Source: Solirubrobacterales bacterium (lineage in GTDB: Bacteria; Actinomycetota; Thermoleophilia; Solirubrobacterales; 70-9). Taken from it: DNA of 64,000 nt. Of the stretch, positions 1 through 64,000 are shown piece by piece. The notes beneath the pieces were generated by a model, which made no database searches, was not told where the DNA came from, and worked only from the letters and a program-made list of their open reading frames with translations. The stretch spans positions 62,001 through 126,000 of the forward strand of contig DATMZR010000036.1 in assembly GCA_035573435.1 (NCBI GenBank), given 5' to 3'. The translations under genes were made by a program, and so were the position numbers. How positions within the stretch are numbered: position 1 is the first letter of the stretch; each line of letters begins with the position of its first letter.

Positions 1-154
1 CGACAACGTTCAGGTGGTTGGGCCGTGAGTCAAGCCACGGTGGCCGCAACGTTCGAAGCGTGGTGTGGCGCCTGTACACTCGGCCGCTGCTCGAGGCCAG
101 AGCCAACCATTGGCGAGGGCGCCAGGAACTCGATGGGCCAAGAGCTCGATTGGG

Positions 155-967
155 ATGATCGATCGCCTGAAGCGCACGCGCCGCCGGGTTCTTCGCCGCT
201 GGCGCTACCGGCACGTGCGCGACTGGATCGTTGGCCCGCCCGACTTCGTCGGCGTCGGTACGCAGCGTTCCGGGACGACGTGGTGGTGGCGGCTGCTCTG
301 CGACCATCCCCGGGTCCACGAGCCGGCGGGCGGGAAGGAGATCCACTTCTTCGACAAGTACTTCGCGCGTGACTTCTCCGACGACGACGTGCGTGCCTAC
401 CACCGAATCTTCACCCGGCCCAAGGGAACGATCACCGGAGAGTGGTGTCCGCGCTACATGCACGACTTCTGGACGCCGGCTCTCCTGCGCAGGGCCGCGC
501 CCGACGCGAAGCTCCTGGTACTACTCAGAGACCCGGTCGGTCGCTATCGGTCGGGCCTCAGCCACGAGCTGGATGTGCTCCAGCGGGATGTGCGGGGTAA
601 GCGCCGCGGGTATGTGGGCGCGATGGACGCGAACGATGCCCTGAGCCGCAGCCTGTACGGCAGGCAGCTGCGGAGGCTGTTCGAGCACTTCGACCGAGCG
701 CAGGTCCTGGTGCTCCAATACGAGCAGTGCGTGCAGGACCCCAGAGCAGAGCTCCGGCGGACCTATGAGTTCGTCGGCGCCGACGTTCCCCACCACGTGC
801 CGACGTTTCTCACCGATCGAGCCGGTCAGTCGCATCCTCAGGTAGAGGTCATGGATGAGGTGACGGAGGCGGCACGCCACATCATCCACAGTGATCTGGC
901 CGAGCTGAAAGCCCTCGTTCCGGAGATCGACTTCAACCTCTGGCCCTCGTGCCAGGCCATCGGTTAG
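155..967 (+). CDS. PAPS-dependent sulfotransferase (carbohydrate type)
   Basis: Predicted to move a sulfuryl group from PAPS onto a hydroxyl or amine, most likely of a sugar chain given the neighbours. With the ATG at 155 the protein has 270 residues, normal for this family. The 5'-phosphosulfate loop GTQRSGTTW lies at residues 35-43 and the 3'-phosphate-binding region RDPVGRYRSG near residue 125, two hallmarks of the heparan/Golgi sulfotransferase fold. An arginine-rich N-terminus (residues 4-22) precedes the domain; no convincing membrane helix is seen. The frame stays open upstream to 65, but those residues look unrelated and there is no good ribosome site there. It converges tail-to-tail, 7 bases apart, with the lyase-like lipoprotein. 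The family call is solid; the acceptor is unknown. Confidence 0.85.
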   Translation: MIDRLKRTRRRVLRRWRYRHVRDWIVGPPDFVGVGTQRSGTTWWWRLLCDHPRVHEPAGGKEIHFFDKYFARDFSDDDVRAYHRIFTRPKGTITGEWCPRYMHDFWTPALLRRAAPDAKLLVLLRDPVGRYRSGLSHELDVLQRDVRGKRRGYVGAMDANDALSRSLYGRQLRRLFEHFDRAQVLVLQYEQCVQDPRAELRRTYEFVGADVPHHVPTFLTDRAGQSHPQVEVMDEVTEAARHIIHSDLAELKALVPEIDFNLWPSCQAIG

Positions 968-974
968 GAACCGC

Positions 975-2075
975 TCAGGGCTGGATCGCCCGCCGCAGCT
1001 CTTGGACCGATCGCCCCCCCCAGGGGTCGCTGGGCGAGTGGGCGAGGACCTCGACGTTCGCATAGTCCCGACTGACTGAGGGCAGGCTTACGTGGTTGTA
1101 AGGGCCGATCGAGAGCATGGCGTAGCTGTCGCCCCCGTTGAGCGTCCCCGAGGTGATCCTCTCCGTCAGGGGACGGTACCGCCAGTAGTTGCTGTCGCCG
1201 TTGGTATCACCCCAGAGCCGGAAAGCGCCCTCGGTCTGATCACTGTCAAATTGGACATCGATGCAGAGGCGCAGCCATTTTCCGCGCGGCACGTCCCGGA
1301 AGAAGTACTCCCTGACGTGCTGGCCCTGGTTGTAATTGTTAACGAGCTTCAGTCCATTCCGACCTTCGAGCATTGAGAGGATTGGACCCCCGTGGGTCTT
1401 GATCTGCCACACCTGTGAGTACTTGGTATTGCCGCCTCCGGGACCGACGTTGTACGGCAGCGGCGTGGGGGCTTGCAGGCGAACACCCATGCAGGTGAGG
1501 CTTCTCGTGCCGGCTCTGTAGCAGTAGAAGGTGTTGCTGCACGACTGGTTTATGAGTTGCGTTCGTGTCGAGTCTCGCTGGTGGTGGAAGTCCCATTCGC
1601 TCTGAGACACAACGCGCGAGCCTGAACGAGGTGTGCCGCTACCTCCTCTTACCCCGATGAAGCGCTGCGCCCTCTTGCCAAGATAGGTCACCTGTGTGTA
1701 CGAACTGCCCTTCTGAATCCACAGGTGGCCGGACGTCGGGAACCCGGCGGTCGACCGAACGTTGAGGCTTAGGCGTGGCAGGGTCTGCGACGCCGACAAC
1801 TTCGTTTCCTCGATCTTCAGCGTCCGGTACCCGTGGTGGACGATGCCGTTGATGTCCGGGTGCGGATCCCCGCCGGTGGCGTGATAGGAGATCAGGGGAT
1901 CCTGCTCGGCCTTGTAGCAGCACGCCCCCTGGTCGAAGGCATCCGAGACCCCACGCCATTCCGAGACCGGATTCGGATTCGTCACTGGATCGCTTTGGAC
2001 CTTGGTGCAGCCGGCGAGGGCGAGCGCGAGTAGGGCGAACAGAGCGCCCAACGAAGCGCGAGGTGCTTGTTTCAC
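975..2075 (-). CDS. Lipoprotein with heparin-lyase-like (concanavalin-like) fold
   Basis: A 366-residue exported lipoprotein. Residues 1-22 form a lipoprotein signal peptide ending in the lipobox LALAGC, so the Cys would be lipidated and the protein anchored outside the membrane. The rest resembles the jelly-roll polysaccharide lyase family that includes heparin lyase I: a segment around YSQVWQIKTHGGP followed by LSMLEGRNGLKL, and later GKWLRLCIDVQF with DTNGDSNYW. These are fold-level similarities; I cannot confirm catalytic residues, so it may bind rather than cleave a glycan. The start is GTG with AGAGAGG five bases upstream. A c-di-AMP riboswitch occupies its leader. The adjacent sulfotransferase and the C5-epimerase at 12.3 kb suggest a uronic-acid-containing substrate. 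Confidence 0.7.
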   Translation of the reverse strand: MKQAPRASLGALFALLALALAGCTKVQSDPVTNPNPVSEWRGVSDAFDQGACCYKAEQDPLISYHATGGDPHPDINGIVHHGYRTLKIEETKLSASQTLPRLSLNVRSTAGFPTSGHLWIQKGSSYTQVTYLGKRAQRFIGVRGGSGTPRSGSRVVSQSEWDFHHQRDSTRTQLINQSCSNTFYCYRAGTRSLTCMGVRLQAPTPLPYNVGPGGGNTKYSQVWQIKTHGGPILSMLEGRNGLKLVNNYNQGQHVREYFFRDVPRGKWLRLCIDVQFDSDQTEGAFRLWGDTNGDSNYWRYRPLTERITSGTLNGGDSYAMLSIGPYNHVSLPSVSRDYANVEVLAHSPSDPWGGRSVQELRRAIQP

Positions 2076-2089
2076 AATGCCTCTCTTGG

Positions 2090-2213
2090 TCGCTTACGGG
2101 GTTAGCTGACGGGCTAGCGCCGAAAGGAAGCGCTATGCGGACCACTTGCCACGATTCGCCCCGGGTGGGATCTGGGTCCCCCGTTCCCGCGGATATGTGG
2201 CGGGACTCAGCGA
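2090..2213 (-). promoter_or_regulatory. c-di-AMP (ydaO/yuaA) riboswitch for the lyase-like lipoprotein
   Basis: Read on the minus strand, the leader carries the ordered conserved blocks of the ydaO/yuaA class: ACGGGGGACCCA, then GGGGCGAATC, then CCCGTCAGCTAACCCCGTA. Outer arms TCGCT and AGCGA at the two ends can form P1. It ends a few bases before the AGAGAGG ribosome site of the GTG start at 2075. In this class c-di-AMP binding normally turns expression off. I compared with remembered consensus blocks, not a covariance model. Confidence 0.88.
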
Positions 2214-2256
2214 GAAGTTGCGCAACCCTAGCAAGACCTGCAGACGAAACTCACAA

Positions 2257-2300
2257 TTCACTAACGGAAATACGCAGATTCACTAACAGAAAATCGCATC
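2257..2300. repeat. Two tandem 22-bp direct repeats upstream of riboswitch
   Basis: The unit beginning TTCACTAACGGAAATACGCA is followed exactly 22 bp later by TTCACTAACAGAAAATCGCA. A two-turn helical period suggests head-to-tail protein binding. It sits in the 2076-2484 gap, which holds the riboswitch and presumably the lipoprotein promoter; I see no gene in that gap. Confidence 0.6.
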
Positions 2301-2484
2301 GGGCTGTCGAGCGAACCGGAGGCCGTGACCGGTCTCCACGGCGCTCGAAACCCGCGCGGGAGCACGAAGGCAAGGGTCTCGGCGGGCGAGACGGCTCAGC
2401 TGTGGACAGAGGGGAGTCCCCTGCGCTGGGCCATATCCTGCATTGAATGCGCGGCGAGACGCCGACGGAGTAGGGCGGCGCCAG

Positions 2485-3567
2485 ATGAAGGGTGAGCTTC
2501 ACGACAGCCTCGAGTCGATACTGCCGGAGTGGGAGGAGTTGTTCCGCTCCGACCCCGAAGCGACCCCGTTCATGTCACCCGAATGGGCACGAGCGTGGTG
2601 GCCGAGCTGGGGAAGTTCGAGCCGGCCGTGGACTGTCGTCGTTCGCGATAGCGGCCGGCTCGTGGGCCTCGCGCCGTTCATCCTCCGCAGACGCGGCCCC
2701 CTTCGGATCCTGGGGCGGCCCGGCTCACACCCGAGCCAGGACATCCTGGCCACGTCTGAGCTGCGGCCGGCTGTGGCGGAGGAGGTGGTTCGCGAGATCG
2801 TCAAGAGGCGCAGGGAGTGGGACCTTCTGGCGATCAGCTGGTTCCCCGAGACCTCGTCCATCCAGCCCTCGATGAAGCGGCAGGGGCTGCGCCTGCGGGA
2901 GCGCCGTACGGCCACCTACCCTCGGCTCGAGCTTCCTTCCAGCTTCGACGAGTATCTGGAATGGCTTCCGCGCAAGCGCAGAAAGGACCTCAGGCGCCAC
3001 CTTCGCCGACTCGACGACGGTGAGCTCGAGGTCGTTCGGGTCGGGGAGCCGGCGGCGATCGGCGCCGCGGTCGATCGCTGGCATGCCTTGAAGCTGAGCT
3101 GGTGGGAAGCCAAGGAGGACACGGAGATCCACCCCGGGCAGCGTGGCTCGCGATACGTCGGATTCCTGCGGGAGCTGATGCCGCTGATGGTCTCCGCCGG
3201 GCTCGGCGAGGTCTGGGAGCTCCGACACTCAGGACAGGTCGTGGGCGTCGAGGTCAGCCTGCTCGACCGGCGCAACTTCTACTCCTGGCAGGGAGGCTAT
3301 GACCTCGAGGTCGCTCACCTGGGACCGGGAAAGGTCGCGATCGGGGAGGGCATACGGGCTTCGATTGCCGCTGGGCGCCGCTACTACGACCTGATGCGGG
3401 GCGCGGACAGCTACAAGTACTGGTACGGATGCCGCGATCGAGAGAGCCGCTCTCTGCTGATTGGGAACAGCCGTCCGACGTCCCGCGCGGCCCTGCTCGC
3501 GATCGGTCCCTACGAGCGGCTTCGGGGTTCCTCGGGAACCGACTCGCCGGACGGGGCAGGGGACTAG
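2485..3567 (+). CDS. BioF2/CelD-type (GNAT/FemAB-like) acyltransferase
   Basis: A protein of about 360 residues resembling the BioF2-like acetyltransferase domain found in CelD/BcsL proteins of polysaccharide loci, with an N-acyltransferase fold shared with GNAT and FemAB enzymes. Supporting segments are the basic stretch LPRKRRKDLRRHLRRL, the core GEVWELRHSGQVVGVEV, YSWQGGYDLEVAHLGPGK, and the C-terminal YYDLMRGADSYKYWYG. It probably transfers an acyl or aminoacyl group to an envelope glycan or its precursor; the donor is unknown. ATG 2485 is preceded by GGAGTAGGG. An in-frame ATG at 2443 would add 14 residues without a clear ribosome site. Its 3' end overlaps the convergent ATP-grasp gene by 4 bases. 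Confidence 0.75.
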   Translation: MKGELHDSLESILPEWEELFRSDPEATPFMSPEWARAWWPSWGSSSRPWTVVVRDSGRLVGLAPFILRRRGPLRILGRPGSHPSQDILATSELRPAVAEEVVREIVKRRREWDLLAISWFPETSSIQPSMKRQGLRLRERRTATYPRLELPSSFDEYLEWLPRKRRKDLRRHLRRLDDGELEVVRVGEPAAIGAAVDRWHALKLSWWEAKEDTEIHPGQRGSRYVGFLRELMPLMVSAGLGEVWELRHSGQVVGVEVSLLDRRNFYSWQGGYDLEVAHLGPGKVAIGEGIRASIAAGRRYYDLMRGADSYKYWYGCRDRESRSLLIGNSRPTSRAALLAIGPYERLRGSSGTDSPDGAGD

Positions 3568-4721
3568 CCGGCCGCCGGGCGGTCGTTGTCGAGGCCGAGG
3601 CGGGCACGGCGCCCGCGAAACCGGCGCGTTACCGCTCGTGAGGAGAGCAGCAGGGCCGGCATCGGGTCATCTGATGCCCACATCGACCCCGCTCCAGACG
3701 GCATCCGGCGTCTCAGTAGTCGCCGAGGCAGGCCCTGCGCGGCGGCCGCCAAGTCCCCCTTCAGCCAGCGGTAGGTGACCCCGGTCGGGTAGGGGCGCAG
3801 CGGCGGACGTGGGCCGCCGGTGACGACCGCGTGCCACACCATGGGAAGGTTCACCCCGCACGCGAGCGCCAAGGGAAGACAGGCGTAGAAGCGGGGATTG
3901 ACGTCGATCAGGGTCTTCCCCCGCGCGTCGTCGACGAAATCGAGTTGAGCGAGCCCCCAGTAACCAGCCCGTCGCAGGAACTCGGCGGCACGCTCGACGA
4001 GCTCGGGGTCGGGCTCGACGCTCACGGCATAGTTGATCGACCCGGCCTTCGGCGGCCACGTCTCGCGGGCGAGCCCCTGGAACTGCGCAGCCACCTGCCC
4101 GTCCCGATCGAGGACGAGCTCGAGCGAGATCAGCGGGCCGGACGCGTGCTCTTGAACAAGGACCCGCTCCTCCGGGGGCACCTCTCGCCACTCCAGAGCC
4201 GCCCGCAGCTCCTCCTCGGTCTCGATGACCTTCGCCGAGCCCAGGCGCCCGACCGGAGCGGCGGGCTTGATCACGCTGGGAAGCGGTATCGACGACTCCA
4301 AGAGCTCGGCGACCGTCGCTTCGGCGATCGCAGCCGGGGACCTCAGTCCCACCTCGGCGGTAAGGGCCTCCAGCCCGGGCTTCTCGCGGATCTTGCGCAA
4401 AGCATCGTTCGTCGGGAACGGGAACATGACCTCGGGCGGCATTTCCGCCAAGTGCTCGACGATCGCGTCGATGCTCTCCTCCCGGCTGGGGTAGACGACG
4501 AGCGGGCCGCGCTCCCTTGCAACGCGCGCGATCAGGTCGACGTAGGCCTCGGGGCTCGCCACGGCGTCAGGACCGACCTCACGCTGCCTCGTGTAGCGCG
4601 ACCACAGTCCGGCGGCCGACCGATCGGGGCCGAGCGCGATCACCCCGATGCCGCCCCGGCCCAGCCCTCTTACGCCGGCGACCGCCGGGGCCAGCTGTAC
4701 ATCCGTTACCAGGGCGTCCAA
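3564..4721 (-). CDS. ATP-grasp carboxylate-amine ligase (first of three)
   Basis: A 385-residue ATP-grasp enzyme, expected to activate a carboxylate as acyl-phosphate and join it to an amine. The Rossmann-like N-terminus (VTDVQLAPAVAGVRGLGRGG) is followed by the ATP-grasp lobes, seen in VIKPAAPVGRLGSAKVIE near residue 150, RVLVQEHASG near 205 and the Mg-binding LIDVNPRFYACL near 290. It is related to the carbamoyl-phosphate-synthase-like ligases that often occur in actinobacterial polysaccharide loci. The best start is TTG at 4721; no in-frame ATG lies nearby, so the exact N-terminus is uncertain. It is divergent from the FAD oxidoreductase. Substrates cannot be read from sequence; uronic-acid carboxyls plus amino acids are a reasonable guess. 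Confidence 0.8.
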   Translation of the reverse strand: MDALVTDVQLAPAVAGVRGLGRGGIGVIALGPDRSAAGLWSRYTRQREVGPDAVASPEAYVDLIARVARERGPLVVYPSREESIDAIVEHLAEMPPEVMFPFPTNDALRKIREKPGLEALTAEVGLRSPAAIAEATVAELLESSIPLPSVIKPAAPVGRLGSAKVIETEEELRAALEWREVPPEERVLVQEHASGPLISLELVLDRDGQVAAQFQGLARETWPPKAGSINYAVSVEPDPELVERAAEFLRRAGYWGLAQLDFVDDARGKTLIDVNPRFYACLPLALACGVNLPMVWHAVVTGGPRPPLRPYPTGVTYRWLKGDLAAAAQGLPRRLLRRRMPSGAGSMWASDDPMPALLLSSRAVTRRFRGRRARLGLDNDRPAAG

Positions 4722-4774
4722 TGGGCGAGAAAGCGTAGGGCACGCCGCGGCTCATCTCGAGTGACTGGGGCCGT

Positions 4775-4785
4775 GTGATAATCAC
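4775..4785. promoter_or_regulatory. Palindromic operator candidate GTGATAATCAC
   Basis: An 11-bp perfect palindrome with a single central base lies in the roughly 100-bp divergent region between the ATP-grasp gene (minus) and the FAD oxidoreductase (plus). The position suits a repressor acting on both promoters. No regulator is identified. Confidence 0.35.
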
Positions 4786-4823
4786 GTCAAGGGAGGTCCG
4801 ACGATCGGACTTCGCCACGCTGC

Positions 4824-5990
4824 ATGGCACGACGCCCTCGCATAGTTGTGATCGGCGCCGGAATAATCGGCACGAGCATTGCCTCGCGGCTCGCGGGTCG
4901 CGGCGCATCCGTGACGATGGTCGAGGCAGCGCTCCCCGGCGCCGGGACGACGGGCACGAGCCTGGCCTGGGTGAACGCCAGCAGCAAGCTCGATACAAGC
5001 CGGGAGTACTTCGACCTCACCGTCAGAGCTACGGCTGAGCACCATGCCCTCGCGGACGCACTTGGCGAAACGCGCACCTTCCATCCCACGGGCAACATCG
5101 AGATCTCCCGCCAACCCGAGGACGCAGATCGCCTGAATTCGAAGGTCACACGGCTCCAGGAAAGGGGATATCGCGCCGACCTCGTTCCCATCCGAGAGCT
5201 GGGGCAGCTGGAACCGGGCCTCAAATTGCCCGCGACAGCCGTTGCCGCTTATTACGCCGACGAGGGGTGGGTGGACGGACCGGCGATGGCACGGGCGCTG
5301 CTGGAGCGCGCCAGGCGTTCGGGGGCAAAGGTTCTCCTGCAGACGGCGGCGAAGCACCTCGTGCTCAAGAACGACGCGGTCGCGGGAGTCGCCCTGGCGG
5401 GTGGGGAAGCAGTCCGCGCAGACACCGTCGTCGTTGCGACCGGCCCATGGACGCAGGACTTTCTCGCTCGCCTCGGTGTGGAGGTTCCGCTGGCGCATGG
5501 CGAGGACGAGGGGTCAAAGGCGTTCGGCCTCCTGGTCACCGTGCTGCCGACGGCGGGAAGTCCAAGCACGGTCCTGCATAGCCGTGAGGTCAACTGGGCG
5601 CCCCGGCCTTCAGGGCATGCCGTCCTTGCGAGCGCCGGGGCGGACCGCGTGATCGCAGGTGATCGCTCGGCGGAGACGGTCAGGGCGGCGGCGAACACGC
5701 TGCTGGAGCGGGCGGCGGATCTGAGCGCGCGCTTCGCCGACGCGAGCTTCGAGCAGGCGCAGATCGGCTTGCGCGCCCTCCCGATCGACGGGTGGCCGGT
5801 CTGCGGCTGGATCGACTCGATCGATGGTCTCTACGTGGTCGTGACGCACAGCGGGATCACCCTCGCTCCGCTTCTGTCCCAGCAGGTGGCGGAGGAGATC
5901 GTCGAGGGAGGCGAAGCATCCGCCCTGAGTCCGTTCCGGCCTTCGCGGTTCGATGGCGCCGCCGGCGAGCGCGCCCCGGCCGACCAATAG
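4824..5990 (+). CDS. FAD-dependent amine/amino-acid oxidoreductase (DAO/DadA family)
   Basis: A 388-residue flavoprotein. The N-terminal dinucleotide fold is clear: RIVVIGAGIIGTSIASRL at residues 5-22, with VTMVEA closing the second strand. The second FAD contact VVVATGPWTQDF lies near 205 and the C-terminal GLYVVVTHSGITLAPLL completes the D-amino-acid-oxidase-like fold. Family members oxidise amines, D-amino acids, sarcosine or opine-type secondary amines. Given a nearby opine-dehydrogenase-like protein, an N-alkyl amino acid substrate is possible, but this is inference. No ribosome site adjoins ATG 4824; GGGAGG lies about 30 bases upstream, so the N-terminus or leader is unusual. It converges with the second ATP-grasp gene. 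Confidence 0.85.
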   Translation: MARRPRIVVIGAGIIGTSIASRLAGRGASVTMVEAALPGAGTTGTSLAWVNASSKLDTSREYFDLTVRATAEHHALADALGETRTFHPTGNIEISRQPEDADRLNSKVTRLQERGYRADLVPIRELGQLEPGLKLPATAVAAYYADEGWVDGPAMARALLERARRSGAKVLLQTAAKHLVLKNDAVAGVALAGGEAVRADTVVVATGPWTQDFLARLGVEVPLAHGEDEGSKAFGLLVTVLPTAGSPSTVLHSREVNWAPRPSGHAVLASAGADRVIAGDRSAETVRAAANTLLERAADLSARFADASFEQAQIGLRALPIDGWPVCGWIDSIDGLYVVVTHSGITLAPLLSQQVAEEIVEGGEASALSPFRPSRFDGAAGERAPADQ

Positions 5991-6015
5991 CTTCAGCGGC
6001 GACCGGCCAGGACAC

Positions 6016-7212
6016 TCACCGCCGGAAGACCTTTCCGCGCAGCCAGGCGCGGAACGGGCCGAGGTCATCGCGAGCAAGCCAATGCAATTCCTGGACTCCG
6101 CGGACTGACTTGACCCACTCGCGCACGCTGACGCGATCCTCCCCCCGACTGGGGAAGACCGCGCGGAGGTCGCGCTCGTCCAGCCACTTCCTCCCATCCT
6201 GAGCCGCGGTATCACCCATCGGCTGCCCGGAAAGGTCCTGGTAACAGAGGCGAACGACGTCGAGACCGTTGGCGCCGGTGAAGAGACGGAACACGCTGCT
6301 GACCCGCGCGTTGACGTCCAGCACCTTGTACGTACCGTCGCGAACGTCGTGGCGCCATCCAACCCCACAGCAGCCGCGATATCCCAACGCAGTCATGAAA
6401 CGGTACGTCTGACTCGCAACTGTGTCGTTCGACTCAACCTCCGCCAACGATGCGGTTCCCATCGAGGACAACTGGCGGAGCTTCTTTCCGGTGAACACGA
6501 CGCCATGACCGTCGTCGCGTCCGAAATAGCCATTGCACATCCAGACGTTGTCGACACCGCCTGGGATGTGTTCCTGCAGTACGAAGTTCCATGTTTCGCG
6601 GGACACGGCTTCTTCAATCGCGTCGTCCAGCTCGGGCTGCGACCGAGCGATCGTGTTTTCTGGGGCGGGCAGAAACGGATCGGCCGCTTTTACGACCAGC
6701 GGAAACCCCGTCCTTGCCGCAAATTCGTCGATCTCCGCGCGAGAGGTTGGTTGCACGGTGACGGGCGTTGGAATGTCGTGCTGCGTCGCCAGCACGTGCA
6801 TGTCCCACTTGTTCAGCAGCCTCCCCACAATCGAGGAGGCAGGTCGAGGAAACTGAAAATAGTCGGCCAAAGCCTCGCTGTGGCGTTCGAAAAAGATCGC
6901 AACCCAATCGTTGGTCGTGAAAAGGATCGGGTGCGAACCGTGCTTCTTCGCCAGCTTCGACCCGACATCCCGAAGGAGCTCAACCGAATCCAGCTCGGGT
7001 CGCTCAAAGAAATCCCATAGCGTCCTGTCCTCCCAGTAGCGCGAAGAAAATACGGGTGACAGAGCCGTATTTTCCGGCGCGACCGGATACACGGAGACTC
7101 CGAGGCGGCCAAGCGTGCGGGCAATGGCGAGGGGTCCGTAGCTCTGGCGGCCGCGGAACACGACCACGGCGGGTACCTGGGTATCAACGACTGGTACCTG
7201 GGTATCGATCAA
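6016..7212 (-). CDS. ATP-grasp ligase (second of three), coupled to the opine dehydrogenase-like gene
   Basis: A 398-residue ATP-grasp protein of the same class as its neighbours. Visible parts are the N-terminal FRGRQSYGPLAIARTLGRLG, the ATP lobe FPLVVKAADPFL near residue 172, FVLQEHIPGGVDNVWM near 205 and the metal-binding VLDVNARVSSVFRLFTGANG near 300. The stop of the upstream opine-dehydrogenase-like gene is only 3 bases before the TTG start, so the two are almost certainly translated together. The first 14 codons contain a 21-bp duplication (DTQVP twice); GTG codons just after it are alternative starts. It likely links a carboxylate and an amine supplied by, or resembling, the partner's product. 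Confidence 0.8.
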   Translation of the reverse strand: MIDTQVPVVDTQVPAVVVFRGRQSYGPLAIARTLGRLGVSVYPVAPENTALSPVFSSRYWEDRTLWDFFERPELDSVELLRDVGSKLAKKHGSHPILFTTNDWVAIFFERHSEALADYFQFPRPASSIVGRLLNKWDMHVLATQHDIPTPVTVQPTSRAEIDEFAARTGFPLVVKAADPFLPAPENTIARSQPELDDAIEEAVSRETWNFVLQEHIPGGVDNVWMCNGYFGRDDGHGVVFTGKKLRQLSSMGTASLAEVESNDTVASQTYRFMTALGYRGCCGVGWRHDVRDGTYKVLDVNARVSSVFRLFTGANGLDVVRLCYQDLSGQPMGDTAAQDGRKWLDERDLRAVFPSRGEDRVSVREWVKSVRGVQELHWLARDDLGPFRAWLRGKVFRR

Positions 7213-7215
7213 GGT

Positions 7216-8466
7216 CTATCGCACCCGCTGGGCCTCGAGAGCCGCCTCGGCGCTGTACCACCGGATGAGCTCGTCCGGAGAGAAGATCCCGTGGTTCTGT
7301 GGAGTTGGGAGATCTGCCACGTCGGGTCCTTCCAGCCGGCCGTCGGCGAGGTAGCCCTTGTCGAGAACGCCCTGCGCCCACGAAATGACCTCATCGATCA
7401 TTGGTGTCTCGACCGCGGCGATGTCCGCGAGCGCACGGGTGATCACCAGCCCGTAGGGGACGTCCTCCGTGAGGGAGCGGTATTGGAAGTTCGGAGTGAA
7501 TCTCCCGGGCGTCAGCTCGACCATCGGTGTGCGCCGCTCTTGGATGGGGCCGGTTCGAAAGCACGTGGCGACCGTGCTCGAGTCGGCGGTCACGTGAGCG
7601 TATGAGGCTCGCAGCCAGTCGTGAACGGACTGGACGTGGTCGAGGCGCAGCGCCCTCTCGGTCTTGTCTCTCAGCGCGTGAGCGACAGCAAGTGCCTCGG
7701 CAGACATGCGTTCAACGACCTCTCCCATCTCATCAGTCGCCTCTGCGTACAAGAAGGGGACCGAATCGGCGTCGTACTCCTCGCCGCTCCAGGACCGAAA
7801 ATGCCCGTACATCAGGCCTGTGTGTATGACCTGGCCCTGGTTGCCGAGAGTCAGGCTCAGGAAGCTCGCTGCGGGCGCGAGCCGCGTTCCAAAGATCTGG
7901 GACAGCTTGCGCGCCAGATGTTCACCGGAATCGGGCGGCAGCGATGCGATGGTCCCCTCCGCCTTCGCTGCGCCGATGTTCACGGCCTCACCCGGCTTCA
8001 CGATTCGTGTCGACCAGGGGAGGGTCTGCAGGCCAAAGATCGTCTGGCGTTTGGAGCCGCGACGAGGAAGATGCCGCGCAGCCTCGAACTCGAACCCGCC
8101 TCGCGTCGGCAGGCACCCCACGGGGGTTTCATCGCCGAGGTGCGTCCCTATCCGGCGCAGGACCTCAGCGTGAGCAAAAGCCGGTACGGCGAGCAAAACC
8201 ATATCTGCGTTCGGGATCACCTCCGCGGGATCTGAGGAGATGGTTCGCAGCCGATCCGCCTCCGCCTGGATGACCCCTGTGGAGCGGAGACCGTCGCGTG
8301 ACCGGCCCCCGTGAAGGAGGTCGGCTCTCTCTGGTGAGCTGACCAGCCAGTCGACGTGGGCGGTGAAACGCTGTGAAAGGACTACCGCGAGGGCGTGCCC
8401 GGCGTTGCCGCCTCCGCAGATCGTGATGACGCGGGTTTCGTCGGCTGATTCACCGGTCTCGCTCAT
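7216..8466 (-). CDS. NAD/NADP octopine/nopaline (opine) dehydrogenase family protein
   Basis: A protein of about 416 residues. The N-terminal nucleotide-binding fold starts with VITICGGGNAGHALAVVLSQ, and the helical C-terminal domain has the family-typical segment YRSLTEDVPYGLVITRALAD near residue 340. Opine dehydrogenases condense an amino acid with a 2-oxo acid and reduce the imine with NAD(P)H, giving a secondary-amine dicarboxylate. Fold and family are well supported; the true reaction is unknown. ATG 8466 is chosen; an in-frame GTG at 8496 would add 10 residues. It is the first gene of a two-gene unit with the ATP-grasp ligase 3 bases downstream and is divergent from the methyltransferase. 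Confidence 0.8.
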   Translation of the reverse strand: MSETGESADETRVITICGGGNAGHALAVVLSQRFTAHVDWLVSSPERADLLHGGRSRDGLRSTGVIQAEADRLRTISSDPAEVIPNADMVLLAVPAFAHAEVLRRIGTHLGDETPVGCLPTRGGFEFEAARHLPRRGSKRQTIFGLQTLPWSTRIVKPGEAVNIGAAKAEGTIASLPPDSGEHLARKLSQIFGTRLAPAASFLSLTLGNQGQVIHTGLMYGHFRSWSGEEYDADSVPFLYAEATDEMGEVVERMSAEALAVAHALRDKTERALRLDHVQSVHDWLRASYAHVTADSSTVATCFRTGPIQERRTPMVELTPGRFTPNFQYRSLTEDVPYGLVITRALADIAAVETPMIDEVISWAQGVLDKGYLADGRLEGPDVADLPTPQNHGIFSPDELIRWYSAEAALEAQRVR

Positions 8467-8575
8467 CGGGCGCCGAACGCCTCGGTTACGCCGCACTGGC
8501 TTTGCATGCGCTCGATCATAGGTGGCCCTGCGGCCGATCGTGCCGCCCTCCGGGTGCCGGCGTCAGCCGGTGTCC

Positions 8576-8592
8576 CTTTAGGCGCGCTAAAG
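8576..8592. promoter_or_regulatory. Inverted-repeat operator candidate CTTTAG-GCGCG-CTAAAG
   Basis: Perfect 6-bp arms flank a 5-bp centre in the 181-bp divergent region between the opine-dehydrogenase-like gene and the methyltransferase. A GC-rich imperfect hairpin (GGTGCCGGC...GCCGGTGTC) lies just upstream. The site could regulate either direction. Confidence 0.35.
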
Positions 8593-8647
8593 GTTTTCCC
8601 GTGAACCTGGTATGCGCGCGAATCGGCGCTGGTTAGGACTGAGCGAT

Positions 8648-9436
8648 ATGGGTAGCAAGTTTGTGGGCATGAGCAGGGACGAAACAGAAGTCATTCGTCA
8701 TCACTGGGACCGGCGCGCTCCGACCTTCGACGAGCATGCCGGCCACGGGCTCTTCAGCGACGACCAACGACGCGCCTGGCTCGAGTTGTTCGCCCGCTTC
8801 TCAGAGCGGCCGCACGAAGTCCTCGACGTCGGGTGTGGAACCGGCTTCATCGCTCTCAGATTCGCGGAGCTCGGACACGCGGTCACGGGCATCGATCTTT
8901 CGCCTCTGATGATCGACCGCGCCGAAAGCAAGGCCCAGAGGGCGGGACTCGAGATCGACTACCGGGTTGGAGACGCGAGCGCGCTCGATTACGAGGACGA
9001 GACCTTCGACGTCGTCGTCGCACGCCACGTCGTCTGGAACCTGCCCAGTCCTGAGCTGGGCGTCGCGGAATGGCTCCGCGTCCTTCGCCCTGGGGGCCGG
9101 CTCCTTGTCATAGAAGGCAAATGGGCCGACAATCAGGCCGCGGAGACCCACAGGCAACGGAAGAAGCGCTTGAAGGACAGATTCAAGGACGCCATCGTCG
9201 AAATCTCCGTGCGCAGCGGTATTCGTCCCAAGCGACTGCGCAGGACTCACCGTTTTTATCGCCGGGTGGAGAGGGACCTGCCATTTTCGGGCGGACCAAC
9301 AGCGGACCGCCTTGTCGACCTACTGCGGCGGCTGTCTCTGGCCGACATCGAAGTCGAGCCTCTCATGGATCCGACTCTCTGGGGTGAGGAGCTGGAGTTC
9401 CCGCGGTATCTCGCTTCGGCGACCCGGCTGGACTGA
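8648..9436 (+). CDS. Class I SAM-dependent methyltransferase
   Basis: About 262 residues with the standard class I fold. Motif I VLDVGCGTGFIALRFAELG sits near residue 58, the acidic second strand GIDLSPLM follows, then DYEDETFDVVVARHVVWNLP near 110-130 and the post-motif LRVLRPGGRLLVIEGKW. This is the ubiquinone/small-molecule type rather than a nucleic-acid enzyme. Start choice: ATG 8648 has TAGGAC eight bases upstream, consistent with the leaderless style seen elsewhere; ATGs at 8612 and 8669 are alternatives. Lying between the opine-dehydrogenase-like gene and the third ATP-grasp gene, it may methylate a component of the same product. Confidence 0.8.
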   Translation: MGSKFVGMSRDETEVIRHHWDRRAPTFDEHAGHGLFSDDQRRAWLELFARFSERPHEVLDVGCGTGFIALRFAELGHAVTGIDLSPLMIDRAESKAQRAGLEIDYRVGDASALDYEDETFDVVVARHVVWNLPSPELGVAEWLRVLRPGGRLLVIEGKWADNQAAETHRQRKKRLKDRFKDAIVEISVRSGIRPKRLRRTHRFYRRVERDLPFSGGPTADRLVDLLRRLSLADIEVEPLMDPTLWGEELEFPRYLASATRLD

Positions 9437-9497
9437 CAGCGACTGACTGAGGCGCCAGGGAGGTGACCTGCCGACCGGAAGGCTAGGGTACGCCGCC

Positions 9498-10724
9498 GTG
9501 ACCCCGGACGAGAATCCTCCGGCGGTCACCTTTGGCGGCGAAGGGATCGCCTTTCCGGTTGTGCGCAGCCTCGACCGGGCGGGCGTGAGGGCCTATGCCG
9601 TCGGAGGCGACCCGGAGTACAACCCGATTGCCTACTCGCGCCACTGCGCCGGGTACACCGACCTGGGCAGCAAGGAGGGGGTGGTGGACCGCTGGCTGGA
9701 CTGGCTGGCCGGGGAGGCCCCGCGCGGCGCCGTGTTGATGCCGTGCAACGACGACAGCCTGGACCTGATCGTTCGCCACCGAGCGACGCTCGAGGAACTG
9801 GGATACGTGCCGGTGGAAGCGGACGACGAGGTGCTGGCGGCGATGCTCGACAAGGAGCGGACGTACGAGCTCGCCCGCGCGGCCGGCGTCCCGACACCCC
9901 GCACGTGGACCATCGGGAGCGGCAGTGACCTCGACGAGTCGATCGAGGAGATCGGTTACCCGTGCGCGCTGAAACCCCTCCACACCCACCTGTTCGCGCG
10001 GGTCTTCGGCGTCGGATTCAAGCTGCTGGTGGCGAACGACCGCCGCGAGCTGGAGGAGGGGCTGAGCCGGATGACGGCCCTTGGACTGGAGATGGCCGTC
10101 ACCGAGATCATTCCGGGACCCGAGACCGAGCTGCTCTCCTACTGCGGCTACCTGGACGAGCGCGGCGAACCGCTGACCCACTTCACCTTCCACAAGCTCC
10201 GGCAGTACCCGCCCCATTTCGGTCTCGGGTGCTACGTCGTCAGCGATTGGAACCAGGAGGCGATCGACGCCGGGCTCCACTTCCTCCGGGGGGTGGGGCT
10301 TCGCGGCCTCTTCCATGTGGAGTTCAAGCGTGATCCCCGCGACGGCCAGCTGAAGCTCTTGGAGTGCAACCATCGCTTCACGATCGAGACGATGTTCGCC
10401 GCTACCGACCTGCCGTTACTGACCTATAACCGACTCCTGGGCCGCCCGCTGCCGCCCGCCCGCCCTTACAAGTCGGGAGTGCACCTGTGGAGCCCGGTGC
10501 CGGACGTTCGGGCCTTCCTTGCGTACAGACGGCGCGGAGAGCTCACCTTCGGACGGTGGCTGTTGAGCCTGATGCACCGGCAGCGCTTTCATGCCTTCAG
10601 GTGGGACGACCCGCTGCCCACGATCCGCCACCACCTCACGCTGGTGGGGCGGGTCATACGGCGGCTGCTCTTCGGACGACGGCAGGTGCGCGAGGAGGAC
10701 CCGCTGCTCGCGTCCGGGCGGTAA
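9498..10724 (+). CDS. ATP-grasp ligase (third of three)
   Basis: A 408-residue ATP-grasp enzyme. The N-terminal FGGEGIAFPVVRSLDRAGV is followed by central domain segment MLDKERTYELARAAGVPTP near residue 118, ATP-binding YPCALKPLHTHLF near 153, ITEIIPGPETEL near 197 and the metal site LKLLECNHRFTIETMF near 285. The last feature, LLECNHR, replaces the DVNPR/DVNAR seen in the other two copies, so this is a distinct subgroup. The GTG start is preceded by TAGGGT at 9484-9489, a plausible -10 box. The flippase gene follows 58 bases later on the same strand, tying this ligase to the polysaccharide export genes. Confidence 0.8.
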   Translation: MTPDENPPAVTFGGEGIAFPVVRSLDRAGVRAYAVGGDPEYNPIAYSRHCAGYTDLGSKEGVVDRWLDWLAGEAPRGAVLMPCNDDSLDLIVRHRATLEELGYVPVEADDEVLAAMLDKERTYELARAAGVPTPRTWTIGSGSDLDESIEEIGYPCALKPLHTHLFARVFGVGFKLLVANDRRELEEGLSRMTALGLEMAVTEIIPGPETELLSYCGYLDERGEPLTHFTFHKLRQYPPHFGLGCYVVSDWNQEAIDAGLHFLRGVGLRGLFHVEFKRDPRDGQLKLLECNHRFTIETMFAATDLPLLTYNRLLGRPLPPARPYKSGVHLWSPVPDVRAFLAYRRRGELTFGRWLLSLMHRQRFHAFRWDDPLPTIRHHLTLVGRVIRRLLFGRRQVREEDPLLASGR

Positions 10725-10782
10725 CGGTCGGGACGCGGACCTGCACCGGTAATTGGGGCACCCCGTAACGTGCCCACCGGTT

Positions 10783-12336
10783 ATGAACGAGAAGGACTCT
10801 CAGGCTCCCCGCGAGCTGACCGGGACGGTCGTGCGCGGCGTCGGCTTGGCCGGTGGCGGATACCTGATCACTCAGGTGATCAACTTCGCCATCTACCTGG
10901 TGCTGGCGCGGCTCGCCACGCCCACCGATTTCGGCCAACTGGCGGCGGGCGCCGTGGTCGTGCTCGCCGGGCTCTCGTTGGCCGATTCCGGCCTCAACGC
11001 GGCAGTCGTCCAGCGCCGCGACCGGATCGAGGAGGCGGCGAGCACTGCCGTAGTGGCAGTCGTGCTCAGCGGCGTCCTGTTCACGGCCGCGGCGCTCGCG
11101 ATCTCCCCGCTGATCGGCCGCCTATTCCACAGCCACGAGGTGACCCTGGTGGCGGCTGCCTCCTCCGGCTGGATCCTCATCCGCTCGTTCGCGATCATCC
11201 CGGACTCCATGCTCCAGCGGCGCTTCTCGTTCCTGCGCCGGGCGGTGATCGACCCTCTGGGCATGGTTGTGTTCGGGGCGGTCGCAATCGCGACCACCGC
11301 GGCGGGCATGGGGGTCTGGGGGCTCGTCCTTGGCAACTACGCCCAGTTCACGACCATGGCCGTGTCGTCGTGGGTGCTGGGGCGGTGGCGACCGAAGCTG
11401 CGGCTCGCGTCGGTGGCGATGTGGCGGGAGCTGGTCGCCTTCGGGCGCCACGTCATGACTTCGAACATGCTCGTTCGGCTCGGTGGGGTGATCCAAACGT
11501 CGCTCATCGGGCGCCTCTTCGGCACGGACACGTTGGGCCAGTTTCGATACGGGTCTCGCGTCACCTCGTCACCACTGGGGGCATTGATGAACGCAGGTTC
11601 CTACGTTCTCTATCCGGCCCTTTCGCGGATCTCGGACGACGCGCGGAGATTCGAGCGCGGATTCCTGCGCTCGGTCCGCCTGACGTGCGCGACCGCGATG
11701 CCGTTGAGCTTCGCGCTGCTGCCGCTCGGGGTCCCCATCGCGCTCGTCGTCTTCGGGCCGCAGTGGCGGGAGGCGGGCGAGCTCATCAGTGCGATGTTCG
11801 CCTACTCCGGAGCGCGCGCCTTCATCTCCACCACCAGGGAGACGTTCAAGGCGTCGGGTCGGTCGGAGCGCTTGACGAGGATCCAGCTCGTCTCCTTCGT
11901 GCTCACCCTGGGCCTGATCGTCGCCTTCTCATGGATCGGACCGGTCGGGGTTGGCATCGGCATCTCTCTCAGTTCGATCGGCACCGCGGTGTACGCGACA
12001 CGAGCCGTCTCCCCGATCACCGGGGTCCCGGTGCGACGCATCGCAGCCGAGATCTGGCCGCCCATGGTTGCGTCGGCGGTGATGGCGGCCGCAGTCTTCC
12101 TGGCGCAGCTCGCAGTCGAGCCAGAGGCTCATGGCACCGCGGTGGGGATGATCCTGTTGGCCGGGGATGTGTTGTTGGCAGGCGTTGTCTATCTCGGAGC
12201 GCTGACCGTGATCGCGCCGGGGACCGCTCGGGAGCTGCGGGAGATCATGAGCCAGCTTCGTGAGCGCCTGCCGTGGCGCCGGGCTTCCGCCTCCGCCGTC
12301 GAGCCGGAATCGAACGCAGCTGTTCCCAACCCCTGA
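10783..12336 (+). CDS. Wzx-type polysaccharide flippase (MOP superfamily)
   Basis: A protein of about 517 residues with 12 or more hydrophobic helices, of the Wzx/MviN-like polysaccharide transporter type. The opening VRGVGLAGGGYLITQVINFA and the later LARLATPTDFGQLA are typical of this family, which flips undecaprenyl-diphosphate-linked oligosaccharides across the inner membrane. The C-terminal 40 residues are hydrophilic and basic. ATG 10783 is used; the frame is open to a TTG at 10753, but that would add an unlikely N-terminus. It ends 10 bases before the convergent C5-epimerase gene. Confidence 0.88.
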   Translation: MNEKDSQAPRELTGTVVRGVGLAGGGYLITQVINFAIYLVLARLATPTDFGQLAAGAVVVLAGLSLADSGLNAAVVQRRDRIEEAASTAVVAVVLSGVLFTAAALAISPLIGRLFHSHEVTLVAAASSGWILIRSFAIIPDSMLQRRFSFLRRAVIDPLGMVVFGAVAIATTAAGMGVWGLVLGNYAQFTTMAVSSWVLGRWRPKLRLASVAMWRELVAFGRHVMTSNMLVRLGGVIQTSLIGRLFGTDTLGQFRYGSRVTSSPLGALMNAGSYVLYPALSRISDDARRFERGFLRSVRLTCATAMPLSFALLPLGVPIALVVFGPQWREAGELISAMFAYSGARAFISTTRETFKASGRSERLTRIQLVSFVLTLGLIVAFSWIGPVGVGIGISLSSIGTAVYATRAVSPITGVPVRRIAAEIWPPMVASAVMAAAVFLAQLAVEPEAHGTAVGMILLAGDVLLAGVVYLGALTVIAPGTARELREIMSQLRERLPWRRASASAVEPESNAAVPNP

Positions 12337-12346
12337 TGCCGCGGGG

Positions 12347-13324
12347 CTAGGCCGCCGGATCCTCGCCGAGCTCAGCCGTTCGCTCGCCCGGCACACTGCT
12401 GGTCCGGTCCCAGGGCAGGCGACCCGCGAGGAGCCGGTTGCGAGGAACCAGGATTCGGAATGTCGTCTTGTGGGCAAGGGCGCGCATCCTGGCCAGGCGT
12501 CGCTCCTGGTAGGCCTCGAACACCGAACAGGCGCTCGCGAACTCGGGGCGGTCGGTGAGCAGAGCCATTGCCTTGAGCTGCTCTATATGGAGGCGGTGAT
12601 ATGCGGGACTGGCGACGTTGGTCACGGCATGGGGGAAGAGGTCGTAGCGCGACCAGTAGCCCGTGTCGTAACGGTCGAGCATCCCGGCAAGGGTCTCGAC
12701 ACTCTCGTCATAGAGCCGCTGGGCGTCCGGGTCGCCGAGGGCGCGGGCCGCGTCGAAGCACCCCCAGATCGCGAACATGCCGCCGTTGAGCACGCAGGAG
12801 GGCGGATCGGTTGGGTACTCCTCCAGGAAGATCCCATGGTCGAGTTGGGCCATCGCGCCGCCCGCGCGCGGCGTCCGGCTGAGCGGTCCGATCGCCTTCA
12901 AGGCCGCTTCTGCGAACCGCTCCTCCGACGTCTCTTGGTAGATGCGGATGAGTAGGCTCGCGCCCTCGCCCTGCGCCATCGCGGAGACCCATGGCGGGCG
13001 GAGGGGGAACGTGTGAGGGAAGGTGTACCTGTGAAGCCACGCTCCGGCAGCCTGCCCGTCCGCCTCCTGACGGTTGACCAACCACTCCGCTGCCGAGGTC
13101 GCGACACTGCGCCAGGCCTCCCCGTCGCCGGCGAGGTAGCGCTCGTAGTAGGCGAGGCCGCGTTGCGCGACAGAAACGTAGGACTCCTGGTGCGATGCCA
13201 GCCAGGCCGGGGGCCATTCGGGAGAGGGAGCCTTGACACGGAAGTCGATCGGGTAGCCTCGCGTCTCCGTGGCGCTCAGCTGGGCGCCCATAGGCAGATC
13301 GAAAGAACGCAGTTGGCGGGGCAT
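12347..13324 (-). CDS. D-glucuronyl C5-epimerase family protein
   Basis: About 325 residues matching the C-terminal catalytic domain of D-glucuronyl C5-epimerases, which convert D-glucuronate to L-iduronate within a polymer. Seen directly: GLAYYERYLAGDGEAW early on, ADGQAAGAWLHRYTFPHTFP and PPWVSAMAQGEGASLLIRIY in the middle, LEEYPTDPPSCVLNGGMFAI, and YDTGYWSRYDLFPHAVTNVA with YHRLHIEQLKA at the end. The paired tyrosines and Glu around YWSRYDL correspond to the conserved active-site region of the eukaryotic enzyme. Bacterial homologues with this activity are known. No signal peptide is visible, so the site of action is unclear. ATG 13324 is used, leaving 26 bases to the divergent glycosyltransferase start; a longer reading would overlap that gene. 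Confidence 0.85.
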   Translation of the reverse strand: MPRQLRSFDLPMGAQLSATETRGYPIDFRVKAPSPEWPPAWLASHQESYVSVAQRGLAYYERYLAGDGEAWRSVATSAAEWLVNRQEADGQAAGAWLHRYTFPHTFPLRPPWVSAMAQGEGASLLIRIYQETSEERFAEAALKAIGPLSRTPRAGGAMAQLDHGIFLEEYPTDPPSCVLNGGMFAIWGCFDAARALGDPDAQRLYDESVETLAGMLDRYDTGYWSRYDLFPHAVTNVASPAYHRLHIEQLKAMALLTDRPEFASACSVFEAYQERRLARMRALAHKTTFRILVPRNRLLAGRLPWDRTSSVPGERTAELGEDPAA

Positions 13325-13338
13325 GCGACGGCCCAGAG

Positions 13339-13344
13339 TAGCTT
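13339..13344 (+). promoter_or_regulatory. -10 box TAGCTT of a likely leaderless promoter
   Basis: TAGCTT is followed by exactly six bases and then ATG 13351, the arrangement also seen before pcrA, cysE, ndh and the gene at 39428. It implies transcription starts at or next to the start codon. Confidence 0.5.
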
Positions 13345-13350
13345 CGCCGG

Positions 13351-14520
13351 ATGAGCAGGACCCCAAAGGCACGAAAGCTTCGCCATCTGACCCTCGTCGA
13401 CCGGATCGGCTCCTTCGGCGGGGGAGAGCGGCTTGCCGCCGAGTTCTCGAAGCGGCTCTCACCTGAACGCTTCGACAGAATTCTTTGTGCAACACGCTGG
13501 GGACCCGAGGTCGAGTCGCGGCCGACCCGGGCGCAGGCGGTCGACGATCTCTCTGAGCACGGCGTCAGGTTCGTCGGCCTCGACCGCAGGCACGCCCTGG
13601 GCCTGCGGTCGTGGCGAGAGCTCCTGCTGTTGATGCGCCGGGAGCGGATCGACGTCCTGCACGCGCACAAGTTCGGCTCAAATCTGTGGGCCGCCCTCCT
13701 GGGGCCACGCGCGGGCGTGCCGCTGATCGTCGCCCACGAGCACACGTGGTCGTTCGAGGGCGGCGCCCAGCGGCGCTTCATCGACCGCCAGGTGATCGCC
13801 CGTCGCTGCGACATGGTGGTGGCGGTCTCTCGCGAGGACCGGCGCAGGCTGGTCGAGCTCGAGGGGCTACCCCCGGAGCGCGTGGTCTACATCCCGAACG
13901 GCATCCCCGCGCCGCCACCTCCGACGGGAGCCGTGCAACGCGCCGGCCTCGGCCTCCACGAGGACGATCTCGTGGTTGGGACGGTGGGCGTCCTTCGGCC
14001 CCAGAAGGCGCTGGACGTCCTCGTCAAAGCGGCCGCGATCCTGCGCGGGGAGTTTCCCAGCCTGCGCGTCCTCATGGTCGGCGCCGGACCGGACTACGGG
14101 ACGCTCGAGAAGCTGATCGATGACCTCGACCTCTCGAACACGGTCAGCATGCTCGGCTTCCGCACGGACGTCCCCGAGCTGCTGCCGATCTTCGACGTGG
14201 CAGCATCTTCATCCGACTTCGAGGGCAGTCCCCTGGCGGTCCTGGAGTACATGGAGGCGGGCCTGCCCGTGGTCTCGACCAGGGTCGGCGGGGTCCCTGA
14301 CCTGGTCGAAGACGGGGTCACGGGCCTGCTGGTGGACCGGGGGGATCCCGGGGCGCTCGCGCGCGCGATCGCTGAGCTGCTCCGCGACCCCGACCGGCGC
14401 GCTCGGATGGGACATGAAGCCCGTGAACGGCGGCGGCGCGAGTTCGACATCAATCACACGGTCGAGCGCATCGAGCAGCTCTACGAGGATCTCTGGCGCG
14501 ACAAGGCTGGAGCCGGCTAG
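13351..14520 (+). CDS. Family 4 glycosyltransferase
   Basis: A 389-residue GT-B fold retaining glycosyltransferase. The N-terminal acceptor domain starts with VDRIGSFGGGERLAAEFSKR. The donor domain has VGTVGVLRPQKALDVLVKA near residue 210, VLMVGAGPDYGTLEKL, and the GT4 signature SSDFEGSPLAVLEYMEAGLP near 288-306 with the conserved E-x7-E pair, followed by VGGVPDLVEDGVTGLLV. It probably adds a hexose or uronic acid to the lipid-linked repeat unit. It is divergent from the C5-epimerase, and its end overlaps the convergent Wzy-like gene by 4 bases. Confidence 0.88.
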   Translation: MSRTPKARKLRHLTLVDRIGSFGGGERLAAEFSKRLSPERFDRILCATRWGPEVESRPTRAQAVDDLSEHGVRFVGLDRRHALGLRSWRELLLLMRRERIDVLHAHKFGSNLWAALLGPRAGVPLIVAHEHTWSFEGGAQRRFIDRQVIARRCDMVVAVSREDRRRLVELEGLPPERVVYIPNGIPAPPPPTGAVQRAGLGLHEDDLVVGTVGVLRPQKALDVLVKAAAILRGEFPSLRVLMVGAGPDYGTLEKLIDDLDLSNTVSMLGFRTDVPELLPIFDVAASSSDFEGSPLAVLEYMEAGLPVVSTRVGGVPDLVEDGVTGLLVDRGDPGALARAIAELLRDPDRRARMGHEARERRRREFDINHTVERIEQLYEDLWRDKAGAG

Positions 14521-15914
14521 GTCGGTGCAGGGCGCCGCTCGATCCTCCGGGAGACCGCGAGCAATGCCGGGCCGATGGCGAGCAGCAGCCATAGCACCTT
14601 CGAGTATTGGTCGGAGAGGAAGAAATCGGCGGCGAGCAGGGCCAAGATGGCCACGATCACCGCGCGGGTTATGAGCTCCATCTCGCCGTCACCCAAGCGG
14701 GCGAAGCGCCGTGCCGCCAGGACAGCAGCTCGCAGCGATCCTGCGACGATCAAGAGGAAGAGGCACAGGCCGACGACCCCGAGCTCGGCCAAGAAGCCCA
14801 GGTAGATGTTGTGAGCGACATGGGGCTCGTCCACCACGTACTTGTCCTGCTGAAGCGCCCCGGGCTCGACCAGGAGGTAGTGGATCGAGGAAACGGGGAA
14901 GTTCCCTGCCCCGACGCCCGTGACCGGGTTCGCTTCCACCATCCGCCACCCGACCTTCCAGATGTCGGTCCGCCCGCTGCCGCCGTCCGCCTCGAACAGC
15001 CTGTGCCCCGCGGCGGGAACCACCGCCGTGAAGTACCCGATCGCGATCACCGCCACGAGTAGCGCCAGGCTGGCGGCCAGGAAGCGTCGCCCGCGCGCGA
15101 CGAGCACCGTCGCCACCATCGCCGCGCCGAGGGCGAACAGGCCACCCCTGGAGACCGTGAAGAAGATGCCGAGCAGGGTGATCGTGGCCGCGGCCGCGGC
15201 CGCGAGGCGGACCGCGCTCGATCGTGCGCTGCTTGCTGCCAGCGCGATCGAGAGCGTGAAGCCGACCACGAGCACCGATGCCAGCTGATTGGGATCGCCA
15301 ATCGTGCCGGCGAGCCGGTTGAGCCCGCTGGCGGAGGTCGGTCCTGTCGCGTAGCCGGCTGCGCTGGGCTGCGCGACGATGCCGTAGAGCCCGGCGATCA
15401 CGGCGCCGGCGACGAGCGCTCCGATCAAGGCGCGCACTTGCTTGCGGCTTTGGATCGCCGTGAAGACCACCAGGAACAGCGCCGCGTTGAGCACGTAGCG
15501 GAGCAACGCGGAGGTCGTGGCGCCCGGCTGCTCGGCCCAGATCGTGCTCATCGTGACCCAGAGGAGGAACAGTGCGATGCACCAGGACATCCACGGGTGG
15601 ACCGCCCAGAACAACTCTTCCGACCGGTCCCGGGTGGCGATTCTCGCCAACCAGGAGATCGCCAGCGCGAGCCCCGCGAGCTTGGTGATGTTCACCGCCA
15701 GGCCCGCCCCCGGCGTCAGGCTGAGAAACGTGATCAGCGTGAAGAGCACCAACCCCGAGGCCAGGTCCGCCGTGGCGATCAGCACGAACGCAATGCCGAA
15801 CGCTGCGAGGATCGCCAGGGTCGGGTCGCGGCCGGCGAGGAGGCCGATGGCTGCGGCCGTGGCCCCGAAACCCGCGGCGAATCCCCAGTTAGGCCCTGCC
15901 AGCCTGCCTACCAA
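14517..15914 (-). CDS. O-antigen ligase/Wzy polymerase-like membrane protein
   Basis: A 465-residue polytopic membrane protein with about 11-12 helices. The large periplasmic loop contains GRTDIWKVGWRMVEANPVTG and VAHNIYLGFLAELGVVGL, the conserved signature of the WaaL/Wzy_C family, whose members polymerise repeat units or ligate glycans. Because the gene directly follows the Wzz-kinase gene (11 bases apart, same strand), polymerase is the more likely role. The best start is TTG 15914, with no strong ribosome site, suggesting coupling to the upstream gene. Confidence 0.82.
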   Translation of the reverse strand: MVGRLAGPNWGFAAGFGATAAAIGLLAGRDPTLAILAAFGIAFVLIATADLASGLVLFTLITFLSLTPGAGLAVNITKLAGLALAISWLARIATRDRSEELFWAVHPWMSWCIALFLLWVTMSTIWAEQPGATTSALLRYVLNAALFLVVFTAIQSRKQVRALIGALVAGAVIAGLYGIVAQPSAAGYATGPTSASGLNRLAGTIGDPNQLASVLVVGFTLSIALAASSARSSAVRLAAAAAATITLLGIFFTVSRGGLFALGAAMVATVLVARGRRFLAASLALLVAVIAIGYFTAVVPAAGHRLFEADGGSGRTDIWKVGWRMVEANPVTGVGAGNFPVSSIHYLLVEPGALQQDKYVVDEPHVAHNIYLGFLAELGVVGLCLFLLIVAGSLRAAVLAARRFARLGDGEMELITRAVIVAILALLAADFFLSDQYSKVLWLLLAIGPALLAVSRRIERRPAPT

Positions 15915-15924
15915 GGTGGTGAGC

Positions 15925-17559
15925 CTACTCGGATCGTGGGGCGCCGCTGCGAACCGGTTCGCCGGCCGGATCGGCCAGGTCGCCGCTGATCACCGGCCGC
16001 GGCCTTTCCTGCTGGCGTCGCTGGGCGGCGTAGTAGTGGTAGTCCGATCGCCTGGGCTTCGGCGTGCCGACGACCGCAAACCCGACTGGCCTGATGCCAT
16101 GCTCGGCGAGCAACTCGCCGAGGTGCGAGAGCTTCCTGAGGTCGGTCCTGCCGATCCCGGCGACGAGCAATACCTCGTCCATGTAGCTGGCGAGGGGCAG
16201 CGCGTCGATGACATCGCCGAGCGGAGCCGAGTCGACCACGACGTAGTCGGCCAGGCGGCGAGCCTCAGCGATCATCTCCCGCGCGGCCGGCAGGGAGAAA
16301 AGATCGCTGATCCACCCCCCGGCGTAGTCGGCCAGAAGCAGGCCGAAGTTCGAGCCGAGGGTGGACGTTGCCACGAGCGCATCCTGAAGCGCCACGCTGT
16401 CGATGAGCACGCTCTCGATCCCGTACTTGACCTGCACATCGAGTGCCTGCGCGATCGCGGGCCTTCGCAGGTCGGCCTCGATGAGGATCACGCTGTGGCC
16501 AACGGAGGCGAGCGACGACGCCAAGTTGATCGCCGTGGTCGTCTTGCCCTCGGAGGAGGAGCTCCCGGTGACGAGGATCGCGGAGGAGTCGGCGCCCGAG
16601 GCGCGGCGCGACGCTGCGAGCGTTCCCCGGAGTGTCCGGTAGGCCTCCAGCTCGGCCAGCGACAGGTCCGTCGGGGCGAGCGGCTTGCTGGTCCGCCGTT
16701 GCTTTCTCGGGATGCGCGCCAGGATCGGCAGTCGGTACAGACGCTTCAGCTGCTCCTCGCGCCGCAGGCGCGGGTCGAGCAACTCGAACGCGAATGCGCC
16801 ACCGATGCCGAGCACCAACCCAGCAAGCAGCCCGCCGGCGATGCTGAGCTTGGTCTTCGGCGAGCTCGGCGATGACGGGGCGTCCGCATTGGTCTGGATG
16901 GTGATCGTGGGGTCCGGGCCGCTGCGGAGCGTCTCGAGGACCGTGACTGCTCCCCGAAGCTCCCGCAGCGAGGTCGGGCCTCCGGGTACGGCCGCCGCCT
17001 CGGCGCGGCGCTGGAGCCCGGGCAGCGTCCGGTCGATCGCGGCGTGGAGCGTCGCGGTCTGTTCGGCAACCGACTGCGCCGCGAAGGCATTGGCCAGATC
17101 CCGTGCCTTGTCCGGCGAGTCTCCCTTCGCGGTGACGGCAACTATGTTGCTCTGGGCGACCGGTTCCGCGGTCACCTTCTCCAGCAGCGCATTCGCGGTC
17201 TTCGGTGAGTTGAGTTCCTGCTTGACACGGTTGGCGACGTCCACGTTCGTCACCAGCTGAGCTGCCGTCTCGACGTCGCGGGTGGGGTCGGATGACTGGT
17301 GGATCAACGGCAGGCTGGACAGGGTCGTGTCCGTCCCGGGCACAGCGGTGATGAGGAGATCCGCGGTGGCCTCGTACACCTTGTTCGCCGTGACCACGTA
17401 CACGATCGCGATGCTGGTGGTGAGCACGACCGCCGCCACAACGATCCAGATCCGCTCGCGCAGGATCCGGACGTATTGGCGCAGACCGGCCTCTTCCTCG
17501 GGAGGCTGGAGCCAGTCGGTGGTCCCTGCTTGTCTGAGATCGGAGCTTGCCCCGTCCAT
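15925..17559 (-). CDS. Wzz chain-length determinant fused to BY-kinase
   Basis: A 544-residue polysaccharide co-polymerase. Residues about 25-60 hold the Wzz N-terminal domain and first helix (IVVAAVVLTTSIAIVYVV). The second helix, IAGGLLAGLVLGIGGAFAF, lies near 245, and a cytoplasmic CpsD-type kinase follows. Walker A is GSSSSEGKTTT near 338. The Walker A' strand reads ILIEADLRRP, with Glu where Asp is usual, and the Walker B area reads VVVDSAPLGD rather than DTPP. A short Tyr cluster (YHYY) near the C-terminus could be the autophosphorylation tail. It controls polymer length together with the adjacent Wzy-like protein, and is divergent from a GT4 gene. Confidence 0.88.
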   Translation of the reverse strand: MDGASSDLRQAGTTDWLQPPEEEAGLRQYVRILRERIWIVVAAVVLTTSIAIVYVVTANKVYEATADLLITAVPGTDTTLSSLPLIHQSSDPTRDVETAAQLVTNVDVANRVKQELNSPKTANALLEKVTAEPVAQSNIVAVTAKGDSPDKARDLANAFAAQSVAEQTATLHAAIDRTLPGLQRRAEAAAVPGGPTSLRELRGAVTVLETLRSGPDPTITIQTNADAPSSPSSPKTKLSIAGGLLAGLVLGIGGAFAFELLDPRLRREEQLKRLYRLPILARIPRKQRRTSKPLAPTDLSLAELEAYRTLRGTLAASRRASGADSSAILVTGSSSSEGKTTTAINLASSLASVGHSVILIEADLRRPAIAQALDVQVKYGIESVLIDSVALQDALVATSTLGSNFGLLLADYAGGWISDLFSLPAAREMIAEARRLADYVVVDSAPLGDVIDALPLASYMDEVLLVAGIGRTDLRKLSHLGELLAEHGIRPVGFAVVGTPKPRRSDYHYYAAQRRQQERPRPVISGDLADPAGEPVRSGAPRSE

Positions 17560-17697
17560 TGGAGACAGGATTGTTGCATTGGCGGCGGAGGAGCTTGGGT
17601 CTGGGCTTGCGAGACCTCGCTTGGCGCCGGCACGCCCAGGTAGGATTCCGCACCAATTTCTCCACTCTGAACGAGAGATGTCCTAGGAAACTCGCCG

Positions 17698-18843
17698 GTG
17701 CGGCTGGCCGTCTACACGGACTACGTCTATCGCGAGGTGGACGGTGAGGTGTTCGCCGAGCGCGCGTTCGCCCTCTTTCTTGGGCGCTTGAGCGGCGCCG
17801 TCGATCGCCTCGTGCTCATCGGCCGAGAGGCCCCGGAGCCTGATCGCACGCGCTATGCGGTTGGGTCCCGCGTCGAGCTCGTGTCGCTGCCGTACTACCA
17901 GCGTTTGTCGGACCCGTGGGCGGTCCTGCGCTCCTCGGTCTTATCGCTGGCGAGGTTCTGGCGAGCCCTCCGAGACGTGGACTGCGTTTGGCTGCTTGGG
18001 CCGCACCCGGTCGCGATCGTCTTCGCGGGCCTGGCGGCCATGCGGCGCAAGAAGATTGTCCTCGGGGTGCGCCAGGACATGCCCGCCTACGTGGAGTCGC
18101 GGCACCCGGGCCAGCGACTCCTTCGGCTCGCTGGCCGCGCTCTCGACCTCGCGTTCCGAGTGCTCGCACGCGTGTTTCCTGTCGTGGTTGTGGGCCCGGG
18201 GATCGCGGCCCGCTACGGGAAGGCGAGGTCGGTGCTCGAGATCGCCGTTTCCCTGATCGACGCCGACGACGTCGTGCCGCCGGCGGTCGCGCTGCAGCGC
18301 TCCTACGATGGCGAGATCCGGGTCATCAGCGTTGGCCGGCTCGAGGCCGAGAAGAACCCGCTGCTGCTCGCCGACGTGCTTGCGCGCCTCGGGGAGAACG
18401 GCGATCGCTGGCGCCTGGTCGTCTGCGGCGAGGGCCCGCTGCAGGCGGCGCTCGAGGATCGCCTCCAGGAGCTCGGTCTTGCCGAGCGCGCCGAGCTGGT
18501 GGGCTACGTTCCCTTCGGCCCGCGCCTCCTTTCGCTCTATCGAGAGAGCCACGCGATGCTCCACGTGTCCTGGACAGAGGGGTTGCCCCAGGTGATCGTG
18601 GAGGCCTTCGCCGCCGGTGTTCCGGTGGTTGCGACCGACGTCGGAGGGGTTGCGGAGGCGTTCGGGGACACGGTGCGCCTCATCCCAGCCGGAGACGCCG
18701 ATGCGGCGGCCGGCGCGCTCCGGGAGATCGTCGCCGACCCGAGGCTGCGGCAGGCGCTCGTGCAGGGTGGCCACGACCAGGCTGCGGCGCGGACGGCCGG
18801 CATCGAGGTGGAGCGCGTCGCCGAGTTCCTGCGTCGCGCCTGA
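17698..18843 (+). CDS. Family 4 glycosyltransferase
   Basis: A 381-residue GT-B glycosyltransferase. It opens with RLAVYTDYVYREVDGEVFAE and has a middle segment VISVGRLEAEKNPLLLADVL near residue 205 that begins the donor domain. The signature VSWTEGLPQVIVEAFAAGVP near 285-304 provides the E-x7-E catalytic pair, followed by ATDVGGVAEAFGD. GTG 17698 has TAGGAAA about 8 bases upstream, which could be a ribosome site or a -10 element. It ends one base before the convergent epimerase gene. It probably assembles the repeat unit; donor and acceptor are unknown. Confidence 0.88.
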   Translation: MRLAVYTDYVYREVDGEVFAERAFALFLGRLSGAVDRLVLIGREAPEPDRTRYAVGSRVELVSLPYYQRLSDPWAVLRSSVLSLARFWRALRDVDCVWLLGPHPVAIVFAGLAAMRRKKIVLGVRQDMPAYVESRHPGQRLLRLAGRALDLAFRVLARVFPVVVVGPGIAARYGKARSVLEIAVSLIDADDVVPPAVALQRSYDGEIRVISVGRLEAEKNPLLLADVLARLGENGDRWRLVVCGEGPLQAALEDRLQELGLAERAELVGYVPFGPRLLSLYRESHAMLHVSWTEGLPQVIVEAFAAGVPVVATDVGGVAEAFGDTVRLIPAGDADAAAGALREIVADPRLRQALVQGGHDQAAARTAGIEVERVAEFLRRA

Positions 18844-19812
18844 TCAGCGCGCCCTGGGTACCGGCTGAGTCGCGCGTTCTGGGACTCCGGCGGCGTCCAG
18901 CATCGCAATCAGGCCGGCCCGCAGGCTGACCTGAGGCTCCCAGCCCAGCTCCGCTCGAATCTTGGTCGTGTCGGCGAGTGTCCGCCGGACGTCGCCGGCA
19001 GCGTGTTCGCCATACCGAACCTCCACCGTCACACCGCTGAGCTCCTCGACGGCCGCGATCGCCTCGCGGAGGGTCGCCTCGCTTCCGGCGCCGACGTTGT
19101 AGACGGCGCCGGAGGGCGCGAGCCGCATAGCTTCCACTGTCGCGGCCACCGCATCGCCGACGTAAGTGAAGTCGCGCGACTGGTCCCCGGCTCCGTAGAC
19201 CTCGAACGCCGTCTCTTCGACCAGCGCGGCGATGATCCGCGAGAACGCCATGTCCGGGCGCTGGCGCGGCCCGTAGAGGCTGAAGTAGCGCAGCCCCACG
19301 AAATCGAGCGCGGCATTCCTGTGCTGGGCGGCGGCGAGCTGCTCGGCGGCGAGCTTGGTCACTCCGTACGGCGACACGGGTGCCGGGACGGTCTCCTCCG
19401 GGGTGGGATGGGCGAGGGCGTCGCCGTAGACCGACGACGACGACGCGAGGACCAGCCGGATGCCGCGCGATGCCGCCTGCTCGACGACCCGGTGGGTGCC
19501 GAGCACATTGTCGTGGACGTAGGCGCGGAAGCTGGCGCCCCAGCTTGCGCGCACGCCGGGACGGCCCGCCAGGTGGAAGATACCGTCCACGCCGTCCAGG
19601 GCCTCCTCGGGCAGCGACTCGGCGAGATCGCACGCGGTCAGGATGAACTTCGGGTGCGATTGCGCCGGGGCGATCGCCGCTTCCTTCAGGTCGCGTGGGT
19701 AGTAGTCGTTGAAGGAATCGACCCCGAAGACCTCACAACCGTCGGCGAGCAGTGCCTCAACGAGGGTCGAGCCGACGAATCCGGCACACCCGGTAACGAG
19801 GTAGCGCGGCAT
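18844..19812 (-). CDS. Extended SDR nucleotide-sugar epimerase (UDP-glucuronate 4-epimerase-like)
   Basis: A 322-residue NAD-dependent short-chain dehydrogenase/reductase. The glycine motif TGCAGFVGSTLVEALL lies at residues 7-22, the second strand VFGVDSFNDYYPRDLKE near 34 resembles UDP-glucuronate 4-epimerases (which carry a DNFNDYY-like stretch), HLAGRPGVRASWG follows near 93, and the catalytic S...YxxxK is ASSSSVYGD with YGVTKLAAEQ. It would interconvert UDP-GlcA and UDP-GalA, or UDP-Glc and UDP-Gal. The uronic theme of the locus favours the former, but this is inference. It lies 49 bases downstream of the sortase gene on the same strand. Confidence 0.8.
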   Translation of the reverse strand: MPRYLVTGCAGFVGSTLVEALLADGCEVFGVDSFNDYYPRDLKEAAIAPAQSHPKFILTACDLAESLPEEALDGVDGIFHLAGRPGVRASWGASFRAYVHDNVLGTHRVVEQAASRGIRLVLASSSSVYGDALAHPTPEETVPAPVSPYGVTKLAAEQLAAAQHRNAALDFVGLRYFSLYGPRQRPDMAFSRIIAALVEETAFEVYGAGDQSRDFTYVGDAVAATVEAMRLAPSGAVYNVGAGSEATLREAIAAVEELSGVTVEVRYGEHAAGDVRRTLADTTKIRAELGWEPQVSLRAGLIAMLDAAGVPERATQPVPRAR

Positions 19813-19861
19813 CGGCGTACCTTAGAGCGCTCGTCGACGCAGGGACATCGGCCCGGGGTCC

Positions 19862-20566
19862 CTACGGGTCGGACCACTTCCGGTCGCCCAGCGCGAAGAA
19901 GCTCACCTGTGTCAGCTTCGCGAACGCGGCAATCCGCTGGGCGGCGCTGTAGAGCGGATGGCATGCCGTGAGCACGAGCCGCTCGTAGCCGACCTCGTGG
20001 ATGATGCTGACGTCTGAGTCGTCCACCACCCTCGTCTTCTGCACCCGGTAGGCGAAGTTGGCGTAGGGCATCTCGATCTCGATCTCGTCGCCTCGCTGTA
20101 GCTCATCGAGATGGCGAAACGGGGCCAGGTAGGTGGTGCGGTGTCCCGCAAAGGCGGTGGTTCCGGGCTGGCCCGGGAACGGCGTCTCCGGATAGTGGCC
20201 CGGTCCCTTCTGGAGGCTGGCGGTGTCGGTGCCCTGGACTGCGACCACGTCCAGGTCGATGCTCGGGATGCGCAGGCGACCGATGGCTTCGCCGGTCTGG
20301 ACGCGCTTCGCAAACAGGCCCGCAAGAGCCTCGACCTTCCTTCCAACCCCGTCGAGGTGCTCGACCTTGCGCAGGTCCGCCCTGGCCGGGAACTCGCTCT
20401 CCAGCTGGGCGAGCTGGTCCTCGGCCTTGCCCTGCTGAATCGATCCGTAGACGGTCGATACGGGCTCCTTCCAGGCCAGGGTGGTGACGACGTCCGCCAC
20501 CACCACCAGGCCGGCGGTGATCAGTGCCAAGGAGACGATGCGAAGGGCTCGGCGCACGGCGTCCAT
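19862..20566 (-). CDS. Sortase (class E-like transpeptidase)
   Basis: A 234-residue membrane-anchored sortase. One N-terminal helix (residues about 8-31, SLALITAGLVVVADVVTTL) precedes a spacer, then the beta-barrel: GRLRIPSIDLDVVAVQG near 95, catalytic His in TAFAGHRTTYLAPF near 140, catalytic Cys in LVLTACHPLYS near 200 and Arg in SAAQRIAAF. The HRTTY and TACHP forms resemble class E sortases of actinobacteria. Two short LPFTG proteins in this window (29685 and 43270) are obvious candidate substrates. It is divergent from argG and precedes the sugar epimerase, so wall anchoring may be linked to the glycan. Confidence 0.88.
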   Translation of the reverse strand: MDAVRRALRIVSLALITAGLVVVADVVTTLAWKEPVSTVYGSIQQGKAEDQLAQLESEFPARADLRKVEHLDGVGRKVEALAGLFAKRVQTGEAIGRLRIPSIDLDVVAVQGTDTASLQKGPGHYPETPFPGQPGTTAFAGHRTTYLAPFRHLDELQRGDEIEIEMPYANFAYRVQKTRVVDDSDVSIIHEVGYERLVLTACHPLYSAAQRIAAFAKLTQVSFFALGDRKWSDP

Positions 20567-20631
20567 GATTGCGGACCTGGAGGAGCCAGCGGGCGTCTTC
20601 GTCCCATTGGGGCGTGCGAGACTTGGCTCTC

Positions 20632-21918
20632 GTGGCCGAGCATCGTGTGGAGCGCACCGCCTCTTATGAGGCAGACCCCGAACAGCTGGGGCGCGTCCTG
20701 CTGCTGTATTCCGGGGGCCTTGACACCTCGGTGATGCTGCGCTGGATCCAGGAGCGCTATGGGGCCGAGATAGTGACCCTCACCGTCAACCTGGGTCAGC
20801 CCGGGGAGGACTGGGAGGTGGTGGTCGGCAAGGCCCGGGACCTCGGAGCGCTGGACGCGATCGTGGTCGACGCTCGCGAGGAATTCGCGCGCGACTACGT
20901 GCTGCCTGCGATCAAGGCCAACGCGCTCTACGGCGGCGGCTACCCACTGTTCACGGCGCTCGGGAGGCCGCTGATCGCCAAGCTCGCGGTCGACCACGCC
21001 CGGCGCGCGGGCTGCGACACGATCGCGCACGGCTGCACGGGAAAGGGCAACGACCAGGTGCGGATCGAGGCGACGGTGGCCACTCTCGATCCCGAGCTGG
21101 GGGTGATCGCACCGGTGCGGGAGTGGCGCATGGGACGTGAGGAAGAGATCGCCTACGCTCGGCAGCACGGGATCCCCGTTAAGGGCGGCACCGAGGCGCC
21201 GCCGTACTCGATCGACGACAACCTCTGGGGGCGCTCCTCGGAGGGCGGCGCGATCGAGGACCTGGACGAGCCGCCCCGCGACGACGTCTTTCAGCTGGTG
21301 GCGCGCCCCGAGGACGCCCCGGACCGCCCGCAGGTGGTCCGGGTCGGGTTCGAGCGCGGATGTCCGGTGACGCTCGACGGCCAGCGACTCGGCCTCGTCG
21401 AGTTGCTCGAGCGCGCCGCTGAGCTCGGGCGGCGGCACGGGGTCGGAGTCGTCGACCAAATCGAGGATCGCGTCGTCGGGCTCAAGGTCCGCGACCTCTA
21501 CGAGGTGCCGGCTGCGGCGATCATCCTCACGGCCCACCGCGAGCTCGAAAGGCTGGTGTCGACCAGCCACCAGAACACCTGCAAGCGGGCGCTGGAAGAC
21601 AGGTGGGCGTACCTGTGCTACGCCGGGCTCTGGTACGAACCGTTGCGTGCGGACCTCGATGCGTACATGGACTCCGCGAACGAGCTGGTCACCGGGGAGA
21701 TCACGGTGAAGCTCTACAAGGGCTCGGCAACTCCCGTGGCGCGCAGCTCGCCCAACGCGCTCTATGACCGCTCGCTCGCCTCTTTCGGCGAGTCGGGGGG
21801 CGAGTTCAGCCAGGCGGCGAGCCCTGGGTTCATCGAGCTGTTCACCCTTCAGACTCGGATGGCGCACCGGATCCGCGCCCGGGCCGGCGAACAGCGAAAC
21901 CAGACGAAGGAGGAGTGA
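20632..21918 (+). CDS. argG: Argininosuccinate synthase
   Basis: Joins citrulline and aspartate with ATP hydrolysis to AMP, the penultimate step of arginine synthesis. About 428 residues. The ATP loop YSGGLDTSVMLRW is near the start, then VTLTVNLGQPGEDWEV, ALYGGGYPLFTALGRPLIA and HGCTGKGNDQVRIEATV, all diagnostic. The protein is somewhat longer at both ends than the common 400 residues. The N-terminus is uncertain: the frame is open to 20569, GTG 20614 and GTG 20647 are alternatives, and GTG 20632 is preferred because GAGACT sits eight bases upstream. Its stop overlaps the next small gene (TGATG). Confidence 0.92.
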   Translation: MAEHRVERTASYEADPEQLGRVLLLYSGGLDTSVMLRWIQERYGAEIVTLTVNLGQPGEDWEVVVGKARDLGALDAIVVDAREEFARDYVLPAIKANALYGGGYPLFTALGRPLIAKLAVDHARRAGCDTIAHGCTGKGNDQVRIEATVATLDPELGVIAPVREWRMGREEEIAYARQHGIPVKGGTEAPPYSIDDNLWGRSSEGGAIEDLDEPPRDDVFQLVARPEDAPDRPQVVRVGFERGCPVTLDGQRLGLVELLERAAELGRRHGVGVVDQIEDRVVGLKVRDLYEVPAAAIILTAHRELERLVSTSHQNTCKRALEDRWAYLCYAGLWYEPLRADLDAYMDSANELVTGEITVKLYKGSATPVARSSPNALYDRSLASFGESGGEFSQAASPGFIELFTLQTRMAHRIRARAGEQRNQTKEE

Positions 21919-22070
21919 TGGCCGCGGTGTACGAGCTGATTGGTCGCCTGGTCGTGCGGTTCGTCCGGGTGCGCTACCGGCGCCAGATCCGCGTTGCGGC
22001 GGGCGTCGCCTTGGCTGGGATGGCCGCCGCCGCCTACCTGGCGGCGACCCGCCAGCCGCCCGAGGGATAG
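21918..22070 (+). CDS. 50-residue membrane protein translationally coupled to argG
   Basis: A short ORF starting at the ATG that overlaps the argG stop by one base. AAGGAGGAG lies just before it inside argG, an ideal ribosome site. The product has a basic amphipathic first half (residues 13-25 include RFVRVRYRRQIR) and one likely transmembrane helix (VAAGVALAGMAAAAYLAA, residues about 26-43), ending PPEG. The placement and signal argue for a real gene; no function is known. It could be a small inner-membrane helper or a coupling peptide. Confidence 0.6.
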   Translation: MAAVYELIGRLVVRFVRVRYRRQIRVAAGVALAGMAAAAYLAATRQPPEG

Positions 22071-22179
22071 CCGATCGGATGGGGGAGGGGCCCCCGTGTT
22101 GCAGGATCCCTTGCAGGCCCGCCTTTCGCAAGGCTGGCTTCATAACTTCCTAACGATTCGCTAGGATGCCCCGCTCAAA

Positions 22180-22320
22180 CCGCCGAGCCTTCCGGGCTTT
22201 CCGGAAGGGCGGGGGAACCGCTGGGACGGTCCGTGTGGCTCGTCTCGGGGGCGAATCGCGGCGACACCGCCGCGTAGCGCCAGTCCTTCGGCGCGAGCCC
22301 GTCAGCTAACCCCGTAGGCA
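22180..22320 (+). promoter_or_regulatory. c-di-AMP (ydaO/yuaA) riboswitch for the transglycosylase-like gene
   Basis: In order: GGGCGGGGGAACC, GGGGGCGAATCGCGGC and GAGCCCGTCAGCTAACCCCG followed by TAGGC, the conserved blocks of the ydaO/yuaA class. GCC at 22182-22184 can pair with GGC at 22317-22319 to close P1. The next gene starts only 8 bases later. Riboswitches of this class commonly precede wall hydrolase and resuscitation-factor genes in actinobacteria, which matches. A TAGGAT box at 22162-22167 is a candidate -10. Confidence 0.9.
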
Positions 22321-22327
22321 GTGAAGG

Positions 22328-23365
22328 ATGTCGCCCGCCAACTTGACAGAAGCCGCACGGTGGCGCGCCCGGGGATGGGTTCGCCGTGGCGGCGTGCTTG
22401 CGCTCCTCGTGGGCGTCGCGATCGCGGTGCCCGCTGCCCGGACAGGCGCCCAAAGCGTCGACGATCTGAACTCCAGAATCGCCTCGGCCCAATCGCAGGC
22501 GGAGAGCCTTGGCGCCAGGATCGACGCCACCACCTCGCAGCTCGGGGCCGCCCGGTCGCAGGCCGCGGCTGCCGCCGCACGGGAAGCCGAGCTCTCTGCG
22601 GTCCTGGCGGAAGGGCAGGAGCGCGAAGCCCAGCTCGAGATCCGCGTTCAAGAGGCGACGGCGCAGCTCGCCCGCGCGCGAACGCGCCTGCACCGCGCTC
22701 TGGGGGCGCTCTCGGCCCGTCTCGTCTCCATCTACAAGAGCGATGCGCCGGATGCGACCGAGCTGCTGCTGAACGCAAGGGGCTTCGATGACCTCGCCAA
22801 TCGCGCCGAGCTGCTCGGCCGGATCGAGGACGCTGACGCGGCGCTCGCCGCCAGGGTGCGTGTGCTCCGCGACCTGGTCTCGGCGCACCTCGCCGAGGTG
22901 AAGCAGGCTCGCGCCCAGGCGGTCGCCTTCAATCAGCGGGTGGCCGCCGCTCGCGACGAGATCGCGAGCGTTCGCGCCACCGCCGAGGCCCAGGCGGCAC
23001 AGCTCGACCAGGCTCGCGCGGAGCAGGCCGCGGCGCTCTCCAGCCTTCGTTCCCAGGTGGCCAGCTGGGAGCAGCAGGTCGTCGACGCCCAGCAAGTCTC
23101 GGCGGCTCAGGCTCAGGCGACCGTGTCCAGCTGGTTCGGCGATTGGGCCATTCCGCAGGCGATCGTGATGTGCGAGTCCGGCGGCAACTTCGGCGCGATC
23201 AACCCGTCGTCGGGGGCGGGTGGCGCGTACCAGATCCTGCCATCGACCTGGCGCATGTACGGCGGCCATGGCTCACCCCAAAGCGCCTCTCCGGAAGAGC
23301 AGGGCAGGGTCGCCTCACAGATCTGGGCCGACTCCGGATCAAGCGCTTGGGAGTGCGCCCAGTAG
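22328..23365 (+). CDS. Secreted coiled-coil protein with transglycosylase-like (Rpf/SLT-type) domain
   Basis: A 345-residue exported wall enzyme candidate. Residues about 20-41 form a signal peptide (RRGGVLALLVGVAIAVPAA, then ARTGAQS). Residues 45-265 are an alanine/glutamine-rich coiled coil like those of NlpC/EnvC-type wall proteins. The C-terminal 80 residues hold a lysozyme-like domain: PQAIVMCESGGNFGAINPSS, with the catalytic Glu in CESGG, then GAYQILPSTWRMYGG and a final WECAQ. It probably cleaves or binds peptidoglycan. The gene is under a c-di-AMP riboswitch. ATG 22328 immediately follows AAGG, unusually close for a ribosome site, so initiation may depend on the riboswitch fold. Confidence 0.85.
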   Translation: MSPANLTEAARWRARGWVRRGGVLALLVGVAIAVPAARTGAQSVDDLNSRIASAQSQAESLGARIDATTSQLGAARSQAAAAAAREAELSAVLAEGQEREAQLEIRVQEATAQLARARTRLHRALGALSARLVSIYKSDAPDATELLLNARGFDDLANRAELLGRIEDADAALAARVRVLRDLVSAHLAEVKQARAQAVAFNQRVAAARDEIASVRATAEAQAAQLDQARAEQAAALSSLRSQVASWEQQVVDAQQVSAAQAQATVSSWFGDWAIPQAIVMCESGGNFGAINPSSGAGGAYQILPSTWRMYGGHGSPQSASPEEQGRVASQIWADSGSSAWECAQ

Positions 23366-23370
23366 CCGCC

Positions 23371-23411
23371 CTGCCCCCGGGCCGCGCGCCGACTGCGCGC
23401 CGTTTGGGCAG
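23371..23411 (+). terminator. GC-rich hairpin after the transglycosylase-like gene
   Basis: CTGCCC and GGGCAG enclose an inner self-complementary GCGCGC...GCGCGC stem six bases after the stop codon. There is no strong U-tract, as is common in high-GC actinobacteria. Likely a terminator between convergent genes. Confidence 0.5.
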
Positions 23412-23442
23412 GTAGGGCGCGCCTCTTCCACGACGGCGCCAT

Positions 23443-23477
23443 GGCGCCTTTATGGCGCAAACCGCCACAAAGCCGCC
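23443..23477. repeat. Dispersed palindrome, copy 1 of 3 (degenerate)
   Basis: Arms GGCGCCTTTATGGCG and CGCCACAAAGCCGCC match at 13 of 15 positions across a 5-base loop. It belongs with the elements at 40894 and 63817. It lies between convergent genes, which suggests a bidirectional terminator or REP-like role. Confidence 0.5.
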
Positions 23478-23513
23478 AAGGGTCGCGATTTCGACTGGGG
23501 GGAGCCGCTCTCT

Positions 23514-24821
23514 CTAGCGCGACGCCGTGTCAGGCGTCTCGAGCGCGGCTCCGCCGGGCGCTCGGCCGACCGCTGCATCCGGCCGCGTCGCCTCCGCGGT
23601 TGCCGCGAGATCATCGACCGGCTCGCCCTTCCATCCCGCTCTGGAGAGCGCCACCGAGGCGACGGCCAGCACCACCAGAACTCCCGCCCCCGCGACCACG
23701 AAGCTCGCCCGAGGATCGAAGATCGCGGTCACCGCGCCCCCGATCACGAATCCCAGCCCCGGCATCGCCGTGCCGACGGACTCCAGCAGGGAGATCACGC
23801 GGGCCTGGAAGTCGGTGCGCGTGAGCTGCTGGACCGCAGTGATCAACGCCACCCACTGGATGCCGTTCCCGGCCCCTCCCACGGAGGATGCGATGCAGGC
23901 GACCAGCAGAGTGGGCGCCGCGCCGGTGGCCAGGTAGGCGCACCCGATCGCCAGGGTGCTGACCGGCAGCAGGATGCGAAGCTCGGTTCGCCGCAGGAGC
24001 GCGAAGGCGAGCCCGCCCACGACCATCCCGGCGCCCCAGCTCGCCAGCAGCGCGCCATAGCCGGCGTCCCCGGCCCCCAGGGTCTCCTTTGCGAACACCA
24101 CCTCGATCGGAATCACGACCGCGAAGAAGACGAAGGCCATCGCCTGGGCGGTTAGCAGAAGCTTTAGTTGCCGGTGCGACGAGACGTACTGCAGCCCCCG
24201 CCGCAGCCGCGTGGTCCACCCAGCGGCCTCGGGCTTGGCCCGGGGCAGGCTGGAGGTGGTGGCGAGTAGCAGCGCCGCCGCGGCGAAGGAGGCCGCGTCG
24301 GCCAAGAGCGCCGTGCGCGGCCCGCCGGTGGCGACGACGACGCCCGCAAGCGCCGGACCGGCCGCGGCACCAACCGTGAAGCCGATGTTGAGGAGCGCAT
24401 TTCCGTCACGCAGCATTCCGTGCGGCGTCAGCACCGAGGCCGCCGCCGCCCTGGTGAGGGTGCGTCCGCAGGTGCCGAGAGCGCCGGCGAGCGCGGCCAA
24501 CGCGATCACGGGCGGCAGGGAGAAGTCCGTGGACAGCGCCGCGAGGCCGGCGAAAGCGGCAGCCTGCACGATGCTCAGGGCGGGCAGGCTGACGCGGCTG
24601 TGCAGCGACTCGAGGCGGGCGACCAGTGGCGGTGTCGCCAGCGCCGGCGCGAACTGAAGCGCCAGGAACAGGGCCGCCGTCGCGAGAGGGCTTCCCGTCT
24701 GGTCGAAGACCAGCACGGCCAGCGCGATCTCTCCCAGCCAATCGCCGAGCTCGTCCACGAAGCGAACCAGGGCCAGGCGGCGAAACGCGGGCAGGCGGAG
24801 GGGGCGGAGGGCGGCGGGCAT
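23514..24821 (-). CDS. MFS transporter (drug/metabolite efflux type)
   Basis: A 435-residue membrane protein with about 12 helices in the major facilitator layout. Near the N-terminus, FRRLALVRFVDELGDWLGEI followed by ALAVLVFDQTGSPLATAALF resembles the first helices of MFS_1/MFS_3 efflux carriers. A basic cytoplasmic loop (TTRLRRGLQYVSSHRQLK) separates the halves, and a hydrophilic Ala/Pro-rich tail of about 45 residues ends the protein. The substrate is not predictable. Its 5' region (24822-25099) holds a hairpin and repeat motifs listed separately. Confidence 0.8.
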   Translation of the reverse strand: MPAALRPLRLPAFRRLALVRFVDELGDWLGEIALAVLVFDQTGSPLATAALFLALQFAPALATPPLVARLESLHSRVSLPALSIVQAAAFAGLAALSTDFSLPPVIALAALAGALGTCGRTLTRAAAASVLTPHGMLRDGNALLNIGFTVGAAAGPALAGVVVATGGPRTALLADAASFAAAALLLATTSSLPRAKPEAAGWTTRLRRGLQYVSSHRQLKLLLTAQAMAFVFFAVVIPIEVVFAKETLGAGDAGYGALLASWGAGMVVGGLAFALLRRTELRILLPVSTLAIGCAYLATGAAPTLLVACIASSVGGAGNGIQWVALITAVQQLTRTDFQARVISLLESVGTAMPGLGFVIGGAVTAIFDPRASFVVAGAGVLVVLAVASVALSRAGWKGEPVDDLAATAEATRPDAAVGRAPGGAALETPDTASR

Positions 24822-24845
24822 GGGATTTACGTTGATTCGCGGTTA

Positions 24846-24860
24846 TCTGCAAGTTTCCGG
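24846..24860. promoter_or_regulatory. Shared intergenic motif TCTGCAAGTTTCCGG upstream of the MFS gene
   Basis: Very similar strings occur at 2265-2278 (minus strand, TCTGCGTATTTCCG) and at 26812-26825 (TTGCAAGTTTCGGG), each in the 5' region of a regulated gene. This is a candidate binding site for a common regulator; the BldC-like protein encoded at 26500 is one possibility. Confidence 0.35.
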
Positions 24861-24894
24861 CGATTTCGGTAACGTTTCGCAGGTAATGCATCGG

Positions 24895-24913
24895 CCTCCC
24901 AAACGTTGGGAGG
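24895..24913. promoter_or_regulatory. Perfect hairpin CCTCCCAA-ACG-TTGGGAGG
   Basis: Eight-base perfect arms around a three-base centre, between the 3' end of the HD-GYP gene and the MFS gene (both minus strand). It could be an operator, or a terminator of the HD-GYP transcript. Confidence 0.45.
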
Positions 24914-24969
24914 GTTCACGGAAGAAGAAGGGACGGTCATGGGCTACTCGCGTCGCTGACGGATCAGCA

Positions 24970-25008
24970 GCTTTTGAAAGGACTAGTTGCTTTTAGAAAG
25001 CGCTAGTG
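24970..25008. repeat. Imperfect 19-bp tandem repeat
   Basis: GCTTTTGAAAGGACTAGTT is followed at once by GCTTTTAGAAAGCGCTAGT. It lies in the 278-bp gap between the HD-GYP and MFS genes, where I see no gene. Confidence 0.4.
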
Positions 25009-25099
25009 GGTAGCGCCGCGGCTCCAACGCAGCTCTCGCTCCGGTGGAGCCTAGCCTCAATGACGGCGGTCGGTGGTTGGCTTGCCGTCCAGGGAGGGC

Positions 25100-26491
25100 T
25101 TAGATCGGGAGCCGCGGCCCACGCGTTGTTCCGGCCGTCGCATACTCATGGATCCGTCGATCGAGCGCGAGCTCGGTCTCGAAGTCTGCATCCTCCCCGT
25201 GCCGGTACGGCAGGTCCTTGTCGACCAGGAGCTCGGCGAGGATCTCGACGAAGGTGGGGTCGAGTTGCGTGCCGGCGGAGCGGCGTAGCTCGCTGATCGC
25301 CTCGTGGGTGCTCACCGGGCGCCGGTAGGAGTCGCGGGCCGTGAGCACGTCGTACGTGTCGGCGACGGCGATCACTTTCGAGAGCACTGGAATCTCGTCG
25401 CCGCGAAGGCTCAGCGGGTACCCGAGACCGTCGAGCCGCTCGTGGTGGGCCAGGATGATCTCCCCGACCGGCTGGTAGCCGTCGATCTGCGAGACGATCC
25501 GCGCGCCCTCGTAGGGGTGCTTGCGGATCTCCACCCAGTCAGCCTCGGTCAGCTCCGCGTTCCCCTTCAGGATCCGGTCCGGAAGGATGAACTTGCCGAT
25601 GTCGTGTAATAGCCCGGCGGTGTGGGCAAGCTCCTGCTGTTCCTCGGAGAGCCCCGCGGCGGCCGCGATCTCGCGCGCGTAGCGAGCCACCGCTGCGCTG
25701 TGGCGCGCGGTCATCCGATCCCGGAGATCCAGCGTCCGCAGCAGCGCGCTCAACAGCGCGACCTGGAACCCGGCGAGCTGGTTCGCCCGCAGCTCGAGCT
25801 CGTCGGCGCGTTGCTGGGAGAGGAGCAGCGCGCCGATCAGGTACTGGAAGACGATCACGACGACCGCGAACATCGCCACGGTCGGCAGGCCGAACTGGAC
25901 GTACAGGAAGGCGACGCCCACTGCCAGCAGCGCGGAGGCGAGCTCGGAGGGAAGCAGCGGGGCAAGCCCTCGGCGCACCGCTGTCCACAGCGGAGTGCCG
26001 TCCACGTAGCTGGAATAGCCGGCGATCAGGGTGAAGTTGATCGCCAGCGCGAAGACGAAGAGGCCGAACACGCATAGGTAGAAGAGCCCGTCGGTCTGGC
26101 TGATCCCCGCCACCTGGAGGGTCGTGGTGAAGGCAAGCCCGGAGAGCAGCGGGAACCAGGCGTAGGTGACCAGGTTGATCAGCAGCACGTTCGGCGCGTA
26201 GCGGAACCGGAGCCACGCGGCGACCATGGTGCAGACCCCGATCAGCGCGGCCGGTGTCTCGCCCAGGAAGACGGTGGCCGTGACGATGGTCAGGAAGCTC
26301 GACGAGATCACCATCCGGCTGGCAGGGGTGTTCACCGCCGTCAGCTCGCCGACCACGGAGGTGACCAGCAGGATGCCGAGCAGGGCCAGGTCCCAGTTCG
26401 AGTCGCCGTTGGCGAGCACGGCGACCACGAGGGCCGCGGCCACCGCGGCCAGCTCGAGGGTGATTACCCTCTTGCTTGGGCGTCCTGGCAT
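25100..26491 (-). CDS. Membrane HD-GYP domain c-di-GMP phosphodiesterase
   Basis: A 463-residue protein with a hydrophobic sensor half (residues about 8-220, seven or eight helices) followed by a cytoplasmic HD-GYP domain. Conserved residues are visible: DRMTARHSAAVARYAREIA near 255, the HD pair in HTAGLLHDIGKFILPDRI near 283, HPYEGARIV, HHERLDGLGYP for the GYP-type motif, and KVIAVADTYDVLTARDSYR. HD-GYP enzymes hydrolyse c-di-GMP to GMP. The membrane part resembles an unnamed MASE-like sensor. It starts 8 bases after the BldC-like gene ends, so the two form one transcript. Confidence 0.88.
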   Translation of the reverse strand: MPGRPSKRVITLELAAVAAALVVAVLANGDSNWDLALLGILLVTSVVGELTAVNTPASRMVISSSFLTIVTATVFLGETPAALIGVCTMVAAWLRFRYAPNVLLINLVTYAWFPLLSGLAFTTTLQVAGISQTDGLFYLCVFGLFVFALAINFTLIAGYSSYVDGTPLWTAVRRGLAPLLPSELASALLAVGVAFLYVQFGLPTVAMFAVVVIVFQYLIGALLLSQQRADELELRANQLAGFQVALLSALLRTLDLRDRMTARHSAAVARYAREIAAAAGLSEEQQELAHTAGLLHDIGKFILPDRILKGNAELTEADWVEIRKHPYEGARIVSQIDGYQPVGEIILAHHERLDGLGYPLSLRGDEIPVLSKVIAVADTYDVLTARDSYRRPVSTHEAISELRRSAGTQLDPTFVEILAELLVDKDLPYRHGEDADFETELALDRRIHEYATAGTTRGPRLPI

Positions 26492-26499
26492 AGGGTGGT

Positions 26500-26706
26500 C
26501 TAGCCGCGCATCGCGGCGACGGACTGGCCGTTCTCCGATGGCTCGCGCATCGAGCGGATGAACCGGTCGAGGTCGGCGGTCGAGAACCGCCGCTGCCCGC
26601 CGGGTGTCCGGTAGACGGGAACGAGCCCCTGGTTCGACCAGCTGCGCAGCGAGGCGGCGCTGACGCCCAGATAGGCGGCCGCCTGGCCAACGTTCAGTAG
26701 TCGCAT
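26500..26706 (-). CDS. BldC-like MerR-type winged-helix regulator
   Basis: Taking ATG 26706 with GGGAGG six bases upstream gives 68 residues, the same length as Streptomyces BldC. The sequence is a minimal MerR/excisionase winged helix: VGQAAAYLGVSAASLRSWSN is the helix-turn-helix and YRTPGGQRRFSTADLDRFIR the wing and third helix. BldC-type proteins bind AT-rich direct repeats head-to-tail and control developmental genes. A longer frame to 26742 lacks a ribosome site. It is cotranscribed with the HD-GYP gene and divergent from the SpoIIE gene. Confidence 0.82.
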   Translation of the reverse strand: MRLLNVGQAAAYLGVSAASLRSWSNQGLVPVYRTPGGQRRFSTADLDRFIRSMREPSENGQSVAAMRG

Positions 26707-26789
26707 TTGTCCTCCCATTCTCTGTTCAGTCCCCACAGTCATGAGGTAAATCGCATAAAGGGCCCGTTTGGTGCGGTTTCTGACTAAGT

Positions 26790-26830
26790 TTTGCGCAGTT
26801 TACTTCGCTTTTTGCAAGTTTCGGGCCGAC
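26790..26830. promoter_or_regulatory. AT-rich tandem motif array between bldC-like and spoIIE-like genes
   Basis: Successive T-rich pieces GTTTTGCGCA, GTTTACTTCG, CTTTTTGCAA and GTTTCGG recur about every 10 bp in an otherwise GC-rich divergent region. This is the kind of phased direct-repeat tract that BldC-type regulators bind, so autoregulation is plausible (inference). Confidence 0.4.
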
Positions 26831-26925
26831 GGAACCGCACCTGCCCGGCTGCGGATCGCTGATTTCGGCTACCGGAAGCGGGGCATTCATTGGTCGACCG
26901 GGCACGAGTTAGACTCGCAAGCCAG

Positions 26926-28191
26926 GTGGTGGACCCGGATCGAGAAGAGGCCACAGCGGGCGCGCCCGCCGACCGCGAGTCGCCGGCTGGGGGCGACGAG
27001 TGGGCCTCAGGCGCGGCGGAATCCGGCGAGGGGGACCCGATCCTGGGCGCGACCCTGAATGCCCTGAAGGCTGCCGCCGAAGGCGTCGAGATCGAGCGGC
27101 GGGTCGCCGAGACCCTCCAGCGAAGCCTCCTGCCGCAACTGCCGGTCGTGCCTGGCCTGCGACTCGCGGCTCGGTATCGGCCGGGCAGCGCGGAGACCAG
27201 GATCGGGGGCGACTGGTACGACGCAATCCCGCTGCGGGGTGGGAATTTGGGCATCGCGATCGGAGACGTGGTCGGTCGCGGCGTCAAGGCGGCGGCGCGG
27301 ATGGCGCACCTGCAAAGCGCCTTGCGCGCTTACGCGCTGGAGTCTCTTCGCCCCGCCCTGGTTCTGGAGCGCATGAACAGCTTCGTGCTCGAGGGAGAGC
27401 AGGGTGGGATGGTCACGCTGCTCTACGCGGTGGTCGACCCGGACGGACATACTGTCCACGTGGCGAGCGCCGGGCATCCCCCGCCGTTGGTGCTCGATCC
27501 GGGCGCACCGCCGACCTACGCGGAGGCGCCCGCGGGCGCCCCGCTGGGGGTGGCGCGCTACTCCGTGTATGAGGAGGGGGTGACGACGCTCGACCCCTGG
27601 TCCACCGTGCTGCTCTACACCGACGGTCTCGTTGAGGGCCCTCAGCTGCCCCTGGGCCAGGGCCTCGAGGTGCTTCGGAGCAACATGGAGGACGGGCCGC
27701 GCGAGCCCGAGACCCTGTGCGACGCCGTGCTCGAATCGCTCGACGTGCGGGTGGGCTTCAGCGACGACCTGGCACTGCTCGCGCTCCAGTTGACGCCGCC
27801 GGGCAAGACGCTGGAACTGGAACTCCCGGCCAGGCCCGCGTCGCTTGCCGCCATGCGTCGCGCGGTGGCGCAATGGCTGCGGCTCGCCGGAGCAAGGGAG
27901 GACGAGATCTACGAGGTCCTGGTCGCCTGTGGTGAGGCTTGCGCGAACGCGGTGGCGCACGCTCATCCCGCCCTCTCGGACTCGTTGTTCGAGGTTCGAG
28001 CCACGCAAGAGGGGTCGGAGGTCGAGATCACGGTCCGCGACACCGGCCGCTGGCGCCCGCCTGCGGATGAGGGTCGAGGGCGTGGGCTCGCCGTGATGCG
28101 GGAGCTGATGGACGAGGTGGAGATCGAGCCCTCGGAGAAGGGCACCACGGTCACACTGAGGCGACGCTTGCGAAGCGAGACTTCGGCATGA
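26926..28191 (+). CDS. SpoIIE/PP2C phosphatase fused to HATPase anti-sigma kinase
   Basis: About 421 residues. The N-terminal half is a PP2C-type SpoIIE phosphatase: LQRSLLPQLPVVPGLRLAAR, then GGDWYDAIPLRGGNLGIAIG and DVVGRGVKAAARMAHLQSAL, with TVLLYTDGLVEGP and VGFSDDLALLAL for the metal-binding aspartates. The C-terminal about 130 residues form an RsbW-type GHKL kinase domain (EVLVACGEACANAVAHAH with the N-box, then ITVRDTGRWRPPADEGRGRG). It can both dephosphorylate and phosphorylate STAS partners. TAGACT at 26910-26915 points to GTG 26926 or 26929 as start; the frame is open to TTG 26890. The STAS gene overlaps its end by 4 bases. Confidence 0.88.
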   Translation: MVDPDREEATAGAPADRESPAGGDEWASGAAESGEGDPILGATLNALKAAAEGVEIERRVAETLQRSLLPQLPVVPGLRLAARYRPGSAETRIGGDWYDAIPLRGGNLGIAIGDVVGRGVKAAARMAHLQSALRAYALESLRPALVLERMNSFVLEGEQGGMVTLLYAVVDPDGHTVHVASAGHPPPLVLDPGAPPTYAEAPAGAPLGVARYSVYEEGVTTLDPWSTVLLYTDGLVEGPQLPLGQGLEVLRSNMEDGPREPETLCDAVLESLDVRVGFSDDLALLALQLTPPGKTLELELPARPASLAAMRRAVAQWLRLAGAREDEIYEVLVACGEACANAVAHAHPALSDSLFEVRATQEGSEVEITVRDTGRWRPPADEGRGRGLAVMRELMDEVEIEPSEKGTTVTLRRRLRSETSA

Positions 28192-28550
28192 GAGGCCCGC
28201 TGGCGGATTTGAAGTTTGAGGAGACCGGCAACGTGATCGTGGGACGCGTCGCGGGCGAGATCGAAAGCGTCAACGCCGCGGAGATGAGCACGGCGCTCGC
28301 GAAGCGGTTGACCTCCGAGGCGGCAGGCCTGGTCATCGACCTCTCGCAGGTGACCTACCTGGACAGCGCCGGAATCGAACTTCTATTCGACCTGGCGCGA
28401 AGGTTGCGGACGCACCGCCAACGGCTGCGGCTCGTGGTCCCGGCTGAGGCGCCGATGCGTCGCGTCCTCGAGCTGTGCGACATCGATCGCGCCGCTCCGA
28501 TCGACACGACCGTCGAGGCAGCGCTCGAGGGCTTCGGGGACCCGTCCTGA
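28188..28550 (+). CDS. STAS-domain anti-anti-sigma factor
   Basis: A 120-residue single STAS domain. The diagnostic stretch LVIDLSQVTYLDSAGIELLF at about residues 46-65 includes the Ser of LDSAG, which is phosphorylated in this family. It overlaps the SpoIIE-kinase gene by 4 bases (ATGA), so the two are coupled and presumably form one partner-switching module. No sigma-factor gene is seen nearby, so the target is elsewhere or non-sigma. Confidence 0.88.
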   Translation: MRGPLADLKFEETGNVIVGRVAGEIESVNAAEMSTALAKRLTSEAAGLVIDLSQVTYLDSAGIELLFDLARRLRTHRQRLRLVVPAEAPMRRVLELCDIDRAAPIDTTVEAALEGFGDPS

Positions 28551-28559
28551 GGTCGCCGT

Positions 28560-29393
28560 TCAGGGAGCGCCGGCGGCCGACCAGGAGGCGCGGAAGCGTT
28601 CCAGCGTCTCCGTCAGGCGGGCGGGCGGATCGCCGCTCGAGGAGACCAGGATCTCGCCGACCCTGCCCGCGAACGCCTGCAGCAGCAAGAGTTCTCCTCG
28701 TCCCGTGAGCCTGCTTGGCCGCGTCGTCAGGCAGATCACCCCGACCAGTCTTCCCGAGGCGGTCATCGGCGCGTAGATCGTGGTTCGGCCACGGGCGTCG
28801 CCGTGGGACCCCGAGCCGTGAACCAGTTGCGCCCGGCGTTCGAGCGCCGCGCGGCCGAGCGTCCCTTGGCCGAGCGAGACCCGCTCGGGGTGATGGTGGT
28901 CGCCGGCCTGGTCGCTGGCCCCCTGCGTTGCGGCGCGGCGCAGCGATAGCCCGTCCTCCTCGGCCAGGAATACCGTGCCTCCGTCGACGTCATAGAGCGA
29001 AACCAGCCCCGCGAGCAGCGTCGTCAGCGTCTCGTCGGACTTCCCGGCCGCGAGGTTGGCTCGGGCTCGAGTGCGCCCGCCGCGGACCGTCGCGGGTGCT
29101 GCGGGCTCGGCTTCGCGCTGCGGCGCCGCGGCATCTGATTCGGCGTTCATGTGATCGCCGATCTCGTTGCGCTGGAAGGCCAGCGCAACGGCCTGCGCGC
29201 GACTGGTGGCGCCCAGCTTGGACATCGCGTTGCGAATGTGCGTGCGCACGGTCTCCGGCGACAGGACCAGCGTCTCAGCGATCTGGGCGCCGCTCTCCCC
29301 GGCGGCGATCATGCCGAGGATCTGCCGCTCCCGCACGGAGAGAGGCGTCCCCTGACCGTCGCCGCGAACGGATCGGTGCGTATCTTCGGTCAA
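28560..29393 (-). CDS. LuxR-type regulator with C-terminal GAF sensor
   Basis: About 277 residues with the DNA-binding domain first: LSVRERQILGMIAAGESGAQ, then ETVRTHIRNAMSKLGATSRA within the first 90 residues. A hydrophilic linker leads to a GAF domain (DETLTTLLAGLVSLYDVDGG, TVFLAEEDGLSLRRAA, LVGVICLTTRPSRLTGRGEL). The HTH-before-sensor order is unusual for LuxR proteins. TTG 29393 is preferred because GGAGGA lies four bases upstream; the frame remains open to 29531. It is convergent with the STAS gene. The ligand is unknown; GAF domains often bind small molecules or nucleotides. Confidence 0.78.
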   Translation of the reverse strand: MTEDTHRSVRGDGQGTPLSVRERQILGMIAAGESGAQIAETLVLSPETVRTHIRNAMSKLGATSRAQAVALAFQRNEIGDHMNAESDAAAPQREAEPAAPATVRGGRTRARANLAAGKSDETLTTLLAGLVSLYDVDGGTVFLAEEDGLSLRRAATQGASDQAGDHHHPERVSLGQGTLGRAALERRAQLVHGSGSHGDARGRTTIYAPMTASGRLVGVICLTTRPSRLTGRGELLLLQAFAGRVGEILVSSSGDPPARLTETLERFRASWSAAGAP

Positions 29394-29512
29394 CTGTCCT
29401 CCGTCTCGCGGCCCGCCGTCCCTCGACGGCGAAGCTTGCTTTTCCGGCAGGCTAACACTAACCGCATTGGGGTAACGCGGGCCGCAAAACCAGGTAACTG
29501 GGACCCCATCTG

Positions 29513-29542
29513 TTGACTTCCGGTGCCTCAACTGGGCATTCT
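29513..29542 (+). promoter_or_regulatory. Candidate promoter TTGACT-N18-CATTCT
   Basis: A -35-like TTGACT and -10-like CATTCT separated by 18 bases lie about 145 bases upstream of the LPFTG gene. The 29394-29684 leader contains no other recognised element. Confidence 0.35.
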
Positions 29543-29684
29543 GGTCCCGTCCCGAAAACCCAGGTGGGGTAGATCCCAGGCAGGGGTTGCCCCCGTCCCC
29601 TCTTCACCCGCGGTTGCATGGCAAGATGGATTGCGGGACTCCGGGGGGGTAACAGCGTCGTCGCTGACGGCAGGAGAAATAAGC

Positions 29685-30023
29685 ATGTTGAATCGAATCG
29701 CAGGCCAGCGTCCACGGCCTCAGTGGGGATTGTGGATTGCCTTGGCACTCGCCATCGTTGCGCTCGCAGTTCCGACCGCTGCGCTGGCGGGCTCTCCCAC
29801 TGACTACCAGTACAACCCGACCAATCACCAGATCGCGGCCAGTGGAGGCGGCGGCGGGCCATCCGAGCCCTCCAGTCCCTCGAGCGGCGAGAATCACGTG
29901 GTGAGTGGCCTTCCGTTCACCGGCTTCGATGTCGGAATCCTCGCACTCGCGTCGGTCGCTCTGATGGGTGCCGGCCTGACTCTGCGGCGGCTTTCCGATC
30001 CGGCCAGGCGGCCTTCCTCTTAG
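29685..30023 (+). CDS. Short LPFTG cell-wall-anchored protein (module A)
   Basis: A 112-residue sortase substrate. Residues about 12-35 form a signal peptide (WGLWIALALAIVALAVPTAA, then LAGS). A mature region of about 50 residues rich in Gly, Ser and Pro follows, then the sorting signal LPFTG near residue 80, a hydrophobic helix (VGILALASVALMGAGLTL) and a basic tail (RRLSDPARR). ATG 29685 has GGAG about eight bases upstream. The exposed part is tiny, so it can hardly be an enzyme; a wall spacer, glycan acceptor or sensor are possibilities. The sugar-phosphate transferase follows 62 bases later, the same order as in module B at 43270. Confidence 0.8.
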   Translation: MLNRIAGQRPRPQWGLWIALALAIVALAVPTAALAGSPTDYQYNPTNHQIAASGGGGGPSEPSSPSSGENHVVSGLPFTGFDVGILALASVALMGAGLTLRRLSDPARRPSS

Positions 30024-30085
30024 GCGCCTAGAAACAGGGGAGCAGGAGGCGAGACGGGGCCGCGGAGCGAGCGGAGGACGAAGAG

Positions 30086-31558
30086 ATGCTGGATACACCC
30101 AACCACTCTCGGGTCGTCGTCCCCGTGGCGCTCCGTGCGCTCGAGGCCCAGCGCCTGGTCAACCTGATCGCTTTCAAGGTGAGCCCGGCCGTGGCGGCGG
30201 GGCTCATCGCTTACGCACACACCGATGAGCTCGGCTCCTCGGTGCTGGTCGCGACGGCGATCCTCGCCGCTCTGCTGCTCGTCGACCGCTCCACCCTGCC
30301 GCTGGGGTTGATGCCAACGGCGCGGCTGGCACTGGGCCTCGTTGCGCCCGTGCTCGGGGCTGCGGCCGCTGCGTGGGTGCTTGCGGTCACCGGTCAGGCG
30401 CTGCCGCTCGCAGAGTTCCAGGCGCCGGTCGCCGGCGCCTGGCTGATCATGGCCCTGGGTGCCTGGGTGACGACCCGCTTCGACGATGATCGACACGTGC
30501 AGGTCGGGGTGATCGGGTCGGCAGGCTTCGCCTCGGATCTCGCCGAAGAGCTCGACGCGGCCGGCATCCGCGCCTACGAGGTGATCGGCTGGTTCGGGCG
30601 CGGGGCGCCCGGTCCCGACACGCCGGGGGTGGGCACCGGTCGCCTCCGCTACCTCGGCAGCCTGGAAGACGTTCGCTCGGCCGTCTTGGAGAGGCGGATC
30701 GAGCTGCTGGTCTGCGGGCGTGCAGAGCCCACCGACGCCGGCGAGGGCGCCGATCCGTATCACGACCCATACGTGTCGATCGCGGATTCCTGCCTGGATC
30801 TACCGGTGCGGATGCTCGATGCGAACCAGCTCTACGAGGACCTGCTGGGCCATGTGCCGCTCGGGACCACGGACTCGGCTTGGTTCCGCTACATCATGCA
30901 TCCGCGCTTCCGACCGACGTCCCCGCTCTGGAAGCGCTGCTTCGACCTGGCCAACGCGGCCTGGATGGCGGTCTTCGTGGTGCCGCTGATCGGGATCGCC
31001 GGGCTGGGAATCAAGCTGGCCGACGGTGGGCCCGTCTTCTATCGGCAGCGGCGCGTCGGAGAGCGTGGGAAGGAGTTCGAGCTCATCAAGCTCCGGACGA
31101 TGGTGCCGAACGCGGAGCTCAGCGGGCCGCAGTGGTCCGAGCCCGGTGACGAGCGCGTGACGCGGCTCGGCAGGTTCCTGCGCCGGACTCACATCGACGA
31201 GCTCCCACAGCTGTGGAACGTTGTGCGAGGCGAGATGACGCTGGTCGGCCCGCGGCCTGAGCGTCCGGAGATCTGCGCCGAGCTGGAGAACCGGTTCCCG
31301 CATTACATCCGCCGGCATCTCGTGAAGCCGGGGATCACGGGCTGGGCGCAGCTACGGTGCGGCTACGCCGGCTCTGAGCTGGGCACCGCCTGGAAGCTCT
31401 GCCACGACCTCTTCTACATCAAGCGACGTTCGATCTTGGCGGATTGGCTGATCATCGTCGAGACCGTAGTCCTGGCGGGGCGGGACGCCCATCGGGCGCT
31501 TCGAGCCCCGCGCCATCGGTTCATCGTGGGCGAGGCCAGTGAGGTTCATCGTGGGTGA
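30086..31558 (+). CDS. Polyprenyl-phosphate sugar-1-phosphate transferase (module A)
   Basis: A 490-residue initiating enzyme of polysaccharide synthesis. Four or five N-terminal helices and a CoA-binding-like cytoplasmic domain (VGVIGSAGFASDLAEELDA) precede the catalytic sugar-transferase domain: GGPVFYRQRRVGERGKEFEL, then IKLRTM, LRRTHIDELPQLWNVVRGEM and LVGPRPERPE, and KPGITGWAQLRCGYAG. It transfers a sugar-1-phosphate from a UDP-sugar to undecaprenyl phosphate on the inner face of the membrane. GGAGGACGAAGAG precedes the ATG. It is paralogous to the enzyme at 43655. The PAS-LuxR gene overlaps its stop. Confidence 0.9.
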   Translation: MLDTPNHSRVVVPVALRALEAQRLVNLIAFKVSPAVAAGLIAYAHTDELGSSVLVATAILAALLLVDRSTLPLGLMPTARLALGLVAPVLGAAAAAWVLAVTGQALPLAEFQAPVAGAWLIMALGAWVTTRFDDDRHVQVGVIGSAGFASDLAEELDAAGIRAYEVIGWFGRGAPGPDTPGVGTGRLRYLGSLEDVRSAVLERRIELLVCGRAEPTDAGEGADPYHDPYVSIADSCLDLPVRMLDANQLYEDLLGHVPLGTTDSAWFRYIMHPRFRPTSPLWKRCFDLANAAWMAVFVVPLIGIAGLGIKLADGGPVFYRQRRVGERGKEFELIKLRTMVPNAELSGPQWSEPGDERVTRLGRFLRRTHIDELPQLWNVVRGEMTLVGPRPERPEICAELENRFPHYIRRHLVKPGITGWAQLRCGYAGSELGTAWKLCHDLFYIKRRSILADWLIIVETVVLAGRDAHRALRAPRHRFIVGEASEVHRG

Positions 31559-32199
31559 GGCCGGTGAATAGCATCACCCCGGAGCTGGCCGGCGCCACGG
31601 GCCCGGCGGCCGTCCCGACTCAGCTCGCGATCCTCGTGGTCGACGACGATCGACGCTGCCTGGAGGTCAATCTGGCGGCCTGCCGACTGCTCGGCCTTCC
31701 CCGATCGGCTGCGCTCGGCCGCACGGTGGACGACTTCCTCGCCCCCGGCATGCGCAAGCGCCTCGACCACGTCTGGCGCGCCTTCCGCGAGGGCGGAGGA
31801 CACGCCGGGCCGTTCGAGCTCAACTCCCAGGCCGCCGAGGTGCACGAGGTGAACCTCAGCGTGGTGGCCAATGTGCTGCCGAGTCGCCACCTGCTGATCC
31901 TGACGACGACTGACGCTCGAGTCGATAACGCACAAACCACCCGGCAGGCGCTACCAGAGCAGCGCCGATCGAGTCGGGTCAACAGCCGCTTTGGCCGAGG
32001 TGGGCCGACCCCCCGCGAGCGGGAGGTGCTCACGATGTTGGCTGCCGGGGCGACCGACGAGCAGATCGCGGAGATGCTCGAGCTCTCCCCGGCGACGGTG
32101 CAGACCCACGTCCGAAACGCCAAGGCCAAGCTCGGGGCGCGGACTAGGGCCCAGGCCGTGGCCATGGCGCTCCAGCACGGCATGATCACTGTCGGCTGA
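31555..32199 (+). CDS. PAS-LuxR transcriptional regulator
   Basis: A 214-residue one-component regulator. The N-terminal PAS-like domain (AILVVDDDRRCLEVNLAACR near residue 22, HLLILTTTD near 110) is followed by a LuxR helix-turn-helix: TPREREVLTMLAAGATDEQI, then TVQTHVRNAKAKLGARTRAQ. The VDDD string superficially recalls a receiver domain, but no phosphoacceptor layout follows. Its GTG overlaps the stop of the transferase gene, so it is made with module A and may control polysaccharide genes. GTG 31564 is an alternative start. Confidence 0.82.
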   Translation: MRPVNSITPELAGATGPAAVPTQLAILVVDDDRRCLEVNLAACRLLGLPRSAALGRTVDDFLAPGMRKRLDHVWRAFREGGGHAGPFELNSQAAEVHEVNLSVVANVLPSRHLLILTTTDARVDNAQTTRQALPEQRRSSRVNSRFGRGGPTPREREVLTMLAAGATDEQIAEMLELSPATVQTHVRNAKAKLGARTRAQAVAMALQHGMITVG

Positions 32200-32292
32200 G
32201 CAGCCCCGCGGCCGGTCCTGAACCGCGGCGCGCATCCGGGCCAGCAAATGAGGGGAGCGGGCCCGGAACGCGCCGCGGCCCGCGCGCCGGTA

Positions 32293-34314
32293 TCAGCCCC
32301 GGCCGCCCGGCGAGCGAGTGCCGAGGTCCTCCTTCAGAGCCAGGACCTGGGGGTCATAAGGGTTGAGTCGCTCGGCGATCGCCAGCTCTCGGCGGGCCCG
32401 CCGAGGCGAGCGCCGGGCATAGAGCTCCGCCAGGTTGAAGTGCGCCGCCCATTCCTCGGGGCGGTCCCGCGCCGCCTGATGAAAGGCGTCGATCGCGCGA
32501 GCTCGATCCCGGTCGGCGCGGGCGATTGCGCCCTCGGCGAGCACCGGATCTATGCTCAGCGGGTTGAACGTCTCGGCACGATCGAGATCGTCGTAGGCGC
32601 GCGAGAGGTCGGACCGCCATTCGCCATAGGCGTCGTTGACGTAACGGTGACTGAGATAGGGCGCGACCGCCGAGACCGCGAGCACCACGGCGGCCACAGC
32701 CAGCCAGCGACGACCCTGACCCCGGGGCGCGTCACCGACGATCCTGAGAGCCGGCGCACAGGCCGAGCCGAGCAGAGCGAGGACCGGCGCGGTGAGTGCC
32801 GGGTACGGCCAGAACCAGTCGAAGGACGCATGCCCAAGCCAGTAGGCGGCGGCTGTCAGGGCGATGATCGATAACCACGCTGGTTGGGGGCCCAGGCGTC
32901 GCGCCCGCACCGCCCCGAGACCGGCTGCTGCGATTGCGCCGAGGAACAACAGCAACCCTGGATAGCCGAACTCGGACAGGTTCTCCAGCGCGATGTTATG
33001 CGCGTCGTGAACCGAGACCGGGCTGTCCTCCTCCCGGTCGCGCAGATAGCTGTACAGGAAGCCGCCGCCACCCTCGCCAAGCAGGGGCTCCTCGCGGGCA
33101 TCGATCAGTGCCACCCGCCAGATCGCGGGGCGCCGGGTGGCGGCGTTCAGCGAGGAGAAGCGGTTCGACTCGGCGCTCAGGTTGGCATTCTGGCCGCTGG
33201 ACAGCTGGGAGACACGCTGATCGATCCAATCGACGGGATTGCCGACCGCCACCGCGAAGGCGATCGAGCCGGCGAGCACCGCGGTCACGAGTCCGGCGAG
33301 GGTGACGCGATTGGCGACCTGGACCCGGCGCTCCGAGGCGGGAATGCGCTTCCCCAGCAGGGAGGCCACGGCGCCTAACGCCAGCGAGCCGGCGCAGGTG
33401 AGCGCGACGGCGCGCCCGGCCGCGTGCAACTCATCGAGCGCCGATTGCAGCGGACCGTCCGCATTCGCGGCGCGGTAGAGATCGATCAGGGCGGGGAGGA
33501 TGAGCAACGCTGGGAGAACGGCGAGCGCCAACCACCAGATCCTGCGAGCCCGGTCCTCGGAGAAGAGCAGATAGACGCACAACGCCGCCGCGCCGCCGAT
33601 CAGGGATCCACGGCTCTGGCTGAGCATCGCCAACTCGAGGCACAGCGTCGCGGTCGCCAGCGCAAGGGCACGCACGGGCCAGACGCTGCCGCGGTGTGAC
33701 GCCAGCCCCAGCGCCGGCCACAGGGCGATTGCGAAGAAGGCCGCGTTCGCGTTCCGGTACCCGAGCGGAAACTCGAGCGTTCCGTCGCCCTCGAGATAGT
33801 GCGCAACGTGATCACCGGTGAGCAGGCCGAGCACGGCGACCGTGCCCGCAAACGCCCCCGCGACGGCGAGCGGAACCCACGCCAGATGCAGGCGGTTGCC
33901 CAGCAGATTGCAGAGCCAGATCCCCAGCCCGAAAGCCAGCGCGTAGGTGAGGATGCGCTGGCCGTCTTCTATCGCGACGTCCGGGGCCGGGCTCCAAAGC
34001 GCGGACAGCGCCGCCCATCCGCCGAGCCCGGCAAGCAAGGCGAAGGCGATGGTCGCCGGCCGCGAGGGGCGCAGGCTGCCGCGCCAGGGAGCGGTCCAGG
34101 CAAGCACAACGGTGGTGGCGCAGAGCAGGATCGTCCCCGGGAGCAACACGGTCCCGAAGAAGGCGCCGTCCTTCGCGGCCCACCACGACCAGACGATCGT
34201 GAGGACGGCGAGCAACAGCACCGCCGCCGGCTCCACCCGCCGGCTCGGTGCCGGGGCGGCCTCCCGGTCGGCGGGCGCGACGGGCGCGGCTGTGGCTTCT
34301 GGGCCGGCTGACAT
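32293..34314 (-). CDS. O-antigen ligase/Wzy-like membrane protein with C-terminal TPR
   Basis: A 673-residue membrane protein with about 12 helices. The ligase-type periplasmic loop contains ATRRPAIWRVALIDAREEPL, LLGEGGGGFLYSYL and VHDAHNIALENLSEFGYPGL, the Wzy_C signature with its conserved His. After the last helix (WLAVAAVVLAVSAVAPYLS) comes a domain of about 115 residues with tetratricopeptide-like repeats (ARAIDAFHQAARDRPEEWAA, HFNLAELYARRSPRRARREL). TPR tails occur in some glycan ligases and suggest a protein partner. This is the second Wzy/WaaL-like protein here, so one may polymerise and the other ligate. It precedes no close partner; the sugar epimerase ends 21 bases away. Confidence 0.8.
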   Translation of the reverse strand: MSAGPEATAAPVAPADREAAPAPSRRVEPAAVLLLAVLTIVWSWWAAKDGAFFGTVLLPGTILLCATTVVLAWTAPWRGSLRPSRPATIAFALLAGLGGWAALSALWSPAPDVAIEDGQRILTYALAFGLGIWLCNLLGNRLHLAWVPLAVAGAFAGTVAVLGLLTGDHVAHYLEGDGTLEFPLGYRNANAAFFAIALWPALGLASHRGSVWPVRALALATATLCLELAMLSQSRGSLIGGAAALCVYLLFSEDRARRIWWLALAVLPALLILPALIDLYRAANADGPLQSALDELHAAGRAVALTCAGSLALGAVASLLGKRIPASERRVQVANRVTLAGLVTAVLAGSIAFAVAVGNPVDWIDQRVSQLSSGQNANLSAESNRFSSLNAATRRPAIWRVALIDAREEPLLGEGGGGFLYSYLRDREEDSPVSVHDAHNIALENLSEFGYPGLLLFLGAIAAAGLGAVRARRLGPQPAWLSIIALTAAAYWLGHASFDWFWPYPALTAPVLALLGSACAPALRIVGDAPRGQGRRWLAVAAVVLAVSAVAPYLSHRYVNDAYGEWRSDLSRAYDDLDRAETFNPLSIDPVLAEGAIARADRDRARAIDAFHQAARDRPEEWAAHFNLAELYARRSPRRARRELAIAERLNPYDPQVLALKEDLGTRSPGGRG

Positions 34315-34335
34315 CCCGGCAAAGCTACTGGCCCG

Positions 34336-35268
34336 CTAGGCGATTGAATCCGCGGTTGCCCGCAGGCCCTGCTCGAGACTCGTCCGGGCCTGCCAGCCCA
34401 GGTTCTGGGCGGCGAGCGAGCTGTCGATCGCGATGCGCTGCACCTCGCCCGGGCGGGCGGGAGTCATCTCTGGATCGAACTCTTGGTCGCAGATGCCCGC
34501 CAGCAGGCGGCCGAGCTCCAGCACGCTGGTCTCGACCCCGGTGCCGATGTTGTAGGTCCCTTGCGCCTCCGACTCCGCTGCAGTCAGGAAGGCGTCCACC
34601 ACATCCCCAACGTAGATGTAGTCGCGCGTCTGGTGGCCGTCGCCGAACACCTTCGGGACGCCCCCGTCGAGGAGCGCCCCGCAGAAGATCGCCACGACGC
34701 CCGCCTCCCCGAGAGGGTCCTGCCGCGATCCGTACACGTTGCCGAGCCGCAGCGAGATCGTTGAGACGCCGTAGAGGCGGCTGTAGAGAGACAAATAGCC
34801 CTCGGCCGTGTACTTGCTCTGGCCGTAAGGGGCATCGGGCATGCATTCGGCTCGCTCGTCGAGTGGAAGCGGGCGCCCGCTGCCCTCGCCGTAGACTGCC
34901 CCGCCGGTCGAGGCCAGGATGACGCGTGACCCGGGCTTCTGCCGGGCTGCCTCGAGCAGGTTGAGCGTCCCGCCAACATTGACGCCCAGGTCGAAGACCG
35001 GATCGGACACGGACCGGCGCACGTCGATCTGAGCGGCGAGGTGGAAGAGGACGTCGGGTGAGTGGGCCTCGAAGGTGCGGCTGAGGGCAGCCTTGTCGGT
35101 GATGTCCGTCTCCAGCAGCAGAGCACCCTTGGCGATGGCGTCGTCGAGATTCTGGCGTCGCCCGGTCGACAGATCGTCGATCACCACGACCCGGTCGCCA
35201 CGCGCGACCAGCGCATCGACCACGTTAGAGCCGATGAAGCCTGCCCCGCCGGTTACGAGCGCCTCCAT
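34336..35268 (-). CDS. UDP-glucose 4-epimerase-like SDR (GalE family)
   Basis: A 310-residue extended SDR. TGGAGFIGSNVVDALVARGD at residues 6-25 binds NAD, VVVIDDLSTGRRQNL gives the epimerase-type second strand, and HLAAQIDVRRSVSDPVFDLG near 76 is typical of actinobacterial GalE homologues. The catalytic residues are in ASTGGAVYGEG and PYGQSKYTAEG. The expected reaction is UDP-Glc/UDP-Gal or UDP-GlcNAc/UDP-GalNAc interconversion. It is the upstream partner of the Wzy-TPR gene on the same strand (21 bases). Confidence 0.85.
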   Translation of the reverse strand: MEALVTGGAGFIGSNVVDALVARGDRVVVIDDLSTGRRQNLDDAIAKGALLLETDITDKAALSRTFEAHSPDVLFHLAAQIDVRRSVSDPVFDLGVNVGGTLNLLEAARQKPGSRVILASTGGAVYGEGSGRPLPLDERAECMPDAPYGQSKYTAEGYLSLYSRLYGVSTISLRLGNVYGSRQDPLGEAGVVAIFCGALLDGGVPKVFGDGHQTRDYIYVGDVVDAFLTAAESEAQGTYNIGTGVETSVLELGRLLAGICDQEFDPEMTPARPGEVQRIAIDSSLAAQNLGWQARTSLEQGLRATADSIA

Positions 35269-35305
35269 TGAAGAACGGCAGCTTAAAACCCTGGACTGCG
35301 CTCTG

Positions 35306-35761
35306 CTAGGGCCCGGTCGCGATCGCGCCCAGCTGCGCGGGGGTCAGCAGGGCTCTCAAGGTGCCGTTCTCGATTCCGGCCAGCCCGCCCTTCTTGAGCT
35401 TGACCCGGGCACCCGTGGCCGCCTCGATCGCGTGTGAGAAGTCGGGCTCGTGACCTACCAAGAGCACGTTTCCGGCCCATCCCTGGGTGCCGGCCTGGGC
35501 CGCCACTCGCTCCAGCTCGAAGTCGCCGCCCCGAAGCATCTCGGTCTCCTCGACGTCGACGCCCAGCTTGCGACAGGCGATGCGCGCCGTGTCGCGGGCA
35601 CGGATCTTGGGAGAAGTCAGGCAGGCACCAATGCCGTCATCGATTGCCTCGAGGGCCCGGCCGGCGACCTCCGCTTGCCGCTCGCCCGTCTCGGTCAGCC
35701 TCCTCGCCGCGTCGTCCTCGGCGGCCTCCTCCGCGTCGCCGTGTCGCAAGAGCCAGATCAT
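35306..35761 (-). CDS. SixA-type phosphohistidine phosphatase
   Basis: A 151-residue histidine phosphatase. It starts directly with the RHG motif (MIWLLRHGDAE), and the second catalytic His is in VLLVGHEPDFSHAIEAAT near residue 103; SPKIRARDTARIA and GTLRALL fit the SixA branch. SixA removes phosphate from histidine-phosphorylated proteins such as HPt domains. The frame is open far upstream, but the RHG motif must be near the N-terminus, which fixes the start. It is divergent from dnaE with a 69-base gap. Confidence 0.85.
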   Translation of the reverse strand: MIWLLRHGDAEEAAEDDAARRLTETGERQAEVAGRALEAIDDGIGACLTSPKIRARDTARIACRKLGVDVEETEMLRGGDFELERVAAQAGTQGWAGNVLLVGHEPDFSHAIEAATGARVKLKKGGLAGIENGTLRALLTPAQLGAIATGP

Positions 35762-35830
35762 CGTCGGGAATCGTCGCACGGTGCGTGTTCGGCTGCCGGT
35801 GGCATCTGGGCCGATTGAAATGATCCCTTC

Positions 35831-38800
35831 GTGAGCGGGGAAGCTGTCCACCTGCACGTCCACAGCGAGTACTCGCTGCTCGACGGCGCCTGCAAGATCG
35901 CCGCCAAGGACGCTGACGGCGCGGACTGCGGGCTGGCCGCGCGCGCTGCAGAGCTGGGCATGCCGGCCCTTGGCCTCACCGATCACGGGGTGATGAACGG
36001 GGCTGTAGAGCACTACAAGGCCTGCCACAAGCACGGAATCAAGCCCATCCTGGGGCTGGAGGCCTATCTGGTCGACGACCGGCGGCGCGCCGGGGAGCGC
36101 CTCGAGCGCAACCACCTGACCCTGCTCGCGGCCTCGGATGGCGGCTTTCGGAACCTCGTGAAGCTCACGTCGGCCGGCTTCCTCGAGGGATTCGGGCGCG
36201 GGAAGCCAAGCGTTGACCTGGAGCTCTTGGAGCGGCATTCGGAAGGGGTGATCGCCCTCACCGGATGCCTCCAGTCGCGCTTCTGTCGGCGCCTGGTGGA
36301 GGAGCGGCCGGCGGATGCCCGCGCCCATGTCGACGAGCTCTTGGGCGTCTTCGGGCCGGACAACGTCTACTTCGAGATCCAGGCCAATGGGCTGGCGGAG
36401 CAGGAGAAGGCCAATGAGGGGATCGTCCGAACGGCAAAGGAGCTCGGCCGGCCGCTGGTGGCCACGGCCGACGTTCACTACCTGCGCCGGGAGGACTACT
36501 CGAACCACGCCGCGCTTCTGTGCATGCAGACCAAGTCCACCGTCGAGCAGCCGAAGCTGCGCTTCGAGACAAACGAGTTCTTCCTCAAGAGCCCCGCCGA
36601 GATGGCGGAGTCGTTCTCGCGCTGGCCCGAGTCGGTGCCGACCACCCTGGAGATCGCCGAGCGCTGCGACGTGGAGATCGAGCTCGGCCAGCTCCTCTTG
36701 CCTCGCTTCCCGACGCCGGAGAACGAGGAGCCGACCGCGATGCTGCGGCGACTCGCCACCGAGGGCCTCGCGCGTCGCTATGGGGATCCGCCCCCCGGGG
36801 AGGCCCGCGAGCGGTTGGAGTTCGAGCTCTCGGTGATCGCCGAGATGGGCTTCGACTCCTACTTCCTCATCGTGTGGGACTTCGTCAGGCACGCCAAGGA
36901 AAATGGGATCGCCGTCGGCCCGGGTCGTGGCTCCTCGGCGGGCTCGATCGTCGCGTACTGCCTCAACATCACGGACCTCGACCCGCTCGCCAACGAGCTG
37001 CTCTTCGAACGTTTCCTCAATCCGGCCCGCAAGTCGATGCCGGACATCGACATCGACTTCTCGGTTCGCGGTCGGGAGCGAGTGATCCGCTATGTGGGCG
37101 AAAAGTACGGGCGCGAGTCGGTGGCGCAGATCATCACCTTCGGCAAGATGGCGCCCCGTGCTGCGACCCGCGACGCAGCGCGGGTCCTGGGTTTCGACTA
37201 CGCGACCGGCGACCGGATCGCCAAGCAGATACCCGAGCCGGTGCTCGGCCGGAATCCGAGCTTCAGGGAGTGCCTCGCGGATGGGGAGGAGCTCAAGCAC
37301 ACCTACGACTCCGATGGCGACGCGCGCCGCATCATCGATGTTGCGCGCGGCCTCGAGGGGATCGTCCGCAACAACTCGATTCACGCCGCCGCCGTTGTGA
37401 TCGCCGATCGGCCTCTTGCGGACATCGTTCCCCTTCAGCTCGCGGAGGATCGCGGTGGCGGCGCCGAGCGCGAGCCAAACGCCGTCGGCCCCCAGAACGG
37501 CGGCCGCGCCGAGCGCGCCTACAAGATCGTCACCCAGTACTCGATGGGGCCGATCGAGGAGATGGGCCTCTTGAAGATGGACTTCCTGGGGCTCCGCAAC
37601 CTCGACGTGATCGAGGACGCGGTCGAGATCATCGAGCGCTCCCGAGGCGTGGAGATCGAGATCGAGGCGATCCCGCTCGACGACGCCAAGACCTTCGAGA
37701 TGCTGTCAGGGGGGAACTCGGTTGGCGTCTTCCAGCTCGAGTCGGACGGCATGCGCGACGCGCTGCGCCGGGTACGCCCGACCGACTTCAACGACATCGT
37801 CGCCCTGGTTTCCCTGTATCGGCCGGGGGCGATGCGCTTCATCGACGACTACGCGAACGGCAAGCGCGACCCCGCGTCGGTTCGCTACGCGGATCCTCGT
37901 CTACGCTCGATCACCGAGTCCACGTACGGGTGCTGCATCTACCAGGAGCAGCTGATGGAGATCGCCAAGCAGATGGCGGCCTTCAGTCCTGCCGAGGCGG
38001 ACGATCTGCGGAAGGCGGTGGGGAAGAAGAAGCGCGACCTGATGGCGCAGATGAAGGACAAGTTCCTGGCCGGCCTCGCGGATTCGGGGACCGATCGCCG
38101 GGTCGCCCAGGACCTGTGGTCGCTGATGACGGCCGCGGCGGATTACAGCTTCAACCGAAGCCACGCGGCCTGTTACGCGCTGATCGCCTATCGAACCGCC
38201 TTTTTGCGGGCGAACTACCCCGCCGAGTACATGGCTGCCGTGATCTCCTCGGTGATGACCACCAAGGACAAGGTGCCTTTCTTCGTCAATCGTTGCGAGG
38301 AGATGAGCATCCAGGTGCTGCCTCCGGACGTCAACTCGTCCGACCACGGGTTCGTGGTGAGCGGCAAGTCGATCCGTTTCGGCCTCGACGCAGTCAAGAA
38401 CGTCGGCCACCAGGCGGTGGAGGGGATCATCAGGGCACGCGAGAGCAGCGGCCCCTTTTCATCGATCTGGGACTTCTGCGACCGGGTGGACGCCCGGGCG
38501 GTCAACAAACGGGCGGTCGAGTGCCTGATCAAGTGCGGCGCCCTCGATTCGACCGGCGCGAGCCGCAAGGGAATGCTCGAGGTGCTGTCCGTGGCCCAGG
38601 CGAGCGCCTCGAAGTCTCAGGAGGACGCTCGGCGCGGGCAGGGCTCGATCTTCGACCTCGGCGGCGAGCAGCCCGGGGGCGCGGCGACGCCGGCCGGTGG
38701 GGCCGGGGAGGAGCGGCCGCCGGTCCCGAGCGAGGAATTCGACCAGCGGGAGCTGCTGGGGCTCGAGAAGGAAACCCTGGGCACGTTTCTCTCCGCGCAC

Positions 38801-39403
38801 CCGCTCGCCGAGGTTCGCGACGCGCTTCGCGAACGAGTGGACTGCTCGCTGGAGGAGGTGGGGCGCAAGGAGGACGGCGCGTGGGTCTCCGTGGGCGGGA
38901 TCGTCAGCGAGCGCAAGCGGGTCCGCACGCGCAGCGGCGCCCACGTGATGTTCGCGACCCTCGACGATCTGGAGGGGCGGGTGGAGCTCTTCGTCCGCGA
39001 CGCGACCTCGGAGGCGGCGGACCGGATCGAGCTCGATCGCGTGATCCTGGTGCGGGGCCGAGTCGATCACAAGGGCCGCGGCGAGACCAGCCTCGTGGTC
39101 GCCGAGGCCGAGCCATTCGAGCCGGGCGAGGACGAGGTGGCGGCGGCGCGAGCCAAGGCCAAGGCTCGCCGACCCGATCGGATCCTCCTGCGAGTCAGCG
39201 CAGGCGAGTTCGGGGCCGAGCTCGTCGAGGAGCTGAAGGCGTTGTTCCAAAGCTTTCCGGGCGACTGCGAGGTGGTGCTCGAGATGGAGACACGCGAGGG
39301 CACCCGGCGACTCCGATTTGGCCGCGAGTACTGCGTCACCCCGTCCCAGGCCCTCCGTGCCGAGCTCGACCACCTGCTGGGCCCACAAGCGCTGGCGGCC
39401 TGA
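35831..39403 (+). CDS. dnaE: DNA polymerase III alpha subunit (DnaE1 type)
   Basis: The replicative polymerase, 1190 residues, a normal length. The N-terminal PHP domain begins HLHVHSEYSLLDGACK and continues to about residue 200. The polymerase core contains AVGPGRGSSAGSIVAYCLNI and PDIDIDFSVRGRERVI, whose aspartates bind the catalytic metals, near residue 402. A helix-hairpin-helix region (near 870-960) and an OB fold (near 1015-1090, GAWVSVGGIVSERKRV) follow. No intein or error-prone DnaE2 signature is seen. GTG 35831 is the start. Confidence 0.96.
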   Translation: MSGEAVHLHVHSEYSLLDGACKIAAKDADGADCGLAARAAELGMPALGLTDHGVMNGAVEHYKACHKHGIKPILGLEAYLVDDRRRAGERLERNHLTLLAASDGGFRNLVKLTSAGFLEGFGRGKPSVDLELLERHSEGVIALTGCLQSRFCRRLVEERPADARAHVDELLGVFGPDNVYFEIQANGLAEQEKANEGIVRTAKELGRPLVATADVHYLRREDYSNHAALLCMQTKSTVEQPKLRFETNEFFLKSPAEMAESFSRWPESVPTTLEIAERCDVEIELGQLLLPRFPTPENEEPTAMLRRLATEGLARRYGDPPPGEARERLEFELSVIAEMGFDSYFLIVWDFVRHAKENGIAVGPGRGSSAGSIVAYCLNITDLDPLANELLFERFLNPARKSMPDIDIDFSVRGRERVIRYVGEKYGRESVAQIITFGKMAPRAATRDAARVLGFDYATGDRIAKQIPEPVLGRNPSFRECLADGEELKHTYDSDGDARRIIDVARGLEGIVRNNSIHAAAVVIADRPLADIVPLQLAEDRGGGAEREPNAVGPQNGGRAERAYKIVTQYSMGPIEEMGLLKMDFLGLRNLDVIEDAVEIIERSRGVEIEIEAIPLDDAKTFEMLSGGNSVGVFQLESDGMRDALRRVRPTDFNDIVALVSLYRPGAMRFIDDYANGKRDPASVRYADPRLRSITESTYGCCIYQEQLMEIAKQMAAFSPAEADDLRKAVGKKKRDLMAQMKDKFLAGLADSGTDRRVAQDLWSLMTAAADYSFNRSHAACYALIAYRTAFLRANYPAEYMAAVISSVMTTKDKVPFFVNRCEEMSIQVLPPDVNSSDHGFVVSGKSIRFGLDAVKNVGHQAVEGIIRARESSGPFSSIWDFCDRVDARAVNKRAVECLIKCGALDSTGASRKGMLEVLSVAQASASKSQEDARRGQGSIFDLGGEQPGGAATPAGGAGEERPPVPSEEFDQRELLGLEKETLGTFLSAHPLAEVRDALRERVDCSLEEVGRKEDGAWVSVGGIVSERKRVRTRSGAHVMFATLDDLEGRVELFVRDATSEAADRIELDRVILVRGRVDHKGRGETSLVVAEAEPFEPGEDEVAAARAKAKARRPDRILLRVSAGEFGAELVEELKALFQSFPGDCEVVLEMETREGTRRLRFGREYCVTPSQALRAELDHLLGPQALAA

Positions 39404-39415
39404 ATGCGGCGCGTT

Positions 39416-39421
39416 TAGACT
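39416..39421 (+). promoter_or_regulatory. -10 box TAGACT, likely leaderless promoter
   Basis: TAGACT lies six bases before ATG 39428, just after the dnaE stop. It implies the small Cys-rich gene has its own leaderless transcript. Confidence 0.5.
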
Positions 39422-39427
39422 TCCCAC

Positions 39428-39823
39428 ATGCCGCTCAAGCAACGAGAGCAGGAGAGTGTCCGGGCCGGCGAGTGCCGTCGGTGCCGCACCTTCTGCGACC
39501 GTCTCGTTGACCCTCGCGGCTGCCTGGAGCTTCGCTGTCGCTATCTGTACAGCTACGTGGATCCGCTCAGCGGCGGTCAGTACATGGGCTGCATGCGCAA
39601 GGTCTTTCGCGCCGAGATCGACCTGGCGATGTTCGAGGCTGCCGAGCGAGACGGCGGCTACGGCGGCATCAAGATGACGGGCGAGCCTCTGCCTCAGTGT
39701 CAGACCCGGGTGGAGCCGGCCTACGAGCAGGTGGGGCCCGCCCACGAGTGCGTCAACCCGGGCTTCTTCGACTGCGGCGCAGGCGAGCCTCAGACGTTCG
39801 ACCTGCGCGACGCCCTGGCCTAA
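39428..39823 (+). CDS. Conserved-looking Cys-rich protein, probably metal-binding
   Basis: 131 residues, family not recognised. Nine cysteines occur at residues 16, 19, 23, 32, 37, 55, 91, 107 and 115. The first three form CRRCRTFC, and DPRGCLELRCRYLYSYVDP and GGQYMGCMRKVFRAEIDLAM follow. The spacing suggests a zinc or iron-sulfur site. No helix-turn-helix, signal peptide or membrane segment is visible, so it is probably cytoplasmic. It stands 24 bases after dnaE with its own promoter-like box, and a structured repeat starts two bases after its stop. Confidence 0.7.
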   Translation: MPLKQREQESVRAGECRRCRTFCDRLVDPRGCLELRCRYLYSYVDPLSGGQYMGCMRKVFRAEIDLAMFEAAERDGGYGGIKMTGEPLPQCQTRVEPAYEQVGPAHECVNPGFFDCGAGEPQTFDLRDALA

Positions 39824-39824
39824 G

Positions 39825-39928
39825 TAATCCGGCGGAAGCCTCGGCTTCGCCTACGTTTCCGCCGGGCAATGGCGCGGACCTGACCCGGCAGGTCCACACG
39901 TTGCTGCCGCGACTTCGTCGCTAGCCCA
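39825..39928 (+). repeat. Structured ~100-bp repeat, copy 1
   Basis: Starts two bases after the stop codon at 39823. Hairpins can form from CGGCGGAA with TTTCCGCCG, GACCTG with CAGGTC, and GCGA-CTTCG-TCGC. The reverse-complement copy at 47863-47965 shares most of the sequence. The last stem differs by a compensatory pair (GGGA-CTTCG-TCCC there), supporting RNA structure. It sits between convergent genes. Confidence 0.75.
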
Positions 39929-39933
39929 GGCCG

Positions 39934-40812
39934 CTAGCGTTGAGCTAGGGCCTCCTTGCGGAGGCGCTTCGCGGTTCGCACCTCCCTGCGATCCGGGCCC
40001 TTGCCGTCTGGGCCCGGGGTCTCGATCAGCGCCGGCAGCCCATCGAAACGCGGCTCGGATAGGAACGGGCGAAGCCCCTTGCGCCCCAGCTCCCCGTCGC
40101 CCAGGTTCGCATGCCGGTCGCGGTTCGAGCCGAGGGGCACCTTGGAATCGTTCACGTGCAGGCAGAGCAACCGGTCGAGTCTCACCTTGGCGTCGAATTC
40201 GTCCACCACCTCGGCGAGCGCCTCGCGCGTGCGGATCTCGAACCCCGAGGCCAGCAGGTGGCAGCAGTCCAGGCAGGCGCCCAGGCGCTCACCGCCTCCG
40301 GCGGCTTCAATCAGCTCGGCGAGCTCGTCGAAGTTGCGGCCGAGTGGCCCCTGCGTGCCGGCGGTGTTCTCGAGCAGAAGCGGCGTGCGCTCCGAGCTTT
40401 GGAGCGCCTGGCTGATCGCCTTGCCGGCGCGCCTCACCGAGGGGCCCTGGGGCTCTCCCTTGCGCGCCCCGGCGTGGAGGACAACCCCTGCGGCGTCGAT
40501 CCCATCGCCGATCCGCAGCGCGTGCGTCAGCGAGGTGAGGGACTTGCGCCGGACCTCGCGCTCCTTGCTGGCGCAGTTGATCAGGTAGACAGCGTGGATG
40601 ACCACCGCTTGGAGCGGCGAGTCGGCCATCGCCTGGCGAAACGCTTCGAAGTCCTCCTCCGTGTAGCGGGTCGGCCTCCACATGCGCGGGCTCTGATGGA
40701 AGATCTGGATGGCATCGCAGTCGAGCTCCACGCCACGCTCGACGGCCTTTGCGAGCCCGCCTGCGGTGGAAACATGGGCTCCGATCAGCACCGGACGCCG
40801 CGTTCTTCGCAT
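39934..40812 (-). CDS. nfo: Endonuclease IV (deoxyribonuclease IV)
   Basis: A 292-residue AP endonuclease with a TIM-barrel fold, cutting 5' of abasic sites in base-excision repair. Seen: IGAHVSTAGGLAKAVERGVE at the start, AIQIFHQSPRMWRP, VIHAVYLINCAS, LLLENTAGTQGPLGRNFDEL, GACLDCCHLLASGF, LLCLHVNDSKVPLGSNRDRH and LPALIETPGPDGKGPDRREV. These carry the metal-binding His, Glu and Asp residues of the family. The basic C-terminus (KRLRKEALAQR) is usual. A perfect palindrome abuts the start codon. Confidence 0.93.
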   Translation of the reverse strand: MRRTRRPVLIGAHVSTAGGLAKAVERGVELDCDAIQIFHQSPRMWRPTRYTEEDFEAFRQAMADSPLQAVVIHAVYLINCASKEREVRRKSLTSLTHALRIGDGIDAAGVVLHAGARKGEPQGPSVRRAGKAISQALQSSERTPLLLENTAGTQGPLGRNFDELAELIEAAGGGERLGACLDCCHLLASGFEIRTREALAEVVDEFDAKVRLDRLLCLHVNDSKVPLGSNRDRHANLGDGELGRKGLRPFLSEPRFDGLPALIETPGPDGKGPDRREVRTAKRLRKEALAQR

Positions 40813-40813
40813 T

Positions 40814-40826
40814 CCAATGCCATTGG
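40814..40826. promoter_or_regulatory. Palindrome CCAATGCCATTGG at the nfo start
   Basis: A 13-bp perfect palindrome with one central base ends one base upstream of the nfo ATG. It could be an operator or a leader hairpin affecting initiation. Confidence 0.4.
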
Positions 40827-40845
40827 CGGCACCCTAGCGAGGGCC

Positions 40846-40893
40846 GGAGGCCACCAGTAAAGGCGAGGCGGAGGCCACCAGTAAAGGCGAGCC
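40846..40893. repeat. 24-bp tandem direct repeat, two copies
   Basis: The unit beginning GGAGGCCACCAGTAAAGGCG occurs at 40846 and again at 40870, nearly identical. It is the first element of the 598-bp gene-free gap 40813-41410 and runs directly into a dispersed palindrome. Confidence 0.65.
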
Positions 40894-40932
40894 CTGGCGG
40901 GTTTGTGGCGGATATCGCCATAAACTCGCCAG
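40894..40932. repeat. Dispersed palindrome, copy 2 of 3
   Basis: CTGGCGGGTTTGTGGCG and CGCCATAAACTCGCCAG pair around GATAT. Nearly the same element occurs at 63817. Here it lies upstream of nfo rather than between convergent genes. Confidence 0.6.
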
Positions 40933-41021
40933 CGGCCAGAACTTCGCCCAGGAGCAAGTACCGCCCGCCGGCATGCTGCACGCCTGTCATACCGGCTTCC
41001 ACCTCCCCGATTTGAGGTAAA

Positions 41022-41054
41022 TCTACCCTGATCTGGGTACGAAATTAGGGTAGA
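41022..41054. promoter_or_regulatory. Inverted repeat TCTACCCT...AGGGTAGA
   Basis: Perfect 8-bp arms separated by 17 bases, in the gap before the GGDEF-EAL gene. This is a candidate operator or RNA hairpin. Further on (41055-41198) I see only GC-rich sequence without a clear gene. Confidence 0.4.
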
Positions 41055-41198
41055 AGGCGCTCCAGGCTCCCCCGCAGGGTGGTTCTAGGTCTCGCCCCTC
41101 CAAAGGGATGGAGGGCAGGGTTCTTACGAACGGCAGAGGTTTAGGCGAGGGGAAGTTACGACTGTGGCAGGGAGGCCAGCAGTATCACTAGGCGGCGG

Positions 41199-41465
41199 TT
41201 GGACGAGCTCGGACTGGCGCCGGTCGGGCGTCGGCTGGGGTTGACCATGCGACGCGTCTTGCTCCTCAATGCGTTGGCCTCGGTGCCCTGGACGCGCGGC
41301 TACTGGACGGTGGACGCCGATGACTCCGACGGCGACGGCCGCGGGGATGGCTGGACCAGCTCCAGTAGCCGCGACGATGGCCGGACCGGCGAGGGTATGG
41401 CCTGCAGCTCATGGCGCACGCAGAGCTCGTCGGGAAACTTCCGGTCGAGCGTCGGTTGGGACTGA
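41199..41465 (+). pseudogene. Duplicated N-terminal fragment of the GGDEF-EAL protein
   Basis: This frame encodes PVGRRLGLTMRRVLLLNALA, closely matching PVERRLGLTMQRVFLEELA at the start of the adjacent GGDEF-EAL protein, about 221 bp further on and in a different frame. The two DNA copies differ mainly at synonymous positions, so both were once translated. After the similarity the frame degenerates into Asp/Gly/Ser-rich sequence with no domain. It is most likely a remnant of a tandem duplication; a short real peptide cannot be excluded. Confidence 0.45.
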
Positions 41466-43270
41466 CCATGCAGCGCGTTTTTCTCGAGGAGCTCGCGCGA
41501 GCTACGCGCGCTATCTGCGAAGCGCCCGACGCCGAACACGCGGTCGCGGTTCTGCTCGACCATGCCCACAGGATGTTGGGCGCCCGCAGAACCGAGCTAA
41601 TGTTGCTCTCGCACGAAGGGGCGACAACCGCCCTTCGAGCGAGACTGGAGCCGGGCCGGCCGGTGGCTCGTCCACGCGCGATCGATCCCTCGAAAGATGC
41701 CGTGTGGAATGCGGTGGCGGGCCTGCGCCGAGCGGCGCGCCTGCCCGAGTCGGCGAGCCCCAAGGTGAAGGAGGGACTGCGCGCGGAGGGGATCCAAGAG
41801 GCGATTGCCGCTCCGATAGTCCACGCCGGCAGCTTCAAAGGCGCGGTGCTCGCCGCGGATCCGGTCAACGAGCTGGAGGGCTTCACTAGGGATCACCTGG
41901 CGCTCGTGGAGCTGCTCGCCGCCCATGCTGGGGCGGCGCTGGAGGTCGACCGGCTCAGCGAGTCCTTCATGGAGCTTCGACGGCTCCAACGGGAGCTTAG
42001 GCATCACGCTCTGCATGACGCTCTCACAGGTCTCGCAAACCGCGTTCTGTTCGTCGAACGCCTCAAGCATGCGCTGACCCGGCGGTCCCAGGCGCCGCTG
42101 GGAGTCCTGTTCATCGACCTTGACGACTTCAAGTCGATCAATGACATGCACGGTCACGCCGCGGGCGACCAGGTACTGATCCGGACCGCGACTCGGCTGC
42201 AGCGGTGCCTGCGCCCACACGACACGGCGGCGCGGCTCGGCGGCGATGAGTTTGGTGTCCTGCTCGAGGACGTCGTCGATGAGGCGGAGGCACAGCAGGT
42301 GGCCGACCGGATCGCGCGCGCCCTGCGCGGCGAGAGCTCGAACGGCAGCGGCGGCACGCGAGTCAGCGTCGGCATTGCGATAGCGAGGCCGGGGACAGAG
42401 AGCTCGGGGGAGTTACTGCGAAATGCCGATCTCGCGATGTACGCAGCAAAGGACGGCGGCAAGGGCCGCTCCGCCGTGTTCCGGCGCTCGATGTATGAGC
42501 AAGCGGCCCTTCGGTACCGCCTCGGGGTCGAGTTGCCGGCGGCGATCCGCAACGACCAGCTTGTGGTGCATTACCAGCCCATCCTGGCGCTTGATGGCCG
42601 CCGGATAGCCGGCCACGAGGCGCTCGTCCGCTGGCGTCATCCAAATCGTGGCGAGCTGCTCCCGACCGAGTTCCTGCCGGTCGCCGAGGCATCAGGCGTC
42701 ATGTCCGAGCTGTTTCGCTTCACGCTCGGAAGGGCGCTCGCGGATTGCTCAGAGCCGGGCCGGCTCAACCCAGGCTTTGTATGCGTGAACGTCTCCTCGA
42801 GCCAGCTCGAGCATTCGCACTTCCTCACCGACCTTGAGAACGCGCTGGCCGACTCCGAGGTTCCGGCGGATCGTCTGATCCTCGAGGTCGTGGAGACCGA
42901 GCTGATGGCTGGGCTGATTCTCGCGACCAGCCGTCTGGAGTCAGTCCGCCGTCTGGGCGTGCGGGTGGCCATCGGGGACTTCGGCACCCGCCACTCCCTT
43001 GAGCACCTCGTGCGATTGCCGGTGGGCATCATCAAAATCCCCCGTTCCCTGACCACGGACGCGGCGCGCAACCGGCGCGTCTCGGCACTCCTTGACGCGG
43101 TCCGTTCGATGGCACACGAGCTCGGCCTCACGGTGGTGGCCGAGGGCCTCGAGGAGGAGGATCAGCTGGAGGCGCTCACGGAGATCGGGATTCCGTACGG
43201 ACAGGGCTTCCTGCTCGGCTGCCCCGAGCCGCTCGCGGCTCAAGACGGAACGCAACTGCCGGTGCTCTGA
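41411..43270 (+). CDS. GAF-GGDEF-EAL c-di-GMP signalling protein
   Basis: 619 residues. A GAF-like sensor (about 20-180) leads by a short helix to GGDEF (about 200-360): LHDALTGLANRVLFVERLKH, then RLGGDEFGVLLED with an intact motif and an RxxD inhibitory site (RPHD) five residues before it. The EAL domain (about 375-610) has GHEALVRWRHP and AEGLEEEDQLE, but DDFGTG is altered to GDFGTR and the usual KIDRSF is KIPRSL. Predicted role: diguanylate cyclase with a weak or dead phosphodiesterase half that may bind c-di-GMP. ATG 41411 is chosen because upstream codons show conserved coding; ATG 41468 is an alternative. Its stop overlaps the LPFTG gene start (TGATG). Confidence 0.85.
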   Translation: MAHAELVGKLPVERRLGLTMQRVFLEELARATRAICEAPDAEHAVAVLLDHAHRMLGARRTELMLLSHEGATTALRARLEPGRPVARPRAIDPSKDAVWNAVAGLRRAARLPESASPKVKEGLRAEGIQEAIAAPIVHAGSFKGAVLAADPVNELEGFTRDHLALVELLAAHAGAALEVDRLSESFMELRRLQRELRHHALHDALTGLANRVLFVERLKHALTRRSQAPLGVLFIDLDDFKSINDMHGHAAGDQVLIRTATRLQRCLRPHDTAARLGGDEFGVLLEDVVDEAEAQQVADRIARALRGESSNGSGGTRVSVGIAIARPGTESSGELLRNADLAMYAAKDGGKGRSAVFRRSMYEQAALRYRLGVELPAAIRNDQLVVHYQPILALDGRRIAGHEALVRWRHPNRGELLPTEFLPVAEASGVMSELFRFTLGRALADCSEPGRLNPGFVCVNVSSSQLEHSHFLTDLENALADSEVPADRLILEVVETELMAGLILATSRLESVRRLGVRVAIGDFGTRHSLEHLVRLPVGIIKIPRSLTTDAARNRRVSALLDAVRSMAHELGLTVVAEGLEEEDQLEALTEIGIPYGQGFLLGCPEPLAAQDGTQLPVL

Positions 43271-43668
43271 TGGGTTGTAGAGCTCAACTACCGACGGCGC
43301 TCATCCTGGATTCCAAGGTGGACAAGCTGACTTCGCGCGATCCCGGTCGACGGGATCACGCGCCCCTCCCCGTTCGAGGCCGGAAGCTGATCGTGTCGGC
43401 TGTCGTCACCGCTGCGCTGCTCGTTCCGGGGGCGGCCGCAGCGCAGGCCTCAAGCCCGACATCGACCCAATACGACGACCAGGTAACGCTCGCACGGCAC
43501 CAGGTGCATCAGGCCACGACCGCAGGCCCCGACGATCCGGTGATCAGCGCTCTTCCGTTCACCGGCGTCGATCTCGTGATCCTGGCTTTCGCGGCCATGG
43601 TGCTGGTTGGCGCTGGGGCCGCCCTTCGGAGACTGAGCGCCGCCGGCGAGTCTGATGAGCGCGCCTAA
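43270..43668 (+). CDS. Short LPFTG cell-wall-anchored protein (module B)
   Basis: A 132-residue sortase substrate. A long basic N-terminus precedes the signal helix (LIVSAVVTAALLVPGAAAAQ, residues about 40-59). The mature part is about 40 residues and includes SPTSTQYDDQVTLARHQVHQ. The sorting signal LPFTG lies near residue 97, followed by VDLVILAFAAMVLVGAGAAL and RRLSAAGESDERA. It is coupled to the GGDEF-EAL gene (one-base overlap) and overlaps the transferase gene by 14 bases. It is homologous in layout and in the SPT-x-Q-Y stretch to the 29685 protein. It probably belongs to a small family tied to glycan initiation; function unknown. Confidence 0.8.
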   Translation: MGCRAQLPTALILDSKVDKLTSRDPGRRDHAPLPVRGRKLIVSAVVTAALLVPGAAAAQASSPTSTQYDDQVTLARHQVHQATTAGPDDPVISALPFTGVDLVILAFAAMVLVGAGAALRRLSAAGESDERA

Positions 43669-45097
43669 GCAATCTCGATCCTGGTCGCTGGGGCCCCTGG
43701 GCGCGCGTCGCCTGCTGGACCTCATCGCGCTCGGGATTGTGCCTGCAACCGCCGCCGGCGTGCTCGCCTTCACGCACAGTGGCCGTCCCTACTGGGGGAT
43801 GGTTGTCGCCGTCTTGATCTTTGTCGCGAACCAGCTGGTCAGCCGCACGAGGTATCCGCTCCACCTGATGCCGATCGCCAGGTTCGCCACTTGCGTTCTC
43901 AGCCCGCTGCTCGGGGCTCTCTTGGCCTGGGCGGTGGCCCTCTCCACGGGAATGGGCTCGTTGGGGGACTCCCTGATCCCCGCAGTCGTGGGCGCTTTGC
44001 CGCTCGCGGCTTTCGGGTGCTGGATCAGGGGCCGCTTCGACATGAGCGTTGGGGTGCGCATCGCAGTCATCGGCGACCCGGAGGTCGCCGATGGGCTCAG
44101 CAAGGAGATCGCGATGGCGAGGGTTCACGGTTACCGGGTCCTCGGGTGGGTCTCCGTCAATGGCCGATCTCCTGCTGAGCTGGCAACCGAGGTTCCGTAT
44201 CTCGGCCCGATCGAGGACCTCCGTCGGATCGTCCCTGCTCACCAGATCGAGTTGCTCGTCCACGCGCAGGGCCCCTCCGGGGAGGTCTCTCGCCTCGAAA
44301 TCTTCGAAGCTGTTGGTGCCGGCTGCCTCGATCTGCCGGTGAAGTTGATCGAGGCAAGCCAGTTCTACGAGGAGCTGCTGGGCCACGTTCCGGTCGGGCA
44401 GATCAACGCGGCCTGGTTTCAGTACCTGATGCACCCGCGCTATAGGCGCACCCCGACCTTCACTAAGCGCGCCTTCGACCTCGCAATCGGCGGCGTGGCG
44501 CTGGTCTTCGCTGCGCCGCTGATCGCCCTGTTCGCGGTGATCATCAAGCTGTCGGACGGGGGCCCCGTGTTCTACCGCCAGCGCCGAGTCGGCGAGGGCG
44601 GGTGCGAGTTCGAGATGATCAAGCTGCGCTCCATGCGCCCGGACGCCCAGGCGAGTGGTGCACAGTGGTCGAGCCGTGACGACCACCGCGTTCTACCCGT
44701 CGGCCGCTTGATGCGCAAGCTCCACGTCGACGAGCTTCCCCAGCTGTGGAACGTCCTGCGCGGCGAGATGACGCTGGTCGGCCCACGGCCCGAGCAGCCG
44801 CAGCTCGTCTCGGAGCTCGAACGCCGCTTTCCCCACTACGAGCGCCGAAGTCTGGTGAAGCCGGGCATCACCGGCTGGGCGCAGGTGCGCTGCGGCTATG
44901 CGGGGACCAGCGAGGGCTCCGCCTGGAAGCTCTGTCACGACCTCTACTACGTGAAGCACCGCTCGCTTCTCGCCGATCTGATGATCATCCTTGAGACCGC
45001 TCTGGCGCTCGGCCATCGAGCCCAGTTCGAACTGGATCCGCCGGGCGAGCAGTTCATCGTCATGAACGAGGCGGCGGTGGAGGCTCTCAGCACCTAA
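43655..45097 (+). CDS. Polyprenyl-phosphate sugar-1-phosphate transferase (module B)
   Basis: A 480-residue paralogue of the enzyme at 30086. The N-terminal helices and the middle Rossmann-like domain (VRIAVIGDPEVADGLSKEIA) are more diverged. The catalytic domain is very similar: GGPVFYRQRRVGEGGCEFEM, IKLRSM, MRKLHVDELPQLWNVLRGEM, LVGPRPEQPQ and KPGITGWAQVRCGYAGTSEG. It starts 14 bases inside the LPFTG gene, so c-di-GMP enzyme, wall protein and transferase form one operon. Two initiators imply two lipid-linked sugars or conditional use. Confidence 0.9.
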   Translation: MSAPKQSRSWSLGPLGARRLLDLIALGIVPATAAGVLAFTHSGRPYWGMVVAVLIFVANQLVSRTRYPLHLMPIARFATCVLSPLLGALLAWAVALSTGMGSLGDSLIPAVVGALPLAAFGCWIRGRFDMSVGVRIAVIGDPEVADGLSKEIAMARVHGYRVLGWVSVNGRSPAELATEVPYLGPIEDLRRIVPAHQIELLVHAQGPSGEVSRLEIFEAVGAGCLDLPVKLIEASQFYEELLGHVPVGQINAAWFQYLMHPRYRRTPTFTKRAFDLAIGGVALVFAAPLIALFAVIIKLSDGGPVFYRQRRVGEGGCEFEMIKLRSMRPDAQASGAQWSSRDDHRVLPVGRLMRKLHVDELPQLWNVLRGEMTLVGPRPEQPQLVSELERRFPHYERRSLVKPGITGWAQVRCGYAGTSEGSAWKLCHDLYYVKHRSLLADLMIILETALALGHRAQFELDPPGEQFIVMNEAAVEALST

Positions 45098-45151
45098 AGG
45101 CCGTCACCGGCGGCCACGCCCCAATTCGGCCGCGATTGGATCGGGGGCGAT

Positions 45152-45157
45152 TAGTCT
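45152..45157 (+). promoter_or_regulatory. -10 box TAGTCT before gltX
   Basis: TAGTCT lies nine bases before ATG 45167 with no ribosome site between, consistent with a leaderless or very short-leader transcript. Confidence 0.4.
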
Positions 45158-45166
45158 CACGGCGTA

Positions 45167-46549
45167 ATGGCTCGCTTTCGCTTCGCCCCGTCGCCGACGG
45201 GGGCGCTGCACATCGGCGGCGCCCGGACGGCGCTTTACAACTGGCTATTGGCCCGGAACTCGGGCGGCACGCTGGTGCTGCGGATCGAGGACACGGATCG
45301 CGAGCGCTCGGTCCCCGAGAACGTGGAGCAGATCCTCGACGCCCTGCGGTGGCTGGAGCTCGACTGGGACGAGGGGCCGCTGAGCCAGCACGAGCGCCGC
45401 CGGCGCCACCGCGAACGGGTGGACGAGCTGATCGCGGGCGGCCACGCTTACCCCGATCCGGCGACCGCCGAGGACGTTCGCGCCTGGAAGGAGACCCACG
45501 GTGGCGCGGGCTATCGGGGCACGTCCCGCGACGAGCCCGGCGCAGCGGTGCGACTACGGGTGCCGGACGAGGGGGTGACCGTGGTGGAGGACATGATCCG
45601 CGGCGCCGTCCGGTTCGAGAACCGGATCCAGGACGACTTCGTGATCGCACGGGGCGACGGCACCCCGCTGTACAACCTCGCGGTTGCGGTGGACGACGCG
45701 GACATGGGGATCACCGACGTCGTTCGCGGCGACGACCACCTCTCGAACACGCCGAAGCAATTGCTGGTGCTCCGCGCTCTCGGTGTCCCCGAACCGCGCT
45801 ACGCGCATCTGCCGCTCCTGCACGGGCCCGACGGGCGCAAGCTCTCCAAGCGGCATGGCGCCGCTTCGGTGCAGGAGCTACGGCAGCGCGGTTATCTACC
45901 CGCCGCCCTCCGCAACTACCTCGCCCTGCTTGGTTGGGGAACCGACGACGATGCGACGATCCTCAGCACTGAGGAGCTGATCGAGCGCTTCTCGATCGAT
46001 CGCGTAGGCCGTTCCTCGGCGATCTTCGACGAGCGCAAGCTGCGCTGGCTCAACGGGCGCTACATGCGCGAGCTGGCGCTTCCCTCCTACGAGCAGGTGG
46101 TGGCCGCTCACCTGCGACGCGTGGGCAACCCACACGACGCGGAAGCATTCGAGGCTGCAAGTCCGGAGCAGCGAAGGAGGGCGTGCGAGATCGTTCGGGA
46201 TAAGGCGCAGACGCTAGAAGAGGTGTGGCCCTTGATCCGGTTCCTGTTCGCGGGGCCGGTCGACGATGCGGGCGCCTGGGACCGGATGCTGACCCCCGAG
46301 GCGCGCTCCGTGCTGTCGGAAGCCCTCGAGGCACTGCGCTCTGCTGACGGCTTCGACGCGTCGGCGATCGAGGCGGCTCTGGGCCAGGTCGTGGAGCGCT
46401 CGGGCCTCAGCGCAAACTCCATCTATCAGCCGATCCGTGTCGCGATCACCGGAACCACGGTCTCGCCGGGCATCTTCGACTCGCTTGCCGCGCTGGGACG
46501 CGAGGAGTCCCTGGCCAGAATCGAGCAGGCGCTGAAGAGCCTGGGGTGA
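45167..46549 (+). CDS. gltX: Glutamyl-tRNA synthetase
   Basis: A 460-residue class I synthetase that charges tRNA with glutamate. The HIGH motif appears as LHIGGARTALYNWLLAR at residues about 14-30, LVLRIEDTDRERS follows, and the KMSKS loop is KLSKRHGAASVQELRQRGYL near 224. The C-terminal all-helical anticodon domain is complete. Because gatCAB is also present (58.9-62.1 kb), this enzyme may be non-discriminating and also make Glu-tRNA-Gln; that is inference from pathway logic. Confidence 0.95.
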   Translation: MARFRFAPSPTGALHIGGARTALYNWLLARNSGGTLVLRIEDTDRERSVPENVEQILDALRWLELDWDEGPLSQHERRRRHRERVDELIAGGHAYPDPATAEDVRAWKETHGGAGYRGTSRDEPGAAVRLRVPDEGVTVVEDMIRGAVRFENRIQDDFVIARGDGTPLYNLAVAVDDADMGITDVVRGDDHLSNTPKQLLVLRALGVPEPRYAHLPLLHGPDGRKLSKRHGAASVQELRQRGYLPAALRNYLALLGWGTDDDATILSTEELIERFSIDRVGRSSAIFDERKLRWLNGRYMRELALPSYEQVVAAHLRRVGNPHDAEAFEAASPEQRRRACEIVRDKAQTLEEVWPLIRFLFAGPVDDAGAWDRMLTPEARSVLSEALEALRSADGFDASAIEAALGQVVERSGLSANSIYQPIRVAITGTTVSPGIFDSLAALGREESLARIEQALKSLG

Positions 46550-46632
46550 GCCCCGACCGGGGCGTCGCCCAGGGAAGAACGAGGGGTGTCCCCGGGCACC
46601 TGGGCTAAACGTGAGCCCGCGCCCTGCCGATC

Positions 46633-47847
46633 ATGGAGACGGTACCCCCGATGCCTCAGGTAGCGACCAAACAGCGGCAGCAGCGAGCACCGCGGAAGCG
46701 GGCGCTGGCGCCGCGGAAGCCTGCCGGGAATCCCTCCCGGAAGGGCGCTTCCACGCAAGCGCACGCCAAGTCCCGGAAGGCGAAGGCACTGAAAGCGAGC
46801 GGTGGGACGCCGAAGCCGGCCGCGAAGAGAGAGCGCGGTGGCGGACAGGGCGGCCGTCGTCTGGCGATCGCGTTCGATTCCGTGTCACGTCTGCCGGCAC
46901 TGGCCGAGTCCCGCAGCCGATTCCTGCACGCCTCCGATCGCGAGGCGGCGTCACCGGGGGAGCTCGCGCAGACGATCGAGTCCGATGTCGCCCTGACGAT
47001 TGCCGTCATGCGTGCGGCAGGCGGGGCGAGTCCTAACGGCAGGACGGGCGGTGTGCACCAGGCGATCGATGAGCTGAGCGCGCCGGGTGTTCGAGAGGTT
47101 GTCGTCTCGATCGACACTTATGACCCGCTGAATTCGCCCAGCGTCCAAGCCCAGCGGCACGAGCGCTTTCGGCGGCACGCCGTGGCCACGCGACACGCCA
47201 CCGACCGGATCGGAGAGTTGGCTCGGCTTCCGGAACGAGACGAGCTGGCGATCGCGGCGCTTGTCCACGATATCGGGCGCATGGTCCTGTGGGAGATGTA
47301 TGGGCAGTTCGAGAAGCTCGACGACCGCAAGATGGCGCCCGAAGCGCGGGTGCGATGTGAGAGGCGCGAGCTCGGAATCGACCACGCCCTCGTGGGGGCG
47401 GTCCTCGCCAGGCGCTGGGGTTTTCCCCGTGGGGTCGCGGTCGCAATCGAGCGCCATCACGCCTCGCGTGCCGGCGGGCATGCGGCGGCCATCCGGCTGG
47501 CCGACCTGATCGTCCACCATGCCCATGGCGAGGCCGCCCCCGCCGACGCGATCGTCGATGCTGCCTCGCGGCTCGGACTCGAGCGCAAGCAGCTGGGCTC
47601 GCTCCTCTATGAGTTTCCCTATCTGGGAACGGAGCGCCGACGCGGCTCGGAGCCCTGCCCGCTGTCCGCGCGCGAGATCGACGCGCTGCGCGGGCTCGCG
47701 GAGGGCAAGGTCTACAAGCAGATTGCCTCCGAGCTGTCGCTCTCGGTGAGCACCATTCGCACCCACCTGCACAACGTCTACCGCAAGATCGACGCGGTGG
47801 ACCGCGCCCAGGCCGTCCTCATCGCCCGCGACCGCGGCTGGATCTAG
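46633..47847 (+). CDS. HDOD-domain protein with C-terminal LuxR helix-turn-helix
   Basis: 404 residues. The first 78 residues are Lys/Arg/Ala/Gly-rich and disordered. An HDOD domain (about 80-330) follows: LAQTIESDVALTIAVMRAAG, AVATRHATDRIGELARLPER, AALVHDIGRMVLWEMYGQFE with an intact HD pair, and VAVAIERHHASRAGGHAAAI. The C-terminal LuxR domain reads CPLSAREIDALRGLAEGKVY, then TIRTHLHNVYRKIDAVDRAQ. Coupling HDOD directly to LuxR is uncommon. It is probably a regulator whose activity depends on a ligand or protein contact of the HDOD part. A hairpin-rich leader (46550-46632) could terminate gltX. Confidence 0.82.
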   Translation: METVPPMPQVATKQRQQRAPRKRALAPRKPAGNPSRKGASTQAHAKSRKAKALKASGGTPKPAAKRERGGGQGGRRLAIAFDSVSRLPALAESRSRFLHASDREAASPGELAQTIESDVALTIAVMRAAGGASPNGRTGGVHQAIDELSAPGVREVVVSIDTYDPLNSPSVQAQRHERFRRHAVATRHATDRIGELARLPERDELAIAALVHDIGRMVLWEMYGQFEKLDDRKMAPEARVRCERRELGIDHALVGAVLARRWGFPRGVAVAIERHHASRAGGHAAAIRLADLIVHHAHGEAAPADAIVDAASRLGLERKQLGSLLYEFPYLGTERRRGSEPCPLSAREIDALRGLAEGKVYKQIASELSLSVSTIRTHLHNVYRKIDAVDRAQAVLIARDRGWI

Positions 47848-47862
47848 CAAACAACCCCCGCG

Positions 47863-47965
47863 TGGGCTAGGGACGAAGTCCCGGTAGCTGCGTGTGGACC
47901 TGCCGGGTCAGGGCTGCTCCCTCGCCCGCCGGAAACGTAGGCGAAGCCGAGGCTTCCGCCGGATT
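47863..47965 (-). repeat. Structured ~100-bp repeat, copy 2 (inverted)
   Basis: The reverse complement of this interval matches 39825-39928, including GGCGGAAGCCTCGGCTTCGC, CTGACCCGGCAGGTCCACAC and a terminal CTTCG hairpin with a compensatory base-pair change. On the minus strand it starts four bases after the stop codon of the response regulator, so both copies follow a gene 3' end in the same sense. Confidence 0.75.
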
Positions 47966-47968
47966 GAT

Positions 47969-48589
47969 TTACTCGATTAGCGAGCTACGAAAGGCGATCG
48001 CCACGGCGTGGGCGCGATCGCGGGCGCCTAGTCGCGCCAAGATCGCCTTCGTGTGCGAGCGGACTGTCTCGGCGCTCAGGCCGAGCCGCGTCGCGACCCG
48101 CGCGGTCGACTGGCCGTCGGCATAGAGCTGGAGAATCTCGCACTGGCGGCGTGTGAGAGCGGACCGGCCCCTGCCGTCAGCCGCCGGGTCGACGAACCGC
48201 TCGGACTCAAGAGCGGCGTCCACCGCGCGGTTCAGCTCCTCGAGCGGCGAGCTCTTGACCACGTAGGCGGTGGCGCCCGCCCTGATCGCCTCGGTGGCGG
48301 CGTGACGTTGAGCCTGGGGCCCGTGGGCGACGATCCCGAGACCCGGTTGCGCCTTGCGGAGGGCCCGGATTGCGGCCGTTCCGGAGAGGTCTTCGTCGTG
48401 GTCCGGCCCGCTTGCGCGACACAGGTCGACGATCGCGATGTCGAAGTCACCGATCGAGGTGAGCAGCTCGAGGGCGCCGCTGCCGTTCTCGGCCTCCTCT
48501 ACCTCGTACCGGCGGCCGAGCAGCTCGCGCACCCCATGGCGCACGATGGGCTCAGCGTCTATGACCATGCAGCGTCGGTCCTCGCTCAC
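47969..48589 (-). CDS. NarL/FixJ-type response regulator
   Basis: 206 residues from GTG 48589, which has GGAGGGA seven bases upstream; the frame is open to 48649. The receiver domain opens CMVIDAEPIVRHGVRELLGR, the phosphoacceptor is in FDIAIVDLCRASG and the conserved Lys in AYVVKSSPLEELN. The usual Thr/Ser position reads VAHG, so switching may be atypical. The LuxR domain is LTRRQCEILQLYADGQSTAR, then TVRSHTKAILARLGARDRAH. No sensor kinase gene is adjacent, so it is an orphan here. Confidence 0.85.
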   Translation of the reverse strand: MSEDRRCMVIDAEPIVRHGVRELLGRRYEVEEAENGSGALELLTSIGDFDIAIVDLCRASGPDHDEDLSGTAAIRALRKAQPGLGIVAHGPQAQRHAATEAIRAGATAYVVKSSPLEELNRAVDAALESERFVDPAADGRGRSALTRRQCEILQLYADGQSTARVATRLGLSAETVRSHTKAILARLGARDRAHAVAIAFRSSLIE

Positions 48590-48767
48590 AACACTCCCTC
48601 CGGCCACGACGGCCCGGATAAGCCACGGTCGCTCGGTCCCCGAGAGCACAAACCGGCCAATTCAGGCCAGCGTCCGCATCCTAGCGGCCGCCGCGGGAAG
48701 CCGTCGGCATCCGCGCGGAAACACCGATCTTTTTCTCGACGCCGCCCGTTCCGCTACAAAGGCTCGG

Positions 48768-49166
48768 ATGATCTCGGTGACGTCGAAGTCCCGTTACGCG
48801 GTGGTCGGCCTCGCGGAGCTGGCGCGTGTGGGGGAGCGTCCGGTGCCGATTGCTCAGGTCGCAGAGCGGCGAGGGATGCCCGTGCAGTTCCTGGAGCAGC
48901 TGTTCACGACCCTGCGCCGCGATGGGCTGCTTCAGAGCCACCGCGGCGTCAAGGGCGGCTACACGCTTGCCCGGCCTCCGGAGGAGATCACGGTGCTCGA
49001 GGTCGTGCAGTCCCTTGATGGCAGGCTGGGCGACGAGGGCAAGGAAGCGGGCGGCATCTGGGAGCAGGGGGTCGAGGCGCTGCGCGACGTCTTCCGAAGC
49101 ACCACCATCGCGGACATCGCCCGTCGGGAGGCCGAGTCGAAGGGCGCGGGGATGTACCACATCTGA
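48768..49166 (+). CDS. Rrf2-family regulator lacking cluster cysteines
   Basis: A 132-residue Rrf2 protein: SKSRYAVVGLAELARVGERP, AQVAERRGMPVQFLEQLFTT, LRRDGLLQSHRGVKGGYTLA and PEEITVLEVVQSLDG give the winged helix and dimer helix. There is no cysteine at all, so it cannot hold the Fe-S cluster of IscR or NsrR. It is closer in kind to CymR, the cysteine-metabolism regulator that works with CysK. cysK-cysE lie 1.6 kb downstream, which makes that role plausible but unproven. The longer open frame upstream is ignored because the Rrf2 domain starts at this Met. Confidence 0.85.
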   Translation: MISVTSKSRYAVVGLAELARVGERPVPIAQVAERRGMPVQFLEQLFTTLRRDGLLQSHRGVKGGYTLARPPEEITVLEVVQSLDGRLGDEGKEAGGIWEQGVEALRDVFRSTTIADIARREAESKGAGMYHI

Positions 49167-49234
49167 GCTAGCCACTGGGTCGCCTCCCGCCAGAAAGCAA
49201 AGTGCCGCTTTGCATGGAAAGCGACACGTTCACC

Positions 49235-49262
49235 ATCGCGAGATACTGCGCGGGCGATGTCG
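49235..49262 (+). promoter_or_regulatory. Leader repeat copy 1 (GATACT box before ATGTCG)
   Basis: GCGAGATACTGCGCGGGCG immediately precedes ATGTCG at 49256. GATACT nine bases before the ATG looks like a -10 element. Close copies end at 49796 and 50506. Confidence 0.55.
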
Positions 49263-49294
49263 CGACAACCCTCGAGCGAAGGGGAGAACTCATG
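49256..49294 (+). CDS. 12-residue upstream ORF coupled to the GFA gene
   Basis: ATGTCG... encodes MSRQPSSEGENS and stops at TGA 49292-49294, overlapping the GFA start by ATGA. The ORF contains the GFA ribosome site. Its existence is suggested by the shared leader repeat; translation is not proven. It would act as a coupling peptide. Confidence 0.4.
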
Positions 49295-49729
49295 AGCCAG
49301 GATGGAAAAGCCTCGAAAGGGCAGTGCTTCTGTGGCGCTGTCACGGTTGTCGTCACAGGCGATCCGGTGGGCGCTGGCTACTGCCATTGCAACGCCTGCA
49401 GGAGCTGGTCCGCCAGCCCGGTCAACGCATTCACGCTCTGGAAGCCCGAGGCGGTGAAGGTGACCCAAGGAGACGACAAACTCGGGGAGTACCACAAGAA
49501 CGAGCGCGCCTATCGGCAGTGGTGCAAGGTCTGCGGCGGCCATGTGCTGACGCGGCACCCGGAGTGGGACTTGGTCAGCGTCTACGCGGCGACGATCCCT
49601 GCGCTTCCGTTCGCACCCGCATTGCACGTCAACTACGAGTCGACCGTGCTGCGCATGAAGGATGGCCTCCCCAAGTTCAAGGACTTCCCGAAACAGTCGG
49701 GCGGCACCGGCGAGACGATCGCCGAGTAG
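49292..49729 (+). CDS. GFA/CENP-V (Mss4-like) zinc protein
   Basis: 145 residues with the zinc-binding Mss4-like fold of the GFA family (named after a putative glutathione-dependent formaldehyde-activating enzyme). The ligands are visible: GQCFCGAVTVVVTG, AGYCHCNACRSWSASPVNAF and QWCKVCGGHVLTRHPEW. Most family members have unknown substrates and probably conjugate or bind thiol adducts. ATG 49292 with GGGGAGAA upstream is a strong start; an earlier in-frame ATG at 49202 is disfavoured. It shares its leader repeat with the NTF2-like gene that follows. Confidence 0.85.
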   Translation: MSQDGKASKGQCFCGAVTVVVTGDPVGAGYCHCNACRSWSASPVNAFTLWKPEAVKVTQGDDKLGEYHKNERAYRQWCKVCGGHVLTRHPEWDLVSVYAATIPALPFAPALHVNYESTVLRMKDGLPKFKDFPKQSGGTGETIAE

Positions 49730-49770
49730 GAACGCGACCGAGCGGGAATTCGTGAAAACGGCTTCCGCTA

Positions 49771-49798
49771 AGCGAGATACTGCGTCGACGATGTCGGA
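49771..49798 (+). promoter_or_regulatory. Leader repeat copy 2, at the NTF2-like start
   Basis: AGCGAGATACTGCGTCGACG precedes ATGTCG at 49791, again with GATACT nine bases before the start codon. No ribosome site lies between, consistent with leaderless expression. Confidence 0.55.
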
Positions 49799-50189
49799 GG
49801 ACAATGCCGAGATCGTGCGGCGCCAGAACGAAGCGTGGAACCGGCGCGACCTGAGGACATGGTTGGCCTTGTATCGGCCCGAGGCGGAAATTGACTGGTC
49901 GCGGTCTCGAGGGCCGCTCAAGGGCGTCTATCGCGGTGATCGCGAGCGTGAGGCCTTCTGGGAGGCATTCTGGTCGACTTTCGACGACGTTCATGTCGAG
50001 ATGCACGGCTTCACGGAGGTTGGCTCCGAGATCGTGGTCCCAAACACCGCCCACGTCCGAGGGCGCCAGGGGATCGAAGTACTCGCGAGAAGCACGTTCG
50101 TGTTCACGGTCGAGAAAGGACAGATCATTCGCCTTCGCTTGTTCCAGGAGCAAGCTGAAGCCCTCGAAGCCGTCGGGCTGCGGGAGTAG
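49791..50189 (+). CDS. NTF2-like/SnoaL-fold protein
   Basis: A 132-residue single NTF2-like domain. The opening EIVRRQNEAWNRRDLRTWLA with LYRPEAEIDW is the classic first part of SnoaL-type proteins, and TAHVRGRQGIEVLARSTFVF followed by TVEKGQIIRLRLFQEQAEAL completes the cone-shaped sheet. Family members include isomerases, cyclases and binding proteins, so the reaction cannot be named. It starts at the ATG of the leader repeat, 61 bases after the GFA gene. Confidence 0.85.
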   Translation: MSEDNAEIVRRQNEAWNRRDLRTWLALYRPEAEIDWSRSRGPLKGVYRGDREREAFWEAFWSTFDDVHVEMHGFTEVGSEIVVPNTAHVRGRQGIEVLARSTFVFTVEKGQIIRLRLFQEQAEALEAVGLRE

Positions 50190-50326
50190 CGCTTAGGACG
50201 AGAAGCAGTCGGGAGTGAAACCCGAACCACACCCGGGTTAGGCGGCAGACCGGGGTTAGACCTACCACATCTGAAATCCGTTTAGGGACGATTGAGAGTC
50301 CGCGAGTAGTCGTATTGGTCCTTGTA

Positions 50327-50440
50327 GCCCGGAGGCAAGGTAGAGCCTCCGCAGCGGTCGAGCTCCCCCAGCGGCTGCGGCAGGGGAAGAGGCGTGCCCG
50401 GCGGTCAAGCGGCTGGCCGCCGGGCGGCGCCTCCCACTGG
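50327..50440 (+). ncRNA. Hairpin-rich region, structured RNA candidate
   Basis: Three strong stems in series: GGAGGC with GCCTCC, CCGCAGC with GCTGCGG, and GAGGCG-t-GCCCGGCGG with CCGCCGGGC-g-GCGCCTC. It lies in the 565-bp gap 50190-50754, which otherwise holds a pair of CCGGGTTAG/CCGGGGTTAG direct motifs at 50238-50265 and the third leader repeat. It matches no RNA family I know; chance stems in GC-rich DNA are possible. Confidence 0.3.
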
Positions 50441-50478
50441 ACGCGTGAGCGTCACCGGCTAGGTTCTCGCTCTGCTAT

Positions 50479-50508
50479 CGCGCGAAATACTGCGCGGGCG
50501 ATGTCGCA
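50479..50508 (+). promoter_or_regulatory. Leader repeat copy 3
   Basis: CGCGCGAAATACTGCGCGGG followed by CG and ATGTCG repeats the pattern of copies 1 and 2. It is nearly identical to copy 1 over 28 bases, yet no proper gene follows. Confidence 0.55.
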
Positions 50509-50557
50509 AGAGCACACGATTGCGACGGGCAATATCGGGTACCCACAAAGCACCTGA
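50501..50557 (+). other. 18-codon ORF behind leader repeat copy 3
   Basis: Encodes MSQEHTIATGNIGYPQST from the ATGTCG of the repeat and then stops. It may be the stub of a lost NTF2-like gene (compare MSEDNAE at 49791) or a leader peptide for cysK. Weak evidence for translation. Confidence 0.3.
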
Positions 50558-50651
50558 CTCGCCGGGGGGTTTCCCATGATCGCCGGGCGGGGTTGGTTTC
50601 TGAGGCGTGAGGCGTCGTGGACGCTCGTCGTTTCGAGAGACCCCTCTCAAA

Positions 50652-50692
50652 GGGAGCGCCGCTCTTCCCCCTCCCTGAGCGGCGGCGCTCCC
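50652..50692 (+). promoter_or_regulatory. Strong hairpin in the cysK upstream region
   Basis: GGGAGCGCCGCTC pairs with GAGCGGCGGCGCTCCC around a pyrimidine-rich loop, about 60 bases before the cysK start. Its location suggests attenuation or a terminator for the short upstream ORF. No T-box or SAM-riboswitch core was recognised. Confidence 0.45.
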
Positions 50693-50754
50693 ACGTGCCT
50701 GGAGTGGTTGCGACCGGCCCCGAGCGCCGCCTTTCCGGGTACTTTGGCGCGGTC

Positions 50755-51714
50755 GTGGGTGGAGAGCCGCGCACTAATGAGGAACTCGGGGCGATCGCGC
50801 GAGAGGCATCGAGCACGGTCGGCAACACGCCTCTCGTCGTCCTCAGGCGAATGGCGGAGGGGCTGAGCGCCGAGGTCGTCGCCAAGCTCGAATACCTGAA
50901 TCCCGGTGGGTCAGTCAAGGACCGGATAGGCGTGGCGATGATCGACGCCGCCGAGCGTGAGGGGCTGGTGACGCCGGGGCGGACGGTGATCGTTGAGCCG
51001 ACCAGCGGCAACACCGGGATCGCGCTGGCGATGGTCTGCGCGGCCCGCGGCTACGAGCTCGTCCTGACCCTGCCCGAGGGAATGACCCGGGAGCGGACCG
51101 CGCTTCTACGCACCTATGGCGCGGAGGTTCACGAGACCCCGTCGCTCGGTGGCATGAACGAGGCCGTGGAGCTCGCAGAGCGAATCGCGAGCGAACGCGG
51201 CGCGTTCATGCCCCAGCAGTTCCGAAACCCGGCCAACCCCGAGATCCACCGGCGCACAACCGCCGAGGAGATCTGGCGCGATCTGGACGGCGAGGTCGAT
51301 GCCTTCGTCTGCGGGGTCGGCACCGGCGGCACGATTACCGGCGTCGGGCAGGTGCTCAAGGAACGCCGCCCCTCGGTGCGGGTGGTCGCCGTGGAGCCTG
51401 CCACGTCGACGGTGCTGTCCGGTGGGATCGCGGGCCCCCACAAGATCCAGGGGATCGGCGCCGGCTTCGTTCCCGAGGTGCTGGACCGCGCCGTGATCGA
51501 CGAGGTCATCCCGGTCGACGACGAGACCGCGCTGCGGCGGGCGCGCGAGGCGGCGCGGTGCGAAGGGCTCCTGGTCGGGATCTCGGCCGGCGCGGCGATC
51601 GACGCGGCACTGGAGCTCGCTGCCCGGCCCGAGCTCTCAGGCAAGCGAGTCGTCGTCATCGTCCCCGACGGAGGCGAGCGCTATATGTCGCTGCCGTTCT
51701 TCGCTCCGGAGTAA
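50755..51714 (+). CDS. cysK: Cysteine synthase (O-acetylserine sulfhydrylase)
   Basis: About 319 residues, PLP-dependent, making cysteine from O-acetylserine and sulfide. [14 protein letters not shown] is near the N-terminus, the PLP lysine is in [15 protein letters not shown] near residue 55, then [36 protein letters not shown] and the end [21 protein letters not shown] 50755 with TACTTT nine bases upstream is preferred; the open frame extends to 50617, but those residues are Arg/Pro-rich and non-homologous. CysE is the next gene. A cystathionine beta-synthase-like or CysM role is less likely given the cysE pairing. Confidence 0.9.
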
Positions 51715-51715
51715 C

Positions 51716-51721
51716 TACGCT
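51716..51721 (+). promoter_or_regulatory. -10 box TACGCT, leaderless promoter of cysE
   Basis: TACGCT starts two bases after the cysK stop and lies six bases before ATG 51728. It is identical to the box before ndh, so cysE may also be transcribed on its own. Confidence 0.5.
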
Positions 51722-51727
51722 TTGGCC

Positions 51728-52462
51728 ATGTTCGGCCTCCATACCCTTCAACGCGTCGGCAAGGAGATCAGGGCCGACGTGGCCTCGGCGCGCGACCGCG
51801 ATCCCGCGGCGCGGGGGGTGGGCACCGCCGAAATCCTCATGAACTGGGCCGGGGTGCAGGCGATCCTCGTGCACCGCGTCGCACACGCCCTGCACGAGTC
51901 CGGCGTGCCGCTGGTGCCGATGGCGCTTTCGTACACGAGTCGCGCGGTGACCGGGGTCGAGATTCATCCGGCTGCCCGGATCGGCGCCGATCTGTTCATT
52001 GATCACGGCTCCGGCGTCGTCATCGGCGAGACCGCGGAGATCGGCGACCGGGTGACGCTGTATCAAGGCGTCACACTCGGCGGCACCGGATTTGCGCGAG
52101 GCAAGCGCCACCCCACGGTCGAGGACGACGTTTCGATCGGCTCGGGCGCCAAGCTGCTGGGGCCGGTGACCGTCGGCCGCTCCGCGAAAGTGGGCGCGAA
52201 CACGGTCGTGATCGAGGATGTGCCGCCAGACTCCACCGTGGTGGGCAATCCTGGCCACCCGGTCCGGGTCGAGGGCCGTCGGGTCGAGGGACCCGATGCC
52301 GATTGGATCCACCTGCCGGACCCGGTGGCCGATGCCATCAAGGGCCTGGCAGAGCGGATCGGCGAGCTGGAGCGCCGCCTCGGCGACCTCGACGGAAAGC
52401 AGTCCCAGGGCGAGGTGCGCGAGCTGAACCCCAAGCGCGGGCCTTCCACCGCAGGAGGCTGA
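51728..52462 (+). CDS. cysE: Serine O-acetyltransferase
   Basis: A 244-residue enzyme making O-acetylserine from serine and acetyl-CoA, the substrate of CysK. The N-terminal helices contain ASARDRDPAARGVGTAEILM and HRVAHALHESGVPLVPMAL. The left-handed beta-helix is clear: DHGSGVVIGETAEIGDRVTL, YQGVTLGGTGFARGKRHPTV, DDVSIGSGAKLLGPVTVG, then VVGNPGHPVRVEGRR. A coiled C-terminal tail (LAERIGELERRLGDLDGKQS) extends beyond the usual end. It follows cysK by 13 bases. Confidence 0.93.
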   Translation: MFGLHTLQRVGKEIRADVASARDRDPAARGVGTAEILMNWAGVQAILVHRVAHALHESGVPLVPMALSYTSRAVTGVEIHPAARIGADLFIDHGSGVVIGETAEIGDRVTLYQGVTLGGTGFARGKRHPTVEDDVSIGSGAKLLGPVTVGRSAKVGANTVVIEDVPPDSTVVGNPGHPVRVEGRRVEGPDADWIHLPDPVADAIKGLAERIGELERRLGDLDGKQSQGEVRELNPKRGPSTAGG

Positions 52463-52507
52463 GCTCAGCTCCAAACAAACGCGCTCCGAGCGCGCCGCGA
52501 CCGTAGC

Positions 52508-52513
52508 TATGCT
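52508..52513 (+). promoter_or_regulatory. -10 box TATGCT, leaderless promoter of pcrA
   Basis: TATGCT-CGGCTG-GTG: the box lies six bases before the start codon with no ribosome site between. Nearly the same string (TACGCT-CGGCCC-GTG) precedes ndh. Confidence 0.55.
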
Positions 52514-52519
52514 CGGCTG

Positions 52520-54802
52520 GTGGCCACTGAGACAGGGTTAAGGCCGATTGAGCCGGGCGCCAGCCAGGTCGAGCGCCTGCTCGCGGAGCTGAATCCGCCG
52601 CAGCGCGAGGCGGTCGTTCACGGTGAGGGGCCCCTGCTGGTGCTTGCCGGGGCCGGCTCCGGGAAGACGCGCGTGCTCACCTATCGGATCGCCTACCTGC
52701 TGGCCACCGGGCAGGCGCAGCCCTCCGAGATCCTGGCGATCACCTTCACCAACAAGGCCGCCGGCGAGATGCGCGAGCGCGTCGAGCAACTGGTGGGCCG
52801 CGTCTCGCGCCTGATGTGGGTGATGACCTTCCACTCGGCCTGCGCCCGGATCCTGCGCGCCGAGGCCGAGCGCCTTGGCTACAAGCGCGCCTTCACGATC
52901 TACGACCAGGCCGATTCGCTACGGATGGTCAAGCGTTGTCTGGAGGAGCTGGACGTCGACCCGAAGCGCTTTCCGCCCCGTGCCATCCGCGCCCAGATCT
53001 CGGCGGCCAAGAGCCAGCTGATCGATGCTGACGAGTACAGCGCGGCCCAGGGCTCGCACTTCGAGCGCACGGCGGCTGACGTCTACCGGCTATACGAGCG
53101 GCGAATGCTGGAGGCGAACGCCATGGACTTCGACGACCTGCTCGTACGCACCGTGAACCTGCTGGAGCTGTTCGAGGACGTGCGCGAGCGTTACCGTCGC
53201 GCCTTCCGTTGGGTGCTCGTCGACGAGTATCAGGACACGAACCGAGTCCAGTACCGCCTCCTCCAGCTCCTCTGCACCGAGCGGGGAAACCTGTTCGTGG
53301 TGGGGGACGACTTCCAGTCCATCTACGCCTTTCGGCACGCCGACATCCGCAACATCCTCGAGTTCGAGCGTGACTTCCCGGAGACGACGGTCGTCAAGCT
53401 GGAGCAGAACTACCGGTCCACCCAGACGATCCTCGACGCGGCCAACGGAGTGATCGCCAACAATCGCGGCCAGAAGCCCAAGCGCCTGTGGACGGATGCG
53501 GATGCCGGTGACCCCGTAGCGATCGTCGAGCTCGACGACGAGCACGCCGAGGCGCGGTACGTGGCCTCGGAGGTGGAGCGGCTCGTAACGGACGAGGGTG
53601 TGCCGCGTGACGAAATCGCGGTCTTTTATCGAGTCAACGCGCAGAGCCGGGTGCTCGAGGACACGCTGGTGCGCTTCGAGATTCCCTACCAGGTGATCGG
53701 GGGCACGAAGTTCTACGAGCGGGCGGAGATCAAGGACGCCATCGCGTACCTGAGCCTGATCGCCAATCCCGCCGACGCGGTCTCGTTCGCGCGGATCGTC
53801 AACTCGCCGCGTCGCGGAATCGGCCAGACGACCGAGGGGCGGCTCCTGTCGCACGCCAACACCACCGGGGAGGACATCTGGGACGTGTCCGCTCGGCCGG
53901 AGCAGGTGCCGGGCCTGGGACCGACCGCGGTGAAGGCGGTGGGCCGCTTCGCCGAGGTGATGCAGGGCCTACGCGAACGCACTAGGGGGGGCCTGGCCCC
54001 CCTCGGCGCCGCCTCTGGCGACGCCTCCCCCGGGTCGGGCTCCGTGGCCGAGCTGCTGGAGGCGGTGCTGACCGACAGCGGCTACCTCGAGGCGCTTGAG
54101 TCTGAGAGGACGATCGAGGCGGAAGGGCGTATCGAGAACCTGCGGGAGCTGATCGGCGTCGCCGGCGAGTTCGACGCCAACCGAGAGCTGGAGGGCGAGA
54201 GCCAGGCCCGGCCGCTGGAGGAGTTTCTGGCCCAGCTCGCCTTGTACACGGACCAGGACGCGCTCCAGGCCGAGGAGGAGCTCTGCACGCTGATGACCCT
54301 CCACAACGCCAAGGGGCTCGAATACGAGGCCGTGTTCATGATCGGCTGCGAGGAGGGAGTGTTCCCGCATATGCGCTCGCTGGAGGAGGGAAATCTCGAG
54401 GAGGAGCGCCGACTCTGCTACGTGGGAATGACGCGCGCCAAGCAACGGCTTTGCCTTACCTTCGCCCGACGGCGAAGCCTGTACGGAGGTCGGGGGCACA
54501 ACCTCCGCTCGCGGTTTCTGGGCGAGATCCCGGACGAGCTCGTGGAGCGCCAGGGCGCGGCACCGACGACCGGCTGGGCTGCCGCTGGGCTCGGCGCGGC
54601 GGTTGGGATCGGCGCGCGCGAGCGCGCCCGCCCCCAGTCCTCGCCGCTCGAGCTTCAGGTCGGGGACGACATCGTGCACGCGACCCTTGGCGCAGGTGTG
54701 GTGACCGGGGTGGAGCCCGACCAGGTGATCGTCGTTCGGTTCGCCGGCGAGGCGACAGAGCGCAAGCTGATGGCGGATTACGCGCCGTTGAAGAAGGTTT
54801 GA
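52520..54802 (+). CDS. pcrA: UvrD/PcrA-type superfamily 1 DNA helicase
   Basis: A 760-residue 3'-5' helicase for repair and removal of proteins from DNA. All SF1A motifs are present: Q-motif LNPPQREAV, Walker [21 protein letters not shown] near residue 45, [18 protein letters not shown], Walker [20 protein letters not shown] near 233, [58 protein letters not shown] and [19 protein letters not shown]. The C-terminal about 60 residues form a PcrA-type RNA-polymerase/DNA-contact domain ([20 protein letters not shown]). Confidence 0.94.
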
Positions 54803-54830
54803 GGCGCGAGGCAGCGGCTGGGAGCAGGGC

Positions 54831-55685
54831 GTGGGCGCGACGGTGATCGACGGGAAAGCTGTTGCGGCCGAGGTTCGCGGGCGCGTGGCGACCTCGGTGA
54901 AGGAGTTCGCGGGGGCGAACGGCGGCCGGGTGCCCGGGCTGGCCACCGTGCTCGTTGGCGACGATCCCGCCTCGCAGATCTACATCGCCAACAAGCGCCG
55001 CCAGGTGGAGGAGGTGGGAATGCGCTCGGTGCACCACGGGATGGACGCCTCGATCGACCAGGACGAGCTGCTCGGCCTGGTCGCCGCCTTGAACGCCGAC
55101 ACCGAGGTGGACGGCATCCTGGTGCAGCTGCCGCTTCCCGCAGGGATCGACCAGGACGCGGTGATCGCCGCGATCGATCTCCGGAAGGACGTCGACGGGC
55201 TGACCGCTCCCAGCGCCGGCTTGCTCGCCCAGGGGCGCCCCGACCTGGTGCCGTGCACTGCCCAGGGGGTGATCGAGCTTCTCCGTCATACGGGGATCGA
55301 GCTGGAGGGGGCGGAGGCAGTGGTTGTCGGCCGCTCGATCCTGGTCGGCCGGCCGCTGGCCAGCCTGCTGTTGAATGCGCACGCCACGGTTACGGTCTGT
55401 CACTCCCGGACGCACGACCTGGCGGGCGTTTGCCGGCGCGGGGACATCCTCATCGCGGCGGTCGGCTCGCCGCGACTGGTGAAGGCCGACTGGGTGAAGC
55501 CCGGCGCCACGGTGATTGACGTGGGCGTCAATCGCACCGATGACGGTGTGGTCGGCGACGTTGACTTCGCCGCCGTCCTCGAGGTGGCGGGCGCGATCAC
55601 GCCGGTGCCCGGCGGGGTTGGACCGATGACCATCGCGATGCTGCTTCAGAACACGGTTTCGGCCGCCAGATCCCGCTCGGACTGA
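54831..55685 (+). CDS. folD: Methylenetetrahydrofolate dehydrogenase/cyclohydrolase
   Basis: A 284-residue bifunctional enzyme of one-carbon metabolism, converting 5,10-methylene-THF to 10-formyl-THF. Conserved parts: [20 protein letters not shown] with the catalytic Lys, [58 protein letters not shown] for NADP binding and [20 protein letters not shown] near the end. GTG 54831 lies 28 bases after pcrA with GGAGCAGG upstream. Confidence 0.95.
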
Positions 55686-55807
55686 GCGGCCGCTTGTGTA
55701 TTCCGACTGGCGCCCCGGTCTACGCTCGCCCTGCGCAGAAGCCCGAGTCGGGAGGATCGGACCGTCTCAGGTTGAATGAAGCGAGGTCATCCACCAGAGG
55801 AGACTCC

Positions 55808-56365
55808 ATGGACTTCAGCAGACTTACCCAGGGCGAGAAGATTGCGGGCATATCAGGCGTTGCGCTGATCCTGATCATGTTCATCTTCAAGTGGTTTGGG
55901 CTCGAGGCCACCTTCCCCGGCTTCACAGCCGAAGCGTCCCAGAACGCGTGGCACGCCTATGGGTGGTTCCTTGTGTTCGTGCTGCTGGTCACCGGCTTTG
56001 CCGCCGTTGGTCTGGCGCTGATGAAGGCCTCGCAGAGTGATGTGGGGCTTCCCGTCGCGATGAGCGCGATCGTCGCGGGGCTTGGAGTTGTCGCCCTCCT
56101 CATCATTGTCATCAGCATCTTCAGTCCGCCCAACATCGCCGGCGTCGATCTGCCTGAGGGTGTGGACAAGACCCGGAAGATCGGCGTCTGGCTCGGGCTG
56201 CTCGCGGCGATCGGCGTCACTTACGGCGGTTGGCGGGCGATGCAGGAGGAGGGGGCCTCCTTCGGCGGCCAGACCGACCGTCTCGGCGAGCGCGATCGCG
56301 GCCCGGGTGCCCCGCCTCCGCCTTCTTCAACTCCTCCGCCTCCGCCTCCCAGCCAGGCCCCGTAG
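55808..56365 (+). CDS. Four-helix membrane protein with Pro-rich tail
   Basis: 185 residues, no named family recognised. Four hydrophobic helices are visible: ISGVALILIMFIFKWFG (about 16-32), YGWFLVFVLLVTGFAAVGLA (about 51-70), AMSAIVAGLGVVALLIIVIS (about 83-102) and KIGVWLGLLAAIGVTYGGW (about 123-141). A hydrophilic tail follows, ending in proline runs (APPPPSSTPPPPPPSQAP), possibly spanning or contacting the wall. ATG 55808 has GAGGAG six bases upstream. It could be a transport accessory or stress protein. Confidence 0.75.
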   Translation: MDFSRLTQGEKIAGISGVALILIMFIFKWFGLEATFPGFTAEASQNAWHAYGWFLVFVLLVTGFAAVGLALMKASQSDVGLPVAMSAIVAGLGVVALLIIVISIFSPPNIAGVDLPEGVDKTRKIGVWLGLLAAIGVTYGGWRAMQEEGASFGGQTDRLGERDRGPGAPPPPSSTPPPPPPSQAP

Positions 56366-56388
56366 CCCCCGGCTTCGGGATCCCCTGT

Positions 56389-56417
56389 GCGACGGCCGCC
56401 TCCAGGGCGGCCGTCGC
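56389..56417. terminator. Bidirectional terminator hairpin
   Basis: GCGACGGCCGCC and GGCGGCCGTCGC are perfect 12-bp arms around TCCAG, placed between convergent genes ending at 56365 and 56438. TGTTAG follows on the plus strand. Confidence 0.8.
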
Positions 56418-56437
56418 TGTTAGCGAGTGGCGGGTCG

Positions 56438-58315
56438 CTAGTTCAAGCGATCTGCCAGTTGGCGCGACACTCGGGACGCCATCGCGATGATGGTCATCAT
56501 CGGGTTGACGCCGATCGAGCTCGGCAGCAGGCTGCCGTCCGCCACGTAGAGGCTGTCGGCGCCGCGAACGGCGCCGTCGGTGGCGACCACGCCGGCCCCG
56601 GGGTCGGCGTCCATTCGCGCGGTGCCCATGGGATGGAAGGCCTCGAGTCGAAGCGCACCCGCGGCCGGCGGCGACGTGTCGAGGTCCGCGATCCGATCTT
56701 TGGGGATCGCTGGGATCCCGGCGATCTGCGGATAGACCTCGCGGGCGCCCGCAGCGTAGAAGAGCTCGGCCGCGCGCGCGATCCCGAAGCTCAGCCGGGC
56801 AGCGTCGTCATCCGTAAGGCGATAGGTGATGCGCAGCGAGCCGTCGCGGGCGAGGCCCACCCGCCCAGCGGACTGATCCGAGAGATGGACGCCGGTCGAG
56901 GCGATCCGGTCATATGCGAGCACGCGCTCGGCGTGCTCGACTCCTGTGCCCGGAAGCCATTGCGCGCCGAATGCAAGCGGGGTGAACGTGGCCTCCAGCA
57001 GGATGCCCTGATCCTCCCACTCGTCCACCGCGTAGCTCTGCATCACGCCGTCCCAGCCGCGCACCTCCTCGGCGAAGCGGGCACCGACCCAGCACGCCGG
57101 ATGAATGCGAAGGTTGTGGCCCAGCTGTCGGCTCGGCGAGCTGAAGCCCGACCGCAACAGGAGCTCCGGGGTCCCGAAGGCGCCGCCCGCCAAGACGACC
57201 GCCCGCCGGGCACGGAGGGTGAACGGCCGGGCCCGGCCGTTGACGCGCGCGACGCACTCGATGCCTGTGGCCCGTTCGCGCTCGAAGACCACCCGCCGAG
57301 CTTCCACTTGCGCTCGAACCCGCGCGCCGGCCGCGACCGCTCGCGGCAGGTAGGAGACATGCATTGCCTGCTTGGCGTCCAAGCGGCACCCGGCCGGACA
57401 GGAGCTGCACACGAAGCAGGCGCCGGCGTTTCGCTGTAGGGGCCGGTGGCGGACTCCCAGTGCGTCGGCACCCTCGCGGAGGAGCTGGCCGTTGCGCCCC
57501 ATCCGCTCGGGATCGACAGGGCGCACGCGGAGCATCTCCTCGGCTGCCTCGTACTCACCAATCAGATCGGTGGCCCATTCGATTCCATGCTCGGTCGCCC
57601 AGGCGCCGAGCACGTGCTCAGGCGCCCGGAAGCAGGTGCCCGAATTGATCACCGTCGTCCCGCCAACGGCGCGACCGACCGGCGTCGGGATCGCGGGCCG
57701 GCCCTCGGCGATCGTCAGGCCGCCGTCGCGGTAGAGCGCGGCGAGCGCGGCGAGAGGCTCGTCGGGATAGGTGTGCCGGTCCAGGTACGGACCGGCCTCG
57801 AGCACCACGACCTCCAGCCCGGCCTCCGCGAGGATGGTCGCCGCGACCGCCCCGCCCGCGCCCGAGCCGACGATCGCGACATCGCATTCCTCGCCGCCCG
57901 TAGGCGGGCTCAACTCACCGAGGCCCAGGTGGGCGTCCGGCCTCGGCGCGCCATCGGCGACCTCACACCGCATCGTGTAGCCAACCGCCGCCTGCACCCG
58001 CCCGTCGTTTCCGTAACCGAGGCCAGCGAGGACCTTGAGGAAGAGCAGCAGATCCGCAGCGCGCGGCAGGCTCGAACCCTCGAGACGGCGGAGGAAGTCC
58101 TGCCGCGCCTCCAGGCTCGCGCGGCTGAACCGCCACGGGAAGGGGAGCCATTCGAGGACCCAGAGGGCGAGCTTGACCTGCTTCACGCTGCGCCTCGGCA
58201 TGGTCCCCAGGTAACGGTTGACCGGCTCGGCCACCTCGACCGCGTCCTTGTGCCGCGAGTGGGGCAGCCCGCCCGCGCTGGCGGCCGGGGGAAGCGCCCC
58301 AAAGCCCGGCGCCAT
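56438..58315 (-). CDS. GMC-family FAD oxidoreductase
   Basis: 625 residues. An N-terminal helical region of about 140 residues, resembling those of long-chain alcohol oxidase-type proteins, precedes the FAD fold (CDVAIVGSGAGGAVAATILA with VVVLEAGPYLDRHTYP, near residue 144). GMC signatures follow: GRAVGGTTVINSGTCFRAPE, AVVLAGGAFGTPELLLRSGF and the C-terminal EAFHPMGTARM with YVADGSLLPSSIGVNPMMTI. ACFVCSSCPAGCRLDAKQAM may hold a cysteine cluster. It oxidises an alcohol, possibly a sterol or long-chain alcohol. The frame upstream of ATG 58315 (to about 58411) reads like further homologous sequence (PAELRILRAFAEAM) without a standard start, so the true start may be a CTG. Confidence 0.88.
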   Translation of the reverse strand: MAPGFGALPPAASAGGLPHSRHKDAVEVAEPVNRYLGTMPRRSVKQVKLALWVLEWLPFPWRFSRASLEARQDFLRRLEGSSLPRAADLLLFLKVLAGLGYGNDGRVQAAVGYTMRCEVADGAPRPDAHLGLGELSPPTGGEECDVAIVGSGAGGAVAATILAEAGLEVVVLEAGPYLDRHTYPDEPLAALAALYRDGGLTIAEGRPAIPTPVGRAVGGTTVINSGTCFRAPEHVLGAWATEHGIEWATDLIGEYEAAEEMLRVRPVDPERMGRNGQLLREGADALGVRHRPLQRNAGACFVCSSCPAGCRLDAKQAMHVSYLPRAVAAGARVRAQVEARRVVFERERATGIECVARVNGRARPFTLRARRAVVLAGGAFGTPELLLRSGFSSPSRQLGHNLRIHPACWVGARFAEEVRGWDGVMQSYAVDEWEDQGILLEATFTPLAFGAQWLPGTGVEHAERVLAYDRIASTGVHLSDQSAGRVGLARDGSLRITYRLTDDDAARLSFGIARAAELFYAAGAREVYPQIAGIPAIPKDRIADLDTSPPAAGALRLEAFHPMGTARMDADPGAGVVATDGAVRGADSLYVADGSLLPSSIGVNPMMTIIAMASRVSRQLADRLN

Positions 58316-58411
58316 CGCCTCCGCGAACGCTCGCAGGATGCGCAGCTCGGCGGGGCGCAGCCCCTGGGCGGCTTCAGCTAGCTCAGCGGCACCGGACCCC
58401 GGCGGGCGCCT

Positions 58412-58864
58412 TCAGGGAGGGGCGCCCGGCTCTCCGATTCTGCCCGCCACCGACCACAAGAACACTGCGAGCACCGCCAGGAACCCGTCGACGAGGAAAT
58501 TGAGCAGGTAAATGAAGACGTCCTGGTCGAAGAGGTAGAAGCCGAGCGCGGCGAGCGACGACGCCGTCTTGCCCGCCGCGAGGACGAGGAGCAGCGGGCG
58601 GAAGCGAGGCACGTCGGCCTGGACCACCAGGCAGATGCCCGTGATCACCACCATGTAGGCGAAGCCGAGCGCCAACCAGAACTGCTCCGTGGTCTCGGGC
58701 GCGCGGGTGAATTCCCCCAGCGGCAGCCAGTCGCCGAGGTCGGAGATCACGTCCAGGACCCCGTCGGGCGTGACGATGAACAGGATCCCGACCACCGCGA
58801 AGCTCGCCGCCAGCAGTCGGAGGGTGAGAACGACGAAGCGCTCCGCGGTCACAGGCTGGGGCAT
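58412..58864 (-). CDS. Four-helix membrane protein (DoxX/DUF-like)
   Basis: 150 residues with four hydrophobic segments: VVLTLRLLAASFAVVGILFI, FWLALGFAYMVVITGICLVV, LLLVLAAGKTASSLAALGFY and FIYLLNFLVDGFLAVLAVFL. The loop after helix 1 reads TPDGVLDVISDLGDWLPL. The family is not identified; the layout is that of small DoxX- or DUF4345-like proteins. It lies just upstream of the GMC gene on the same strand, so it may assist that oxidase. ATG 58864 is used. It is divergent from gatC. Confidence 0.75.
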   Translation of the reverse strand: MPQPVTAERFVVLTLRLLAASFAVVGILFIVTPDGVLDVISDLGDWLPLGEFTRAPETTEQFWLALGFAYMVVITGICLVVQADVPRFRPLLLVLAAGKTASSLAALGFYLFDQDVFIYLLNFLVDGFLAVLAVFLWSVAGRIGEPGAPP

Positions 58865-58876
58865 CCTACCCCGGCC

Positions 58877-58882
58877 TAGAAT
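58877..58882 (+). promoter_or_regulatory. -10 box TAGAAT, leaderless promoter of gatCAB
   Basis: TAGAAT lies seven bases before ATG 58890 in a 25-base divergent gap, leaving no room for a ribosome site. Confidence 0.5.
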
Positions 58883-58889
58883 CCGCTTC

Positions 58890-59174
58890 ATGATCGATCG
58901 GGAGCAGGTCCTGCACGTGGCCCGGCTGGCCCGACTCGAGCTGACGGACGAGGAGGTCGAGCGCATGTCGGGCGAGCTGACCACGATCCTCGATCACGTT
59001 GAGCGCATGAACGAGCTCGAGCTCGACGGGGTGGAGCCCACCTCGCACGTGGTCGCCCTGGAGAACGTCCTGCGCGCCGACGAGCCGCGCCCGAGCTGGC
59101 CGCGTGAGCGAATCCTGGAGCCGGCGCCCGACCCAGCCGAGGGAGCGTTCCGCGTGCCCTCTCCGCAGGCGTGA
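58890..59174 (+). CDS. gatC: Asp/Glu-tRNA amidotransferase subunit C
   Basis: A 94-residue GatC. The start MIDREQVLHVARLARLELTD is typical, as are ELTTILDHVERMNELELDGV and EPTSHVVALENVLRADEPRP. It stabilises the GatA-GatB interaction. It overlaps gatA by 4 bases (GTGA) and heads the gatCAB operon, which amidates Glu-tRNA-Gln and/or Asp-tRNA-Asn. Confidence 0.93.
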   Translation: MIDREQVLHVARLARLELTDEEVERMSGELTTILDHVERMNELELDGVEPTSHVVALENVLRADEPRPSWPRERILEPAPDPAEGAFRVPSPQA

Positions 59175-60634
59175 GCGCCGAGATCCTCGAGTTGACCGTC
59201 GCCGAGGCGCTGCGGCGAATCGAGGCCGGTGAGCTCGCGGCCGACGAGTACTTCGACACCTACGCCGGTGCCGCCCACGACGAGGAGCTCAACGCCTACC
59301 TTCGGGTCCAGCGCCGGAGCGACGAACCACGAACCACGAACGAGGGCGCCGACGCAGCGCTTCGCGGCGTGCCCATTGCGGTCAAGGACATCTTCTGCAC
59401 GGAGGGGATCGAGACCACTGCGGGGTCGCGGATCCTGGAGGGCTACCGGCCGCCGTACACCGCCACCGCGGTGCGAAGGCTCGCCGACGCCGGAGCCCGG
59501 CTCCTCGGCAAGACGAACATGGACGAGTTCGCGATGGGCTCCTCGAACGAGAACTCGGGCTACGGCCCGGTGCTCAACCCCTGGGATCGCGAGCGGGTCC
59601 CGGGAGGGTCGTCAGGGGGCTCGGCGGCGGCGGTCGCGGGTCGGGCGGCGCCTTGGGCGATCGGCACCGACACCGGCGGCTCGATTCGCCAACCCGCGTC
59701 GCTCTGCGGGATCGTCGGCCTGAAACCAACCTACGGGGCCGTATCCCGCTACGGGATGATCGCCTTTGCCTCCTCGCTCGACCAGTGCGGCCCGTTGACC
59801 CGTGACGTCAGGGATGCGGCGCTTCTCTTGCGGGCCACCGAGGGCCGCGATCGGTGCGACTCGACCTCGGTCGGCATCGAGGGCGGCGTGACGCTGCCGT
59901 CGCGTGAAAGCCTCGAAGGGCTCCGCTTCGGTGTGCCGCAGGAGCTTTCCGCCGAGGCGGAGGGGATCGAGGCCGGCGTCTCCGAGGTCTTCGGCCGCAC
60001 GCTTACGCTGATCGAGGAACTGGGCGGCAAGGTGGACGAGTGCGAGCTCCCTCACGCCGCCCACGGCCTGTCGGCCTACTACGTCCTGGCGCCGGCCGAG
60101 GCCTCGGCGAACCTCGCTCGCTACGACGGGGTGCGCTTCGGTCCTCGCGCGGACGCGGACGGCGACCTGATCGCGATGTACGAACGGACTCGCGCGGAGG
60201 GGTTCGGCGCCGAGGTCAAGCGGCGGATCATGCTCGGCACCTACGCGCTGTCCTCGGGCTACTACGAGGCCTACTACGGCCGCGCCCAGCGCGTTCGCAC
60301 CAAGATCGCAGACGACTTCCGAAACGCGTTCGAGCGCTTCGACTACCTGGTGACGCCGACCTCGCCGACGGTGGCCTTCAGGCTCGGGGAGCGAACCGCC
60401 GATCCGCTGGCGATGTACTTGTCGGACTTCTGCACCGTGCCGATGTCGCTGGCTGGGATCCCCGCGATCTCCCTCCCCGCTGGGCTCGCCGAGCCCAGCG
60501 GGGGCGGCCCGAAGTTGCCTGTGGGCTTCCAGATAGCCGGCCCGGCCTTCGGCGAGTCCGGGCTCCTCGATGCCGCTCATGCGCTCGAGCGAGCCATCGG
60601 TTTCGACACCAGACCGCCGGGGGTGAGCTCTTGA
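59171..60634 (+). CDS. gatA: Asp/Glu-tRNA amidotransferase subunit A
   Basis: A 487-residue amidase-signature enzyme that releases ammonia from glutamine for GatB. The Ser-cisSer-Lys triad is visible: Lys in GVPIAVKDIFCTEG near residue 71, Ser in GGSSGGSAAAVAGRAAPWAI near 146 and the nucleophile region in GTDTGGSIRQPASLCGIVGL near 170. KPTYGAVSRYGMIAFASSLD also matches. GTG 59171 overlaps gatC; the stop overlaps gatB (TGATG). Confidence 0.95.
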   Translation: MSAEILELTVAEALRRIEAGELAADEYFDTYAGAAHDEELNAYLRVQRRSDEPRTTNEGADAALRGVPIAVKDIFCTEGIETTAGSRILEGYRPPYTATAVRRLADAGARLLGKTNMDEFAMGSSNENSGYGPVLNPWDRERVPGGSSGGSAAAVAGRAAPWAIGTDTGGSIRQPASLCGIVGLKPTYGAVSRYGMIAFASSLDQCGPLTRDVRDAALLLRATEGRDRCDSTSVGIEGGVTLPSRESLEGLRFGVPQELSAEAEGIEAGVSEVFGRTLTLIEELGGKVDECELPHAAHGLSAYYVLAPAEASANLARYDGVRFGPRADADGDLIAMYERTRAEGFGAEVKRRIMLGTYALSSGYYEAYYGRAQRVRTKIADDFRNAFERFDYLVTPTSPTVAFRLGERTADPLAMYLSDFCTVPMSLAGIPAISLPAGLAEPSGGGPKLPVGFQIAGPAFGESGLLDAAHALERAIGFDTRPPGVSS

Positions 60635-62106
60635 TGCCGGAGGGGTACGAGGGGGTGATCGGGCTCGAGATCCACGTCCAGCTGTCGACGCGGACGAAGA
60701 TGTTCTGCGGCTGCGAGCTCTCGTTTGGTGACGAGCCGAACACGCACACCTGCCCGATCTGCCTGGGGCATCCCGGGACCCTGCCGGTCACCAACGAGCA
60801 GGCGGTCCGCTACGCGCTCCAGATCGCTTTGGCGCTTGGCTGCGAGCCTGCCGCCCGCTCGATCTTCCACCGCAAGAACTACTTCTATCCGGACCTGCCG
60901 AAGGGCTACCAGATCAGCCAGTACGACATCCCGCTGGCGAGCGAGGGCCGACTGGGCGACGTGCGGATCCATCGCGTGCATCTGGAGGAGGACGCCGCGA
61001 AGCTGATCCACCTCGGCGAATCGGGCCGCATCCACGGCTCCGCCGCGTCGCTGGTGGACTTCAACCGCGGCGGCACGCCCTTGGTCGAGATCGTCACGGA
61101 GCCCGACCTGCGTAGCCCGACCGAGGCACGTGAGTGGGCACAGCTCATGCGGACCACGGTCAAGCAGCTGGGAGTCTCCGATGTGAACATGGAAGAGGGG
61201 AGCCTCCGCTGCGACGCCAACGTCTCGGTGCGGCGCGCCGGCGCCGAGCAGCTCGGGACGAAGACCGAGCTCAAGAACATGAACAGCTTTCGATTCCTAG
61301 AGCGGGGGATCACAGCCGAGCTGGAGCGCCAGGCGTCGTTGCTCGAGTCGGGGGAGCAGGTTGAGCAGGAGACGTTCCACTTCGATCCGCGAACGGGGGC
61401 GCTGACTCCGCTGCGCTCCAAGGAGTACGCGCACGACTACCGCTACTTCCCTGAGCCCGACCTCGTCCCGCTCGCCCCCACCGAGGAGATGCTGCGCACG
61501 GCAAGGCAAGCGCTTCCCGAGCTCCCGGCCGAGAGGCGCGAGCGCTACCAGGCCGAGCTCGGCCTGCCGGAGGTGACCGCCCGCCAGCTCGCCTTCGACG
61601 CGGAGCTGGGCGCTTACTTTGAGCGCGCTCTGAACGCTTCGCGTCAGGGCACGGTTGCGGAGGGTCCTGCGCCCGAGCCGAGGACGATCGCCAACTGGGT
61701 TACCGGCGAGCTCGTGGGCCGGTTGCGGGAGGCAGGGGATGGGGAGGTGGACCCGGTGAGCTCGAAGGTGTCGCCGGAGGCCCTGGCGGCCCTGGCCGGC
61801 ATGGTCGAGTCGAACCAGGTGACTACGGGCGCCGCGCGGCAGGTGCTGGCAACCCTGGTCGCCGAGGGCGGGGACCCGGCCGAGATCGTGGAGCGCGAGG
61901 GCCTCGCCCAGATGTCCGATGCCGGCGAGCTCGAGGCCATGGTCGACCGTGCCATCGAGGCCGAGCCCGTCGCCGCGGAGAAGGTCAAAGCAGGCAACCC
62001 GAAGGCAATCGGCCCGATCGTCGGCGCGGTGATGCGGGAGACGAAGGGCAGAGCAGATGGCGGGCAGGTGACGCGGCTGATCCAGCAGAAGCTGGGCCTC
62101 GACTAG
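60634..62106 (+). CDS. gatB: Asp/Glu-tRNA amidotransferase subunit B
   Basis: A 490-residue kinase/transamidase subunit that phosphorylates the tRNA-bound acid and replaces it with the amide. Seen: GVIGLEIHVQLSTRTKMFCG, NTHTCPICLGHPGTLPVTNE for the zinc site, YFYPDLPKGYQISQYDIPLA, VDFNRGGTPLVEIVTEPDLR, GSLRCDANVSVRR and the YqeY-like tail KAGNPKAIGPIVGAVMRETK. Its presence indicates the indirect route to Gln-tRNA and/or Asn-tRNA. Confidence 0.95.
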   Translation: MPEGYEGVIGLEIHVQLSTRTKMFCGCELSFGDEPNTHTCPICLGHPGTLPVTNEQAVRYALQIALALGCEPAARSIFHRKNYFYPDLPKGYQISQYDIPLASEGRLGDVRIHRVHLEEDAAKLIHLGESGRIHGSAASLVDFNRGGTPLVEIVTEPDLRSPTEAREWAQLMRTTVKQLGVSDVNMEEGSLRCDANVSVRRAGAEQLGTKTELKNMNSFRFLERGITAELERQASLLESGEQVEQETFHFDPRTGALTPLRSKEYAHDYRYFPEPDLVPLAPTEEMLRTARQALPELPAERRERYQAELGLPEVTARQLAFDAELGAYFERALNASRQGTVAEGPAPEPRTIANWVTGELVGRLREAGDGEVDPVSSKVSPEALAALAGMVESNQVTTGAARQVLATLVAEGGDPAEIVEREGLAQMSDAGELEAMVDRAIEAEPVAAEKVKAGNPKAIGPIVGAVMRETKGRADGGQVTRLIQQKLGLD

Positions 62107-62119
62107 CGCCGATCGTCAC

Positions 62120-62138
62120 TTGTAACAACTTGTTACAA
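62120..62138. promoter_or_regulatory. Perfect operator TTGTAACAACTTGTTACAA upstream of ndh
   Basis: Nine-bp perfect arms around one base, covering the expected -35 region 5-6 bases upstream of the TACGCT box. This is the position of a repressor site. It resembles Rex or TetR-type operators in size but is not the classical Rex sequence. Confidence 0.7.
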
Positions 62139-62143
62139 GGTGG

Positions 62144-62149
62144 TACGCT
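62144..62149 (+). promoter_or_regulatory. -10 box TACGCT, leaderless promoter of ndh
   Basis: TACGCT-CGGCCC-GTG: the box lies six bases before the start codon. Together with the operator just upstream it forms a compact regulated promoter. Confidence 0.6.
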
Positions 62150-62155
62150 CGGCCC

Positions 62156-63475
62156 GTGGCGTGGAATGTGGTCATTGCCGGCGGTGGGTTTGGCGGCGCG
62201 TACGCCGCGCGCCAGCTCGAGCGGCTGCTCCCGAAGCAGTCCGCTCGCCTGATGCTGGTCAACGACGTCAACTTCCTGCTCTACACGCCGTTCCTGCCCG
62301 AAGCTGCGGCGGGCACCCTGGAGCCGCGCCATGTGGTGACGCCGCTTCGGGACATGCTGAAGCGCACGTTCCTGCGCCTGGGGGCGGTCACCGAGCACGA
62401 CCCGGCGGCGCGAACGGTTCGCATCCGTGATCACCAGGGCGAAACCGAGGAGCAGCGCTACGACCAGCTGGTCCTGTCTCTGGGGTCGGTGTCGCGACTC
62501 CTGCCCATCCCGGGCTTGGAGCACGCGATCGGGTTCAAGAGCCTCGCCGACGCCATCTGGCTCCGAAACCACGTGATCGAGACGCTCGAGGCCGCGAACG
62601 CCAGCGAGGATTCGGAGCGACGCCAGGAGCTCCTCACCTACGTATTCGTGGGCGGGGGCTATGCGGGCCTGGAAGCGCTCGCCGAGCTCCAGGACTTCGC
62701 CGCCGACGCGATGGACTCCTACCCTCGCGCGCGGCTTCAGGGAATGCGCTGGATCCTGGTCGAGGCGACCGACCGCGTTCTGCCCGAGATCGACCTGAGG
62801 CTCGCCGAGTACGCGGCACGAGAGCTTCGCAGCCGCGGCATCGACATCCGTCTGGGGACGCGTCTCGAGGCGGTGGAGCCGGACGCCGTTACGCTCTCGA
62901 CCGGGGAGCGAATTCCCACCCGGACCATGGTCTGGACCACGGGGGTTGCGCCGCATCCCAGCCTCGCCGAGCTGAGCGTGCCGCTGAACGAGCACGGGCG
63001 GGTGCGGGTCGACGAGTACATGCGGGTTGAGGGCATGCAGGGCGTCTGGGCGATCGGGGACTGCGCCGCTGTCCCGGATCCCTCTGCCGGGATGACCCGA
63101 CCGTCGCCTCCGACCGCTCAGCACGCCATCCGCCAGGGCCGGGCTGTTGCGCACAACGTGGCCGCCGAGCTCGGCATCGGCAAGGCAAGGCCGTTCCGGT
63201 ATCGCAACAAGGGCGCGTTCGTCAACCTGGGTCGCTACAAGGCGGTGGGTCGGCTGGGACGGTTCACCTTCTCGGGGTTCCCGGCCTGGTGGCTGGCCCG
63301 CACGTACCACATGAGCCAGATCCCGGGCACCGCGCGCAAGATCCGCGCCGTGGTCGACTGGACGGTCGGCCTGCCGTTCCGCCGAGACGTCGCCGAGGTC
63401 GGCTCGATCGGCCACCCGCGACCGCTTCGCGTCGAGGAGTACGCGCGCGGCGGCAGCCATCGGCCGGTCTCCTGA
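62156..63475 (+). CDS. ndh: Type II NADH dehydrogenase (NDH-2)
   Basis: A 439-residue non-proton-pumping NADH:quinone oxidoreductase on the inner membrane face. FAD site VVIAGGGFGGAYAARQLERL at residues 5-24; RYDQLVLSLGSVSRLLPIPG; NADH site TYVFVGGGYAGLEALAELQD near 161; TMVWTTGVAPHP; and GVWAIGDCAAVPD for the second FAD contact near 298. The C-terminal helices (FSGFPAWWLARTYHMSQIPG) mediate membrane attachment. The start GTG 62156 is fixed by the promoter geometry. The operator suggests redox or ligand control. Confidence 0.93.
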   Translation: MAWNVVIAGGGFGGAYAARQLERLLPKQSARLMLVNDVNFLLYTPFLPEAAAGTLEPRHVVTPLRDMLKRTFLRLGAVTEHDPAARTVRIRDHQGETEEQRYDQLVLSLGSVSRLLPIPGLEHAIGFKSLADAIWLRNHVIETLEAANASEDSERRQELLTYVFVGGGYAGLEALAELQDFAADAMDSYPRARLQGMRWILVEATDRVLPEIDLRLAEYAARELRSRGIDIRLGTRLEAVEPDAVTLSTGERIPTRTMVWTTGVAPHPSLAELSVPLNEHGRVRVDEYMRVEGMQGVWAIGDCAAVPDPSAGMTRPSPPTAQHAIRQGRAVAHNVAAELGIGKARPFRYRNKGAFVNLGRYKAVGRLGRFTFSGFPAWWLARTYHMSQIPGTARKIRAVVDWTVGLPFRRDVAEVGSIGHPRPLRVEEYARGGSHRPVS

Positions 63476-63513
63476 GCAAAGTACGCCCGCCTTTCGTCCG
63501 CCAGAATTGAGAC

Positions 63514-63795
63514 ATGGCGGCGCCCTACGTGATCATCGCCCTCTCGTTCGGCATCGCCACGGGAGTGATCGGGCGCGCCAAGGGGAGCTCCTTCCTCATC
63601 TGGCTGGTCGTCGGCTCGGTGCTGCCGGTCCTTGGCCTGATCGCGGTCATCCTGTACGAGCCGGACGACGAGCCCGAGCGCCGCTGCCCTCGCTGCGGAA
63701 AGGTCCACAAGCTCTACGTCCAGGTCTGCAACCGGTGCGGGGCGGACCTCTACTTTCCGGAATCATCGGACCAACCCCAGGCCGGGCAGGGCTAG
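63514..63795 (+). CDS. Two-helix membrane protein with zinc ribbon
   Basis: 93 residues. Two membrane helices (YVIIALSFGIATGVIG, about 5-20, and FLIWLVVGSVLPVLGLIAVI, about 27-46) are followed by a cytoplasmic zinc ribbon with CPRCGK and CNRCGADLYFP. The short acidic linker EPDDEPERR separates them. CAGAAT six bases before the ATG is a leaderless-type box. Function unknown; such proteins often act as small membrane adaptors. It follows ndh by 38 bases. Confidence 0.75.
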   Translation: MAAPYVIIALSFGIATGVIGRAKGSSFLIWLVVGSVLPVLGLIAVILYEPDDEPERRCPRCGKVHKLYVQVCNRCGADLYFPESSDQPQAGQG

Positions 63796-63816
63796 TAGGG
63801 GGTCGGGCGGCGGGGA

Positions 63817-63855
63817 TTGGCGAGTTTGTGGCGCATAGCGCCATAAACTCGCCAA
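63817..63855. repeat. Dispersed palindrome, copy 3 of 3
   Basis: TTGGCGAGTTTGTGGCGC pairs with the reverse arm GCCATAAACTCGCCAA around CATAGC. It is the best-preserved copy and lies between convergent genes, consistent with bidirectional termination. Confidence 0.65.
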
Positions 63856-63886
63856 GGGCGGCCATTCAGGCCGCGGGCCCTGGCCT

Positions 63887-64000
63887 CTACCTGAGCCACG
63901 TGCGAACGATCGCGTTCGCGAAGCCGAGCCCGTAGCGCACCACCGCCGGCTTCTTCGAATGGCCGTGCATGCGCCGCGCGACCGTCACCGGGACCTCCTT
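63887..64000 (-). CDS. Family 2 glycosyltransferase, C-terminal fragment (cut by window edge)
   Basis: The last 37 codons of a minus-strand gene running out of the window. The readable end, EVPVTVARRMHGHSKKPAVV, then RYGLGFANAIVRTWLR, matches the usual C-terminus of GT2 polyprenyl-phosphate glycosyltransferases of the dolichyl-phosphate-mannose synthase type, where an HGxSKK stretch precedes a final amphipathic helix. The catalytic part lies outside the window, so the call rests on the tail alone. Confidence 0.6.
   Translation of the reverse strand, partial: KEVPVTVARRMHGHSKKPAVVRYGLGFANAIVRTWLR

What the first reader, a model, noticed from the sequence alone, without database searches (positions are those of the whole stretch)
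155..13324. Bacterial glycosaminoglycan-like logic: C5-epimerase, sulfotransferase and lyase-fold protein in one locus
Heparan-type glycans need a glucuronyl C5-epimerase and PAPS sulfotransferases, and are cut by heparin-lyase-fold enzymes. All three occur within 13 kb, alongside a flippase, Wzy-like, Wzz-kinase and UDP-uronate-type epimerase genes. An actinobacterium making an iduronate-containing sulfated capsule would be a notable undescribed pathway.
Basis: inference. Interest (0 to 1): 0.75.

Follow-up and report, generated by a model that had tools for sequence, protein, structure and literature searches.

The report
Predicted sulfated iduronate capsule gene cluster
A soil-type actinobacterium carries a surface-sugar gene cluster that includes a close bacterial cousin of the animal heparan-sulfate epimerase next to sulfotransferase and uronate-lyase genes, so it may build a sulfated, iduronate-containing coat, a kind of polymer so far proven mainly in animals.

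Summary
The window (Solirubrobacterales, Actinomycetota) carries a PAPS-type sulfotransferase (155-967), a PF14099 jelly-roll polysaccharide-lyase homologue (975-2051) and a GlcE-type D-glucuronyl C5-epimerase (12347-13291) inside a Wzx/Wzy/Wzz-kinase polysaccharide locus. The epimerase is the solid part: all five human GlcE catalytic residues are present and invariant in 16 relatives, and the predicted fold superposes on human GlcE at 1.7 A. It is the helical domain alone, without an export signal. In relatives it overlaps by 4 bp, or is fused in one reading frame to, a NodB-type deacetylase, next to Wzx. Two sulfotransferase orthologues sit in that same cluster in genus g2. Lyase homologues lie within 10 kb in all seven family genomes that have both genes. 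Three more lyase copies and the missing deacetylase lie upstream of the window. Limits: the triple combination occurs only in this genome. The lyase looks closer to glucuronan lyase than to heparin lyase, on weak evidence. Nothing shows a GAG backbone, iduronate or sulfate. Best reading: a Wzx/Wzy surface polysaccharide whose lipid-linked repeat is deacetylated, C5-epimerised and sulfated in the cytosol before flipping, unlike the Golgi order in animals.

The parts
155..967 (+). Sulfotransferase 1 (PAPS type), no signal peptide
   Evidence: Pfam PF13469 3e-17, PF00685 2e-14; nearest PDB heparan sulfate 3-OST-3A1 1e-13; orthologue 49% identical in the G004 cluster
975..2051 (-). Divergent PF14099 polysaccharide-lyase homologue with a lipobox (LAGC)
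   Evidence: PF14099 25 bits, below cut-off; aligned with three upstream paralogues and relatives; sequence
2485..3567 (+). GNAT (Acetyltransf_6 / FemAB-like) protein
   Evidence: PF13480 5e-29
3564..4643 (-). ATP-grasp ligase-like protein
   Evidence: PF15632 9e-8
4848..5990 (+). FAD-dependent amino-acid-oxidase-like oxidoreductase
   Evidence: PF01266 2e-48
6016..7167 (-). ATP-grasp ligase-like protein
   Evidence: PF02786 7e-7
7216..8466 (-). Octopine (opine) dehydrogenase homologue
   Evidence: PF02317 9e-29; octopine dehydrogenase 3c7a 8e-39
8648..9436 (+). SAM-dependent methyltransferase
   Evidence: PF08241 2e-28
9498..10724 (+). ATP-grasp-like protein
   Evidence: PF13549 2.5e-4, below cut-off; NCBIfam PRK12767-type 1e-9; homologue in L036
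10783..12336 (+). Wzx-type flippase
   Evidence: PF13440 6e-52; orthologue 40% identical in G004
12347..13291 (-). GlcE-type D-glucuronyl C5-epimerase, helical domain only, cytosolic
   Evidence: PF06662 1.1e-44; GlcE 1.9e-28 with E499, Y500, N510, Y560, Y578 conserved; AlphaFold model pLDDT 88, 1.7 A to 6hzz over 216 columns
13351..14520 (+). GT4 glycosyltransferase
   Evidence: PF00534 1e-40; orthologue 54% in G004
14517..15914 (-). Wzy-type polymerase
   Evidence: PF04932 3e-20; orthologue 39% in G004
15925..17559 (-). Wzz chain-length protein fused to tyrosine-kinase-like ATPase
   Evidence: PF02706 3e-9 with P-loop ATPase domains; orthologue 44% in G004
17698..18843 (+). GT4 glycosyltransferase
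   Evidence: PF00534 8e-34; orthologue 56% in G004
18844..19812 (-). SDR-type nucleotide-sugar epimerase/dehydratase
   Evidence: PF01370 2e-50; 36% to the G004 cluster SDR
19862..20566 (-). Sortase at the conserved edge of the cluster
   Evidence: PF04203 2e-29; orthologue 53% in G004
30086..31558 (+). Possible initiating phosphoglycosyltransferase (membership in this pathway uncertain)
   Evidence: PF02397 6e-58; a PF02397 gene also flanks the G004 cluster

Best explanation
This is a Wzx/Wzy-dependent surface (capsule or exopolysaccharide) locus for a glucuronate-containing heteropolysaccharide. A GlcE-type C5-epimerase converts GlcA to iduronate, a NodB-type deacetylase frees an amino sugar, and one or two sulfotransferases add sulfate. 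These three enzyme types carry no export signal, so they most likely act in the cytosol on the undecaprenyl-linked repeat before Wzx flips it. Wzy then polymerises the repeat, the Wzz-kinase sets chain length, and exported PF14099 lyases trim or release the polymer. Shown: the genes, the GlcE fold and catalytic residues, the epimerase-deacetylase coupling and the conserved neighbourhoods. Inferred: iduronate in the polymer, sulfation of the same polymer, the order of steps and the role of the lyases.
For: Epimerase: PF06662 152 bits; GlcE 1.9e-28 by sequence and 6e-49 by profile; human E499, Y500, N510, Y560 and Y578 all present and invariant in 16 relatives (numbering checked against the residue list in PMC13308652); model pLDDT 88 with human GlcE as top PDB match at 1.7 A, and the AGE-family epimerases far behind. 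Coupling: the epimerase stop overlaps the deacetylase start by 4 bp in seven loci and the two are one open reading frame in L032. Conserved module in G004 (L112): sortase, SDR, GT4, Wzz-kinase, Wzy, GT4, epimerase, deacetylase, Wzx, then sulfotransferases, with 11 orthologues at 36-59% identity to this genome. This genome also holds the deacetylase and second sulfotransferase orthologues, in a second segment of the same contig 40 kb away. Lyase link: PF14099 lies within 10 kb of the epimerase in 7 of 7 family genomes with both, counting for this genome the window copy 75 to 10 kb class distance given in the full report; four lyase copies here. Supplies: APS kinase and UDP-glucose-dehydrogenase-type genes exist in the genome. 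Precedent for sulfated iduronate made on a lipid carrier: Halobacterium (PMC13308652, PMC11980604); for sulfotransferases in Wzx/Wzy loci: synechan (PMC8205485).
Against: No polymer chemistry. Sulfotransferases are abundant in this family (13 in this genome), so proximity of one is weaker evidence; they flank the epimerase in only 5 of 12 epimerase-bearing family genomes, all in two genera, and the one in G003 gave no match to the window's. Here the deacetylase is not next to the epimerase. Human R563 is replaced by Phe/Tyr in this subfamily, so the substrate may differ. The GT4 enzymes give no evidence of a GlcA/GlcNAc backbone. The lyase model is poor (pLDDT 56) and the window copy is below Pfam's cut-off.
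Confidence: 0.5

Rival explanations
1. An iduronate-containing capsule or EPS without sulfate: the epimerase, deacetylase and lyases serve one uronate polymer, while the sulfotransferases modify something else (lipid, other glycan) and are neighbours by genome crowding.
For: Epimerase with deacetylase and lyases but no sulfotransferase is the arrangement in genera g10 and g12; sulfotransferases are numerous genome-wide and cluster elsewhere.
Against: Two sulfotransferases orthologous to those of this genome sit inside the epimerase-Wzx cluster in G004, G015 and G022, at 49-59% identity for G004.
Confidence: 0.25
2. A fully heparan-like polymer: alternating GlcA/IdoA and glucosamine, N-deacetylated, epimerised and sulfated, and cut by heparin-lyase-like enzymes, as the first reader suggested (a special case of the best explanation).
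For: Deacetylase-epimerase fusion or 4-bp overlap, sulfotransferase nearest in PDB to HS 3-OST, epimerase nearest to GlcE.
Against: No glycosyltransferase recognisable as heparosan-type; lyase nearer glucuronan lyase; no dedicated N-sulfotransferase recognised; the cluster is split in this genome; NodB deacetylases act on many amino-sugar polymers.
Confidence: 0.12
3. The lyases belong to foraging on environmental polyuronates and only happen to be near a biosynthetic cluster.
For: They are exported or lipid-anchored and form a tandem array next to housekeeping arg and tRNA-synthetase genes.
Against: Close to the epimerase in 7 of 7 genomes with both, against 1-3% expected per genome under random placement; no uptake or catabolic genes seen in this locus.
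Confidence: 0.15
4. The PF06662 protein acts on a different substrate or as a different epimerase (for example on a glycoprotein or teichuronic-type oligosaccharide) and makes no iduronate polymer.
For: R563 not conserved; beta domains of animal GlcE absent; archaeal Agl32 shows that uronyl C5-epimerases also work on short protein-linked glycans (PMC13308652).
Against: All five catalytic residues conserved and constant association with Wzy and Wzz-kinase genes.
Confidence: 0.15

Closest known systems
Animal D-glucuronyl C5-epimerase GlcE (PDB 4pw2, 6hzz) in heparan sulfate synthesis
   Same: Helical catalytic domain, all five catalytic residues, 32-35% identity over the matched region, 1.7-2.6 A superposition
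   Different: No beta-hairpin or beta-sandwich domains, no signal or membrane anchor, R563 replaced, sits in a bacterial Wzx/Wzy locus
Bermanella marisrubri RED65_08024 glucuronyl C5-epimerase (Raedts 2013, as cited in PMC4432689)
   Same: Bacterial GlcE homologue with a GlcE-like mechanism according to PMC13308652
   Different: Its own polymer is unknown; not compared by sequence here
Halobacterium salinarum Agl32 with VNG1056C/VNG1057C sulfotransferases (PMC13308652, PMC11980604)
   Same: Iduronate made on a lipid-linked oligosaccharide before flipping, with sulfation; works like the mechanism proposed here
   Different: N-glycan rather than polymer; Agl32 lacks the GlcE catalytic residues, so it is not the same enzyme class
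Synechan xss cluster of Synechocystis (PMC8205485) and predicted wps-1 cluster of Actinoplanes (PMC13390465)
   Same: Wzx/Wzy/Wzz locus with two sulfotransferases; wps-1 is also actinobacterial
   Different: No C5-epimerase or uronate lyase mentioned in the passages read; synechan composition lists no uronic acid; wps-1 product not verified
PL20 glucuronan lyase (2zzj) and PL13 heparin lyase I (3ilr)
   Same: PF14099 / jelly-roll lyase fold
   Different: Low-confidence model and low identity; substrate unknown

Membership tests
GlcE-type D-glucuronyl C5-epimerase (PF06662) | PF06662 catalytic domain above curated cut-off | tested here: met
   152.6 bits vs 23.3
GlcE-type D-glucuronyl C5-epimerase (PF06662) | Catalytic residues E499, Y500, N510, Y560, Y578 | tested here: met
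   All aligned, invariant in 16 relatives, numbering verified
GlcE-type D-glucuronyl C5-epimerase (PF06662) | GlcE helical fold | tested here: met
   6hzz 3e-13, rmsd 1.7 A
GlcE-type D-glucuronyl C5-epimerase (PF06662) | GlcA to IdoA activity on a polymer or oligosaccharide | not testable with these tools
   Needs enzyme assay
Heparan-sulfate-type (GAG) biosynthesis | Alternating uronate/amino-sugar backbone polymerase | tested here: inconclusive
   Only GT4 enzymes plus Wzy seen; linkage not predictable
Heparan-sulfate-type (GAG) biosynthesis | N-deacetylase associated with the C5-epimerase | tested here: met
   NodB deacetylase overlapping or fused in relatives; orthologue on same contig here. 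Substrate not shown
Heparan-sulfate-type (GAG) biosynthesis | N- and O-sulfotransferases acting on the polymer | tested here: inconclusive
   Sulfotransferases present and syntenic in g2; acceptor unknown
Heparin lyase I (PL13) | PL13-like sequence or structure as best match | tested here: not met
   Glucuronan lyase 2zzj ranks first, heparinase I third, on a pLDDT 56 model; profile search gives no significant PDB hit
PF14099 polysaccharide lyase | Pfam curated score | tested here: inconclusive
   Window copy 25 bits, below 29.9; paralogues at 50-59 bits pass
Agl32-type epimerase | Lacks GlcE catalytic residues | tested here: not met
   Residues present here, so it is not Agl32-type, though it may work on a lipid-linked glycan in the same way

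The most novel reading that the evidence does not exclude
Solirubrobacterales make a bacterial heparan-like polymer: a GlcA/amino-sugar repeat that is N-deacetylated, C5-epimerised to iduronate and sulfated while still on the lipid carrier, giving a sequence-defined sulfated iduronate polymer with its own dedicated lyases.
Probability: 0.2. Interest if true: 0.85.

Novelty: new variant of a known kind. Interest (0 to 1): 0.55.

Why it matters
PMC4432689 (2015) states that sulfation had not been observed in prokaryotic GAGs, PMC8205485 and PMC13390465 state that sulfated bacterial polysaccharides are established only in cyanobacteria, and PMC13308652 (2026) knows one characterised bacterial GlcE. 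A bacterial pathway that pairs a GlcE-type epimerase with a deacetylase and sulfotransferases on a lipid-linked repeat would give uniform iduronate/sulfate patterns instead of the mixed ones made in the Golgi. It would offer small soluble enzymes for making heparin-like material and would bear on where animal GAG enzymes came from.

Tried and rejected
A single-sequence PDB search with the window lyase gave only chance hits, and the profile search reached glucuronan lyase only at E 0.7. The GH127-like toroid upstream (L003 8548-9906) was considered as a second epimerase: only 16 bits to PF06662 and no useful PDB match, so it is left open. The idea that all three genes co-occur generally was rejected: only pairs are conserved. 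A literature search for an opine-amide precedent found nothing in the held library. Raedts 2011 and 2013 are not held, so the Bermanella enzyme could not be compared directly. The co-localisation product of 3e-13 is not used as a p-value because the genomes are related; the independent lineages are at most g1, g10 and two epimerase subtypes in g12.
Full report
What is there. The window is bases 62001-126000 of a 143 kb contig of a 2.58 Mb genome. Named contigs with the closest epimerases are Solirubrobacterales and Thermoleophilaceae metagenome assemblies, so the host is very probably Solirubrobacterales (Actinomycetota). A codon-usage gene call with Pfam scans gives, in order: sulfotransferase 155-967, PF14099 protein 975-2051, a block of GNAT, ATP-grasp, FAD oxidase, ATP-grasp, octopine dehydrogenase, methyltransferase and ATP-grasp-like genes (2485-10724), Wzx, C5-epimerase, GT4, Wzy, Wzz-kinase, GT4, SDR and sortase (to 20566).

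The epimerase. It scores 152 bits to PF06662 and 1.9e-28 to zebrafish GlcE. PMC13308652 lists the human catalytic residues as E499, Y500, N510, Y560 and Y578. They correspond to E169, Y170, N180, Y227 and Y242 of the first row of alignment A1 and are invariant in 16 sequences, the other 15 being 32-51% identical to the window's (numbering recomputed). The AlphaFold model (pLDDT 88) matches only GlcE structures strongly (1.7 A to 6hzz). The protein is the helical domain alone and begins without a signal peptide. Human R563 is Phe or Tyr here, so specificity is probably not identical. Other members of the order encode a different, signal-bearing form (L021, L022).

Neighbours in relatives. In most relatives the gene after the epimerase is a NodB-type polysaccharide deacetylase. 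The genes overlap by 4 bp in L112, L113, L025, L030, L033, L034 and L035, and are one reading frame in L032 (L112/L028, and L113/L030, are the same genomes fetched twice). The most complete arrangement is G004 (L112): sortase, SDR, GT4, Wzz-kinase, Wzy, GT4, epimerase, deacetylase, Wzx, three sulfotransferases, two beta-helix proteins, a fourth sulfotransferase and an initiating sugar transferase. Eleven of these have orthologues here at 36-59% identity. In this genome the deacetylase and the second sulfotransferase orthologues lie on the same contig about 40 kb upstream, with a GT4, a GNAT, an ATP-grasp and a toroid protein (L003), so the ancestral cluster looks split by housekeeping genes.

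The lyases. Three further PF14099 genes lie in tandem just upstream of the window (L002 16290-19828). The window copy is the most divergent, below Pfam's cut-off, with a lipobox. Among the 50 family genomes, 12 have the epimerase and 13 a PF14099 gene; 7 have both, and in all 7 they share a contig: the nearest lyase is about 2-7 kb away in six of them and about 11 kb in this genome. Presence association: Fisher p = 0.007, not corrected for relatedness. The predicted fold is a jelly roll whose best match is glucuronan lyase, then PL7, then heparinase I, but the model is weak (pLDDT 56). I read it as a polyuronate lyase of unknown substrate, not as a heparin lyase.

The sulfotransferases. The window enzyme is nearest to HS 3-O-sulfotransferases among solved structures; the second one is nearest to an uncharacterised bacterial sulfotransferase. 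Sulfotransferases are common in this family. Their link to the epimerase rests on synteny in genus g2 (G004, G015, G022) and on this genome; a different sulfotransferase adjoins the epimerase in G003. An APS kinase gene is present, as are UDP-glucose-dehydrogenase-type genes.

How it most likely works. Epimerase, deacetylase and sulfotransferases all start without export signals as read by eye (sequences), while the lyases have signal or membrane-anchor sequences. The simplest scheme is modification of the undecaprenyl-linked repeat in the cytosol, flipping by Wzx, polymerisation by Wzy and trimming outside by the lyases. This parallels Halobacterium, where Agl32 makes iduronate on a dolichol-linked tetrasaccharide and two sulfotransferases modify the glycan, although Agl32 is a different enzyme. 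Iduronate and sulfate in the product are inferred, not shown.

Correction of wording. Where the summary, the rivals and the evidence field say 'within 10 kb in 7 of 7', the exact statement is: six genomes at 2-7 kb and this genome at about 11 kb (window copy) to 13 kb (tandem copies), all on one contig.

Known or new. GlcE homologues in bacteria, sulfated Wzx/Wzy polysaccharides in cyanobacteria and a predicted sulfated actinomycete EPS are each on record. I found no report of the combination (searches; the library lacks most subscription papers). I therefore call it a new variant of a known kind.

Noticed in passing
2485-10724: An 8 kb block with three ATP-grasp-like genes, a convincing octopine dehydrogenase homologue (8e-39), an FAD oxidase, a methyltransferase and a GNAT lies between the lyase and Wzx. 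Relatives such as G004 lack it. It could make an opine-type amino acid and amide-link it to a uronate carboxyl (inference from known opine amides in some O-antigens, own knowledge).
   Followed up: partly
L032 10001-11719 (also L013): C5-epimerase and NodB deacetylase in a single open reading frame, a natural fusion of the two activities.
   Followed up: partly
L003:8548-9906: Toroid protein (GH127-like 5e-7, trace PF06662 signal 0.007) between an SDR and a GNAT in the upstream half-cluster; possibly a distant second epimerase or a lyase.
   Followed up: partly
L112:14666-16860: Two right-handed beta-helix proteins, one with RTX repeats, take the place of the PF14099 lyases in the G004 cluster; possibly an alternative lyase type.
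   Followed up: no
L111 (G006 contig 1, 1376000-1395900): Similar locus with PF14099, three sulfotransferases, two deacetylases and Wzy/Wzz-kinase but no C5-epimerase in that genome.
   Followed up: no
30086-35268: A second polysaccharide group in the window: initiating sugar transferase, a second Wzy-like protein with a weak TPR signal and an SDR epimerase.
   Followed up: no

What the first reader, a model, noticed from the sequence alone, without database searches (positions are those of the whole stretch)
2076..2213. c-di-AMP riboswitch controlling a heparin-lyase-like lipoprotein
A full set of ydaO/yuaA conserved blocks precedes a surface lipoprotein with a polysaccharide-lyase fold. This class usually precedes peptidoglycan hydrolase, potassium or osmolyte genes; a glycan-lyase-like lipoprotein would extend the c-di-AMP regulon to an extracellular polysaccharide.
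Basis: partly seen in the sequence, partly recalled or inferred. Interest (0 to 1): 0.7.

Follow-up and report, generated by a model that had tools for sequence, protein, structure and literature searches.

The report
c-di-AMP riboswitch before exopolysaccharide-lyase-like gene
In an uncultured actinobacterium, an RNA sensor for the signal c-di-AMP, normally used to control cell-wall enzymes, sits directly in front of a surface protein that looks like a slime-degrading enzyme and lies beside slime-making genes, suggesting the signal also controls the outer polysaccharide coat.

Summary
The riboswitch is real: RF00379 at 2222-2076 (-), 76.6 bits against 38, intact at all 50 columns conserved in 114 relatives. 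Four bases after its Shine-Dalgarno-like end, a 366-aa predicted lipoprotein starts. Its lyase-like domain is weak: PF14099 25.0 bits, cut-off 29.9; the nearest solved relative is a glucuronan lyase, not a heparin lyase (E 0.0064). Context favours an exopolysaccharide role: the gene lies beside a sulfotransferase and a Wzx/Wzy/Wzz cluster; another of the genome's 10 c-di-AMP riboswitches precedes a PslG-like glycosidase; and in relative G087 the orthologous locus has a PF14099 gene behind a c-di-GMP-I riboswitch. Across 114 riboswitches the 3' pseudoknot strand co-varies with its loop and usually overlaps the Shine-Dalgarno, supporting a translational OFF switch. Direct c-di-AMP-riboswitch-to-lyase pairing was not found again in 299 class genomes, so recurrence is unproven. 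An ordinary class member with an unusual target.

The parts
2076..2222 (-). c-di-AMP (ydaO/yuaA, RF00379) riboswitch aptamer
   Evidence: cmscan 76.6 bits, E 5e-16, model 1-134; 0 deviations at 50 conserved columns
2122..2127 (-). loop strand CCUUUC of the predicted pseudoknot
   Evidence: 6 pairs with one G-U to the Shine-Dalgarno-like strand
2080..2085 (-). GAGAGG: 3' strand of the pseudoknot and Shine-Dalgarno-like sequence, 4 nt before the start codon
   Evidence: sequence; pairing and spacing
975..2075 (-). 366-aa predicted lipoprotein (LALAGC lipobox by eye), lyase-like domain about residues 158-291, GTG start
   Evidence: ORF; PF14099 25.0 bits, below cut-off
65..967 (+). sulfotransferase gene next to the lipoprotein gene
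   Evidence: PF13469 E 3e-17, PF00685 E 2.2e-14
2443..3567 (+). GNAT (Acetyltransf_6) gene, divergent from the riboswitch
   Evidence: PF13480 E 4.8e-29
10753..18843 (.). exopolysaccharide-type cluster: Wzx-like flippase, two glycosyltransferases, Wzy_C, Wzz
   Evidence: Pfam
22171..22335 (+). second c-di-AMP riboswitch, of the usual cell-wall kind
   Evidence: RF00379 67.7 bits; next ORF 22328-23365 has Transglycosylas E 1.4e-15

Best explanation
This is a standard c-di-AMP riboswitch used as a translational OFF switch for a surface lipoprotein that trims or cuts the cell's own exopolysaccharide. Shown by computation: an intact aptamer; its conserved 3' pseudoknot strand lies on the Shine-Dalgarno-like GAGAGG 4 nt before the start codon; the gene lies near a Wzx/Wzy-type polysaccharide cluster. 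Inferred: c-di-AMP closes the pseudoknot and hides the ribosome site; when c-di-AMP falls, the lipoprotein is made. Also inferred: the lipoprotein is an active beta-eliminating lyase (or a polysaccharide-binding relative) acting on the polymer made next door.
For: RF00379 76.6 bits; 0 of 50 conserved columns changed. The genome has one DAC gene. No terminator-like site in 1900-2400. Over 114 riboswitches the loop and tail of the same molecule pair better than swapped ones: mean Watson-Crick run 6.35, permuted mean 5.10, 0 of 5000 as high. Permuting only within identity groups weakens this but does not remove it (0, 10 and 112 of 3000 reach the observed value at 65, 70 and 75% identity). Median distance from pseudoknot strand to start codon is 7 nt, at most 10 nt in 82 of 111. 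The best anti-Shine-Dalgarno match overlaps the pseudoknot strand in 89 of 113. C. glutamicum nlpC is regulated at translation by this class, and that paper proposes a loop/RBS pseudoknot (PMC9960051, Discussion read). EPS context. PslG-like second target. Orthologous locus in G087 with a riboswitch before a PF14099 gene.
Against: The focal pseudoknot is weaker than most: longest Watson-Crick run 3, 6 with one G-U, against a mean of 7.2 with G-U; 74 of the 114 tails offer its loop a longer run than its own tail. A homologue of the lipoprotein was found in only one other genome of 299, and the three same-genus relatives lack it. Direct c-di-AMP riboswitch plus PF14099 was not seen again; in G116 the PF14099 gene is second in line. 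PF14099 cut-off not reached. Nothing shows enzymatic activity; the one structure model is unusable. Minimum-energy folding of the leader is no better than shuffles (z -0.23).
Confidence: 0.6

Rival explanations
1. The riboswitch is functional, but the lipoprotein is a cell-wall or binding protein (lectin-like jelly roll) and not an exopolysaccharide lyase, so the c-di-AMP regulon here stays within envelope or peptidoglycan remodelling.
For: Nearly all other targets are of cell-wall type: of 104 downstream ORFs scanned, 31 match M23, 20 PG_binding_1, 18 DPBB_1 and 6 Transglycosylas, families overlapping. The lyase domain is below cut-off. A non-catalytic jelly roll cannot be excluded.
Against: The gene lies near an EPS cluster. 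Distant similarity is to PF14099 and glucuronan lyase. His72, Arg199, Gln221, Gln224 and Tyr326 are invariant among six relatives, which would suit a lyase centre (inference).
Confidence: 0.3
2. The riboswitch acts on transcription, as in B. subtilis and as reported for S. coelicolor rpfA, rather than on the ribosome site.
For: Terminated transcripts were reported in vitro for S. coelicolor (cited in PMC9960051).
Against: No terminator-like site in 1900-2400; the start codon is 4 nt from the pseudoknot strand, leaving no room for a separate platform before the ORF.
Confidence: 0.15
3. The riboswitch landed in front of this gene by a lineage-specific rearrangement and is a non-functional or transient arrangement.
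For: The gene and the arrangement are unique to this genome among 50 family genomes (the one other homologue, in G087, lacks an RF00379).
Against: All 50 conserved aptamer columns are intact, as are the Shine-Dalgarno-like spacing and the reading frame. A second glycan-enzyme target in the same genome (PslG-like) suggests selection.
Confidence: 0.1

Closest known systems
ydaO/yuaA c-di-AMP riboswitch of C. glutamicum nlpC (PMC9960051)
   Same: Same RNA class; proposed translational OFF control through a loop/ribosome-site pseudoknot
   Different: Target there is an NlpC/P60 peptidase; here a lyase-like lipoprotein at an exopolysaccharide locus
S. coelicolor rpfA c-di-AMP riboswitch (as described in PMC9960051)
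   Same: Same class, cell-surface target in an actinobacterium
   Different: Target is a resuscitation-promoting factor; transcriptional action reported there. The window's second riboswitch (22171-22335) is the nearer parallel
Glucuronan lyase A (PDB 2zzj) / Pfam PF14099
   Same: Distant profile similarity over the jelly-roll region
   Different: Marginal E-value 0.0064; the lipoprotein has a lipobox and an inserted stretch of about 50 residues that its five aligned relatives lack
PslG (PDB 4zn2, 5bx9)
   Same: Sequence relative (E 1.9e-12) of another c-di-AMP riboswitch target in this genome
   Different: Not the finding's own gene; substrate unknown here
c-di-GMP-I riboswitch before PF14099 genes in G087 and G228
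   Same: Lyase-like secreted protein behind a cyclic-dinucleotide riboswitch; in G087 within the orthologous exopolysaccharide locus
   Different: Different RNA class and ligand

Membership tests
RF00379 c-di-AMP riboswitch | Covariance-model score above the gathering score | tested here: met
   76.6 against 38 bits
RF00379 c-di-AMP riboswitch | Conserved aptamer positions intact | tested here: met
   0 deviations at 50 columns conserved at 90% or more in 114 sequences
RF00379 c-di-AMP riboswitch | 3' pseudoknot | tested here: met
   6 pairs with one G-U in the focal copy; covariation in the set. The focal copy is weaker than average
RF00379 c-di-AMP riboswitch | Binds c-di-AMP | not testable with these tools
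   needs in-line probing
Pfam PF14099 Polysacc_lyase | Score above the gathering cut-off | tested here: not met
   25.0 against 29.9 bits; three neighbouring paralogues do pass, so it is called lyase-like only
Heparin lyase | Sequence match to a solved heparin lyase | tested here: inconclusive
   profile search of the PDB at E up to 1 returned 2 entries, neither a heparin lyase
Heparin lyase | Cleavage of heparin | not testable with these tools
   needs an enzyme assay
Bacterial lipoprotein | Signal peptide with lipobox | tested here: inconclusive
   LALAGC at residues 18-23 read by eye; no predictor was run

The most novel reading that the evidence does not exclude
Control of exopolysaccharide-degrading enzymes was taken over by c-di-AMP riboswitches in this lineage, in place of the c-di-GMP-I riboswitches used by relatives. 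The orthologous exopolysaccharide locus carries a lyase-like gene behind a c-di-GMP-I riboswitch in G087 and behind a c-di-AMP riboswitch here. The focal genome has no c-di-GMP-I riboswitch and a second c-di-AMP riboswitch before a PslG-like glycosidase.
Probability: 0.3. Interest if true: 0.75.

Novelty: new member of a known kind. Interest (0 to 1): 0.5.

Why it matters
c-di-AMP riboswitches in actinobacteria are described as controlling cell-wall genes almost exclusively (PMC9960051, citing Nelson et al. 2013). Targets that cut exopolysaccharide would tie c-di-AMP to matrix remodelling, a role usually given to c-di-GMP. They would also show two second messengers exchanging riboswitches over the same kind of gene. 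The survey adds comparative support for the Shine-Dalgarno pseudoknot mechanism proposed from one C. glutamicum case.

Tried and rejected
Structure prediction of the lipoprotein from its single sequence gave mean pLDDT 31; no fold search was made on it. PDB search with the single sequence gave only chance-level hits (EscU, E 0.48 and worse).

A search for named relatives of the lipoprotein found none. ArgG was then used to name the group: best matches are Solirubrobacterales, Thermoleophilaceae and unclassified Actinobacteria MAGs. No lyase relative was found in those 80 loci; flanks were 10 kb at most, and the exopolysaccharide gene may lie beyond them.

Recurrence test from the PF14099 side: 69 hits in 28 of 299 class genomes. 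All but one hit (G073:C186:3-605) lie in fetched loci; upstream flank was about 1.5 kb, cut by contig ends in some. RF00379 upstream on the same strand: the focal gene, and G116 where PF14099 is second in line. c-di-GMP-I upstream: 3 (G087 once, G228 twice in tandem). Those 28 genomes hold 117 RF00379 and 14 RF01051 matches. Taking about 90,000 genes in about 90 Mb (my estimate), chance adjacency would be about 0.09 and 0.01, so the c-di-GMP link is enriched and the c-di-AMP link alone is not.

Dropped rows: of 251 RF00379 matches in 41 genomes (sum of its table) I examined 119, mostly the higher-scoring. Five lacked the core motif at the expected place (L037, L042, L076, L102, L109), leaving 114. 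Start codons were assigned for 112 and ORFs of 80 aa or more for 104. Ninety of the 104 fall in four clusters of cell-wall or CAP type. Several of the 14 singletons are shadow frames of NlpC- or M23-like genes, judged by eye.

Riboswitch tree: the focal copy falls in a clade of 19 (support 0.944) with riboswitches of RlpA-like, CAP and PslG-like genes; its exact sister is unresolved (support 0).

Full report
Observation. cmscan of the full window gives two RF00379 matches above the gathering score: 2222-2076 (-), 76.6 bits, and 22171-22335 (+), 67.7 bits. The first is the finding. The ORF 2075-975 (-) begins with GTG four bases after GAGAGG. At the 50 alignment columns conserved in at least 90% of 114 related riboswitches the focal copy has no deviation.

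The genome. The window lies in a 2.58 Mb draft genome (43 contigs, 97% complete) with 10 RF00379 matches. ArgG matches named MAGs of Solirubrobacterales and Thermoleophilaceae best. All ten riboswitches lie directly before ORFs that look secreted, judged by eye. Assignments: CAP (L001), PslG-like (L002), the lyase-like lipoprotein (L003), RlpA-like with PG_binding_1 (L004), transglycosylase-like (L008). M23-like (L005, L007, L010) and NlpC-like (L006, L009) were judged by eye; L006 and L009 have no Pfam match. One diadenylate cyclase domain is present, and 11 GGDEF domains. No c-di-GMP-I riboswitch was found.

The lipoprotein. PF14099 matches residues 158-291 at 25.0 bits, below the 29.9 cut-off. 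Three paralogues over the cut-off lie on the other strand just before the window, with no Rfam match before them. A profile of six relatives hits glucuronan lyase A, PDB 2zzj, at E 0.0064; no heparin lyase appears at E up to 1. Among the six, His72, Arg199, Gln221, Gln224 and Tyr326 are invariant; that these suit a lyase active site is inference. The protein is rare: a homologue in one other genome (G087) of 299 in the class, and in none of the other 48 of 50 family genomes.

Neighbourhood. Sulfotransferase at 65-967, GNAT (Acetyltransf_6) at 2443-3567, ATP-grasp and oxidoreductase genes, then a Wzx-like flippase, glycosyltransferase, Wzy_C, Wzz and a second glycosyltransferase up to 18843. 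This is an exopolysaccharide-type cluster.

The same locus elsewhere. In G087 the genes for glycosyltransferase (54% identity), Wzy (40%), Wzz (48%), a second glycosyltransferase (47%), sortase (59%), ArgG (77%), the riboswitch-controlled transglycosylase-like protein (54%) and an MFS protein (60%) match those of the window. That locus also holds sulfotransferase, Acetyltransf_6 and PF14099 genes. The PF14099 gene starts about 10 nt after a c-di-GMP-I riboswitch. Its protein matches the focal lipoprotein at 28% identity (E 7e-12), and two of the paralogues just outside the window slightly better. The locus is therefore orthologous, but one-to-one orthology of the lyase genes is not shown. In G228 two tandem PF14099 genes each follow a c-di-GMP-I-GGC riboswitch. 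In G116 the single RF00379 of the genome lies upstream of a PF14099 gene, with a short ORF of 110 aa between them.

What c-di-GMP-I riboswitches control in this class. 118 of 299 genomes have one. Of 28 downstream proteins scanned, 7 match GH26, 8 subtilase, 5 the N_methyl pilin motif, 3 GHL15 and 1 PF14099. They came from 40 loci looked at: 9 were too short, 1 gave no ORF, and 2 short ORFs were left out. Glycan enzymes behind c-di-GMP riboswitches are thus common here, while among 104 c-di-AMP targets the only two glycan enzymes outside the cell-wall classes that I found are both in the focal genome.

Mechanism. The ydaO crystal-structure RNA has a known pseudoknot (PMC5393176, passages read). 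In this class its 3' strand usually overlaps the Shine-Dalgarno: median 7 nt to the start codon, at most 10 nt in 82 of 111; the best anti-Shine-Dalgarno match overlaps the pseudoknot strand in 89 of 113. Loop and tail of the same molecule pair better than permuted ones (6.35 against 5.10, 0 of 5000). For 61 loops without CTCTTT the values are 5.74 and 4.70, 0 of 5000. When tails are permuted only within identity groups the excess shrinks: 0, 10 and 112 of 3000 reach the observed Watson-Crick value at 65, 70 and 75%, and with G-U allowed 2, 92 and 10 of 3000. Part of the signal is therefore shared ancestry. In the focal copy the helix is CCUUUC/GAGAGG with one G-U, weaker than average. No terminator-like site is near. 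C. glutamicum nlpC gives the experimental precedent for translational repression and the proposal of such a pseudoknot (PMC9960051: abstract, passages and Discussion read).

Origin. The focal riboswitch groups (support 0.944) with those of RlpA-like, CAP and PslG-like genes. Recruitment of a cell-wall riboswitch lineage to new targets is the likeliest history (inference).

Literature. Seven searches (listings only, apart from PMC9960051, PMC5393176 and PMC7266159, of which I read the parts) showed no report of a c-di-AMP riboswitch before a polysaccharide lyase or a PslG-like gene. The primary gene lists (Nelson 2013, Block 2010) are not held, so this is not proof of novelty.

Verdict. The RNA is a routine member of a known class. 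The target is unusual. The exopolysaccharide role and the exchange with c-di-GMP riboswitches are plausible and testable but not shown.

Noticed in passing
window 22171-22335 (+): A second c-di-AMP riboswitch before a coiled-coil, transglycosylase-like secreted protein; the sortase, argG, riboswitch gene and MFS neighbours are kept in G087.
   Followed up: yes
L271 5432-6783 (-) (own genome, C28): A c-di-AMP riboswitch directly before a PslG-like glycosidase. PslG-like genes occur in 35 of 50 family genomes, up to 16 matches in one.
   Followed up: partly
L178 1285-3255 (+) (G228): Two tandem PF14099 genes, each behind its own c-di-GMP-I-GGC riboswitch with the same score, as if riboswitch and gene were duplicated together.
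   Followed up: partly
L206, L210, L211, L212, L217, L224, L233 and others: c-di-GMP-I riboswitches of this class precede GH26-like enzymes, subtilases and pilins.
   Followed up: partly
L055/L060 and L032/L039/L069/L110: Some c-di-AMP riboswitches precede short ORFs (roughly 40-60 codons) with similar starts, possibly small membrane proteins.
   Followed up: no
window 975-2075, residues about 110-160 of the protein: The lipoprotein carries an inserted stretch of about 50 residues that its five aligned relatives lack; by eye it resembles modules of phage tail proteins (recalled).
   Followed up: no
L268 3214-4708 (-) (G116): The only c-di-AMP riboswitch of that genome lies upstream of a PF14099 gene with a short ORF between; five other genomes of its family searched have none, so the contig may be foreign.
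   Followed up: partly

Follow-up and report, generated by a model that had tools for sequence, protein, structure and literature searches.

Gene content of the locus

The window, meaning the whole stretch of DNA analyzed here, comprises 64,000 nt from a Solirubrobacterales bacterium (Thermoleophilia; 70-9) described as a soil-type actinobacterium (GCA_035573435.1, contig DATMZR010000036.1, positions 62,001-126,000 of the forward strand; genome G000). On its reverse strand, an opine dehydrogenase ORF (7216-8496) is followed by the ORF of an ATP-grasp ligase, AG2 (6016-7212), and the two are separated by the 3 bases that a sequence-only reading had reported (7213-7215). The range considered in that reading, 6016-10724, also covers a methyltransferase gene and a second ATP-grasp gene. 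Counterparts of several genes occur in G003, a genome of the same genus, and in a further genome, G383. The features are as follows:

65-967, forward strand: sulfotransferase family protein (domain family)
2443-3567, forward strand: GNAT/FemAB-like Acetyltransf_6 protein, with a counterpart in G003
3564-4721, reverse strand: ATP-grasp protein AG1, on another branch than AG2, with a 28% counterpart in G003
4824-5990, forward strand: DAO-family (glycine oxidase-like) FAD-dependent oxidoreductase, with an orthologue close to the dehydrogenase in G003
6016-7212, reverse strand: ATP-grasp ligase AG2 (PF02786), TTG start, 3 bases after the dehydrogenase
7216-8496, reverse strand: opine (octopine-type) dehydrogenase, 426-aa ORF, assigned by PF02317, homology and residues
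8612-9436, forward strand: class I SAM methyltransferase (Methyltransf_11), divergent from the dehydrogenase, with orthologues close to the dehydrogenase gene in both G003 and G383
9498-10724, forward strand: ATP-grasp protein AG3, on another branch than AG2
10753-12336, forward strand: Wzx-type flippase (PF13440), polysaccharide cluster member
12347-13495, reverse strand: D-glucuronyl C5-epimerase family protein (PF06662)
13351-14520, forward strand: GT4 glycosyltransferase (domain family)
14517-15914, reverse strand: Wzy/O-antigen ligase-like protein (Wzy_C, PF04932)
15925-17559, reverse strand: Wzz (PF02706) and tyrosine-kinase-like chain length protein
17698-18843, forward strand: GT4 glycosyltransferase (domain family)

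The flippase, Wzy_C, Wzz, GT4, epimerase and sulfotransferase genes bear out the description of the region as a polysaccharide locus, and polysaccharide-lyase-like proteins are also present. The window genes scanned included no recognizable aminotransferase or sugar deacetylase. Arginine genes flank the cluster.

The dehydrogenase and its active-site signature

The family assignment of the dehydrogenase held over its full length: it matches PF02317 (Octopine_DH) at E 9e-29 (100.9 bits against a cut-off of 30) and octopine dehydrogenase (OcDH) from Pecten (3c7a) at E 8.9e-39 over residues 24-410 (phmmer), while the match to Arthrobacter ArODH (1bg6) reaches only 58.6 bits. Translation of the dehydrogenase probably begins at ATG 8466, giving 416 aa, and that of AG2 at TTG 7212; a same-genus relative (L008) has matching starts and a 4-base gap between the genes. 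Residue numbers below follow the 426-aa ORF. Catalytic H225 and D345 and the NADH-sensor R340 are kept, and the active-site W294 is aligned, with roles taken from PMC2924402 and PMC10787698. The catalytic His/Asp and the Trp are common to OcDH, ArODH, the metagenomic enzymes (mODHs) described in PMC10787698 and the window enzyme, all of which are homologous over their whole length. Compared with these enzymes, the window gene is coupled to an ATP-grasp ligase within a polysaccharide cluster, and its activity is predicted from sequence.

Residues R132 and G221 align with ArODH positions 111 and 198, where the double change A111R+N198G altered the substrate from Phe to Asp (PMC10787698). The same text describes R and G at both specificity positions in mODHs acting on acidic amino acids, as in the window enzyme, whereas ArODH has Ala and Asn and OcDH has Gln at the specificity position. 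Among 15 aligned dehydrogenases, four carry R and G together (window, G003, G383 and G606). Where octopine dehydrogenase has Gln118 and the Glu of FETLPW, which we take to be its arginine-pocket residues, the window enzyme has R132 and Q157, and arginine is therefore an unlikely substrate. Taken together, the active-site signature favors acidic amino acids (Asp, Glu, cysteate) over lysine or arginine. The switch residues are known from distant dehydrogenases (ArODH being the case in point), which weakens the substrate prediction. Arginine had been considered as substrate on account of the flanking arginine genes and was set aside on these pocket differences; by eye, no arginine gene adjoined the G003 locus in the ~7 kb readable on one side. 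Predicted models of the dehydrogenase with one relative (mean pLDDT 39.6) and of AG2 alone (mean pLDDT 37.5) were too poor to use, and no relatives of either protein were found in viral contigs.

The ligase family and its usual partners

AG2 is an ATP-grasp protein, as first supposed (PF02786, 29.4 bits against a cut-off of 19.8), and its QEHIPGG and DVNAR motifs, presumably the metal/ATP-binding motifs of the ATP-grasp domain, align with those of relatives. The dehydrogenase and AG2 genes are adjacent in G003, with a 4-base gap, and occur together but rearranged, both as fragments, in G786, a genome of another family. Of the four genomes in which the gene-order search located a close dehydrogenase, three (the window genome, G003 and G786) have AG2 next to it; the intact pair is confined to two genomes of one genus.

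Relatives of AG2 were matched in 111 genomes, and loci were fetched for 12 of the best 13 after the window's own (G177 was left out), all from the same class, Thermoleophilia. ComA-like genes lie at 10 of these 12 loci, with ComB-like genes at the same 10, and Pfam runs on three ComA and three ComB proteins supported the assignments. The nearest gap is 18-99 bases at 9 of the 10 ComA/ComB loci, 6 of which also have a methyltransferase. If 1.3 ComA copies are assumed for every 2.9 Mb and the loci are treated as independent, the chance of 10 in 12 is ~4e-20, a figure that makes the association look stronger than it is because several loci come from related genera. In the tree, AG2 falls in a 100/99 clade with 10 ComA-linked rows, L048 and L053. 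A 98/100 clade unites the ligases of the window, G003 and G786. Eight columns (211, 226, 254, 257, 281, 283, 305 and 342) separate these three from all 10 ComA-linked ligases.

ComA is phosphosulfolactate synthase and ComB its phosphatase, and the expected product, sulfolactate, has a carboxylate and no amine. It is therefore most likely the small acid that the AG2 family activates. No ComA was found in G000, G001, G002 or G003, although for G003 (72% complete) the absence is weak evidence; in G003, a fragment of a methyltransferase of the kind found at ComA loci follows AG2. Given ComA/ComB beside AG2 relatives, a window genome lacking ComA and this methyltransferase after the G003 ligase, the opine dehydrogenase seems to sit in the place that ComA/ComB hold beside the ligase elsewhere. 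The Thermoleophilia loci with ComA, ComB, ATP-grasp and methyltransferase genes share with the window the ligase family, the methyltransferase and often a polysaccharide setting, but the window has an opine dehydrogenase in place of ComA/ComB. An opine dehydrogenase where relatives carry sulfonated-acid genes suggests that a surface polysaccharide bears an acidic decoration that can be exchanged.

Proposed pathway and alternatives

Judged from its gene content, the locus is a probable source of an opine-type acyl decoration of a surface glycan. In the pathway that we propose, the dehydrogenase would take pyruvate or a related 2-oxo acid and condense it with Asp, Glu or perhaps cysteate, all acidic amino acids, yielding a polyanionic, N-(1-carboxyethyl)amino acid-type opine. 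AG2, with ATP, would activate an opine carboxylate and couple the opine to an amino group on a sugar intermediate; the Wzx/Wzy system would then export the product as part of the surface polysaccharide. The dehydrogenase would thereby substitute for ComA and ComB, since the usual partners of the AG2 family make sulfolactate; any roles of the methyltransferase and flavin oxidase are putative. The scheme as a whole, with an acidic opine as acyl donor for AG2 and export in a surface polysaccharide, is offered tentatively, as a serious possibility that falls somewhat short of probable. What the sequences establish is the protein families, the catalytic residues, the gene adjacency and its conservation, the ComA/ComB slot and the polysaccharide surroundings, whereas activities, substrates, ligation direction and glycan attachment are predictions.

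By analogy with sulfolactate, the opine would donate the acyl group. The sequence-only reading had it the other way round, with AG2 activating the carboxyl of a UDP-uronic acid and coupling it to the opine amino group. The glucuronyl C5-epimerase and polysaccharide-lyase-like proteins do suggest uronic acids at the locus, and opine amides on bacterial glycans are documented, as that reading held: PMC10609480 describes an N-(1-carboxyethyl)lysine amide in Providencia rustigianii O14, and P. alcalifaciens O35 bears alanopine on Qui4N. However, close relatives of AG2 are paired with genes whose expected product lacks an amine, and an opine built on an acidic amino acid offers just a secondary amine, which accepts poorly. 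We consider the uronic-acid scheme improbable; the coupling of dehydrogenase and ATP-grasp genes in a polysaccharide locus withstood comparison with other genomes, but the proposed ligation chemistry found no support. A more credible competitor, if still an unlikely one, is that the dehydrogenase works with the methyltransferase and the flavin oxidase in a small-molecule module of their own, making a free or modified opine, that merely lies inside the polysaccharide region while AG2 uses another acid. G383 has these three genes together, its methyltransferase and oxidase (the latter a 34-36% relative) being the best genome-wide matches to those of the window, with no AG2-like gene at E 1e-5 and no match to any of the window polysaccharide genes on the contig. 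The opine may thus also serve outside a polysaccharide setting. Against a wholly separate module stand the recurrent adjacency of AG2 and the dehydrogenase and the lack of a ComA partner for AG2 in G000 or G003.

Less probable again is a catabolic or redox role for the opine, with the dehydrogenase running in reverse or as an NADH sink. The R/G dehydrogenase of G606 does sit in a catabolic-looking setting, adjoining a GntR regulator, a GlmL-like B12 protein and a TRAP transporter, but in both the window and G003 the dehydrogenase has ligase and polysaccharide genes for neighbors, and no uptake system was seen among the window genes scanned. By eye the G606 B12 protein resembled a glutamate mutase; Pfam and NCBIfam back only the GlmL-like part and a weak B12 domain, and it was therefore not counted as proof of an acidic substrate. 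Least likely of all is a secreted chelator of the staphylopine type, an opine metallophore having been listed as an alternative. An acidic opine would bind metals, and an opine dehydrogenase beside a SAM-dependent enzyme superficially resembles CntL/CntM; yet the ten locus proteins scanned include neither a nicotianamine-synthase family member nor a metal-uptake transporter, whereas the CntM systems described in PMC7438024 come with CntL and transporters. In place of the nicotianamine-synthase-like gene of opine zincophore pathways (CntK/L/M), the window has a generic methyltransferase (Methyltransf_11) and a ligase.

With the opine as acyl donor, the window would resemble the Providencia O-antigens in bearing an amide-joined opine on a surface glycan, while differing in phylum and in the predicted acidity of the opine. 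The chemistry of opine decorations on bacterial glycans is thus already known; a literature search in a limited collection found no publication naming genes for them. If the proposal is correct, it supplies two candidate genes and a ligase family that extends across the class, a substrate prediction from two residues (R132 and G221) and a testable polarity of ligation, and it describes a pathway that alters its building block by exchanging the cassette ahead of a conserved ligase. We speculate, more cautiously still than for the pathway itself, that Thermoleophilia possess a module capping surface glycans with small polyanionic acids. It would combine a swappable cassette making either sulfolactate (by ComA and ComB) or an acidic opine (by an opine dehydrogenase), an ATP-grasp ligase dedicated to using that acid as acyl donor and, in many cases, a methyltransferase, and the window would hold the opine version, with the cassette replaced and the ligase pocket changed.

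A general pairing of dehydrogenase and methyltransferase was also considered and rejected. Two Burkholderiales plasmids have a methyltransferase beside a 31% dehydrogenase, but the methyltransferase gave no match to that of the window at E 1e-5, and those dehydrogenases are without R/G. Two haloarchaeal plasmids carry relatives of the window methyltransferase with no annotated dehydrogenase of the window family nearby, and the methyltransferase therefore belongs to a widespread enzyme family.

An opine dehydrogenase and an ATP-grasp ligase in a polysaccharide cluster

The sequence-only reading paired an opine dehydrogenase gene with an ATP-grasp ligase gene in a polysaccharide locus and proposed that the ligase couples the carboxylate of a UDP-uronic acid to the amine of the opine. 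The feature itself is real, and its interpretation was correct in part. Pfam identifies the dehydrogenase, which also resembles Pecten octopine dehydrogenase (3c7a) along its whole length, and the ligase gene (AG2) follows it closely in the window (G000:C36:62001-126000; assembly size, 2.58 Mb):

7216-8496, minus strand: opine dehydrogenase
6016-7212, minus strand: ATP-grasp protein (AG2), starting 3 bases past the dehydrogenase stop codon
20569-21915: argG, on the right flank of the polysaccharide cluster

Around the pair lie Wzx, Wzy, Wzz, two GT4 enzymes, a glucuronyl C5-epimerase, a sulfotransferase, a GNAT/FemAB-like protein, and two more ATP-grasp genes. To the left, the cluster (window 1-20566) is flanked by an arginine group in the fetched locus L007, comprising argC, argJ, and argB (ORFs read by eye) and a class-III aminotransferase read as argD. 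Three polysaccharide lyase-like proteins (PF14099) are encoded near the epimerase and sulfotransferase, at window 975-2075 (minus strand), L007:16303-17676, and L007:17805-18947; the two L007 proteins exceed the Pfam cut-off, and the window protein falls below it. The glycan possibly contains a uronic acid and is perhaps sulfated. At the start of AG2 (window 7145-7212), a stretch of about 21 bases stands twice, almost unchanged, the copies encoding DTQVPVV and DTQVPAV; G003, a genome of the same genus, has one copy.

Ligase relatives beside a sulfolactate-making pair

AG2-like matches occur at 1e-20 in 111 of 399 genomes of the class, and since most of these have no close dehydrogenase, the ligase family needs no opine. 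We fetched the surroundings of 12 of the best AG2 relatives. Ten contained both a ComA-like and a ComB-like gene (three of each were tested by Pfam, all PF02679 and PF04029, respectively); neither was found in the fetched loci L048 and L053. In nine of the ten, 18 to 99 bases separate the ligase match from whichever of the ComA and ComB matches is closer; in L047 the distance is 4.7 kb. Six of the ten (L044, L045, L046, L049, L050, and L051) also carry a methyltransferase, all of a single kind, and in L050 there are 4-base overlaps between successive genes, from ComA through ComB and ligase to methyltransferase. With the window's genes as tblastn queries, GT, Wzy, Wzz, or GNAT relatives appeared in 7 of the 12 loci. 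ComA is common in the class (212/399 genomes) and was not found in G000 or in the genomes G001, G002, and G003.

Shortly past AG2 in G003 begins a methyltransferase fragment that the contig end truncates; it most resembles the methyltransferase type of L050 (47% across 75 residues, versus 31% to the window's own methyltransferase). G003 therefore reads dehydrogenase-AG2-methyltransferase, against ComA-ComB-ligase-methyltransferase in relatives. A tree placed the AG2 proteins of the window and G003 in one 100/99 clade that also holds the ComA-linked ligases, with the other ATP-grasp proteins of the window (AG1 and AG3) and two plasmid relatives outside; with genome G786 added, the three dehydrogenase-linked ligases formed a 98/100 clade. 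Eight alignment columns separate these three from all 10 ComA-linked ligases, for example Gly283 versus Asp, Ala254 versus Thr, and Ala257 versus Gly; all eight fall in the C-terminal half, which also holds the ATP-grasp motifs. That an opine-making enzyme would occupy the slot of a sulfolactate-making pair is well supported at the sequence level, with few genomes behind it.

The ComA-like, ComB-like, and ATP-grasp genes, often with the methyltransferase, form a recurring Thermoleophilia gene group (L050:6399-10067; L042-L047, L049, L051, and L052) that several times adjoins polysaccharide genes; we met no description of it in the literature searched. Three of these loci, all from a single genus, have DAO-family oxidases close to ComA/ComB (L044:10051-11304, L046:7056-8357, and L047:16037-16990), and the window's flavin oxidase may be a parallel case.

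Proposed chemistry and dehydrogenase substrate

ComA makes phosphosulfolactate and ComB (both families named after Pfam) makes sulfolactate, which has a carboxylate and no amine, so a ligase paired with ComA/ComB should take sulfolactate as acyl donor. By analogy, AG2 would activate an opine carboxylate for coupling to an amine, with an amino sugar as the simplest acceptor. The methyltransferase and flavin oxidase may act in modifying the opine or in providing its 2-oxo acid. A chemical precedent with the opine as acyl donor, alanopine on 4-amino-4,6-dideoxyglucose, appears as a title in the reference list of PMC10609480; the paper also lists N-(1-carboxyethyl)lysine attached to a uronic acid, which has the polarity of the sequence-only scheme. 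Compared with that scheme, slot replacement is the better supported reading. The full mechanism, in which an opine-making enzyme in the sulfolactate-pair slot feeds AG2 within a polysaccharide locus, is a serious candidate that we hold at somewhat below even chances. The literature searched, which included few subscription papers, yielded no paper linking opine dehydrogenase to carboxyethyl decoration of O-antigen, joining opine or octopine dehydrogenase to ATP-grasp genes, joining phosphosulfolactate synthase to ATP-grasp, or describing an ATP-grasp amide ligase for glucuronic acid of capsular polysaccharide; papers found on sulfolactate with polysaccharide or glycan do not, judged by their listings, treat such a decoration.

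In alignment, the window dehydrogenase keeps the catalytic His and Asp, the NADH-sensor Arg, and the Trp whose roles are described in PMC2924402 and PMC10787698. Its Arg132 and Gly221 align to positions 111 and 198 of the Arthrobacter enzyme (ArODH, 1bg6), in which, according to PMC10787698, Ala111Arg plus Asn198Gly abolished Phe activity and conferred Asp activity; in the same paper, the natural Arg/Gly enzymes favor acidic amino acids, and Asp and cysteic acid rank among their best substrates. Both residues occur in 4 of 15 aligned dehydrogenases (window, G003, and genomes G383 and G606); the other 11 do not have the pair. We predict an acidic amino acid substrate, across a large distance (the 1bg6 match scores 58.6 bits).

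Distribution of the dehydrogenase

The dehydrogenase, which has a near relative on a Solirubrobacterales contig (class Thermoleophilia), is rare and patchy, as genome counts at four levels indicate: strong matches only in G000 and G003, with weak ones in two more, among 61 genomes (the window's own and relatives); close copies only in G000 and G383, with weak ones in six more, among 399 of the class; matches passing 1e-20 only in G000 and G606 among 396 of the phylum; and passing matches in G000, G003, G383, and G786 among 232 of the order.

Gene order in G003 is GNAT, ATP-grasp 1, flavin oxidase (split over two frames), methyltransferase, dehydrogenase, and AG2; the last two are 4 bases apart and share 73% and 61 to 62% identity with the window. 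The chief finding that speaks against a strict coupling of dehydrogenase and ligase as one unit comes from G383, of another family, where the dehydrogenase (57%), methyltransferase (55%), and flavin oxidase (34%) lie within 9 kb and no AG2-like gene was found anywhere in the genome at 1e-5; the window's polysaccharide genes had no match at that dehydrogenase locus. In both G003 and G383, no gene elsewhere in the genome matches the window's flavin oxidase or methyltransferase better than the dehydrogenase neighbors do. In G786, of the same family as G383, an AG2 relative (50% identity) and the C-terminal portion of a dehydrogenase are arranged head-to-head; this pair is adjacent but rearranged and broken, possibly through an assembly error.

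MFS transporter-like and HD-GYP-like proteins (named by eye) adjoin at window 23514-26491 and in G383 at L006:5077-7736, the same contig as its dehydrogenase, with 47% and 45% identity; the G383 pair directly adjoins the methyltransferase. In G606 (L022), the Arg/Gly-type dehydrogenase adjoins a GntR regulator, a GlmL-like B12 protein, and a TRAP transporter, a setting that suggests that this opine chemistry serves a further purpose as well. Burkholderiales plasmids (L009 and L010) carry two different opine dehydrogenases with phytanoyl-CoA dioxygenase, methyltransferase, and tyrosinase.
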